Positions 1-36,549 of a stretch of DNA of 36,549 nt are shown in pieces. The notes beneath the pieces were generated by a model that saw nothing but the letters and a program-made list of their open reading frames with translations, did no database searches and was not told where the DNA came from. The translations under genes were made by a program, and so were the position numbers. The DNA is taken from contig JAQSDJ010000091.1 in NCBI GenBank assembly GCA_029945855.1, positions 4,426 to 40,974 on the forward strand, written 5' to 3'. Numbering within the stretch: position 1 is the first letter of the stretch; every line of letters begins with the position of its first letter. The DNA comes from Lacunisphaera sp. GTDB lineage: Bacteria > Verrucomicrobiota > Verrucomicrobiia > Opitutales > Opitutaceae.

Positions 1-375
1 GGTCGCCTGATGCGTGGTGCCGTCGATCGCCGCGGTGAGGCCGCCATGCGACGACAGGATCTTCACGTTGAGGTTCGGATAACAGACGAAGGATCGGACC
101 ACCTCGAGCGCGCGCATCGTCAGAAACACTCCATAACCGCTCACGATCGTGGTGCGTCCGCTGTTCGCCATGCCTGCCGCGGCGGCCATGGTGCCAATCT
201 CGGCAATGCCGAGGTTGAAATACCGGGTGGGGTATTTGTCCCCGAACAGGTAGGTGAAAGTCGAATACCCGATGTCCGATTCGAAGACGGCGAAGGACGG
301 ATCGATCGCGCCGAATTCGACCATGCGCTCGGAGAAACTTTGGCGGGTGGGTTTGGTTGCTTTGGTAAGGGTCAT
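1..375 (-). CDS. Transketolase, C-terminal subunit (partial, 3' end beyond window)
   Basis: This is the 5' part of the second half of a split transketolase, the pyrimidine-binding domain; 125 codons are visible before the window edge. The start ATG at 375-373 overlaps the TGA of the upstream N-terminal subunit (ATGA), so the two are probably translationally coupled and form one heteromeric thiamine-diphosphate enzyme. The NLGIAE motif at about residues 54-59 holds the conserved glutamate that activates the cofactor's aminopyrimidine in this family. The next stretch, GTMAAAAGMA, is also typical. The enzyme would move two-carbon ketol units between sugar phosphates in the cytoplasm. The same domain occurs in 1-deoxyxylulose-5-phosphate synthase, but the split-gene arrangement favours transketolase. 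The substrate cannot be inferred from this fragment. Confidence 0.9.
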   Translation of the reverse strand, partial: MTLTKATKPTRQSFSERMVEFGAIDPSFAVFESDIGYSTFTYLFGDKYPTRYFNLGIAEIGTMAAAAGMANSGRTTIVSGYGVFLTMRALEVVRSFVCYPNLNVKILSSHGGLTAAIDGTTHQAT

Positions 376-1235
376 AGGGCCTCCTGAATTTCCTTGAGGG
401 CTTGGGCGCGTTGTTCGGCGGACGGTGCTTTCCCATGCCAGGCACGGATGTTTTCCATGAAACTGACGCCCTTGCCCTTGATGGTGTCCGCGACGATGCA
501 GTAGGGGCGGCCCTTTGACGCCCGGGCCAGTTCGAGGGCGGGCAGGATCTCTTCGATGCGATGCCCGTTGATGCGGGCGGTCTGCCAGCCAAAGGCACGG
601 AACTTCTGCTCCGTGTCGCCGACGGCCATGATGTCCTTGCAGAAGCCGTCGTTCTGGAGCCCGTTCTGGTCGATGATGATGATCAGGTTGTCGAGTCCGC
701 GCTGGCCGGCGGTGTTGGCCGCCTCCCAGACGATACCCTCCTGGATCTCGCCGTCGCCGAGCACCGCGTAAGCCTTGTAGTCCTTGCCGGAGAGGCGCGC
801 ATCGAGAGCGAACCCGACCGCTTGGGCGAACCCGACGCCGAGGGAGCCGGTCGTGGCGTCCACGCCGGGGCATTTGTTTTTGACGGGGTGCCCCTGCAGC
901 TTGCTGCCGAGCTGGCGCAAGGTGCCCAGTTCCTCGAGCGGGAAATAACCCCGCAGGGCCAGCGTAGCATACCAGACCGGGCAGGCGTGGCCTTTGGAAA
1001 GGACGAAACGGTCGCGATCCGGCCATTCGGGACTCTGGGGGTCCACCCGCATCTGGTCGAAGTAGAGCACCGCCAGCAGATCGGTCGCGGAGAGGGAGCC
1101 ACCCGGGTGCCCGGACTGGGCTTTGAAGATCATCTCGATGATTTGGGTGCGGATCTGTTTCGCGATGCCCTTCAGGGAAGCGATTCGTTCCGCCATCGAG
1201 GCAGTGGAGGGAGATAGGGTCATGGAATTATTCAT
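372..1235 (-). CDS. Transketolase, N-terminal subunit
   Basis: The 287-aa protein is the diphosphate-binding half of a split transketolase. The QSGHPGGSLSATDLL motif lies at about residues 40-54. The thiamine-diphosphate/Mg motif GDGEIQEG lies at about 160-167, with the downstream Asn in IDQNG near 191. HGKAPS is near the C-terminus. Its stop overlaps the ATG of the C-terminal subunit. It is the fifth gene of the run that starts with the GntR regulator, 34 bp after the 2-hydroxyacid dehydrogenase. ATG codons at 1235 and 1223 are both possible starts; the first is annotated. Split transketolases of this size act in general pentose metabolism and in specialised pathways such as apulose-4-phosphate cleavage. 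Which applies here is not visible in the sequence. Confidence 0.93.
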   Translation of the reverse strand: MNNSMTLSPSTASMAERIASLKGIAKQIRTQIIEMIFKAQSGHPGGSLSATDLLAVLYFDQMRVDPQSPEWPDRDRFVLSKGHACPVWYATLALRGYFPLEELGTLRQLGSKLQGHPVKNKCPGVDATTGSLGVGFAQAVGFALDARLSGKDYKAYAVLGDGEIQEGIVWEAANTAGQRGLDNLIIIIDQNGLQNDGFCKDIMAVGDTEQKFRAFGWQTARINGHRIEEILPALELARASKGRPYCIVADTIKGKGVSFMENIRAWHGKAPSAEQRAQALKEIQEAL

Positions 1236-1269
1236 CGGTTCAGCGTGGGAGAATGAAGACGCCGGCGGG

Positions 1270-2232
1270 TTATGAATTGACGACGTTCTTCGGTTGGCCG
1301 GCGAGGAAGGCGGCGAGGTTGTCCACGGCGATGTTCATGAGCCGGCTCCGCGCCGCGCGCGTGGCCCAGGCTATGTGGGGGGTGATGAAACAATTCTTTG
1401 CGGTGAGCAGCGGATTGTCGGGCCGGGGCGGCTCGACCGCCAACACGTCCAATCCCGCGCCGGCGATTTTGCCGGCGTTGAGCGCATCGGCGAGGTCTTG
1501 CTCCACAATGAGCGGGCCACGACTCGTGTTGATGAGAAAGGAGGTCGGCTTCATCAAGGCGAGGCGACGGGCGTTCACCATGCCCTTGTTGTCGTCCATC
1601 AACGGACAGTGGAGCGTCACGATGTCAGACTCGCGGAAGAGCGTGTCGCAGTCGACGAAGCGGACTTCGTCACTGCTCGGCAGCTCGGGCAGGGACTAGG
1701 TCAGGATCTTCATGCCAAAGGCCCGGCCGACGCGGGCGACCGTCTGGCCGATGTTGCCGTAGCCCACGACGCCGAGCGTCAAGCCCTGCATCTCGACCAG
1801 CGGGGAGTCCCAGTAACAGAAATCGGGCGACCGGCTCCACCGGCCCTCGCGCACGGTCTGGGCGTGGTGCCCGACATGGTGCGTGAGTTCCAGGATGAGC
1901 GAGAAGGCCATTTGGGCGACCGCCGGGCTGCCATACGTCGGGGTGTTGGTCACCGGAATGCCGCGTTCCTTCGCCGCAGCGACGTCCACGATGTTGTAGC
2001 CGGTGGCCAGGACGCCGATGAATTTCACCGCGGGCAGGGCGGCCAGGGTGGCGCGGGACAGCACCGTCTTGTTGGTGAAGACCACGGACGCGCCCGCGGC
2101 GCGGGTGACAATATCCTCCGGCGCGGTTCGGTCGTATACCTGGCAATCGCCCAAGGCGCGCAAGCCGTCCCAGTTCAAGTCACCCGGGTTCAGGGTGTGG
2201 CCATCCAATACTACGATCTTTGGTTTTTGCAC
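1270..2232 (-). pseudogene. D-2-hydroxyacid dehydrogenase (glycerate dehydrogenase-like), interrupted by in-frame TAG
   Basis: One continuous reading frame of 321 codons encodes a complete D-isomer-specific 2-hydroxyacid dehydrogenase, except that codon 179 (1696-1698) is TAG. Before the stop are the N-terminal substrate half and the NAD motif GYGNIG (about 157-162). After it, in the same frame, are the catalytic Arg (NTSRGP, about 238), Glu (AVEPP, about 267) and His (FITPHIAW, about 286). No frameshift is needed. The full length of about 320 aa is normal for hydroxypyruvate or glyoxylate reductases. The start is GTG at 2232, 12 bp after the isomerase-like gene. The break falls just after the Rossmann strand that follows GxGxxG, so the truncated product would lack every catalytic residue. 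A recent nonsense mutation, a base error or amber read-through are all possible. Confidence 0.85.
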
Positions 2233-2244
2233 AAAAGGGGAGGA

Positions 2245-3222
2245 TCAGAGTTTAAGAAGATTCGCTTCGATGAATTTCCAGGTCTTGAGGTAATCGCCGC
2301 CGCGGATCAGCGCGCGGAATTCCTTGCGATCCACGGTCTCGAGCAGGGTCCACATTTTCTTCGTCAGGCGCGTGGTGGCGTCGAAGAAGCCGATAATGTC
2401 CCACCGGGTCGGCGAAGCGTCGGTGGTGAGCCAGCCCTTGTAACCCGCCTCCTGCAGGTAGTAGAGGAATTCGGCGTACTCGAGGAAGTTGTGGGAGGCG
2501 GCCATGTAATCCCAATCCCACTTGCCGTTGTTATCGTTGATGTGGACGTAGTAGGGGAACCGGCTGCCGGCGAGCAGGCTGACGACCTCGGCGGGGTTTT
2601 CCTGGCCATACTTCGAGTGGCCGTAGTCGAGCGTGATGCCCATCTCTTGGATACCGATGTCGTTGAGGAGGCAGAGCGTTTTGGAGGCGGTGTCGAGGTA
2701 GCAGCGGCCACGGGTTTCGCTTGGCTTATACTCGAGGAAGAGCGGAATTTCGCGCCGGTAATCGCCCGCTTCGCCGATGGTTTCGATGAGGTATTTCCAC
2801 ATCTGGCGGTAATCGCTCTGGAACGCGAATTCGTAGCCGTCGCCGAGGGGGCAGCAGGTGACTTTGTCGGCCCCGATCGAGGCCGCGAAGTCCTTCGAGT
2901 CCTTGATGAATTGGACGGCGCGGCGGCGGGTGGCGGCGTGGAGGGAGGTGAGGCCGCCGGCCTTGAACTCGGGCTCGGCCTTCACATTCACGTTCACGGC
3001 GGCGGGCTTGAGTTTGTATTTTTTGAGCAGCGCGCTGAAAGTGGCGGCCTCGCCGGTTTCATAGGGGAAGATGCACTCGACGCCCGTCATGTCTTCCATG
3101 CGGGAGACCATCTCGAATTTCTCTTCAAGGGTTTTGTTGTCGTTATACACGTGAAACCGGTCCTTGGTCTGGCCGACGAAGGCGGTGATCAGCGCGCATT
3201 TGGGGGTGGAGGCTTTGGGCAT
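2245..3222 (-). CDS. Sugar isomerase/epimerase-like TIM-barrel protein (AP-endonuclease-2 / xylose isomerase fold)
   Basis: The 325-aa soluble protein has the metal-site pattern of the xylose-isomerase-like TIM barrels: Glu in LFLEYKP (about 164), Asp and His in ITLDYGHSKYG (about 199 and 202), His and Asp in YVHINDNNG (about 227 and 230), and an acidic residue in TTDASP (about 268). No signal peptide is present, so it should be cytoplasmic. The start MPKAS at 3222 lies 2 bp after the stop of the preceding isomerase-like gene; the open frame runs further upstream but only through that gene. Members of this fold isomerise or epimerise free or phosphorylated sugars; some are decarboxylases or lyases. 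Next to a split transketolase it may process a pentose or branched sugar. The exact reaction is unknown. Confidence 0.85.
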   Translation of the reverse strand: MPKASTPKCALITAFVGQTKDRFHVYNDNKTLEEKFEMVSRMEDMTGVECIFPYETGEAATFSALLKKYKLKPAAVNVNVKAEPEFKAGGLTSLHAATRRRAVQFIKDSKDFAASIGADKVTCCPLGDGYEFAFQSDYRQMWKYLIETIGEAGDYRREIPLFLEYKPSETRGRCYLDTASKTLCLLNDIGIQEMGITLDYGHSKYGQENPAEVVSLLAGSRFPYYVHINDNNGKWDWDYMAASHNFLEYAEFLYYLQEAGYKGWLTTDASPTRWDIIGFFDATTRLTKKMWTLLETVDRKEFRALIRGGDYLKTWKFIEANLLKL

Positions 3223-3224
3223 GT

Positions 3225-4082
3225 TTAGGCGAGGTTGAGGGATTGGAGATAGTTTCGGCCGTTGGTGTATTCGGCGGTGACCTGGTCGGGCGGACAGGCG
3301 ATTTCCAGATCGAGGCTGCCGGTGTACCCGGAGGCGCGCAGGGCGCGCAGGAACGGGGCCCAGGGGATCGTGCCCTGGCCGGGTGCGAGCGCGGAGTTTT
3401 GGTCGCTGTTGTTGTCCGTGAGATGGGTGCCGAAAATGCGGCCCCGGAGCTTCCAGGGCAGGACTTCCATCAATTCTCGCCCGGCCCACGCGTGGCCGGT
3501 GTCGAGGTTGACGCCGAGCCCGGCGGGCGAGCCGAGGGTGTGGAGGAGGCGCAAAAAACCGTCCGAGTTGCCGAGGAGGGAGAACGGCATGATTTCCAGC
3601 GCCAGCTGCAGGCCGGCCCCGGTGGCGACCGCAAGGCAGGCGCTGATCTTGTCGGCGAGACGGTCTTGCTGCTCCGCATACCAGCCCGGGCGGGCGGCGT
3701 CAGCCGGGTCGACCTGGAACGCGCCCAGCGCCACGGTGACTACTTTGCAGCCGGGAAAACCCTGGGCGATGGCCGCAGCTTGCTTGAACAACTCGACGTC
3801 GGCGGCCACGGCGGCGAGCCGGGCGGCGTTGGTGAAACCCTCCAGCATGAAATGCGCGACGAACTGCGACGCCTGCAATCCGCAGCGTGCCGCCTCGGCT
3901 TGGACGGCGCGGGCGCCCCCGCCGGCCCAGGCGGGCAGCGTCGCGGCAAAATAAACCTCGGGTTGGTAGGCGGTGAAACCCAGTCCGCGGATCACCGGCA
4001 GCGACGTGCAATAATCCGTCGGCGTGAACGCGGTGGTGTGCCGGGAAAAAACAAAGGCGGGACTGACGCCGAAGGCATTCAT
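3225..4082 (-). CDS. Second sugar isomerase/epimerase-like TIM-barrel protein
   Basis: The 285-aa protein belongs to the same broad fold as its downstream neighbour but is clearly divergent and shorter. Candidate metal ligands are Glu in LALEIMP (about 163), Asp and His in VNLDTGHAWAG (about 194 and 197), His in FGTHLTDNN (about 220) and Glu in LDLEI (about 260). There is no signal peptide. Its ATG overlaps the TGA of the GntR-type regulator (ATGA at 4079-4082), and its stop is 2 bp before the next isomerase-like gene, so the three genes are almost certainly co-transcribed. Two such barrels in a row suggest consecutive steps on one substrate, for example isomerisation then epimerisation, but this is inferred from context only. 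Confidence 0.85.
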   Translation of the reverse strand: MNAFGVSPAFVFSRHTTAFTPTDYCTSLPVIRGLGFTAYQPEVYFAATLPAWAGGGARAVQAEAARCGLQASQFVAHFMLEGFTNAARLAAVAADVELFKQAAAIAQGFPGCKVVTVALGAFQVDPADAARPGWYAEQQDRLADKISACLAVATGAGLQLALEIMPFSLLGNSDGFLRLLHTLGSPAGLGVNLDTGHAWAGRELMEVLPWKLRGRIFGTHLTDNNSDQNSALAPGQGTIPWAPFLRALRASGYTGSLDLEIACPPDQVTAEYTNGRNYLQSLNLA

Positions 4083-4849
4083 GCGCCTGGGGGGCTCGGC
4101 ACGGCGTGGTCGCGGGCCTCGGCCGCGAGCGTGCGATGCAGGGCGACGAGGGTGTTGGCGAGGTGGAGGCGCATGCTGCGTTCGGCGGCGGCGGCATCGC
4201 GTGAGCAGACGGCCTCGATGATGGCCCGATGTTCGCCGATGGTTTCGGCGGGTGGACGCATCAGGCCGGCGGTGGCGGTCGTCTGGTAGCTGACATGCAC
4301 GACATCGTGGGAGGCGAGGACCTCGCGGAGGAAAGCATGGCCGGCGATCTCAATCACGAAGGAGTGGAAGGCCTCGTCCTCCTGCGCGTAGGCGGCGAGG
4401 TCGATGATCGGTTCGTTCGCGGAGAATGCCTGGAAGAAACGGCGCAGGCGCTCGCTCTGGACCGGCATGATGACCTCGGAGGCCTTGCGGGCGGCGAGCC
4501 CCTCCAGCACCTCGCGCAACTCGAAGACGGCGATCATCTCGCGGGTCCCGAAGGTGCGCACATAGTAGCCGCGGCGCGGCCGCGCCTCGACGAGGTTTTC
4601 CTTTTCGAGCAGCTTGAGCGCGTTGACGAGCGGCGTGCGACTGATGCCGAGGTCGGCGGCGAGCTTCTCCTGCGGGATCTTGTCCCCCGGGGCGAGCTGA
4701 CGGGTGACGATGAGCTCCTTCAGGATCTGGTGCGCCTTGCGGTCGAGGTTGGACCGCTGCACCCGGTGGTCCTGGGGCGAGGGGGATCGCACGGTGGCGG
4801 CGGAGACCAGACCATGAGCCGATGGATGATTAGACGCTGGAGTATGCAT
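4079..4849 (-). CDS. GntR-family transcriptional regulator, FCD (FadR/VanR-like) subfamily
   Basis: The 256-aa protein has an N-terminal winged helix (about residues 35-100; LAADLGISRTPLVNALKLLE, then the wing YYVR). An all-helical FCD effector domain follows. The FCD metal-site pattern is visible: Asp158 and His162 (EDEAFHSF), His207 (GEHRAI) and His229 (RLHL). This class usually senses small organic or sugar acids and represses the adjacent catabolic operon. It is the first gene of the run leading to the transketolase halves. The frame stays open about 89 codons further upstream, but that stretch has no domain character. The ATG at 4849, just upstream of the winged helix, is preferred, and possible operator repeats overlap it. 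Confidence 0.92.
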   Translation of the reverse strand: MHTPASNHPSAHGLVSAATVRSPSPQDHRVQRSNLDRKAHQILKELIVTRQLAPGDKIPQEKLAADLGISRTPLVNALKLLEKENLVEARPRRGYYVRTFGTREMIAVFELREVLEGLAARKASEVIMPVQSERLRRFFQAFSANEPIIDLAAYAQEDEAFHSFVIEIAGHAFLREVLASHDVVHVSYQTTATAGLMRPPAETIGEHRAIIEAVCSRDAAAAERSMRLHLANTLVALHRTLAAEARDHAVPSPPGA

Positions 4850-4865
4850 CTGAATTATGTATGCA
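4842..4865. promoter_or_regulatory. Candidate operator: direct repeats at the GntR regulator start
   Basis: The heptamer GTATGCA occurs at 4842-4848 and again at 4859-4865, a 17-bp period, overlapping the start codon of the GntR-type gene. The first copy is part of the palindrome ATGCAT. FCD-type GntR proteins often bind short sites with GTAT/ATAC-like cores, so autoregulation is plausible. A CATAAT hexamer on the minus strand (4852-4857) lies between the repeats. This is a pattern-based suggestion only. Confidence 0.35.
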
Positions 4866-5142
4866 ACTAGTGTAATACGCTTATGCCAAGCTCTAAGTGC
4901 AAGATTAGAACACGATTTTGCCTGTTCCTGGCAACTGCTGGCAGCCGTGACGGTTACACCGCTGCACCAGCCGTCTGACGGCGGCTGCGACGAATGAAGA
5001 TCGCTCTTGGCAATGTCCCTTAAGTTATGGACTTCTGTCATCGTGTGGTGCGCGACCTGTCTTCCGAAGGCTCGACGAAGGATGAAGCGCGCCGTGGCGA
5101 TCCACCTCAATTGCATGAGTCCGTATAAAACAATATTACGGC
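4866..5142. other. Non-coding gap upstream of the GntR operon
   Basis: These 277 bp lie between the regulator's start region and the stop of the enolase-superfamily gene. Open frames cross it, but none has recognisable protein character. Small inverted repeats are visible: CCGTC/GACGG near 4973-4984, and an AT-rich CCGTA...TACGG pair at about 5120-5140, immediately downstream of the enolase-superfamily stop. The second could be a weak transcript end. No clear terminator or RNA gene is seen. Confidence 0.4.
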
Positions 5143-6432
5143 TTAGACCGCGACGGGTCGGTGGGTGCGGACGTAGGCAGGGTCGATGGTCAGGCCTAGG
5201 CCGGTGCCGGTCGGAGCCTTGAGGATGCCATCAACGCAGGTGAAGGGTTCCCCCTTGCTCTGGATCGGGACGAGGGTGCCGTTGGCGTCGGTGGTTTCGC
5301 TCATCTTGAATTCGTGGAAGCGTTCGGCGTTGGGGCAACTGGGCACGAAGTTCATCAGGTAAACGTAGCCGAGGCCGCCGCCGGACATGTGCGGGGCGAT
5401 GGTCTTGCCCGCGACGGCCGCCATCCGCGCGACCTGCATGGTGCGGATCATGCCGCCGAAATAGAAAAGGTCCGGCTGCAGGATGTCGAAAGCGTCATGG
5501 GCGATGAGCCAGCGGAAATTGCGCAGGCTGAACTCCTCCTCGCCGCCGGCCATCTTGATGGCGAGGGTGTCGGCGACGATCTTCTGGTCCTCATACCAGT
5601 CCCACGGCAGGGGTTCCTCGTAGAAATAATATTTCTGCTCTTCCAATATCCGCCCGATGCGGATCGCCTCCTGGACCGAGTAGGAGCCGTTGCCATCGAT
5701 CATCAGGGTCATGGCGGGGCCGAATTTCTCCCGGGCCAGGCGGATCAGCTTTTCCGTGCGGCCGGGGGCGTTGTCGATATCGGAGGCGAGGTTGTCTCCG
5801 CGGCCGGCCCGGAGTTTCAGGGCCTTGGCCTGGGTTTCGCGCTGGTCCTTTGCCAGCAGCACCAGGGATTCCTCCGGCGGCAGCCGGCGCATCTCGCTCA
5901 GGAGATGGCCGAGATAAATCGAAATCTCGGGGTGCAGCAGGTCGCCGATCAACTCCCGCACCGGGCGGCGGGCGAGGTTGCCCAGGAGATCGAGGATGGC
6001 GAATTCGATGGTGGCGATCTGCACGCACAGCGGCACGCCCTGGATTTTCACATTCCGCTCGGTCGCGAGGTAAATCAGGTGGTCGAGGTCACGCGCATCC
6101 TGCCCAATAAATTGCCGCTGCAGGGCGTGGGTGAAAAGGGGGTAGCCCTGCTTGGAGATGAAAGGGTGGCCGAGGGAGATTCCTTCGGCGCCATCCTTTG
6201 AGCGGACACGGCAGATGAAGTTGTCGCGGTCGCGCAACAGCTCAAGGGTCTCAATGATGACCGGAGCGGGAAAATATTCCCGTTTCAGGACCGGTTGCTT
6301 GAGGGCCAGGTCCAACGGGGTGTAATCGGGACGACGGGTGGAGGTCGCCGCCCGGGCGGAGAGCGGCAGCAAGGCGGCCGAGCCGCCGGCGAGGGCGGCG
6401 GTGGCCAGGAAATCGCGCCGGGTGGTCTTCAT
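5143..6432 (-). CDS. Tat-exported enolase-superfamily protein (mandelate racemase/muconate lactonizing enzyme-like)
   Basis: The 429-aa protein starts with a twin-arginine signal (TRRDFLATAALAGG, then a hydrophobic stretch to about residue 29), so it should be exported folded. The rest is the enolase-superfamily fold. It has KALKLRAG (Lys206/Arg208) at the catalytic-base strand. The three metal carboxylates are Asp246 (IDGNGSY), Glu272 or 273 (FYEEPLP) and Glu298 (GGEEEF). Asp321 (LQPDLF) and His348 (IAPHMSGG) fit the mandelate-racemase-type His-Asp dyad. Such enzymes abstract a proton next to a carboxylate, typically dehydrating or epimerising sugar acids. Most relatives are cytoplasmic; Tat export is the odd feature. 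It is the last gene of the GH27-lipoprotein-DUF1080-ThuA-kelch run, 21 bp after the kelch gene. The substrate is unknown. Confidence 0.88.
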   Translation of the reverse strand: MKTTRRDFLATAALAGGSAALLPLSARAATSTRRPDYTPLDLALKQPVLKREYFPAPVIIETLELLRDRDNFICRVRSKDGAEGISLGHPFISKQGYPLFTHALQRQFIGQDARDLDHLIYLATERNVKIQGVPLCVQIATIEFAILDLLGNLARRPVRELIGDLLHPEISIYLGHLLSEMRRLPPEESLVLLAKDQRETQAKALKLRAGRGDNLASDIDNAPGRTEKLIRLAREKFGPAMTLMIDGNGSYSVQEAIRIGRILEEQKYYFYEEPLPWDWYEDQKIVADTLAIKMAGGEEEFSLRNFRWLIAHDAFDILQPDLFYFGGMIRTMQVARMAAVAGKTIAPHMSGGGLGYVYLMNFVPSCPNAERFHEFKMSETTDANGTLVPIQSKGEPFTCVDGILKAPTGTGLGLTIDPAYVRTHRPVAV

Positions 6433-6453
6433 GAGAATCGGGGGTGGAAGGGG

Positions 6454-7485
6454 TTATTTTCCAACCGGCAGGGTGGCGATATCGAGCACCTCGACGGAAT
6501 CAAGTTCGGGCGCCCCGCCGCGATTGCCGGAGCCGGAAGCGATGTAGAGACGGTCGCCGAGCCGGGCCAGGCCGCTGCCGTGGCGACCGCGGGCGAAGGC
6601 GGGCCAGGCCGACCAGGTGCCGGTCGCGGTGTCGAGGACATGGACCTCGGCGTGCGCCGCGGTTTGCGCCAGACTCTCGCCGCCGGCGACGATGAGGTGC
6701 CGGCCGATGGCGATGCTCATGGAGCCGGCGCGGGGCGCGGGCAGATCGCCGGCGGGGGAGGGCAGCGTGGACCAGGCGCCGGTCTTGAAATGGTAGGCAT
6801 CCACCAGGGGTTCCACATGGGTGAAGGTTTCCTTGCGCGCGGCCCAGGACCGCCGGCCGCCGGCGGCGTAAAGCTTGTCGCTCACGATGGCGGCCTGAAA
6901 GTGGTCGCGGGCCCGGGGGGCGTCGGGCAGTTCCCGCCAGGCGCCGGTGGCGAGGTTGAGTTCGTCGAGCCAGGCCACGTGACCGTCCCAGTGACCGTTG
7001 ATGATGCCGCAGACGACGTAGAGCTTGCCTTCGCGGATAACGGCGCCGGCGCCACCGCGGCGGCGTTGCTCGGGCAGGCTGGGGCCGCGGGACCAGGTGT
7101 CAGTAGCGGGGTCGTAGACCGGGATGTGGTCGAGGGCGCGCTCATGCGGGTAGCCGCCGGTCATGGCACCGACGAGCCAGATCCTGTTTTCCCAGACGAC
7201 GGGCTGGAAGTGATGCACCTCGACGGGCGGCGGTGCGCCTTGGGACCAGGCGCCCGTGGCGGGATCGAGGATATCGACCGGCTGGAGGCGCCGGCCGCCG
7301 AGCAGGTAGATTTTATCGCCGACGGCGATGAAAGCGGCCTCGTGCCGCGGGTGCATCTGCCCGTGCGTGGGGAGGGGCTCCCAGGTGTTAGCGAGAGCCA
7401 CGAGCGGCGACAGGAGCAGCAGCAGGGCCGCGCGAAAGCAGGGTAACGAGGGCAGGGGGAGCAAGCCGAAGGATGGTTTCTTCAC
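6454..7485 (-). CDS. Secreted kelch-repeat beta-propeller protein
   Basis: With a GTG start at 7485 the product is 343 aa. It begins with a signal peptide (two lysines, a Leu-rich core, ALA-type cleavage near residue 32). The remainder is a series of kelch blades, recognisable from repeats such as DKIYLLGG, NRIWLVGA, GKLYVVCG, DKLYAAGG, RHLIVAGG and DRLYIASG, each followed by a D-x-A/T-TxTW element. This pattern fits a six-bladed propeller like N-acetylneuraminate epimerase NanM or related sugar-binding propellers. A second in-frame GTG at 7521 lies just beyond the ThuA stop and would add 12 residues before the signal core. The position between ThuA and the enolase-superfamily gene suggests a periplasmic role in sugar handling, but catalysis cannot be assigned. 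Confidence 0.82.
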   Translation of the reverse strand: MKKPSFGLLPLPSLPCFRAALLLLLSPLVALANTWEPLPTHGQMHPRHEAAFIAVGDKIYLLGGRRLQPVDILDPATGAWSQGAPPPVEVHHFQPVVWENRIWLVGAMTGGYPHERALDHIPVYDPATDTWSRGPSLPEQRRRGGAGAVIREGKLYVVCGIINGHWDGHVAWLDELNLATGAWRELPDAPRARDHFQAAIVSDKLYAAGGRRSWAARKETFTHVEPLVDAYHFKTGAWSTLPSPAGDLPAPRAGSMSIAIGRHLIVAGGESLAQTAAHAEVHVLDTATGTWSAWPAFARGRHGSGLARLGDRLYIASGSGNRGGAPELDSVEVLDIATLPVGK

Positions 7486-7522
7486 TTCGTGGAGAATGAG
7501 AGATATCTGGTTTCGGGTCACT

Positions 7523-8515
7523 TCACTTCGCCAGCGAGAACGGTCGCGACGACGTCTTGTCGGCGCTCGGGAAGTCGGCGGGAATCTTTTGCGTGACCTT
7601 GCCCGTGGCCGCCCATTCCGTGCCGCGCAGAAAGGTGGTGATGAAGCCCACGCCCTCGAAGGCCTCCGTGTCATGGCCCAGGGTGGTGTGAAAGACGCGG
7701 CCCTGATGATACTCCACCGTCATTAGCATCGGCTCGTGCCGTCCGGCCTCCTTGAGTTTGGGCGTATCACAAGCCGTCGCCAAGATGGTCAGGTTTTCCG
7801 CCGGGCCGCGCAGGTGCGAATAACATTCGTCCTTGGTGTGCATCCAGAAATCCGGCAGGCCTTTCGTAATGGGATGATCGTGGTGGCGGATGGTCACGAC
7901 GAATTCGCTCTGCGGGCCGTGACTGCCCGCCTTGCCCGGACTCATATCGCGCACGATCTTGCCCTCGTTGTTGTAATACACGTATGGCCCGTCCTTCTCC
8001 GTGCGGTCGCCCCAGCCGCCCAGGGCGATCATTTTGTTGAACTCGGTCCAGTTGCCCCAGCTGTTGTCCGCCGCGTGGACCGAAACAAAGCCGCCGCCGC
8101 CCGCCACGTATTTTTCCAACGACCGCTGCGTGGCCTCCGGCCAGTCGGCGGCCTTCCAGCCGAAGTTGCTGATGACGACCGCGTATTTCGTGAAGTCGGG
8201 CTTGAAGTCAGGATCCGCCTGCGGATTTGTCACCAACTCCGATTCGCCCGCGCCGGCGAGCGGCAAAAACGCCGTCTCGCGCTCGGCGCTCCAGATGAAT
8301 CTCGTGCGCGCCACGTCCACCTCGAACAGCCCCGAGGCTTCGAGGTATTGCTTCATCATCACCGTGGATTTCGGCCAGACCTTGTGGTTGTTCTGGCCGT
8401 CCACGATCAGGGCTTTCAATTTTTCCGCTGCGGGCAGGGCCGGGGCCAAGGCCAGCAATAGGACGCAGGCGGTGAGGCGAAAAAGGTTTAGGGCGGGGTT
8501 GGGGAGGATTTTCAT
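7523..8515 (-). CDS. ThuA-like domain protein, secreted
   Basis: The 330-aa protein has a signal peptide (about 1-29, ending ALPAA) and a single ThuA-like domain with the class-I glutamine-amidotransferase-like fold. The typical start KLKALIVDGQNNHKVW lies at about 32-47. GGGGFVSVHAADNSWGNW is at about 139-156, WMHTKDECYSHLRG at about 224-237 and EYHQGRVFHTTLGHD at about 268-282. ThuA was named for trehalose utilisation in rhizobia, where it works with a Gfo/Idh dehydrogenase on 3-keto sugars. In Verrucomicrobiota and Planctomycetota many secreted copies occur beside DUF1080 genes, as here: the DUF1080 gene is 57 bp upstream. Handling of a 3-keto-glycoside is therefore a reasonable inference, not shown by the sequence. 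Confidence 0.88.
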   Translation of the reverse strand: MKILPNPALNLFRLTACVLLLALAPALPAAEKLKALIVDGQNNHKVWPKSTVMMKQYLEASGLFEVDVARTRFIWSAERETAFLPLAGAGESELVTNPQADPDFKPDFTKYAVVISNFGWKAADWPEATQRSLEKYVAGGGGFVSVHAADNSWGNWTEFNKMIALGGWGDRTEKDGPYVYYNNEGKIVRDMSPGKAGSHGPQSEFVVTIRHHDHPITKGLPDFWMHTKDECYSHLRGPAENLTILATACDTPKLKEAGRHEPMLMTVEYHQGRVFHTTLGHDTEAFEGVGFITTFLRGTEWAATGKVTQKIPADFPSADKTSSRPFSLAK

Positions 8516-8572
8516 GGTATGGTTTTGCGAAATTTGACTATGGCGGCGATCAGGGCTGGTGGGGCGGTGCGA

Positions 8573-9433
8573 TCAGTTGCTTCCGGCGGGCGGGCGGGGG
8601 CGATCCGCTTGAGGCCGCGCCTTGTCAAACTTGCCCGGCGTGGCCGGCGCCCGGCGCGGCGGGAGTTCCATCGGCAGCACGTAACGCTCCGGTTGCGCGG
8701 TGATGAGGCGGATGTTTTTGAACCGGATGACGTTCTCCGTGGCCTTGGGATTGTTGCCGACGGAGTGGATCTTGAAGGCAAGGCGGCCGCGCCGGTATTT
8801 GTCATCCACCAGATGGCAGGTGGGCACGCCGTTGACCCACACCTTGATCGTGATCCCGATGCACTCGATGCGGAAATGCGCCCACTCGCCCAGCTGGAAC
8901 GCGGCACGGCCGCGCTCGTTGTCCGCCAGATCGTGCAGCCACGTCCAGGAATCGCCGAAGTCATCGAAGATGCCGCCGGTCCAGGCGCGCGGGGTGTTGT
9001 CAATTTTGACCTGATAGGCGTTGAGCCGCACCTTGGCCTCGGGGGCGGCGTCCACGCAACGCAGCAAAATGCCGCTGTTGAAGCCGGGATCGTCCTTCAA
9101 ATCGAGCTCCAGGATGAAATCCCCGTATTCGTGCTCCGAGGCGACGAACGAGTGCTCCTTGGTGTTGATCCGTTGCCGCAATACCATGACGCCGTCCTCG
9201 ACCACGACGGGCGCGGGATTGTCCAGGGCGACAATCTTCCAGCCGGTCAAGTCCCGCCCGTTGAAGATCGATACCCAGGGGGCGGGGGCAGTCTTCGGTT
9301 CGGCCGCACTCAGGCCCAGAGCCGAACCCAGCGTCACGAGGGCCAAGGTCTGAACGAAGCCCCGCAGCCAGCGGCCGCGCTTGGCGTGAAGGCGGGCAGG
9401 TTGGCTATTCATGGAGACGGCGGCGGAGTTCAC
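8573..9433 (-). CDS. DUF1080 (3-keto-disaccharide hydrolase family) protein A, secreted
   Basis: With a GTG start at 9433 the product is 286 aa; an ATG at 9412 is the alternative. The GTG overlaps the preceding lipoprotein's TGA (GTGA). A basic N-region and hydrophobic core (about 26-43) form a signal peptide. The rest is a jelly-roll lectin/glucanase-like domain with the DUF1080 signature IFNGRDLTGWKI (about 56-67), plus FILELDLK, NSGILLRC and the terminal FKNIRLI strand. Members of this family (PF06439) have been linked to cleavage of 3-keto-disaccharides. It lies between an unknown lipoprotein and ThuA. The C-terminal tail is Pro/Arg/Lys-rich and probably disordered. The substrate is unknown. 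Confidence 0.88.
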   Translation of the reverse strand: MNSAAVSMNSQPARLHAKRGRWLRGFVQTLALVTLGSALGLSAAEPKTAPAPWVSIFNGRDLTGWKIVALDNPAPVVVEDGVMVLRQRINTKEHSFVASEHEYGDFILELDLKDDPGFNSGILLRCVDAAPEAKVRLNAYQVKIDNTPRAWTGGIFDDFGDSWTWLHDLADNERGRAAFQLGEWAHFRIECIGITIKVWVNGVPTCHLVDDKYRRGRLAFKIHSVGNNPKATENVIRFKNIRLITAQPERYVLPMELPPRRAPATPGKFDKARPQADRPRPPAGSN

Positions 9434-10191
9434 TGCTTCTTGCCGGCCGGGAGGAATTCCTTTATCTCCAGCGGAGCCAAGATCACCTTGCCATCCTGCA
9501 TGCGCCCGCTGTCGACAAAGCTGGGCGGGGTATCCCGGCCAAAGGCCGGACCGCCGCTCGCGACGAGGGCCGGGATCACATCAGGCAGGCTGGTGCCAAC
9601 GGATTCCGTACTCATCTTCGCCATCCACAGCAGCTTTTTCTGGCGCTGGCGCGCCGCCGCAAAATCATACGCCATCAGAATGACGAAGTACCGGTCATCC
9701 CGGGCCGCGGTCCGCAGGTCATTGGATTGCCAGGGAGCGATCCCGGTGGCCTTGTAGGCCCCCACGAGGGCCAGCATCTCGCGTTCATTGAAGAACACCT
9801 GTTCCGTGGGATCGTTTGAACCAAAATCCTGAATCTCGGGATTCATGCTGCCCCACCAGAAAACCAGCAATTGCTCCGGGGGATGCTCGGCGTTCATCAC
9901 CAAGTAGTGCTGCTTGGCCAGTTCCTTCGCCAGCGTATGCAGGACCACGTTCTTCTCGGGGACTTTTTCCCCCGCAATGATGGAGCCGACCTCCTTGTAG
10001 CCGACCACCAAGGGGAAATAGTAGACGGGTTGCTGCCTGCTCGGGGGGGGCAGTTCCCGCCCCAGCTTTGTCAAGTCACCCACCACAATGACCTGGGGGG
10101 CCTGCTTGTGCATGCATCCGGCCAGGGTAGCCAGGCAAAGCGTATTGATCAAGAGTCCCTGCCACCGGCGAACAAAGGAGGAGATGTCCAT
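9430..10191 (-). CDS. Uncharacterised lipoprotein
   Basis: The family is not recognised. The start ATG at 10191 gives 253 aa with a lipoprotein signal: positive N-region (VRRW), hydrophobic core and lipobox LAGC with Cys26. An in-frame open stretch lies upstream but would bury the signal. The mature part has mixed alpha/beta character, begins PQVIVVGDLTKLGRELPPP, then contains YYFPLVVGYKEVGSIIAGEKV and LLVFWWGSMNPE. It ends FLPAGKKQ, with its stop overlapping the GTG of the DUF1080 gene, so the two are probably translationally coupled. No catalytic motif stands out. The stretch DDRYFVILMAYDFAAARQ suggests a buried strand-helix unit. Envelope anchoring in a glycan-degradation cluster suggests a role in substrate capture or assembly. 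Confidence 0.75.
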   Translation of the reverse strand: MDISSFVRRWQGLLINTLCLATLAGCMHKQAPQVIVVGDLTKLGRELPPPSRQQPVYYFPLVVGYKEVGSIIAGEKVPEKNVVLHTLAKELAKQHYLVMNAEHPPEQLLVFWWGSMNPEIQDFGSNDPTEQVFFNEREMLALVGAYKATGIAPWQSNDLRTAARDDRYFVILMAYDFAAARQRQKKLLWMAKMSTESVGTSLPDVIPALVASGGPAFGRDTPPSFVDSGRMQDGKVILAPLEIKEFLPAGKKQ

Positions 10192-10251
10192 GGGGAGGTT
10201 TTGGATGAAGACGTCAGATCTATGGGCGAGGTTGCCGGCCATGCCGGCCCT

Positions 10252-10313
10252 GGCTTTCGGTTGGCACCGCCCTGGCCGGCTTGCTGCGCAGTGTGCGCGG
10301 TTGCCCGAAAGCC
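10252..10313. repeat. Inverted repeat downstream of the GH27-like gene
   Basis: Nine-base arms GGCTTTCGG (10252-10260) and CCGAAAGCC (10305-10313) flank a GC-rich stretch that itself contains CTGCGCAGTGTGCGCGG. A further small palindrome, GCCGGCCATGCCGGC, lies just outside at about 10234-10248. The 281-bp gap between the GH27-like stop and the lipoprotein start holds this structure, the neighbouring twin-hairpin repeat, and no recognisable gene. Confidence 0.5.
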
Positions 10314-10345
10314 CGCTGGGCCCGACTGATCCGGGTCAGCAGCCT

Positions 10346-10420
10346 GTAGGTAATATAGTCGGGGCGATTGCCCTCAATCGCCTGATGCAAGCGGAAGGCC
10401 GTTGAGGGCAACGGCCCTAC
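10346..10420. repeat. Short twin-hairpin intergenic repeat (GTAGG...CCTAC ends)
   Basis: The roughly 75-bp element is bounded by GTAGG (10346-10350) and CCTAC (10416-10420). It holds two perfect 8-bp stems: GGCGATTG/CAATCGCC with a CCCT loop (10363-10382), and GGCCGTTG/CAACGGCC with an AGGG loop (10397-10416). The two loops are complementary to each other. The form resembles REP/REPIN or MITE-like elements. It lies downstream of the GH27-like gene, where it could stabilise or end the transcript. Confidence 0.6.
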
Positions 10421-10472
10421 CCATGTCTCGATCATGAATAGACGTTGCCAGGCGGGCGCATCGGGTAGGGCA

Positions 10473-11867
10473 TTATTGCATTTGATATTTGAAAAAGGCC
10501 ACGCTCTCCGCCGGGAGGTCGAAGATGTGCTTGTCCTCAATTGTCATGGTCTCGCCGGTCCAGATCTCCTGCAGCTGCACGGGCCGGCGCACGGACGTCA
10601 GATTGTAGCTCGCTTCAAAGGCGACGAAGCCCAGTTCCTGCTTGGTCAGGGTGACTTTGCGATCGGTCATGGTGCGGTTGAATATGCCGATCCAGCCTTG
10701 CCTCGGGTCGCTCTTATGGGGTGTCAGCCAGACATCGATGTATCCGGCCCGGTACACGTTTACGCCCATGACCCCGTTTTGGTTGCAGGCCAGCATCTCC
10801 CGGTTGGTGAGCAGACGGTAGGAGAAATCGTCCATCGTCAGCAGATCCCCGCCAATAAACAGCGGCGAGGCGGCCATGGCGCGCTGGGTCATGAACGTTT
10901 TCATCTGCGCCTGGCTGAAATCACTCTGGCGGGCCCGTCGTTCCGGCCGCAGGTTGGGGATATCGTCCGTCCCGACCACGGTCAGGCGACCGAAGGGAAT
11001 CATGTCGAGGTCGGGCCAGAAGCCGGCGCCTTCCGTGCCGGGATATTTTTCCCACGCATAAAATCCCTTTTCAATGCTCAGGGGATTATCCCAGATGTCC
11101 CGGGTGATCCGCAGCATGTTGGCGTGCCGGTAGTAGGCGTGGTGGGCCGGGTGCAGCACGTCGCCCGGGGACAGGCTGTAGACCATGGCATGCCCGCCGT
11201 CCGCGATGGCCTTGGCCACGGCGACGATCTCCAGGGGATTGGGCACCACGTCGTCCACCTTGATGAAGTCAACGCCCCAACCGGCCAGCTTGTTGATCAA
11301 AGCATTGTAGTAGGCCTGCGCCCCCGGCTTGGACATATCGATGCCGTAGTTGTCCTTGTTCCACACGCACACATTGCTCGTGTCGGCAATGTCGCGGGCA
11401 AAATACGGCGTCCCCTTGATCGGCAGGTTCCGCTCGACCGCCTCCCGGGGAATGCCCCGGATGATCCAGACGCCGAACTTCAATCCCTTCCGATGGCAAT
11501 GATCGGCAATGGCCTTGATCCCGTTGGGGAAATACATCTGGCAGGGTTCCGGCAGGCCAAATTCATCCATGGAAACACCGAGGGTTTTCTTGGGATGCAT
11601 CGACCCGGGATACAGTTCGACATTCCGCGCCCAACCGGCATCCATCACGAAATAGTTGTAGCCGAACGGCAGATATTTCTCCGCCATCACGTCAATCAGG
11701 GCGTGCGCCTTGTCTTCGGACAGATACGTGAGGTAGCTGTCGAAACTGTTGAAGCCGAGCGGTGGGGTGGGGGCGGGGGCCGGGCGGGTTTGCGCGTTCA
11801 GCCCGGCGGACAGGAGCAAGGCAATTAGACCCAGGGCGAGCGGGATTCGGGGACAGATGGATTTCAT
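10473..11867 (-). CDS. GH27-like alpha-galactosidase, secreted
   Basis: With ATG at 11867 the product is 464 aa: a signal peptide (about 1-26, ending LNAQ), a TIM barrel, and a C-terminal beta domain (from about 385). The family's N-terminal GWNSW motif appears here as GFNSFDSY (about 38-45). The nucleophile strand reads VDFIKVDDV, with the Lys-x-Asp signature at about 203-205. The acid/base region reads RITRDIWD (about 253-260). The family removes terminal alpha-linked galactose or N-acetylgalactosamine, sometimes beta-L-arabinopyranose. The changes from Trp to Phe suggest a divergent subgroup. A 53-bp conserved regulatory block starts about 155 bp upstream, shared with two receptor units. 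It probably heads the unit lipoprotein-DUF1080-ThuA-kelch-enolase-like. The frame is open further upstream but lacks a signal there. Confidence 0.87.
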   Translation of the reverse strand: MKSICPRIPLALGLIALLLSAGLNAQTRPAPAPTPPLGFNSFDSYLTYLSEDKAHALIDVMAEKYLPFGYNYFVMDAGWARNVELYPGSMHPKKTLGVSMDEFGLPEPCQMYFPNGIKAIADHCHRKGLKFGVWIIRGIPREAVERNLPIKGTPYFARDIADTSNVCVWNKDNYGIDMSKPGAQAYYNALINKLAGWGVDFIKVDDVVPNPLEIVAVAKAIADGGHAMVYSLSPGDVLHPAHHAYYRHANMLRITRDIWDNPLSIEKGFYAWEKYPGTEGAGFWPDLDMIPFGRLTVVGTDDIPNLRPERRARQSDFSQAQMKTFMTQRAMAASPLFIGGDLLTMDDFSYRLLTNREMLACNQNGVMGVNVYRAGYIDVWLTPHKSDPRQGWIGIFNRTMTDRKVTLTKQELGFVAFEASYNLTSVRRPVQLQEIWTGETMTIEDKHIFDLPAESVAFFKYQMQ

Positions 11868-12021
11868 GAGAGTGAGGGCGGGGATTGGGATGGAATCTTT
11901 GCGGCCGGCAATTTGCCGCGGGGAACTGGCGCCGGCGGGCTGTGAGCCAAGCATCGACGCGCCGGACTTGAAAATGGGGTGACAGGCAGGGCGGAGAGGT
12001 CGGGCAGGGATCGCCCTTGAG

Positions 12022-12074
12022 GTCAGCATAGCACACGCCCCTTGCCCGTGTATGCCCCCTATAATGGTGGCAAG
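12022..12074 (-). promoter_or_regulatory. Conserved 53-bp regulatory block, copy 3 (upstream of GH27-like gene)
   Basis: By direct comparison, this copy matches copy 1 at about 42 of 53 positions with no gaps. It contains an imperfect version of the 20-bp palindrome (12053-12072, TGCCCCCTATAATGGTGGCA on the plus strand). On the minus strand it has the conserved GGCAAGGG and TGTGCTATGCT elements; the latter can be read as an extended -10 (TGn followed by TATGCT). It lies about 155 bp upstream of the GH27-like start and reads towards it. Confidence 0.65.
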
Positions 12075-12109
12075 CGCGTTGCCGCCCGGTCGGAAGCTGC
12101 CCCCGGGGG

Positions 12110-12144
12110 CCCTTTTACTCCGACACCGCGCCGGAGTAAAAGGG
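12110..12144 (-). terminator. Hairpin terminator of the sigma/FecR/receptor unit
   Basis: A perfect 13-bp stem (CCCTTTTACTCCG at 12110-12122 and its complement at 12132-12144) with a 9-nt loop lies about 45 bp downstream of the STN-receptor stop. There is no long U-run, so termination could be rho-assisted, but the position and stem strength support a transcript end. A smaller hairpin (CTGACC/GGTCAG) lies between it and the stop codon. Confidence 0.65.
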
Positions 12145-12189
12145 AGGGTTCGCTGACCGAAACGTAATTCCGGTCAGAAACGATCCGAA

Positions 12190-15100
12190 TCAGAACTCGA
12201 ATGAGTTCGTCAGCGACCAGATTTGGGCCGTGGCGATGCGCCCGGTATCGATCGTGCCATCGGGCTGGGTGCTCACCGGGATGAGGCGATCACCAGTGCC
12301 GATGTTCTTCACGTTCAGCTGCACATTCCACTTGATTTTTTTCTTGGTCAACAGGCGGCTGTAGCCGATCCACGCATCGACGTTGGTTTCGGCCTCGCCG
12401 TAGTAGGGATTCATCACGTCAACGATGCCGTTGATGCCGTCCGGACCCACTTTGATGGGGAAGCCGATGGCCGCCTTGTCCTGCCAGCGGTAGGCAGCGC
12501 CGATGCGAACGCCATTGAGCTTGCCGCCCTTGAACGTGTAGTTCGTCACGGCATTGAAGCGCCAGCGGCGCAGCTCGGGAGTGACGCCACCATCGAGCAG
12601 TTCCTGTTTCTGGACATCAACATCAATCGACGAGTAATCAGTTCCGAGGTCGTTGGTCGTGCCCATCCCGAGCGGGAGGCGGGCGGCCGTTCCGCCCCAC
12701 ACCGGGGCGAGCGCGTCCATCATCTGACGGAATTGCAGGCCCGTATTGTCGTTGATGGTTATCTGCTCCGCCGCGTTGAAGGAGATGCGCCACTGGGGGG
12801 TCGGGTTATAAGTCACGTCGAACTCATAGCCTTCAGCGACGACGTCCTGGGTGGCCACCACCTCCTGGATACGTTCCTGAACGATGATGTTGGGGGTGCT
12901 GGCGGTCAGCGGACCGCTGGGGAACTGGTACCTGAACGTATTATACAGGGTCTGGGCGGGAGCCGTCTTTTCCCACGCGTCCCACGCCGCGAGCTGGCTG
13001 CCGAACCCGTTGAGGGTGACCTCGTCGCGGTAGGCCGTATTGCGGACGATCTCAGTCTGGTTCTCGAGGCGCCGAATGAGCCGGTTTTGGATTTCGGTGA
13101 ATTGGGCCGTGGACCCGACCGCAGAGGTCTCGTACCTGATCGCACGCAGCTGCAGCTTATCGTCGAACAAGGAAAGCAGGACACTCCATTCCTCCGTCTG
13201 GCCGCCGGTGGGGGCGATCGCGTTGTCGTAGATATCGTAACGCTGGGCGGTCGGCTGGAAGTTGTCCGCCTTGTTATAGGAAACGGAAACATCGGCGCCC
13301 CAGGGCAGCTTGCCCCGCAGGAACGGGGGCGTATGCAGCACGAGACCGTAGTTGAACTTGGTCGCCTCGATCGTTTTCGGCGGGTTCAGCATCCACACGG
13401 AGGGATCAAGAACTTTGAGACCTTCGGCCCCATAAAGCGGCCCCGTAGCCACCTGGCCATCGTAGGTGTCTTTGCGCCACCCCAGCGTGCTCACGAGGGT
13501 ATCGTCCCACCAGTAGCTGTTGGCCACGAAGGCCGTCGAGGCGACTTTCTCGTAGGCGTGGTCGCCACCGCTCGTCGTGTTTCTGAAGTCGTATTTTCCT
13601 TCCGGAACGATGCTGAAGGTGCCGGTCTTCCAGTCGCCGAGCGGACGCGGGAGGGGGGTGGTGACATTGGCCGGCCTTTCATAATAGAGGACTTTGATCG
13701 CCTCCACGCCATCGAGATTCTGGAGGGCGGTCACGCCGCTGAAAGAGTAGCCTTGCATGGAAGTGGCATTCACCAGGCTGGGCCCGTGGTAGGCCAGGCG
13801 GACGACGGAACGCTCGCCGCCGCCGACGTTGAACACCCGATTCGGGTTGGCCGCCGTGGCCGCGGTAAGGTCGGCCTGGGAGTTGATGAGTTTCGCCGCT
13901 TGGTAGTCGTTACCCATGTTATCGAGTCGGGCGCCGAAACTGTAGGTTTCCCTGGTCTGCTCGGTGTAGTTACCGGTGAAGACGTGGCGGCCAAGCAGCT
14001 TCGCCAGCCAGGGCCGCTTCATTCCGGTAAAGTCGAGCCGGTAGAAGGCGTTGGCCCGGTAGGACTCGCGTTCGGCGGAATTGGAGTTTTGGAAGCCGAG
14101 AGCGGTATTGGTCATCGGCCGGCCCAGATTCGGGTTGGGCATGCCGTTCATCAGATGGGTGTTGATATCGATGTTGATCGTATTCTGCCGGAACTGGAGC
14201 GGCTGGACGAAACCGGAATCGAGTTTCTGCCAGTCGTAGGTGATTTCGAAGCCGGCGTTGCTGCCGAGGTCCTGCGAAAAGTTGGCGTTGAAGGTGTCCC
14301 AGAAGGCCCACTCCCGTTTGTTGGGACCTTCGAGCATTTCATTATAGAAATCGAAGATCGCCGGGTCCATGATGCGCTGGTCTTTCCAGAAGTTATACAA
14401 GAGCGGCTTATCCGTGTTGATTTGCCGCATATAATCCTGGGCGTTACCCAGCCTGCGCAGGCCGTCGTTGGCATAAGCGCCCGTGGTAGTCAGGCGCCCG
14501 CGGGTGTTGCCGTACTCCATGGCCACGATCGCTGGATCCAGCCCGGTGATGCCCAGTCGCGAGGAGTTGGGATCTTCCGAGACGAGCTGCAGGGCCCCGT
14601 TCTGGGGGATACCGCCGGTCAAGTTACCAGGACGATTGGTGGAAGAGGTGAAGGGGAAGATGTTGGCGGCATTGGGCGTACCGGCACCCGTGACGGGGTC
14701 CCACGGACGAAGGGCGACATTGGTCGAGGGCGTGCCCAGGTAGGAGCCGAGGCCCGTGGTCGGGTTGTAAACGGGCTTGCCCATCGCAAGCCACCACGTG
14801 AGCGAGTCCATCGGGGTGGTGGTGTATGGTTTGGCGGATTTCTGTTCCGACTTTTCGGTGCTGAGGCGTAGCTGAGCCCCTTTCCACGGACGATAGGTGC
14901 CGGTGATGAAATACCGCTCGTCGCGGATGAACGCGGGCTTGATCTGATAGCGCTTGTCCGAAAGGAGCGTCGCGAAGCGCAACGCGAGCTTGTCCTTGAT
15001 CAGGACCTGGTTGTGGTCGAACACCAGGCGCCGGGAAGCTTCCTGGTCGAACTGGGCTTCCACCTTCGTTTTGGTCTTGTTCGTCAGGGCCTTGATCATG

Positions 15101-16050
15101 CCGCTGTTGACGATACCGCCCGGTCTGCCCAGGCCGAAAAGGATGGCATTCGGTCCGCGGTTCACCTCCACGCGGTCGATGTTGTAGCCGTCCATGGGCG
15201 TATCGGTGAGGAAGTAATCGCGAGTCTGATCAGCGGCACCCAGTCCGCGGACGCGAGTCTCGCCCTGGGGTCGGCGACTCGCGCCATTGAATTCCTGGAA
15301 GCCACCGGAATTGAAGCCGGAACCGCTGAAATTACCGGACAAGCCTTCGACTTCGGTACCTGCGGTGTAAGTAAGCAGATCCTCGAGGTTGTTGGCCGCG
15401 ATGTCGTTCATGAAATCCTTCGTGACCACCGAGATCGAGGCGGCGACATCGCGGAGTTCCGTGCGGAGGCGGGTGCCGGCCAGGGTGCCGCTCGCGCGGT
15501 AGCCCGTGTCGGCCGAGGCATTGACCTCGAAGGGGGTCAACACGATGACTTCATCTTTCACGGGAGTGGTCACCGTTTGCGCGAAGGTCACGGTGGTCGC
15601 GACCAGCCAACCGGCAGCGGTGGCGAGCAGGGTTCGGGGGGATTTTTTCATGGGCTGTGTCAGGGCTTGGTTTGGTGGTTTCGGCGACTTCGCAGCAGCG
15701 CGCGGCTTGGATTCGCGTGTGATGACGAAGGCTCCGGTTTTCCCATCCATCTTCACCCTGAGCCCGGTGTGGACGACCAGCCGATCGAGCGCGTCGCGTG
15801 GAACGAACGTGCCTTGCACGGGATTGGTTGTCACACCGCGCACGTTTTCGATCAGATAGACGAGTTGAACGCCCGCCTGATCGGAAAACATATCCAGCGT
15901 CATCTCCGCATCCGCGGACGGTATGGTAAACGTCCGTATCACCACGTCCGCACCATAGAGGTGGAGCGGTAGCAGCGTGAACAGGAGGATCAGCGTAGAT
16001 GCCAGGTGGCGGCGGGGAGGCCGGTCATCCTGACGGTTGCGGGGTAACAT
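12190..16050 (-). CDS. TonB-dependent outer-membrane receptor with N-terminal STN signalling domain and internal signal peptide
   Basis: The 1286-aa product has several parts in order. First is a signal peptide (about 1-33, HLASTLILLFTLLPLHLYGA). Next is an STN (secretin/TonB short N-terminal) domain (about 36-115). A basic/Pro linker follows, then a second complete signal-peptide-like segment starting at Met134 (MKKSPRTLLATAAGWL to about 158). A TonB-box-like DEVIVLTPFEVNA lies at about 166-178, then the plug, then a long beta-barrel ending in phenylalanine. The STN domain fits the FecR and ECF sigma genes directly upstream, so this should be the sensing transducer of a cell-surface signalling system. 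An ATG at 15651 would give a 1153-aa receptor without STN. It is a paralogue of the receptor at 21-24.6 kb; both share GTL(A/S)GTRLRT(E/D)LRDVAAS and the C-terminal QLNV(K/R)NIG...LIPV..QPDG stretch. The ligand is probably an oligosaccharide. Confidence 0.9.
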   Translation of the reverse strand: MLPRNRQDDRPPRRHLASTLILLFTLLPLHLYGADVVIRTFTIPSADAEMTLDMFSDQAGVQLVYLIENVRGVTTNPVQGTFVPRDALDRLVVHTGLRVKMDGKTGAFVITRESKPRAAAKSPKPPNQALTQPMKKSPRTLLATAAGWLVATTVTFAQTVTTPVKDEVIVLTPFEVNASADTGYRASGTLAGTRLRTELRDVAASISVVTKDFMNDIAANNLEDLLTYTAGTEVEGLSGNFSGSGFNSGGFQEFNGASRRPQGETRVRGLGAADQTRDYFLTDTPMDGYNIDRVEVNRGPNAILFGLGRPGGIVNSGMIKALTNKTKTKVEAQFDQEASRRLVFDHNQVLIKDKLALRFATLLSDKRYQIKPAFIRDERYFITGTYRPWKGAQLRLSTEKSEQKSAKPYTTTPMDSLTWWLAMGKPVYNPTTGLGSYLGTPSTNVALRPWDPVTGAGTPNAANIFPFTSSTNRPGNLTGGIPQNGALQLVSEDPNSSRLGITGLDPAIVAMEYGNTRGRLTTTGAYANDGLRRLGNAQDYMRQINTDKPLLYNFWKDQRIMDPAIFDFYNEMLEGPNKREWAFWDTFNANFSQDLGSNAGFEITYDWQKLDSGFVQPLQFRQNTINIDINTHLMNGMPNPNLGRPMTNTALGFQNSNSAERESYRANAFYRLDFTGMKRPWLAKLLGRHVFTGNYTEQTRETYSFGARLDNMGNDYQAAKLINSQADLTAATAANPNRVFNVGGGERSVVRLAYHGPSLVNATSMQGYSFSGVTALQNLDGVEAIKVLYYERPANVTTPLPRPLGDWKTGTFSIVPEGKYDFRNTTSGGDHAYEKVASTAFVANSYWWDDTLVSTLGWRKDTYDGQVATGPLYGAEGLKVLDPSVWMLNPPKTIEATKFNYGLVLHTPPFLRGKLPWGADVSVSYNKADNFQPTAQRYDIYDNAIAPTGGQTEEWSVLLSLFDDKLQLRAIRYETSAVGSTAQFTEIQNRLIRRLENQTEIVRNTAYRDEVTLNGFGSQLAAWDAWEKTAPAQTLYNTFRYQFPSGPLTASTPNIIVQERIQEVVATQDVVAEGYEFDVTYNPTPQWRISFNAAEQITINDNTGLQFRQMMDALAPVWGGTAARLPLGMGTTNDLGTDYSSIDVDVQKQELLDGGVTPELRRWRFNAVTNYTFKGGKLNGVRIGAAYRWQDKAAIGFPIKVGPDGINGIVDVMNPYYGEAETNVDAWIGYSRLLTKKKIKWNVQLNVKNIGTGDRLIPVSTQPDGTIDTGRIATAQIWSLTNSFEF

Positions 16051-16128
16051 GGATGGGGTTTTCCCATCGTCCCGTAGGCCGACGGCAGAGGGAAGACGCG
16101 GGATCGGGCGATTTCCTCTATCGGGATT

Positions 16129-17154
16129 CTAACTTTTTTTCCGCAACACGAGGGTGCCGTCCGCGGTGACGTCAACCTCGAGGTCGAGGGTCGTGGCCAG
16201 AAGGTGGGTGAAACCTGCGAGGTCGTTGCCGCGAAAACGGCCACCGACGCGGAGCGACGCAAGCGCGGGGTCGGCGAGGATGACGCGCTGACCGGAGCGC
16301 CGTTGAAACTCCAGCACGAGTTCGGCGAGGGTCGCACCGCCCAGCCGCAGCAACGGCTCCTGCCACGCGAGAGCGTGCGCGATCTCTTCGGGGGTCGCCG
16401 TGGTGACGACGGAAGTGGCGCTCCCGGGCAAGGTGCCAGCGAAGGAGACAACCGCGCGCTCGTTGGCGGTCAGGCGCGGAAGGTCTGCGACGGGCCGGGC
16501 GGTGCGGTCGCCGGAAACCGATGGCGTCGACCGGTCAAGTTGCACGATGCCTTCGGTGACAAGGACCTCCACCGCGGCTGGCTGGAGACTGACGTTGAAG
16601 GCGGTGCCGACGGCGCGGACATCGATACTTTTTGCCTGGACGACGAAGGGGCGGGCCGGATCTTTCGTGACCGCGAAATGCGCCTCGCCGGCGGCGAGGC
16701 GCACGCGGCGCTCGTTGGCGGTGAACTGTTCGATGACTTCACCGCCGGTGTTGAGATGTACGACGGTGCCGTCCGGGAGCGTGATTTGGCGCGGGCCGGA
16801 GGTCAGTGCGCCGGCTGGAGCGGGCGCCGCGGACGGGCGGGTGGGAAGGAGGGCGACGAGAGCGAGGGCGGCAGCGGCGGCGAGGGAACCGATGACCATG
16901 GTACGGCGCCAAAATGAGCGCCGGCGGGTGGCGGCAACCAGCACGGGGGCGGCGACGCCTTCCGGGATGCGCTCAAGGAGCGACCACACGGAGGCACATC
17001 GATGCATTGCCCGGGCGTGGCGCGGATCGGCGGTGAGCCAGAGTTCGTATTCGATCGATTCGGTGGCGGACAGGCCACGGTCACGCCGAATCGTCCACTG
17101 TGCGGCAGTGGCCCGGAGCGCGGAATCGTCCAATGGATGCGGGGTCGGACTCAT
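16129..17154 (-). CDS. FecR-like anti-sigma factor / transmembrane signal transducer
   Basis: The start ATG at 17154 gives 341 aa. A cytoplasmic N-terminal segment (about 1-80) carries the DUF4880-type pattern AAQWTIRRDRG and WLTADPRHARA...W, which binds the sigma factor in this family. One transmembrane helix follows at about 86-104. Then comes the periplasmic FecR domain (about 120-215; ITLPDGTVVHLNTGGEV, RRVRLAAGEAHFAV, VRAVGTAFNV). A C-terminal STN-like/DUF4974 segment (about 265-341) ends LVLRKKS. It should relay the receptor's STN signal to the ECF sigma factor encoded 210 bp upstream. The receptor starts 78 bp after its stop. The 210-bp sigma-FecR gap holds no recognisable gene. Confidence 0.92.
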   Translation of the reverse strand: MSPTPHPLDDSALRATAAQWTIRRDRGLSATESIEYELWLTADPRHARAMHRCASVWSLLERIPEGVAAPVLVAATRRRSFWRRTMVIGSLAAAAALALVALLPTRPSAAPAPAGALTSGPRQITLPDGTVVHLNTGGEVIEQFTANERRVRLAAGEAHFAVTKDPARPFVVQAKSIDVRAVGTAFNVSLQPAAVEVLVTEGIVQLDRSTPSVSGDRTARPVADLPRLTANERAVVSFAGTLPGSATSVVTTATPEEIAHALAWQEPLLRLGGATLAELVLEFQRRSGQRVILADPALASLRVGGRFRGNDLAGFTHLLATTLDLEVDVTADGTLVLRKKS

Positions 17155-17364
17155 CGGCAGCAGTCGGGATGGTCCGCCCAATGGGCCGGGGCCGCAACCT
17201 GGCGGAGGCGGCCAGACCCAAGGCCGGACAACACACGAGGATGCGGCTGCTCCGGACGGCAGGGGCGAAAACCTCCCGGATCCGCTCGATCGACGGCGAA
17301 GAATTCTGCGGATTGAAAAGTGCCGGAAGAAAACACCATGGGAAGAGAGGGCAGAAAATGCGAT

Positions 17365-17889
17365 TTAAGGCAAACCATGCCGGGCGAAGAAATCCACACA
17401 CCGGTGCAGCGCCTTGTTGAGTTGCGCTTCGACGGTGTGGACGGAAATGCCGAGCTTTTCCGCAATTTCGCGGTGGGAAAGATTTTCAAATTTGCGGAGT
17501 ACGAGGATTTCACGGCAGCGCGGCGGCAGCGCGGCAATCGCCGTCGCGAGCAGGTCAGTCTCCTGCTGGCGGCTGGTGGTCTCGGCGGCGTTGAGCGCAG
17601 AGTCGAAGACGCGCGAAGCGACGAATTCCGTTATCGGAATCGTGTTGGCCGTGGTGCGGCGGCGATGGAGGTCGTGGGCGGCGTTGCGGGCGGTGGCGAA
17701 GAGCAGACCACGTGGATGCCGGACGGGGCCACGCTCAAAGGCGCGCAGGAGACGGACATAGGTTTCCTGCATGAGGTCATCGATGTCGGAGGGATTGACA
17801 AACCCGTGCAGGTAAGCGCGCAGAGCCGGCCCGTGGGGCGCGAGTTCGGTCGCAAACCACTGTACCTGATCGGAGGGGGGCGTTTCCAT
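17365..17889 (-). CDS. ECF-family RNA polymerase sigma factor (FecI-like)
   Basis: From ATG at 17889 the product is 174 aa; a GTG at 17925 would add 12 residues. Region sigma-2 is visible as ALRAYLHGFVNPSDIDDLMQ followed by ETYVRLLRAFE and LLFATARNAAHDLHRRR. Region sigma-4 is IAALPPRCREILVLRKFENL followed by SHREIAEKLGISVHTVEAQL with the helix-turn-helix. With the adjacent FecR and STN receptor this forms a standard cell-surface signalling trio, in which ligand binding at the outer membrane releases the sigma factor. The conserved 53-bp block lies about 150 bp upstream, and the same block precedes two other units. That makes it either this factor's own promoter or the site of another shared regulator. 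Confidence 0.92.
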   Translation of the reverse strand: METPPSDQVQWFATELAPHGPALRAYLHGFVNPSDIDDLMQETYVRLLRAFERGPVRHPRGLLFATARNAAHDLHRRRTTANTIPITEFVASRVFDSALNAAETTSRQQETDLLATAIAALPPRCREILVLRKFENLSHREIAEKLGISVHTVEAQLNKALHRCVDFFARHGLP

Positions 17890-18037
17890 GAGGAGATCGA
17901 GCAGGCGGTAAGAAGACGGGGGCACGCCTGCATTCGAGGTGCTGTGCGTAAGTGAGCAATTATCAATAAATCACACGCGCAGAAATTGAATGGTGGGGTA
18001 ACTCCGTCGCGAGGTGGGGCAGGGGTGCCTGACTGCA

Positions 18038-18090
18038 GTCAGATTAGCACAAATCCCTTGCCAGCGTATGCCCCCAATTCTGGGGGCAAG
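18038..18090 (-). promoter_or_regulatory. Conserved 53-bp regulatory block, copy 1 (upstream of ECF sigma unit)
   Basis: The block contains the perfect palindrome TGCCCCCAATTCTGGGGGCA (18069-18088), eight-base arms around a four-base centre. On the minus strand this is followed by CATACGC, GGCAAGGG and TGTGCTAATCT, a possible extended -10 region. It differs from the copy at 24777-24829 at one position only. The outer CTTGCC and the downstream GGCAAG are also complementary, giving an alternative pairing. It lies about 150 bp upstream of the sigma-factor ATG. Confidence 0.7.
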
Positions 18091-18123
18091 TGGAGCCGTG
18101 ATTGCGCGCTATCGATACAAACC

Positions 18124-18165
18124 CCTGCAATTAGCCCAGATTGTCCTGTAATTGGCCCGGATTTT
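18124..18165. repeat. 21-bp tandem direct repeat (two units)
   Basis: Two adjacent 21-bp units (18124-18144 and 18145-18165) share the pattern CCTG-y-AATT-r-GCCC-r-GATT. The matching position in copy B (24863-24883) has a single unit. A 21-bp period equals two helical turns, as expected for side-by-side protein sites on one DNA face. The repeats lie upstream of the 53-bp block relative to transcription. Confidence 0.6.
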
Positions 18166-18414
18166 CCTCCGGAATTCCAAGACTGGAAAGTGCGACGGTA
18201 GGCCGCTTATTTCATACTCCACAATGCCAAGACAACACCCCCCGTGACTCCCGCCTTCGCCCAGCTTCGGCGAGGCAAGTCGTGCCACCCCTCTTGATAG
18301 AGGGGATCGCATCCACGCCAGCGAAAATCCCCTCGATGAAGAGGGGCATGCCAGCCCTGGGCTTGGTGACGGCTGGTGCCCGCAGGGCGGGGTGTGGCGG
18401 GGGCGTGTGAAATG

Positions 18415-18482
18415 GGTAGTGTCCCAACATCGCACCGGCGAGGCGGCCTTGCAGTATTTCGCGAACAGGCTGCAGGCCGCGG
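18415..18482. other. Short non-coding spacer left of the IS element
   Basis: This stretch lies between the duplicated segment and the IS66 target site. It is GC-rich, with no gene or clear signal. Removing the IS restores continuity with the sequence after 20919, so this region originally ran directly into the 3' end of the receptor unit at 21 kb. Confidence 0.5.
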
Positions 18483-18490
18483 GGTGAGTT
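18483..18490. repeat. IS66 target-site duplication, left
   Basis: GGTGAGTT directly abuts the left terminal inverted repeat and is repeated exactly at 20912-20919. Confidence 0.93.
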
Positions 18491-18503
18491 GTAAGCGTCC
18501 GGC
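18491..18503 (+). repeat. IS66 terminal inverted repeat, left
   Basis: GTAAGCGTCCGGC is identical to the complement of 20899-20911. The GTAAGCG start is the usual terminus of IS66-family elements. Confidence 0.92.
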
Positions 18504-18621
18504 CGGTGACACGGCGGGCGACCTAGGTCTGGGACCTTGATGGTGACCAATGAGGTGACCAAAGTTGGCACCAATGAGGACCGCGATGGTGGTGCCGTTT
18601 TGGGTAAAGCCGCGATCCAGT

Positions 18622-20100
18622 CTAGGCTGGGCGCCGCCACTGCGACTGCGACGGCAGCAGCGGCCGGAGGTCGTCCTGGTTGGTCATCGTCGGCAAACGC
18701 GTGAGCACATCGCGGAGGTAAGCCAGCGGCTCGATGCCGTGGCGTTTGCAGGAGATGACGAGCGAGTAGATGATGGCCGAGCGATCGCCGGCGTCGGGAT
18801 GGCCGATGAAGAGCCAGTTTTTTGCGCCCAGCTTCGTCGGCCGGATCGAGTTCTCGACGAGGTTGGTATCGAGCCGGGTTTGTCCGAAGCGCAGGTGTGC
18901 GGTCAACACCGGCCACTGCGCCAGCAGGTAGTGGCAGGCCTGGCCCATGAGCGAACGCGGCCGCGCTCTCCCCGCCAGGTGCTTGGTCACCTTGTGCAAC
19001 AACGCCAGCGGCCGAGCAAAATCACGCTGCCGCAACTCGGCCCGCTGGACCGGATCCGTCCAGCCGGCCTCGTCCCAGATCTTCTCGAGGTGGTAAAGTT
19101 GTCCGATCTGACGCAGGACGAAGCCCGCCGGCTTCGGTGCTTCCTTGAGCGCTTCATGGAAGCGCCGTCTCGCGTGAGCCCAGCAACCAACAACGGCCAC
19201 GCCCTCGTGCTCGCGGGCAAAGTTGGCATACGCCGGATACGCATCCGACTGGAGCACGCCACGGAAGCCGGCCAGCAAGCTGGTCGCCTCGCCATGGCGA
19301 CGCGACAGCCGCCAGTCGAAGACGACATCACCTCCGGGGCGACTAATCACCCACAGCCACCCTTGGGTCGTGCCCCCGTTTTTCTCATCGGGATCATTGC
19401 ACCGGATCGGCGTTTCATCGCACTGGACGTAGTCACCGGTAATCAGCTCACGGTGCATTTGCCGGTAAAGGGGTTGGAGCCAGTCGGCAACTCGGGCGAT
19501 CCAGTCGGCCATCGACTGGCGAGAGAGCCGCGCCCCCATCCGCTCCGACATCTGCTCCTGCCGGTAGAGCGGCTGGTGATCCACGTATTTGGAGAGCGTC
19601 ACCCAAGCCAAGAGTCCGGCCGAGGCGTAACCGCCGGCCACGGCCCGCACCGGCGCCGGCGCCACCACCGGAGGCCGGCTGCGATCGGCCTTGTGCCGAT
19701 ACTTCGGGCGCACGATCTCGCGTTTCACGAGCTGCGGCGGCACCACGTCGATCTCGAAGCTGCGCTCCTCGCCGATCCGCTCATACGCCTCTGGCTCCGC
19801 CTGCACCTCCGCGGGGATCAACTCGATGGTTTCCTTGACCGGCAGGTCCGCAAAGTTCTCCGCCGGCAAGACCCGCGCCACGGGCGCACTCCGCTCGTAG
19901 CTGATCTTCTGCACCGGCGGGTAGGCCGCCAGCTTCTGCTCCAACTCCCCGAGTTGCAGCGCCAACTGCGCGCTGTCCTGCCGCTCACTCTTGCCCCCAC
20001 CAAAGAGCTGTTTCTTCAGCCAGTCCACCTGCGCCCGCAGCGCCTCCACCTCCGTCTTCAGCCGGAGGTATTCTTGGGCGAGTTGTTCGGGCGGCGGCAC
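18622..20100 (-). CDS. tnpC: IS66-family transposase (TnpC)
   Basis: The 492-aa protein has a coiled-coil N-terminus (EQLAQEYLRLKTEVEALRAQ followed by VDWLKKQLFG and KSER, about 5-40). A zinc-finger-like/IS66 central region follows, then a DDE catalytic core with Asp in YVQCDETPI, Asp in VLQSDAYPAY and Glu in TNLVENSIRP. The C-terminal IS66 motif reads KNWLFIGHPDAGDRSAIIYS. The start is GTG at 20100, 39 bp after the TnpB stop. The full length and all catalytic residues appear present. It moves the element by DDE-type strand transfer. The 130 bp between its stop and the left end are non-coding. Confidence 0.96.
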   Translation of the reverse strand: MPPPEQLAQEYLRLKTEVEALRAQVDWLKKQLFGGGKSERQDSAQLALQLGELEQKLAAYPPVQKISYERSAPVARVLPAENFADLPVKETIELIPAEVQAEPEAYERIGEERSFEIDVVPPQLVKREIVRPKYRHKADRSRPPVVAPAPVRAVAGGYASAGLLAWVTLSKYVDHQPLYRQEQMSERMGARLSRQSMADWIARVADWLQPLYRQMHRELITGDYVQCDETPIRCNDPDEKNGGTTQGWLWVISRPGGDVVFDWRLSRRHGEATSLLAGFRGVLQSDAYPAYANFAREHEGVAVVGCWAHARRRFHEALKEAPKPAGFVLRQIGQLYHLEKIWDEAGWTDPVQRAELRQRDFARPLALLHKVTKHLAGRARPRSLMGQACHYLLAQWPVLTAHLRFGQTRLDTNLVENSIRPTKLGAKNWLFIGHPDAGDRSAIIYSLVISCKRHGIEPLAYLRDVLTRLPTMTNQDDLRPLLPSQSQWRRPA

Positions 20101-20139
20101 GATAAATACATAGCACGTTGCATGCCAACATGATAAACG

Positions 20140-20484
20140 CTATCTTTCATACCAAGCCTTCAGGCTCCCCTGTTTCAGGTCAATCCCCGCGATCAACATC
20201 GTCAGCGCCTCCGGCGCCAGCGTCAGCTTCGTGCGATCACTGCCCACCGGCCACGTTAGCCGACCTTTTTCCAGACGCTTCGCGAACACCCACACTCCGG
20301 TCCCGTCCCAGTAAAGCAGCTTCAAGCGGTTCCGGTCCTTGTTCGTGAACACGAACACCGCCCCGCTCCGTGGGTTCTCCTGGAGCTTCTGCTCCGCCAA
20401 CGCCCACAGCCCGTTGTATTGGTTGCGCATGTCCACCGGCTCCACCGCCAGATAGATCTTCAGCGCCGTCGGGAAGCTCAGCAC
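20140..20484 (-). CDS. tnpB: IS66-family accessory protein TnpB (Orf2)
   Basis: The 114-aa protein is of standard IS66 Orf2 type: IYLAVEPVDMRNQYNGLWAL near the N-terminus, SGAVFVFTNKDRNRLKLLYW in the middle, then DGTGVWVFAKRLEKGRLTWP. It starts with GTG at 20484, overlapping the end of tnpA by 7 bp, which suggests coupled translation. It is needed with TnpA for efficient transposition of IS66 elements, though its biochemical role is not settled. Confidence 0.95.
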   Translation of the reverse strand: MLSFPTALKIYLAVEPVDMRNQYNGLWALAEQKLQENPRSGAVFVFTNKDRNRLKLLYWDGTGVWVFAKRLEKGRLTWPVGSDRTKLTLAPEALTMLIAGIDLKQGSLKAWYER

Positions 20485-20852
20485 GGGGCGCCCTCCAGCA
20501 ACGCTCGCACCAACGCGGCCATCGCCGTGGCGTTCGTCCCGCGCACGACCAGGCCATTCGGCAACGCCACCTCCAGCGGCGCCGCTCGCGCCGCCGTCCC
20601 GATCGGCCCGAGGCGTAATTCCTGGAACCGTGGGCCGGGTTTGGCGGCATCACCGCGCTGCCGCGCCTGCGCCAGCCAGTCTACCAACGTGTGATATTTG
20701 ATCCCTTCGCGCTCCGCGAAGACGCGCTGCGTCAGCCCGCTCTGCGCGTAGGCAGCGAGCAACAGCTCCCGCTGTTTCGTGGTCACGATCCGCCGCCCTC
20801 GCTCGTCGCGCTTTTCTCCCGTGTCGATTAATTCTGCCAAGATTGCTCCCAT
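20478..20852 (-). CDS. tnpA: IS66-family accessory protein TnpA (Orf1)
   Basis: The 124-aa protein has an N-terminal helix-turn-helix (RELLLAAYAQSGLTQRVFAE followed by REGIKYHTLVDWLAQAR) typical of IS3/IS66-type Orf1 DNA-binding proteins. Its C-terminal segment, LEVALPNGLVVRGTNATAMA followed by ALVRALLEG, is characteristic of IS66 TnpA. It is the first gene of the element, starting 59 bp inside the right end, and its stop overlaps tnpB. Confidence 0.94.
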   Translation of the reverse strand: MGAILAELIDTGEKRDERGRRIVTTKQRELLLAAYAQSGLTQRVFAEREGIKYHTLVDWLAQARQRGDAAKPGPRFQELRLGPIGTAARAAPLEVALPNGLVVRGTNATAMAALVRALLEGAPC

Positions 20853-20898
20853 CCAGGGAGATTATCCGATCCCGCCTCCGCCGACTAGGAGGTCGCCC

Positions 20899-20911
20899 GC
20901 CGGACGCTTAC
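20899..20911 (-). repeat. IS66 terminal inverted repeat, right
   Basis: The complement reads GTAAGCGTCCGGC, identical over 13 bp to the left terminus. Confidence 0.92.
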
Positions 20912-20919
20912 GGTGAGTT
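20912..20919. repeat. IS66 target-site duplication, right
   Basis: GGTGAGTT directly abuts the right end of the element and repeats 18483-18490 exactly. Confidence 0.93.
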
Positions 20920-20965
20920 TCACGGGCGGGCCCGCCGGCTTTCCCCCAGCCAGCCGGGTGGGGAT

Positions 20966-20998
20966 AAAAAAGAGCGGACCAACCAGGGTCCGCTCTTT
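20966..20998 (-). terminator. Rho-independent terminator of the receptor gene at 21-24.6 kb
   Basis: On the minus strand, AGAGCGGACC, a short loop and GGTCCGCTCT are followed by a run of six T. The stem spans about 20969-20980 paired with 20987-20998. It lies about 30 bp after the receptor stop codon and outside the IS element. This is a textbook intrinsic terminator. Confidence 0.92.
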
Positions 20999-21028
20999 GC
21001 ACTGGCAATCCAAGCCGAGTATTTCGGT

Positions 21029-24000
21029 TTAGAAGTCGAACTTGTTGCTGATCACCCAGGTCATCGGCTCGGCGGTGCGGTAGGCGGCGATGGAGCCGTC
21101 GGGTTGGGCTGCCACCGGAATGAGTTTCCGATCCACCCCGATATTGCGCACGTTGAGCTGCACCGACCAGTTGAGCCCGTGCTTCAACTTGCCCGTATTC
21201 AGCTTGCGGGAGTAGCCGATCCAGGCGTCGTAATTGGTCTCGGCTGACCCGTAATACGGGTGCTTCACGTCGGGCAGCGGATTATAGGTCACGACGCCCT
21301 TCGGCACATTGATCACCGGATAGCCGATCGCGATCTTGTCCTGCCAGCGGACGGCGCCGCCAATTCTCAGGTTCTTCAGCCGACCTTCCGAGAACGTATA
21401 ATTGGTCACGACGTTGAAGCGCCACTTGCGTTCTTCCGGGGAGGGGCTGCCATCCAGCAGGATTTCCTTTTGGATATCAACGATCTCCTGCGCGAAACCG
21501 TCCCGGATCGCCGTGGTGGAGTTATTCGACTGCGGAAGATCACCGGCCGGACCTTGCATCAGGACGTCAATCTTGTCCGCGAACTCATTGAGCGCAGCGC
21601 CCGTGTTGCTGCGCACCGCGGAAGATTTGGCCGCGTTCGCGGAAATCCGCCAGTTCCTCGTCGGGGTGTAGATCAACTCGTAGTCCCAGCCCTTGGAGAC
21701 GATATCGGAGGTCGAGACCACCGAATCAACCCGGTCATCTTTCGTCTGGGTGGGCAGGCCGACATCCTTATAAAGGAACGTGTCGAGGAAGTTCTTCCCA
21801 TAGGGGGTCGCCCAAAAGTCGTTCCACGCCTTTTGGGCCGCAATCGCGCCGGCGGTCTTCGGGGCGGATGTGTCCTGCGGTTGGGGATCCGAGTAGATGC
21901 GGTTGTTGAAGCTCTGGGCGATGTTCAGGTAGGTCTGATTAACATGCCGTTGGATATTATTTTGGGGCCCGCGCAGATTGGGGTTGGTCGCATTGGCCGC
22001 CTTGGTCTCATAATTGACCACGCGCAGCTCGAATTTGCCATCGAAGAAGCCCACCCGGCCACCAAACTCCTTCGTCGAGCCCGTCGGGGCCTCAATCGGC
22101 TTGCCGTCGACCCCGACAACCGGGCTGGCCGGCGATTTATTGTCGGATTTGTTGTAGGTGAGCGAAAAAGTCATCCCGGCCGGCAACCGATCGGTGATAA
22201 ATTTCGGAGCGTGGGCAACCAGGCCGTAGTTAAAGGTGCTGACCTCGGTCGAGATGGTCTGCTTGAGGGGCCAATTCAGGTCATCAACCAGCGCGAAATT
22301 GTCCGGCGTGCGGTTGGGCGCCCCGGAATCGAAGGCCTCGAATTTGTCTTTGCGCCACCCGAGCGTCGTGATCAGGTTGTCCGCCAGCAGGCGGCTGTTC
22401 AGAATGATGACCTTCGAGAGGGATTCGCTCTTTTTTCGGCTCATCGTGTATTGTCCATTGCCGTCCCGGGTGGTCCACATGCTGGTATCGTTGAGCGCAG
22501 TGAACGCCTTGTCCTGCCATTGCGCGGGCGCCTGTGAGCCGGTGACAGGCGATTGATAATACCGAGTGAGCACACTGGGAACGTTGAAAATACTGGTGAC
22601 CACACGGGTGCTCTGGATGCCGCCGTTTCGTGCGTCCGTCGCATTGGCCAAGGAGGGCCCCATGTAGTTCATCATCCAATAGGCCCGCTTATCCCCCGAA
22701 AAGTTCCGGCTGATGACGGTCGTCGTGCCGGCATTGGCGGCCTGTTCTGAATCCAGGTAGTCGGCCCCGCTGTAATTCGGACGGCCACCAAAGGACTCAT
22801 AAAAATAGTCCGACGACGTGATATTGCCCGTGACAATGTGCTTGCCCAGGAGCTTGCCCAGCCAGTCACGGGAATTTTTCCGAAGATCCAGTTCGTAGTA
22901 GGCCGTGACCCGGGCGCCTTCGCGGTCACGTATCTGGGTCTCGGCCCAGCCGACGGAAACAACGTAGGGCCGGCCAAAATTAGGATTGGTTGTGCCGTCC
23001 GGCAACTTGGTGTTGATGTCGATTTGAATGCTTTGGTTGGTGGGGTTGTTGATGGCCGAGTCCAACCCCTGCTTGTCGACGGAGAATTCCACGCCCGCGT
23101 GGGCCCCGAGGCGTTGTTCAAGCGTAACATTGAAGGTCTTCCACCGGGTATTCTCAAACTTGTTGGGCCCTTCGACCAATTGCGTGTAGTAGTCGTAAAT
23201 GGAGGTGTCCGTCATGGTTCGCGGCGTCTTGATGAAATTCCAAAGCATCGTTTGGGGCGTCCAATTGGTGCTGTTGGGTGCGCCGGTCACGCCTGTCATT
23301 TGACGCTGCAGATAAGTGCGCGCGTTGGGCATGCTGGCCATGCCGTCATTCACGAGCGGATTCGTGGCATTGGGCGTGGTGAGAACATTGAGATGCACCC
23401 GATCATTCGTAAATTCGTAACCGATGACACCCCGTTCCTTGCCGTCACCAGTGATACCCAAGGAACGCACATTGGGATTCTCGTTTATGATATAGATCGA
23501 ATCAGTAAAACCCCCGAGCAAGCTGCCTTTTCCCCCATTCCAGGTGTTGGGCACCCCGCTTACCGTGGTAAGATTTCCCGGGTACAAAGGGTTCACCGCC
23601 CCGTTGGCCAGCAGGATGGGCGGCGGCGTGCCCAGGAACGTCAGGCGCTGAGTCGTCGGATCGTAGGTCGGTTTCCCCATCTGGAACCAGGCGCTGATCT
23701 GATCGGTCGGAAGCCAGTTCTGCGGCTTGTTGGCATAGCGATGGGCCGACTCTCCGCTGACCCGGAGAGTCGTGTTTTTGAACGGCTTGAACGTCAGCGT
23801 GCCATAGAAGCGCTCATTCAAATCAGAGGCCGGATCCTGCATGTATTTCTGCTCGCCCTTCAACGTGGCAAAACGGAAGGCGAGCTTGTCTTTGATCAGG
23901 ACCTGATTGTGGTCCAGCGTCCCGCGGTATGTGCCGAAACGGCCATACTTGGCCTCGACCGACGTCGCGTTGCGATTCATTTTGGCCCGGATCAGCTGGG

Positions 24001-24592
24001 CGTTGACGATACCGGAGGGCGACCCGAGCCCAAAGAGCATGGCGTTGGGGCCGCGGTTGATCTCGACGCGATCAACATTGTAGCTGTCCGAGGGAATATC
24101 TGTGGTAAAAAAGTCCCGCGCCTGATCGGAACCCGTCGTGCCCGTGCCGATGCCACGTATACGGACGATCGAACCGGGCTGGCGGTTGACCTGTTCCACA
24201 TCGATGTTGGTGCTGCCGACATCAAAGGCGGACATGTTGCCGCCGAGGCCGGAGACCTCGGTGCCGTTGGTATAGACGAGGAGTTCGGCGAGATTCGTGG
24301 CGCCAACGTCCTCCATGAACTGCTTCGTCACGATCGAGGTGGACGCGGCAACGTCGCGGAGGTCGGTGCGCAGGCGGGTCCCGGAAAGCGTGCCGCCCGC
24401 GGCGTAGCCCTTGTCGTCGCTGGGGTTGACCTCGAAGGGCGACAAGACGATGACCTCATCGTCCGGGCTCACGGTTGCCGGCGCGGGGTTTGCCGGAGCG
24501 GTGGTCGTTTGGGCCTCCAAGGCGGGCAGGGCGAGCAGAGCCAGGGCGGCAAGCAGCCACGGGCTGCGGGGTTTGGTTCGTTGGGTTTTCAT
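21029..24592 (-). CDS. TonB-dependent outer-membrane receptor without STN domain
   Basis: From ATG at 24592 the product is 1187 aa: a signal peptide (about 1-28, MKTQRTKPRSPWLLAALALL then ALPALEA), a TonB-box-like DEVIVLSPFEVNPSDD (about 45-60), a plug domain (about 65-240) and a beta-barrel ending in phenylalanine (NKFDF). It resembles the STN receptor at 12-16 kb throughout, for example GTLSGTRLRTDLRDVAAS, GPNAMLFGLGSPSGIVN and QLNVRNIGVDRKLIPVAAQP, so the two are paralogues. A frame reaching 24682 lacks any signal and is not preferred. The gene stands alone between a conserved 53-bp regulatory block (about 185 bp upstream) and a strong terminator. It probably imports an oligosaccharide, working with the hydrolases encoded on both sides. 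It lacks the STN domain, so it should not signal to FecR itself. Confidence 0.92.
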   Translation of the reverse strand: MKTQRTKPRSPWLLAALALLALPALEAQTTTAPANPAPATVSPDDEVIVLSPFEVNPSDDKGYAAGGTLSGTRLRTDLRDVAASTSIVTKQFMEDVGATNLAELLVYTNGTEVSGLGGNMSAFDVGSTNIDVEQVNRQPGSIVRIRGIGTGTTGSDQARDFFTTDIPSDSYNVDRVEINRGPNAMLFGLGSPSGIVNAQLIRAKMNRNATSVEAKYGRFGTYRGTLDHNQVLIKDKLAFRFATLKGEQKYMQDPASDLNERFYGTLTFKPFKNTTLRVSGESAHRYANKPQNWLPTDQISAWFQMGKPTYDPTTQRLTFLGTPPPILLANGAVNPLYPGNLTTVSGVPNTWNGGKGSLLGGFTDSIYIINENPNVRSLGITGDGKERGVIGYEFTNDRVHLNVLTTPNATNPLVNDGMASMPNARTYLQRQMTGVTGAPNSTNWTPQTMLWNFIKTPRTMTDTSIYDYYTQLVEGPNKFENTRWKTFNVTLEQRLGAHAGVEFSVDKQGLDSAINNPTNQSIQIDINTKLPDGTTNPNFGRPYVVSVGWAETQIRDREGARVTAYYELDLRKNSRDWLGKLLGKHIVTGNITSSDYFYESFGGRPNYSGADYLDSEQAANAGTTTVISRNFSGDKRAYWMMNYMGPSLANATDARNGGIQSTRVVTSIFNVPSVLTRYYQSPVTGSQAPAQWQDKAFTALNDTSMWTTRDGNGQYTMSRKKSESLSKVIILNSRLLADNLITTLGWRKDKFEAFDSGAPNRTPDNFALVDDLNWPLKQTISTEVSTFNYGLVAHAPKFITDRLPAGMTFSLTYNKSDNKSPASPVVGVDGKPIEAPTGSTKEFGGRVGFFDGKFELRVVNYETKAANATNPNLRGPQNNIQRHVNQTYLNIAQSFNNRIYSDPQPQDTSAPKTAGAIAAQKAWNDFWATPYGKNFLDTFLYKDVGLPTQTKDDRVDSVVSTSDIVSKGWDYELIYTPTRNWRISANAAKSSAVRSNTGAALNEFADKIDVLMQGPAGDLPQSNNSTTAIRDGFAQEIVDIQKEILLDGSPSPEERKWRFNVVTNYTFSEGRLKNLRIGGAVRWQDKIAIGYPVINVPKGVVTYNPLPDVKHPYYGSAETNYDAWIGYSRKLNTGKLKHGLNWSVQLNVRNIGVDRKLIPVAAQPDGSIAAYRTAEPMTWVISNKFDF

Positions 24593-24704
24593 GGGGTGGT
24601 TTAGGGTTTTGGGACAGTGAGAGAGTAGTCTGGAAGAGTAGGGCGTGAACGGGGCGGGGGCGGGGATTTTGCGGCAGGACATGGCGCCAACGGAGGGTTA
24701 GCAA

Positions 24705-25111
24705 AAAATCACCGCGGGCAGAAATTGACGAGCGGAGTAATCGATTTGTGAGGTGGGGTAGTGGTGCCTAACTACAGTCAGATTAGCACAAATCCCTTGC
24801 CTGCGTATGCCCCCAATTCTGGGGGCAAGTGGAGCCGTTATAGAGCGCTATCGATACGGACTCCTGTAATTGGCCCAGATTTTCCTCCGGAATTCCATGA
24901 CTGGAAAGTGCGACGGTAGGCCGTTTATTTCATACTCCACAATGCCAAGACAACACCCCCCCGTCACTTCGTGCCACCCCTCTTGATAGAGGGGATCCCA
25001 TCCACGCCAGCGAAAATCCCCTCTATGAAAAGGGGCCTGGCAGCCATAGGCTCGGCGACGGCCGCTGCCCGTCAGGGCGGGGTGTGTAGGGTTCGCGGGG
25101 CGTGTGAAATG
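24705..25111. repeat. Duplicated intergenic segment, copy B
   Basis: This is the partner of 17968-18414. It contains the 53-bp block (24777-24829), one 21-bp unit (24863-24883) and the paired hairpins at 24977-24994 and 25018-25035. It makes up most of the 720-bp gap between the receptor start and the CBM/DUF4832 gene. The rest of that gap holds a second palindromic repeat (25193-25273) and no recognisable gene. Confidence 0.85.
24777..24829 (-). promoter_or_regulatory. Conserved 53-bp regulatory block, copy 2 (upstream of receptor)
   Basis: This copy is identical to copy 1 except at one position. The perfect 20-bp palindrome is at 24808-24827, and the promoter-like TGTGCTAATCT follows on the minus strand. 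It lies about 185 bp upstream of the receptor ATG. Confidence 0.7.
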
Positions 25112-25192
25112 ATCGCCCTGTCGGGGCTAACCCGACGAAGTCGCTCTGCCCAGAGGGCAGACTGGTATTTCTCTGAAGTAATCCTGCGCGAG

Positions 25193-25273
25193 TGTAGGGT
25201 CGGTCCCGCCGTCGCGGATCGCCGGAACGTGATTCGCTCGCGGAACGGTCCGCCGACAAGCGGCGACCCTACA
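25193..25273. repeat. Palindromic intergenic repeat (TGTAGGGTCG...CGACCCTACA)
   Basis: The 81-bp element has perfect 10-bp terminal inverted repeats (25193-25202 and 25264-25273) and GC-rich inner segments with partial complementarity. It lies about 40 bp downstream of the CBM/DUF4832 stop and could end or protect that long transcript. Its TGTAGG/CCTACA ends recall the shorter element at 10346-10420. Confidence 0.6.
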
Positions 25274-25313
25274 ATCAACGGCATGAGCCCAGCTGCAGTT
25301 CAAGGCAGTGCCG

Positions 25314-27143
25314 TCATTTCACCACCTTGTCGTACGACAACGAGTCATCACTTTGAATGTCATCAAAGCCCGAGACCGCGAATGAATCGATCGTGCGATC
25401 CAGTCCCACGCGGCCAATCGGGTGCCGGCCGCCGTTGTAATAGTTTTTGATGGCAAATCTGGCATTCGGGCGCCCCCCGGCCGGATCCAGAATAGCCAGC
25501 GCGAGGATATACTCTCCCGGGGGCACGGACGAGACCACGAAGGCTTGGTTGACGGTGCTCGTTTCCGGAGGAAGGGCATATTTATCGCTCTGGTCGTCCC
25601 ACTGGTCGCCCGGCAGCCACTTCCGGATATCAACGTCGGCATAAGTGCTCTGCCAAACCGGCTGTTTTGTTTTCGGATCGAGCAGACTGACCTCCACCGG
25701 CCAGTTGTAATAAAACGGGGAAGAGCCCATGTTCTTCACCTTGAAGGACACCGTGAAGGCGGTGCCGGCGGCGATGTGCTTCGGGTAGGTTACCTCCGAC
25801 ACGACGAACCGATAACCCAGGGCCTTCTGCACAATTTCGGCGCCGGCCCGGGCGGTTGCGTTGGCCGGGTCGTAGTTGGCTATCCACCCCACATGGTTCG
25901 CGTGGAGCTTGCGGATGTCATCCAGCACAAAGTCCCGGTGAACCGGTTTCACCAGGGATTCATCCGGACTCTTGCCCGGCTGAATGGCTGAGTTGCCCCA
26001 GTCGTAAGCGACCTCTCCGCCCATGACGGCGGTCTTCCACCGGGGCGCGGTGTGGTTGAGGTTGAAGGCATAATACCGCTGGTCGTGATGGGCCCAGGAG
26101 TCCCAGTAATAACCGAAATTGTAGATATCATCGTTGTAGGTGTTCGGCCACCGCACCATGACCAGTTTGTTTTTGAAGGAGTTCGCGAACTGGGCGGCAA
26201 TCGCCTCCTTGATCTCGTCCGTCGTGTCCGGCCACTCCATCTCGCCCCACTCGCCAATCAGGCCCATCTCCACGAAGGCGACGCGCGAATCGTTATCCCA
26301 CGCCTGGCCCAGCTTCTTGATCAGGGCGAGGGCCCGCTGCTTGAACTGTTCACTCGTGAAATTTCCCTCGGGCAGGTCCGCGGGCCAGCCGCTTTCCCGG
26401 CGCGGCCAGGTCAGATAGACGCGGGGGATGAACTTGATGTTCCGTTCCGCGCCGCCCTGCCACCTGGCATCACACACCGCGGTGATCTTGGCCACGCCGT
26501 CACTCGCCGCGTTCTCCAGTTCGTTCCAGCGAAAGTAGGTTTTGGCGAGGGTGCCGTATTCATGCGGCTGCTTCTGCTCCTTCCCGAAGCCGGGCCTGAA
26601 CCCCTTGAGGGGATTCCGGAAAGCGCGCCCGTACTCCTCGGGCTGCACGGTGACCAGGCTCTGCTTGGTCGCGGCGCCGATCCGGCCCGCGGGGGTGAAC
26701 ACCAGATAATCGAGGACCGCCAACGACCCCGTGCCGGACAGCGTCTCGATCCTGATTTCATCCCCCGGGTGGAAGGCGAGGTTGCGCGGGACATGCCACT
26801 TCTGCTCGCTCAGCAGGTGCCAGCGGTCGTCCCGGTCCTTGCCCAGCCAGGAGATGATCTGCTGGTCGTTCAGATATACGGCATAGGTGTTCTGGCCGAC
26901 CTTTTCCGAGAGATAGCGGGCATCGAGGTCGTATCGCCCGGAGGGAAGAGCGAAGCGGAACCTGGCCACGCCCCTCGGTGCCGTCAGCTTGATGAACGCC
27001 TCGGATGGACCGCGTTCGACCTGGTAGTCCGCGAGCGCCATGTCCTCTGCCTGCACGCGTGTTTCTTCCGCGTGAGCGGGGGCGGAAAAAGCCAAGGCCA
27101 ACAGGGTGGCAACCACGGTGGTTTGTATACGTATGGGTTTCAT
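25314..27143 (-). CDS. Secreted CBM-like + DUF4832-type (GH-like TIM barrel) protein
   Basis: The 609-aa protein has a signal peptide (about 1-25, ending APAHA). A CBM6/35-like beta-sandwich follows (about 28-152; VQAEDMALADY, GRYDLDARYLSE, LAVLDYLVFTP). Then comes a barrel-like region starting NPLKGFRPGF (about 177), with a conserved-looking GLIGEWGEMEW (Glu301 a candidate catalytic acid). A C-terminal Ig-like domain (about 450-609) has the DUF4832 pattern VSFKVKNMGSSPFYYNWPVE and PPGEYILALAILDPAGGRPN. The barrel motif GxIGxWGE recurs in the protein encoded at 29165-30715. The family has no firmly assigned activity that I can name. The architecture indicates a periplasmic or secreted glycoside hydrolase. 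It is the last gene of the seven-gene run, 54 bp after the DUF5060 gene. Confidence 0.83.
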   Translation of the reverse strand: MKPIRIQTTVVATLLALAFSAPAHAEETRVQAEDMALADYQVERGPSEAFIKLTAPRGVARFRFALPSGRYDLDARYLSEKVGQNTYAVYLNDQQIISWLGKDRDDRWHLLSEQKWHVPRNLAFHPGDEIRIETLSGTGSLAVLDYLVFTPAGRIGAATKQSLVTVQPEEYGRAFRNPLKGFRPGFGKEQKQPHEYGTLAKTYFRWNELENAASDGVAKITAVCDARWQGGAERNIKFIPRVYLTWPRRESGWPADLPEGNFTSEQFKQRALALIKKLGQAWDNDSRVAFVEMGLIGEWGEMEWPDTTDEIKEAIAAQFANSFKNKLVMVRWPNTYNDDIYNFGYYWDSWAHHDQRYYAFNLNHTAPRWKTAVMGGEVAYDWGNSAIQPGKSPDESLVKPVHRDFVLDDIRKLHANHVGWIANYDPANATARAGAEIVQKALGYRFVVSEVTYPKHIAAGTAFTVSFKVKNMGSSPFYYNWPVEVSLLDPKTKQPVWQSTYADVDIRKWLPGDQWDDQSDKYALPPETSTVNQAFVVSSVPPGEYILALAILDPAGGRPNARFAIKNYYNGGRHPIGRVGLDRTIDSFAVSGFDDIQSDDSLSYDKVVK

Positions 27144-27197
27144 AAATTTGATTGGATGATATCCTGACTTGGTTTCTGCATCGATTGGCCTCCCGCC

Positions 27198-29066
27198 TTA
27201 CTTCTTCCGGGAAATCACGACCACCCAGTCCTTGCCGGGGGTCGAGGGCGGACCGCTGAGGGTCTGCACTCCGCCTCCTTGGATCTCTGCCACGGAGCCT
27301 ACCTGTAGGCTGCCGCCATTACGCGGATCGAACCACTTCACGGTGAAGCTCCCGGCCTGATCCGCCAGGTCGATGGTGCCCGCCCCGTTTTTCAGGAACA
27401 CCGCATAAAACTGTCCCGGACTGGCCAGGCAATAGTCGCCCTGCTGCACGAGTTGGTCATGGTTATCACTCGCGATGATCGCGGCCTGGTGGCCTTCGGC
27501 GAATTCCAGGAGGTGCCGGCACTGGTCCCAGAACAGGTCCCGCGTGCGAAAATCCTCGCAGGTCAGGTCTGAATGGGGGTGCTTGTAGCCGAAGTAAAAT
27601 TCGCATCCCCACGTGCCGGCGAGGAATCCGCCCCACAGGCCGTAGATGCGCGGGAGATCATGGGTGGGGTCCTCGCTGTCGAGGAGCACGCCATGGTCAG
27701 CGCCGCCCGACTCATCGATCGCCACCGCCCACTGCTTTCCGGCCGCCTTCGAGGCCTTGATCCACTTCACGGCATGCGCATGGACCCCGCGATATTCCGC
27801 CGAACCGTCCTGCACGGACACGCCGGTATACTTGCTGGCGGGCCCCAGGATGTCATCGAAGGCCGGCGGATTATGCAGCACGACATGGTGGCGGTAAGGA
27901 TCGTTCTGATGAAAGAACTCGGCGGCTGCGAGGCGCTGCGTGGTGTTCATCGGGGGAGTCTGGTGGTCCTTCGCCCAGTCCCCGGACTCCTCGCCCAGGT
28001 TCCAGTTGAGCGCCAGGTGATGCCCGAAACGCGCCAGCATCTCCCGGTAATAGAGCCGCGTGTACGCTCCGATCGCGCCGTTATCCAGCAATCCCTGGCA
28101 TTCCTGCTCCAGCAGCTTGAAATGCAGGAACATTCCCAGCTTGTCCGCGTGCTCCAGGACCACTTCCCACTGGTCGAGTTTCGAACAGTCGAAGCGATCA
28201 TGGGAGTCGTAGTTGATGAACGGAAATACGTTCTGGTCGTCGCCCACGATGTTCAGCGTGAGAAACGAGAAGACGTTCAGTCCCTTGGCGGCGAGGTAGT
28301 TCACCGCCCCGATGATCGCCTTGCCCTTGCCGTCCTGCCACGTCGGGTCGCCTTCGCGCCAATCCTGCCGGTGGGCCTCCCAGGTCTTGACCAAGTTGTC
28401 CTTGTGGCCGTCCGCGTGAAACGTGCCGTCGAAGTCGGCGTAAGCCAGGAAATTTTCCGGTGAGTCCGGACCGGCCTTGAACATTGGTTTTCCCGTTTCG
28501 GCATACTTCAGGTAACGGGTGCCATCGTACTGCAGGCGGCCCTTGGCCCGGTTGTCGCGTCCCGTCTTATCGCTGGCGGCGACCGAGAAAGTCCCTTCGG
28601 CTCCATCCATGAAACCGGCACTCACGCCGGCGTTCTGGCGCTCACTGATTGCCATCCAGGGCCCCGTCCGGAAATCAACTTGGTAGCGCCAGGTTCCGGT
28701 TTCGTCGGGTGCGAGGTGAACCCGCCACTGGTTGCCGGCGGTGGCGGAGGTTGCCCCGGCCTGGCCGTCGGCGGCGAAATACCCCGGGACCACCAGGGAT
28801 CTTCCGGTCTCGAGGTGGGTGAAACGCACATTCAGGCGATACCTCATGAACGGGTTCACCTTGTCCGTCTCAGCGGTCTCGGGCCCCGCGAACGTCAGCG
28901 TGACTTTGTGCCACTTCTTCAGTTCACCCGAGATCACGGGTTTGACGGGTTCGGCTTTGGCCGGGCCTAGGGCCTGGGCGGTCAATCCAGGCAGCGGGCC
29001 GAGGAGCGCCAGCATGAGCCAGCCGAGGCGGCGCAGTTGGCGGAGTTTGTGGGTTAGGGTGTTCAT
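27198..29066 (-). CDS. Secreted DUF5060 + GH-A-like glycosidase with C-terminal collagen-binding-like domain
   Basis: From ATG at 29066 the product is 622 aa. It has a signal peptide (about 1-31) and an N-terminal DUF5060 Ig-like domain (about 48-165; HKVTLTFAGPET, PFMRYRLNVRFTH, PDETGTWRYQVDF). A TIM barrel follows (about 190-540), with Glu in LNWNLGEES (about 359) and Glu in WAVAIDESGG (about 452) at the strand-4 and strand-7 positions typical of clan-A acid/base and nucleophile. The C-terminal FTVKWFDPRNGGSLQVGSV resembles the collagenase-type putative collagen-binding domain that often ends such hydrolases. This architecture is related to apiosidase-like (DUF4038/GH140) enzymes, but that family assignment is tentative. 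Export and context support polysaccharide degradation. Confidence 0.83.
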   Translation of the reverse strand: MNTLTHKLRQLRRLGWLMLALLGPLPGLTAQALGPAKAEPVKPVISGELKKWHKVTLTFAGPETAETDKVNPFMRYRLNVRFTHLETGRSLVVPGYFAADGQAGATSATAGNQWRVHLAPDETGTWRYQVDFRTGPWMAISERQNAGVSAGFMDGAEGTFSVAASDKTGRDNRAKGRLQYDGTRYLKYAETGKPMFKAGPDSPENFLAYADFDGTFHADGHKDNLVKTWEAHRQDWREGDPTWQDGKGKAIIGAVNYLAAKGLNVFSFLTLNIVGDDQNVFPFINYDSHDRFDCSKLDQWEVVLEHADKLGMFLHFKLLEQECQGLLDNGAIGAYTRLYYREMLARFGHHLALNWNLGEESGDWAKDHQTPPMNTTQRLAAAEFFHQNDPYRHHVVLHNPPAFDDILGPASKYTGVSVQDGSAEYRGVHAHAVKWIKASKAAGKQWAVAIDESGGADHGVLLDSEDPTHDLPRIYGLWGGFLAGTWGCEFYFGYKHPHSDLTCEDFRTRDLFWDQCRHLLEFAEGHQAAIIASDNHDQLVQQGDYCLASPGQFYAVFLKNGAGTIDLADQAGSFTVKWFDPRNGGSLQVGSVAEIQGGGVQTLSGPPSTPGKDWVVVISRKK

Positions 29067-29164
29067 TGGTTTTAAGTAAGGAAGTAGGGGCGGCGCTGGC
29101 CGCCCCCCGCGGGCGTCCACCAGGGGCGCCCCGGCATTACTATCAAAGCGCATGGAAATTGGCC
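29067..29164. other. GC-rich spacer between DUF4832-like and DUF5060 genes
   Basis: A GC-rich stretch with the imperfect palindrome GGCGGCGCTGGCCGCC lies about 20 bp upstream of the DUF5060 start. It is possibly an RNA hairpin at an operon junction. No gene is visible. Confidence 0.35.
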
Positions 29165-30715
29165 TCAGTGGTTTGGACCGGCGGGGGGCGCGACCTCAAC
29201 CGTCGCCACCCGGTAGAAACCGTCGGGCTCCCGGATGCCGGCCTGGAGGGCTAATTCCACCGGACGGTCCTGGCCGGATGAACCATCGATGAGTCCCAAG
29301 CTCACTGTGTAGCGGCCGGATTTCAGATCAGTCGGCAAAGTCAGTTGCCCCTGCACGACAATGGGCGTTCCCGGCAGCCATGACCGATCGCTCCGGCCGA
29401 CCACGCCCACCCAGGTTCCACGATCACTCGAAAGCCTGACGCGCAACTCATAGGGGTGATACGTCGGCGCGACCCCGCGATTGTCGATCGTCACCCGCAC
29501 CGGCGTGACACTCCCGGCGGCCGCCGTCGCCGGAAGCTCGATTGACTGGGGGAAGAGCCAATAGCCGCAGCGGTTCAACAGTTCGCGCGTCAACGCGAGA
29601 TTGTCGTCCAGCCACTCCCGCGCATAGCCGTGGTAGCCGATGTAGGTGGCGTGCAGCAGGTCGATCGCCCCGCGAAAGAACTCCGGGCCTTTCTTTCCCT
29701 GGCCAAACTCGAGCGCGGCCGAACCGGGTTTGGCGTCCCAATCGCCGAGCTGTTTCACTTTTCCATAGTGATCGAGTTCCAGCACCGTCGGGGTGAGCCG
29801 ATAGGCGTCGGCAAAAAACTCCGGGCTGCGCACGGTGAAGCGGTCGCCCGAGTGCGAGAAATTGCCCTTCACCATGATGCTGTCGTCGCGGTAACTGATG
29901 CCGTGGGCCAGAATATACTGATGAAGACTCGCGCGCTCGGCGGGGTTATTCAGGGAGTAGATATAGTCATCGGAGATGACGAGCGGGCTGCGCTTGAAAT
30001 ACTTCAGGTGGAGGTCGACGTGCAATTTTCGCACGGCCAAGGACAGCTCCTTGCGGCTGCCGGCCCAGGTGTGGCCCTCGCCCCAATCGCCGATGCTGCC
30101 GATGTCCACGTAGCGCAGCCACGGCTTGCCATCGTAACGCGCGGCGAAGGCCGCGAGGAACTTGTCCAGTTTCGCCAGAAAAACCGGATCGTCGAAGACC
30201 GGCTCCCACGGTGCGTCCGTCCCGGCAACTTCACCGCGCCGATAGTAACCACCCTGGGCCCCGGCCTCCTTCACCCAGAGCGGAGTCGCATACTGCTGCT
30301 CGATCCGGTCCGTGCTGGTCTCCTTGCAGCTGAGGCGAAACGAGATGCCCAGCCCGTGCCGCGTCCACTTCTCGATCATGCGGTCAATAAGCGCCCAATC
30401 AAACTGGCCTTCCTTGGGTTCGAGATAGGACCATGCCAGCCGGATGTAGAGGTGATCCATGCCGGGGAATTCCGTCAGGTCGGAATCCTGCGCAATCTCG
30501 TACTTGTTGATATGATTGTCGGGGTAGTGGTGATACCAACCCTTGTGTGGATTCACGAGGATGCGCGTGGCATCGTGCAGCGCCATGAGGTCGTGCGATA
30601 CCAGGGGTGCAGCGGGCGCCAACACGCTCAGGCCCGCGGCCATGATGGCGGCGAGGAGCGGGCGAGGGAATGGGGCGGAATTCATGCAGGTGTTGGGGTG
30701 GGGCCCGGTCTTCAT
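29165..30715 (-). CDS. Secreted DUF4832-type (GH-like) protein
   Basis: The ATG at 30715 overlaps the preceding DUF1080 stop (ATGA) and gives 516 aa. A second ATG at 30685 gives a cleaner signal peptide (MNSAPFPRPLLAAIMAAGLS, then VLAPAAP). After export come the family start VNPHKGWYHHYPDN (about 54-67), a barrel with LYIRLAWSYLEPKEGQFDW and GSIGDWGEGHTW (Glu213 a candidate catalytic residue), and the long region ending CGYWLFPQSIELP. A C-terminal Ig-like domain follows (VRVTIDNRGVAPTYHPYELR, SGRYTVSLGLID). It is a paralogue of the gene cut by the right window edge and a more distant relative of the CBM/DUF4832 gene. Coupling to DUF1080 suggests the two products act on the same substrate. The activity is unknown. 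Confidence 0.83.
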   Translation of the reverse strand: MKTGPHPNTCMNSAPFPRPLLAAIMAAGLSVLAPAAPLVSHDLMALHDATRILVNPHKGWYHHYPDNHINKYEIAQDSDLTEFPGMDHLYIRLAWSYLEPKEGQFDWALIDRMIEKWTRHGLGISFRLSCKETSTDRIEQQYATPLWVKEAGAQGGYYRRGEVAGTDAPWEPVFDDPVFLAKLDKFLAAFAARYDGKPWLRYVDIGSIGDWGEGHTWAGSRKELSLAVRKLHVDLHLKYFKRSPLVISDDYIYSLNNPAERASLHQYILAHGISYRDDSIMVKGNFSHSGDRFTVRSPEFFADAYRLTPTVLELDHYGKVKQLGDWDAKPGSAALEFGQGKKGPEFFRGAIDLLHATYIGYHGYAREWLDDNLALTRELLNRCGYWLFPQSIELPATAAAGSVTPVRVTIDNRGVAPTYHPYELRVRLSSDRGTWVGVVGRSDRSWLPGTPIVVQGQLTLPTDLKSGRYTVSLGLIDGSSGQDRPVELALQAGIREPDGFYRVATVEVAPPAGPNH

Positions 30716-31611
30716 TTATTGGCCCCGGCGGGCGTGGTCAGACCGGCCTGGGCGGCGAGATCCGGGGGAAAAGCCGTGATCGGAGTCAGCCGGATGTTTC
30801 GGTAAAAGCACTCCGCGGCCTCGGACTGGAGCTGGATCCGGCCGGATTTCAGCGGGTTTCCGTTCTTATCGAGGGCTTCCGTAATCGCCATGAGGACTAC
30901 GCCGTTGGCGAGATGGATGGCCGAGTCGCCCACGACATAAATCTCCAGATGGTTCCACTCCGCGTGCGGGCGGTCCGGTTCAGCGGAAGCCGAGAGATGG
31001 CCCGTCCAGTAGCCCCAGGGGGTCGGGGACTGCGGGTCGAAGATGTTTTTCTTTTCCCCGACGATGCGGAAGCGGGACTTGGCCTTGGTGCCGGCCAGCA
31101 GGTGGATATCGCCGAGATCAGTCTCCTGCACCTGCGCCTCCAGGCAGCTCATCCAGACCTGCCAGAAAGCGCCGTGTTCGCCATGACAGTGGTAGAGGAT
31201 GCCGCTGTCACGTTTTTGATTCAGTCTCGGCTCCCATTTGCGGTCACCCCATTTGAAATCCATGCTCAAGTGGTAATTGGCGTACTCTTTTTTGGTCGTG
31301 AGCCCGCCATAGATCTCCCCGCTGATGTGCAGAACGGTCGCGCCGTTTTCGGAGAACGTGGAGAATACTTTTTTGGGGTCGTGGTTCAGACCGAGGGGCG
31401 TGCCTTTGGTCACGTCCGTGGCTTGGAAGGTGCCGGCCGGGAGGCCGGTGACGGAAGCATGAGGCACCCCGATGAATACCTCCCACTGCGAGAGCGAGGC
31501 ATCGAGCAGGTTCGTGGAGCCCGCGGCTGTGCCCGGCGAGGCGGGCGTTTGTGCGAAGAGCCCGGAGGCGAGCAGGCCGGAGGCGAGGAGCAGTGTGCGG
31601 GGAAGTTTCAT
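30712..31611 (-). CDS. DUF1080 (3-keto-disaccharide hydrolase family) protein B, secreted
   Basis: The 299-aa protein has a signal peptide (about 1-20, MKLPRTLLLASGLLASGLFA). The jelly-roll DUF1080 domain follows: LSQWEVFIGVP, VLHISGEIYGGLTTKKEYAN (then YHLSMDFKWG), RDSGILYHCHGEHG, EWNHLEIYVVG and the final RIQLQSEAAECFYRNIRL. It differs markedly from DUF1080 protein A at 8.6-9.4 kb, so the two probably serve different substrates or steps. The gene lies 54 bp after the DUF5107/TPR gene, and its stop overlaps the next start. Cleavage of a 3-keto-glycoside is known for the family but not demonstrated for this branch. Confidence 0.88.
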   Translation of the reverse strand: MKLPRTLLLASGLLASGLFAQTPASPGTAAGSTNLLDASLSQWEVFIGVPHASVTGLPAGTFQATDVTKGTPLGLNHDPKKVFSTFSENGATVLHISGEIYGGLTTKKEYANYHLSMDFKWGDRKWEPRLNQKRDSGILYHCHGEHGAFWQVWMSCLEAQVQETDLGDIHLLAGTKAKSRFRIVGEKKNIFDPQSPTPWGYWTGHLSASAEPDRPHAEWNHLEIYVVGDSAIHLANGVVLMAITEALDKNGNPLKSGRIQLQSEAAECFYRNIRLTPITAFPPDLAAQAGLTTPAGANK

Positions 31612-31665
31612 GGGATGGTTCTTGGGTTGGACTTCAAAGGGGGACGTCGCGGCTGGGTACGCGGG

Positions 31666-34600
31666 TCAATCGTTCAGCCGTTGCAAGGCCCAGGCGGCCC
31701 CGAGATTGTCCGGCTGCTCGGCCAGCGTGGCGGTGAACTGCGCCCGCGCCTGGTCGTTTTTTCCCAGCCCGGCGTGGCCGAGTCCCGTGGCATAGCGCTG
31801 CGGGGCGTCGGCGGGGGCGGTTTGGGCGAGGCCGCGCAGAATCTGGTTGGCCTCGTCCGTCTGGCCCCGTGACCGCAGGGCGAGCGCTTGGTGGTAGCTA
31901 TGGGTGGCGTGCCGGAACGCCTCGTCGGGTGTCTCGACGTCGGAGTTGCGCCGACCCGTGCTGAACTTGGAGTCAGCCGCGCGTTGCCAGAACGCGGCGG
32001 CCTGCGTCCGATCTCCGAGGGCCTCGTGGGCCCGGCCGGTCCAGTAGCCGGTTTCCGTGAGGCGGCTGCCATCGTCGTAGGCCCGGAGGTTGTCCGGGTA
32101 GTGGGTGGCGAGTTGGAAGTCGGCGAGCGCCTCGCGGGCCTGGCCCGCCTTCAACCGGGCGATGCCGCGCGCGAGATGGGCGTCGGTCCAGAGATAGCCC
32201 GTGTTGAACCGCGTGCCGCCTTCCCAGATGTTGAAGGTGCGGCTCTGCAGGAGGCTGATGGCCTCCTCAAGGCTCCCGGTGAAAATCTTCAGCGAGATCG
32301 TGCGGGCCAGAGCCTCGTCGTGAGCCGCCACCAGCGCGCGGTGTTTCTCCAAGGCAGCAAGTCGCTGCGTGGGCGCCACCGCAGTGTCGGCATAGAAGCT
32401 GTCGCGCTCGGCCAAGTGCGTGGCCTGCACGTTGGGCACAGCGACGGCCTTTTCGATGGCGGCGACCGCTTTGGCTTTCGCGTCGGGAGCCTTGCTCTGC
32501 GCGTAGGCGACCGAGAGGTTGCGCCAGGTGGTGGCGTGGGCCGGATCCAGCGCGGCGGCTTTTTCCCAGAGAGCGAGCGCCTCGGCGGGTTGCCAATCGT
32601 AGAGCAGGTTGCCGAGGTAATATGGCGCGCGGGCGTCGGCCGGGTTGGCGGCGATGGCGCGGCGCAGCACCGGGATCAGCTCGGCCTGGAAGGGGAACAC
32701 ATAGGCCGGCGACTTAGACGCGGCGGTGCGGCGATGCGTGGCCGCCAGTTCCGCCTGCCCGAGCTGCGCGGCGAAATCACCGAGATAGTAGTGGATGATC
32801 GGCGACGCGGCGGCCGGGCCGTTGGTCTTGACCGCTTCGCCGAGCAACAACGTCGCATCGGTCCACAGGCCGGCATTGCCATATTCGGCGGCGAGTTCCT
32901 GCGCCGTGATGAGGTGGTCGTTAAGCGTGGCGAAAAGGGGCTGGCCGGTCTTCGCGACGCGGTCGAGCAGCCATTCCTCGGCCCGGAGCCGCACATCGAG
33001 CGGGTCCGTCTGGCGGAGGCCATGGGCGACGGTCTCGCGGGCTTCGGTCTCGCGCTGGAGGTGGCGGAGTAGCGCCGCCTTCAGGCCATAGGCGCGCACG
33101 TTGAGGGCGTTGCCTTCCAGCGAGTGGTTCACGTGCTCCAGCGCCTTGGCCAGGTCGCCCTGCAGGGCGGAGAGCTCGGCGAGCTGAAAAAAGGCCGGGG
33201 CCTTCCACTCCTGCTTCCAGGTGGCCTTGAAAAAAGCGTCATACGCTTCGGCGAGACGATCCTGGCCGCGCAACGCGACGCCGAGGTAATAGAGAGGCTC
33301 GGCGTTCTTGGGCGTGGTGTGGTTGTTGGTCAGTCGGAATACAGCGGCGGCGAAATGTTTCTCCGCCTCGGCGTAACGGGCGGCGCGCAGGGCGCGCAAA
33401 CCGAGGCCGGTATGGGCCGCGCTGTTACCCGGATCGCGCCGGAGTTGCTCTTCGAACCAGGATTCCGGGTCGCGGTCGGGATCGTGGAACTGGCCGATGC
33501 GCTGGGCGGATAGCACGAGCTTCTCGTCGACTTTGTAGTCGGTCGGCGCCTTGGGCTGGGTGTAGGATTCGGGTGCCGGCGTCGGGGTGAGCTTGATCGG
33601 CGTGTAGCCCACAAGCTCACGACCAGCGGCGTCGATCAGCGTGGCCCGGATGTCGTGAGCCGTCGCGCCGGCCGGCAAGGGAAGCTTGTTCGTGTAGGGC
33701 CGGGCGGGATCGATGGTGAGGGTGGACTCGGCGACGGTTTTTCCGGATACAGTCAGCCGGGCGGTCGCGCCCGTTTGCACCGTGGTGCTGTAGAAACCGT
33801 AGTGAATGACGCCGTCCTTGACCTCAACATTCACCGCCGCGTCGACGGTGGCGTCTTTCACTCCCCCGATGTCGCGGAAGGGATACCAGTTCATGTCGAA
33901 GGACCGCGCGGCGTAGGGTTGCAGCCAGGTGTAGTCGGGCTGGTTGTCGGAGTAGGCGCCGACCATCAGCTCGATATAGGGGCCGTCGTTGTCGGTGAGG
34001 ATTTTCTCCCAGAGCTGGCCGCGCGGGCCGGTGCCCCAGGTCCAGAACTTCTTGCCTGGGACCTCGTGGTGGTCGGCGACGCTGAGAATACCCGCTGCCT
34101 TGCCGTGGTCGTCGCCGGCGCAGAAGTCGTCCCAATAGTTCCAGGCAAACAGCGAGTTGGCCGCGGAGTGATTACGATAGTAGCTGACATCCTGCCCTTC
34201 CCAATTGACGCCGCCGTAGGGCTGGCGGGCGATCGGCCACTGGGTGAACTCACGCTTGAAGTGGTGGGTCACCCACTGCGTGCTGGGCGGATAGATGATC
34301 TGATAGTGCTCGTTGGTGTGCACCGCGATGTTGGCGAAGCAGAGCATCGTTTGCTCGAGCGGCGTGCGGTTGAGGATGCGGATCGAGCAGGTCAGCACGG
34401 AACTGCCGGGGTGCAGCGTGTAGCCGACGGCCCAGCGCATCCGGTCGCGGATCTCCAGTTCGCCCACCCACACGGTCTTGCTGCCGTCCGCGTTCTCCTC
34501 CGTGCGGTATTGCACGGGCAGGAAAGTCGACGCCCGGTGGTGGTGCGGGATGTTCCACTCGACGCCCCCGGAGATCCAGGCGCCGATCAGGCCGATCAGG

Positions 34601-34977
34601 GCGGGCTTGATGACGTGCTGGCGGTAGACGTAGTCGTAGCCGTTGGTCTTGTCCAAGGCGGAGAACAGGCGCCCGCCGATGCCCGGTGCGATGCCGATCT
34701 TCACATACTCGTTCTCCAGGTAAACGAGGCGGTAGGTCTGGTCTGCTTTGCGATCGGTGAGGTTGTTGTAGAGCGGATAGGGATAGACCCGGCCCTCGGC
34801 CCCCTGCGACATGCGGCCGAAATAAAACATCGGGTTGGGGTCCGGCGCGCCCGACTGATAGGTAGGGATGACCTCGTCGACTTCACTCACGGTGACCGGG
34901 GTCGGCACCGCGACGAGCGGGGCGACGGACGCAAGGAGCGAAGAGACGGCGACCACTAAGCGGTGGGGAATATACAT
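31666..34977 (-). CDS. Secreted DUF5107 + TPR protein (1103 aa)
   Basis: A signal peptide (about 1-23) is followed by a DUF5107 domain (about 50-390; YLENEYVKIGIAPGIGGRLF, GGVEWNIPHHH, GDDHGKAAGILSVADHHEVP, KFWTWG), a fold related to carbohydrate-active beta-sandwich domains. A short Ig-like stretch lies at about 400-475. The C-terminal half (about 500-1103) is built of many TPR-like helix pairs, for example DPGNSAAHTGLGLRALRAAR (then YAEAEKHF), EPLYYLGVALRGQDRLAEAY, PYYLGNLLYDWQPAEALALW and TGLGHAGLGKNDQARAQF. The domain's beta-sandwich resembles aldose-epimerase-like sugar-binding folds, so a catalytic or binding role on a sugar is likely, with the TPR superhelix forming a scaffold. No transmembrane segment follows the signal peptide. 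It lies between the GH43-like gene and DUF1080 protein B. Confidence 0.85.
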   Translation of the reverse strand: MYIPHRLVVAVSSLLASVAPLVAVPTPVTVSEVDEVIPTYQSGAPDPNPMFYFGRMSQGAEGRVYPYPLYNNLTDRKADQTYRLVYLENEYVKIGIAPGIGGRLFSALDKTNGYDYVYRQHVIKPALIGLIGAWISGGVEWNIPHHHRASTFLPVQYRTEENADGSKTVWVGELEIRDRMRWAVGYTLHPGSSVLTCSIRILNRTPLEQTMLCFANIAVHTNEHYQIIYPPSTQWVTHHFKREFTQWPIARQPYGGVNWEGQDVSYYRNHSAANSLFAWNYWDDFCAGDDHGKAAGILSVADHHEVPGKKFWTWGTGPRGQLWEKILTDNDGPYIELMVGAYSDNQPDYTWLQPYAARSFDMNWYPFRDIGGVKDATVDAAVNVEVKDGVIHYGFYSTTVQTGATARLTVSGKTVAESTLTIDPARPYTNKLPLPAGATAHDIRATLIDAAGRELVGYTPIKLTPTPAPESYTQPKAPTDYKVDEKLVLSAQRIGQFHDPDRDPESWFEEQLRRDPGNSAAHTGLGLRALRAARYAEAEKHFAAAVFRLTNNHTTPKNAEPLYYLGVALRGQDRLAEAYDAFFKATWKQEWKAPAFFQLAELSALQGDLAKALEHVNHSLEGNALNVRAYGLKAALLRHLQRETEARETVAHGLRQTDPLDVRLRAEEWLLDRVAKTGQPLFATLNDHLITAQELAAEYGNAGLWTDATLLLGEAVKTNGPAAASPIIHYYLGDFAAQLGQAELAATHRRTAASKSPAYVFPFQAELIPVLRRAIAANPADARAPYYLGNLLYDWQPAEALALWEKAAALDPAHATTWRNLSVAYAQSKAPDAKAKAVAAIEKAVAVPNVQATHLAERDSFYADTAVAPTQRLAALEKHRALVAAHDEALARTISLKIFTGSLEEAISLLQSRTFNIWEGGTRFNTGYLWTDAHLARGIARLKAGQAREALADFQLATHYPDNLRAYDDGSRLTETGYWTGRAHEALGDRTQAAAFWQRAADSKFSTGRRNSDVETPDEAFRHATHSYHQALALRSRGQTDEANQILRGLAQTAPADAPQRYATGLGHAGLGKNDQARAQFTATLAEQPDNLGAAWALQRLND

Positions 34978-35070
34978 GGCGGGGAGGGGAGTGAAAAGTG
35001 ACGTATGATTGATTAGGGACCGAAGGGTCGGGCGGGGCTGGGCAACGACCCGGTCGAGGCGGTCACGGCC

Positions 35071-36099
35071 TCATCGCGTATGCCGCACCAATTGCATGGT
35101 GCCGTCCTCGTTATAGTAGAGCTTGTCGTAGCAGGCGATGCGGCCCTGCGACTCCTTGTATAACGGGAACTCCTTTTCGGCTATGTGATAGAAATAGTAC
35201 CACTGCCCCTTGAACTCGACGATCGAATGGTGGTCCTGTGCGCCCGCCGGCCTGGGCCCCACCGCGCCTTTCCATTCGAACGGTCCATACGGGTTGGTGC
35301 CGATGGCATAAAACCCCTGGTCGGTTTTGTTTTTCCAGTTGGTATAGGAGAAATAATACCGGCCGTTGCGCTTGTGGAGATAGGGTCCCTCCAGATATTG
35401 GAGGGTTTCATTTTTCATGATCTCCTCGGGAGCGTACACGATCTTCCGGGCCTCCTCGGCCAGCTCGATCATGCTGGGCTTCAGTTTGGCCACCACCCCG
35501 GGGTTGTTGTAGATGTAGGCTTGGCCGTCGTCGTCGACGAAAACCTTGGGATCGATTCCTTCCAGGCCGGCCAGCGGACGGCCCGAATCGACGAATGGCC
35601 CGGTGGGCGAGTCGCTGACGGCCACTCCCACCCGCCAGCGGCCGGCTTTGTCTTTGAGCGGATAATACAAGTAGTACTTTCCCGCTTTGCGCGCCGCGCC
35701 CGGCGCCCACAGAAACCCGCCTTTCTCCCAGGCCCATTTCACGTCACTGGAGTGGAAGATTTCGCCATGATCGGTCCAGTTGATCAGATCAGTGGAGGAG
35801 AAGGCATGGTATCCGTCCATGGCGTCATAGTGATGCTTGTGCTTGGCCGGATCCACTTTCCGGTCCTGCGAGCAGTACATCCAAACCACGCCATCCCAGA
35901 CATTCACATCGGGATCGGCGGCACTGTGCATCCGGCTCAGCGGGTTGCCCTCGTATTTGAACGTGTAGGGGTACTCCAGCTTTCCTAGCACGGTCGCGTC
36001 ATTGGTGGATTTCGGGGCTTTAAGTTCATTGCCCTGCGCCCATCCGACCATGATCAGCGGGATGAGAGCCAAGCGGGCGCCAATTTTATTTAGTTTCAT
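35071..36099 (-). CDS. GH43-like glycoside hydrolase, secreted
   Basis: From ATG at 36099 the product is 342 aa: a signal peptide (about 1-22) and a single five-bladed beta-propeller. All three family carboxylates are present: general base Asp62 (HSAADPDVNVWDG), pKa modulator Asp183 (EGIDPKVFVDDDG) and acid Glu237 (LQYLEGPYLHKRNG). GH43 enzymes mostly remove alpha-L-arabinofuranose or beta-D-xylose, with some acting on galactan. The subfamily cannot be set by eye. There is no accessory domain, so it probably acts on soluble oligosaccharides in the periplasm. The open frame extends 18 codons upstream but lacks a signal there. It follows the DUF4832-type gene by 50 bp and precedes the DUF5107 gene by 93 bp. 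Confidence 0.88.
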   Translation of the reverse strand: MKLNKIGARLALIPLIMVGWAQGNELKAPKSTNDATVLGKLEYPYTFKYEGNPLSRMHSAADPDVNVWDGVVWMYCSQDRKVDPAKHKHHYDAMDGYHAFSSTDLINWTDHGEIFHSSDVKWAWEKGGFLWAPGAARKAGKYYLYYPLKDKAGRWRVGVAVSDSPTGPFVDSGRPLAGLEGIDPKVFVDDDGQAYIYNNPGVVAKLKPSMIELAEEARKIVYAPEEIMKNETLQYLEGPYLHKRNGRYYFSYTNWKNKTDQGFYAIGTNPYGPFEWKGAVGPRPAGAQDHHSIVEFKGQWYYFYHIAEKEFPLYKESQGRIACYDKLYYNEDGTMQLVRHTR

Positions 36100-36149
36100 A
36101 GGATTCTGGTGTCGTTTCAGACTGATTAGATTACTTAAGTGATGCGATC

Positions 36150-36549
36150 TCACCGCTTCGCCTTCGCCCGGGACGTCACCTCGACCTCGGTCACCCGGTA
36201 GTACCCTTCAGCGTCCCGGAGATTGGCTTGCAGGGCGAATTCCACGGGCCGCTCTTTCCCGTTGTGCAGATCGAAAAGCCCGATGGCCAGGTCGTAGGCG
36301 CCGGGCTGGAGGTCGGCCGCCACGGGCAGCTGATACGAGGCCGACACCGGTGTCCCGGGGAGCCAGGACTGGCAGCCCGTCGTCAGGGTGTGAACGACGC
36401 GTCCACCTGCGCCGGACAACTTGACCCGCAGTTCGTACGGCGCGTAGGGCGGCGCGACTCCGCGGTTCTCCATGATCAGGCTGATCGGCGCGGTTTCGCC
36501 GGCGACGAGCAGCTGCGGCAGTTCGATCGATCAGGGGAAAAGCCAGTAG
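36150..36549 (-). pseudogene. DUF4832-type protein, C-terminal part with in-frame TGA (cut by window edge)
   Basis: This minus-strand frame ends at 36150 and continues past the right edge. Its C-terminal Ig-like domain (MENRGVAPPYAPYELRVKL, QPGAYDLAIGLFDLHNGKER, YYRVTEVEV) closely matches the end of the protein encoded at 29165-30715. Immediately upstream the frame reads YWLFP, stop (TGA at 36531-36533), SIELP. The paralogue has YWLFPQSIELP at the same place. The stop therefore replaces a glutamine and would remove the whole C-terminal domain. The reading frame continues unchanged on both sides, so this is a substitution-type disruption or a base error, not an indel. The rest of the gene lies outside the window. 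Confidence 0.75.

Follow-up and report, generated by a model that had tools for sequence, protein, structure and literature searches.

Three gene units in one stretch of a Lacunisphaera genome start shortly downstream of the same 53-bp block, and the locus raises two questions: whether this block is a shared control element or a by-product of duplication, and, if it is a control element, which protein reads it. The window, i.e., the whole stretch of 36,549 nucleotides that was analysed (G000:C91:4426-40974), belongs to a 5.0-Mb draft assembly in 330 contigs.

The block and the genes that it faces

All three copies of the block are ungapped, lie on the minus strand, and occupy the coordinates given in the first-pass annotation, i.e., 12022-12074 (copy 1), 18038-18090 (copy 2) and 24777-24829 (copy 3). 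Pattern search resolves each of them into a dyad followed by an extended -10 element, also on the minus strand. In copy 1 these are TGCCACC-N6-GGGGGCA at 12053-12072 and TGCTATGCT at 12025-12033; copies 2 and 3 have TGCCCCC-N6-GGGGGCA at 18069-18088 and 24808-24827, respectively, and TGCTAATCT at 18041-18049 and 24780-24788. The 20-bp palindrome noted in the annotation is thus present as a dyad in every copy, and is imperfect in copy 1 (TGCCACC...GGGGGCA). A 50-base consensus of the three copies, with up to three mismatches allowed, matches the window three times and has no match in 100 shuffles.

The annotation took copies 1 and 2 for near twins and copy 3 for a diverged copy outside the larger duplication. 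Direct counting of positions gives a different picture: copies 2 and 3 agree at 52 of 53 positions, and copy 1 agrees with either of them at 42 of 53. Copies 2 and 3 both sit in promoter DNA that is duplicated over about 400 bp (17976-18382 with copy 2 and its partner 24715-25071 with copy 3, repeat families D2-D4), and it is copy 1 that lies outside. Once the labels are exchanged, the diverged copy can still be argued to be the informative one, with the reservation that copies 1 and 2 are also alike downstream of the block, so that some common ancestry is possible. Since copies 2 and 3 represent one duplication, the main evidence within the window is the comparison of copy 1 with that pair. 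Both duplicated segments have also kept short CCCCTC...GAGGGG repeats (at about 18287-18346 and 24977-25035), and an IS66-type transposase gene (18622-20100) is found between the two receptor units, and between the two duplicated stretches.

The genes served by the three copies are all on the minus strand. Copy 1 faces a GH27-like gene (10473-11867; Pfam Melibiase_2, predicted ATG at 11867, signal-peptide-like start). Copy 2 faces a unit that begins with an ECF sigma factor gene (17365-17925; Sigma70_r2 and Sigma70_r4_2) and continues with a FecR-like gene (16129-17181; Pfam FecR) and TonB-dependent receptor 1 (12190-16050; Plug domain, a sub-threshold STN match, FecA-like N-terminus). Copy 3 faces TonB-dependent receptor 2 (21029-24592; Plug domain, predicted ATG at 24592). 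Between the predicted start of transcription and the likely start of the gene there are about 151 nt for copy 1, 109-145 nt for copy 2 and 181 nt for copy 3. For both receptors the best NCBIfam matches are models of siderophore receptors, all of them far under the cut-offs, and a glycan ligand of these receptors is for this reason only putative. The gap between receptor 1 and copy 1 contains a strong, terminator-like hairpin, cccttttactccg / cggagtaaaaggg at 12110-12144, in which a T run is not evident by eye; it fits separate transcription of the GH27-like gene.

Occurrence in the genome and likely targets

Outside the window, a fourth copy came up with a shorter pattern; it lies at C111:4114-4145, 5' of a gene for a GH31 enzyme, and has two mismatches and an intact dyad. 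A sequence model built from four copies then pointed to a fifth place, C121:13880-13927, which was outside the training set and scored 39.7 bits (E 2.3e-9); the next candidates reached at most 14.5 bits, among the 150 of 789 first-look candidates that were scored. Two of the weak candidates of this model, both on contig C26, turned out to be one perfect dyad (C26:1349-1368) located between divergent genes. The site on C121 has a spacer of 18 rather than 19 nt and one changed base in the dyad, and on C26 the single dyad serves two divergent promoters with equal spacing. The CATAC and GGCAAG motifs of the block are missing at C26, and the core of the element is therefore the dyad and the extended -10. 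In total there are seven promoters at six places, with 19 nt between the dyad and the -10-like element in six promoters and 18 nt in one; the 20-bp dyad is symmetric at 7-9 of its 10 base pairs.

The core can be written as the dyad TGCCMCC-N6-GGGGGCA, 19 nt, and the extended -10 TGCTAnnnT. We searched the 5.0-Mb draft with the pattern TGCCMCC-N6-GGGGGCA-N19-TGCTANNNT, allowing up to three mismatches, and obtained six matches, namely the three in the window, the one on C111, and C26 on both strands. Each has zero mismatches, none was seen at one to three, and the backward control gave none. All six sites were already known when the pattern was drawn, so this search shows only that other sites and near misses are absent. 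The scan of the whole genome from the copies, which the annotation had proposed with an eye to gene context, thus found matches upstream of receptor and glycan-enzyme genes. Scatter inside genes, which it had held to speak against a functional block, is not seen for the full element; dyads lacking a -10 occur at about the rate of the control.

Looser patterns illustrate the last point. The dyad with CATAC, at up to three mismatches, has 12 matches in the genome versus 5 for its backward control; five of the 12 are the sites that have CATAC, and seven have three mismatches, C26 being one of these. When the dyad is searched by itself with up to one mismatch allowed, the count is 22 strand-matches versus 13 for the control, and the places outside the six sites are on C171, C125, C194, C305, C307 and C324 (C171 with no mismatch on its better strand). 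None of these six extra dyads has a TGnTA -10 at 17-21 nt. The stop-to-stop frames around them have at least 254 codons, but copy 1 (540) and C26 (543) also sit in such frames, so that open frames do not separate true dyads from chance ones. Among 252 genomes of the family, a 45-base block with up to three mismatches occurs in one, which is the genome under study; a 30-base part of the block has no exact match in a search of genome contigs from which this genome was possibly left out. The relaxed core, at up to two mismatches, matches once in each of 16 of the 251 other genomes, and we take these matches as chance because the backward control matched dozens of times.

Each of the seven promoters is directed towards a gene, and the leaders predicted for them are 80-181 nt long. 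Five of them precede genes for glycan-active enzymes: the GH27-like gene, the two GH31 genes on C111 and C121, and the sulfatase and GH42-like genes on C26. The remaining two precede the ECF/FecR/receptor 1 unit and receptor 2. The GH31 gene of C121 is followed on the same strand by genes for a GH27-like protein, a Melibiase, an aldose epimerase and a sulfatase. The suggestion that the block combines an operator with an extended -10 promoter is supported by the recurrence of the fixed dyad-to--10 spacing on other contigs, with zero mismatches, before glycan-enzyme genes. Judged from sequence, the block very probably is indeed an operator-promoter common to the genes of a small regulon, and we infer that its substrate is a galactose-containing, probably sulfated glycan. 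What appeared as a local repeat thereby becomes part of a defined regulon, with genes spread over four contigs of the draft; for enzymes without a known substrate one common inducer is predicted, and a likely sensor can be named (see below). DUF4832 proteins and 3-keto-disaccharide hydrolase domains are encoded both in the window (25314-36473) and on C111 (L044:8385-14752), and these proteins of the two contigs may act on the same glycan.

The geometry would also suit an activator. The dyad ends 22 nt before the -10 hexamer, which is preceded by TGC, as in extended -10 promoters, and has no recognisable -35. If transcripts start about 7 nt past the -10, the dyad would be at about -54 to -35, i.e., where a class II activator would be in contact with RNA polymerase. 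A role of the dyad as an RNA hairpin was considered and rejected because it lies upstream of the -10.

Could the copies be a dispersed repeat, such as a mobile REP-like palindrome that settles near promoters, or simply the descendants of duplicated promoters? Copies 2 and 3 do come from one segmental duplication, with flanks alike throughout, and IS66 and other transposase genes are close by. There are hints of shared ancestry also among copies 1, 2 and C121: copies 1 and 2 resemble each other over the 100 bp downstream of the block, with a score reached by none of 100 shuffles, and copy 1 and C121 are near-identical from the dyad through the -10 and marginally alike upstream (score reached by 2 of 100 shuffles). 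Copies 1, 2, 3 and C121 may accordingly have descended from one promoter. The sites on C111 and C26, on the other hand, look independent, as their flanks (100 bp on each side) have no likeness to any other copy beyond that of shuffles. A REP-like repeat would be expected in many copies with a loose relation to promoters; here there are just six places in 5.0 Mb, and all seven promoters are oriented towards a gene and hold the -10 at 19 nt (six) or 18 nt (one). We regard the repeat explanation as very improbable.

Candidate readers of the dyad

The annotation left two readers in competition, the local ECF sigma factor and an unlinked regulator. The first is now disfavoured, and the second is favoured, with a candidate found on C111. 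Under the ECF explanation the block would be the -35/-10 recognition site of the sigma factor, whose targets would be its own gene and those around it. The ECF gene does have one of the seven promoters before it, and GGCATAC and GTGCTA of the window copies can be read as ECF-like boxes. A sigma factor has no need of a dyad, however, and at C26 the would-be -35 part (GGCATAC) is gone, whereas the dyad and TGCTAnnnT stay. Of the 11 best other loci with related ECF genes (68-89% identity), 10 have upstream DNA (L014 has none, and L016 has 387 bp), and the block is seen at none of these 10; with the score matrix of the block, no locus of the 11 exceeds 1.2 bits, versus 67-71 for the copies. The E. 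coli model likewise offers no precedent for such autoregulation, fecIR being under the control of sigma-70 and not autoregulated (PMC9249621). The ECF explanation is therefore unlikely, and it is more probable that the ECF unit is itself controlled with the regulon than that it reads the block.

The dyad on C111 (4098-4117) has the GH31 gene on one side and, on the other, a divergent frame (1,076 codons) for a histidine kinase with a propeller-type sensor; its domains are Reg_prop, Y_Y_Y, HisKA_3 and HATPase. If read from the GTG listed as its start (4103), this frame overlaps the dyad, and the Met codon at 4022 is more likely to be used. The gene 3' of the kinase (L008:195-854) encodes a regulator of 219 aa with Response_reg (1.6e-22) and GerE (2.3e-17) domains, for which the nearest solved structures by sequence are DevR (3c3w) and NarL (1a04). 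This arrangement, with the dyad between the GH31 and kinase genes and the regulator gene next to them, makes the NarL/LuxR-type response regulator our candidate, and we predict, with somewhat better than even confidence, that it is the activator acting at the dyads. In such a scheme, the kinase would respond to a glycan fragment, and dimers of the phosphorylated regulator would occupy the dyads. Transcription of the GH27-like, GH31, sulfatase, GH42-like, receptor and ECF/FecR/receptor genes would follow, with the main sigma factor.

Several observations bear on this assignment. On the kinase side of the C111 dyad no matching -10 is seen by eye. Regulator genes of this type cluster with glycan genes, so the presence of a dyad beside a single one of them could be chance. 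The three closest paralogues of the regulator in the genome are 47-50% identical to it, and the stretches read around them contain no copy of this dyad; at their loci (on C195, C164 and C159) there are two weak, unlike dyads with a -10-like string and otherwise GC-rich inverted repeats. Relatives of the kinase at E <= 1e-100 occur in 26 of the 252 family genomes, this one included, and the best of the others is 41% identical (up to three candidates per genome were scored). The kinase and the 45-base element are thus equally private to the genome, which agrees with their pairing without proving it.

The same operator-promoter may also be read by another regulator, unlinked or encoded in the window, that acts as an activator or a repressor, and we consider this distinctly less probable than not. 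Dyads suit many families of regulators, and a GntR/FCD regulator gene (4079-5116), amid genes that resemble sugar catabolism (xylose-isomerase-like, MR_MLE, transketolase), is situated about 7 kb from copy 1. Operators of FCD-type GntR proteins have a GT...AC core, which the dyad lacks, and the only copies of the element in the window are the three described, none of them near the GntR gene. The other neighbour of this kind is an AraC-like C-terminal fragment, in frame with a transposase, that adjoins the C121 site; that the match covers a fragment only speaks against it as the reader. The frame in question (L080:14005-14763) combines a DDE transposase match with the C-terminal part of an AraC-family domain, and is apparently a regulator cut off by a transposon.

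If the C111 regulator and the dyad belong together, related loci elsewhere might be built in the same way, and three of them have 20-bp dyads with the 19-nt spacing seen here and with sequences that differ from the TGCCMCC dyad. In one genome of the same genus (G012), the kinase and NarL-type regulator genes are followed by a perfect dyad TGTCATCC-N4-GGATGACA, 19 nt, and TGTTAGGCT; the contig stops short of its target gene. In another (G013), TGTCATCT-N4-GGACGACA, 19 nt, and TGCTATATT are directly 3' of the kinase and regulator genes, and the target has a secreted-protein-like beginning with no Pfam match in the 79 residues covered. The third, G049 of the same family, has TGTCCCAT-N4-TGGGGACA, 19 nt, and TGCTAAGGT before a GH39 gene, about 2 kb from the kinase and regulator. 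The three are not blind tests, since the dyad of G012 had drawn attention in the first scan and its pattern then led to the one in G013. The regulators of G012 and G013 share the recognition-helix string TVKTYIRRICEKL (translated by eye for G013), and their half-sites are nearly the same. The sibling loci are in effect a small natural test of how the recognition helix of NarL-type proteins maps onto the half-site.

A TGYC-type dyad at 19-nt spacing is found at 3 of the 23 related kinase/regulator loci with wide flanks (25 stretches, 305 kb); a set of 80 regulator loci that are more distant (1.27 Mb) has none. At 8 further kinase loci with flanks of up to 1.5 kb, no dyad whatever is seen at this spacing. 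When any dyad with a -10 is counted, at up to one mismatch and with spacers of 18-20 nt, there are five in the 305 kb versus none in 157 kb of control DNA (29 ECF loci, one further ECF contig and the three paralogue stretches of the genome itself). The excess over the control is small and weak. With spacers of 5-40 nt there are nine dyad/-10 pairs, in five of which the spacer is 18-19 nt. The genomes with the most similar kinases, G174 and G109, have no clear site near the kinase, and G109 has one weak dyad about 5 kb away (L139). In both of them, a sulfatase-like gene is seen by eye 5' of the nearest kinase relative (L051 and L052, to about base 1310).

Comparison with known regulatory systems

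The described operators of NarL/FixJ (LuxR/GerE-type) regulators include the DevR/DosR, ComA and GacA/UvrY boxes, to which the lux box of LuxR can be added. These sites are inverted repeats of about 16-20 bp, and some have the class II position near the -35 region. The 20-bp dyad is of similar size, and its placement would be that of class II if transcripts start where predicted. The half-site TGCCMCC/GGGGGCA, however, was matched to no described box; also unlike those systems, the extended -10 is part of a fixed geometry, and the partner kinase has a propeller sensor. A literature search limited to titles and the openings of abstracts gave no description of this operator or of operators of Reg_prop/NarL systems. 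The kind of system is already known, and the operator sequence and the link to an ECF/FecR receptor unit are absent from the results of that search; the regulon is thus ordinary in kind and new in detail.

Bacteroidetes have polysaccharide utilization loci with hybrid two-component sensors that join Reg_prop and Y_Y_Y domains and an AraC output in one protein. C111 resembles them in having a Reg_prop and Y_Y_Y sensor next to glycan-use genes, and differs in that the HisKA_3 kinase is accompanied by a separate NarL-type regulator.

A broader scheme, which we offer tentatively, is a two-tier cascade, with the propeller-sensor two-component system above the ECF/FecR unit, together with sibling systems in the genus and family that share the chassis of dyad, 19 nt and extended -10, differ in their half-sites, and might allow a recognition code between helix and dyad to be read. 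For its lower tier a known counterpart is FecI/FecR/FecA, where the ECF sigma factor, FecR and a receptor with an N-terminal extension likewise form one unit. In E. coli, fecIR is sigma-70-controlled and lacks autoregulation (PMC9249621). Unlike in the Fec system, the block before the ECF gene is common to genes outside the unit, which points to possible control of an ECF/FecR receptor unit by a two-component system.
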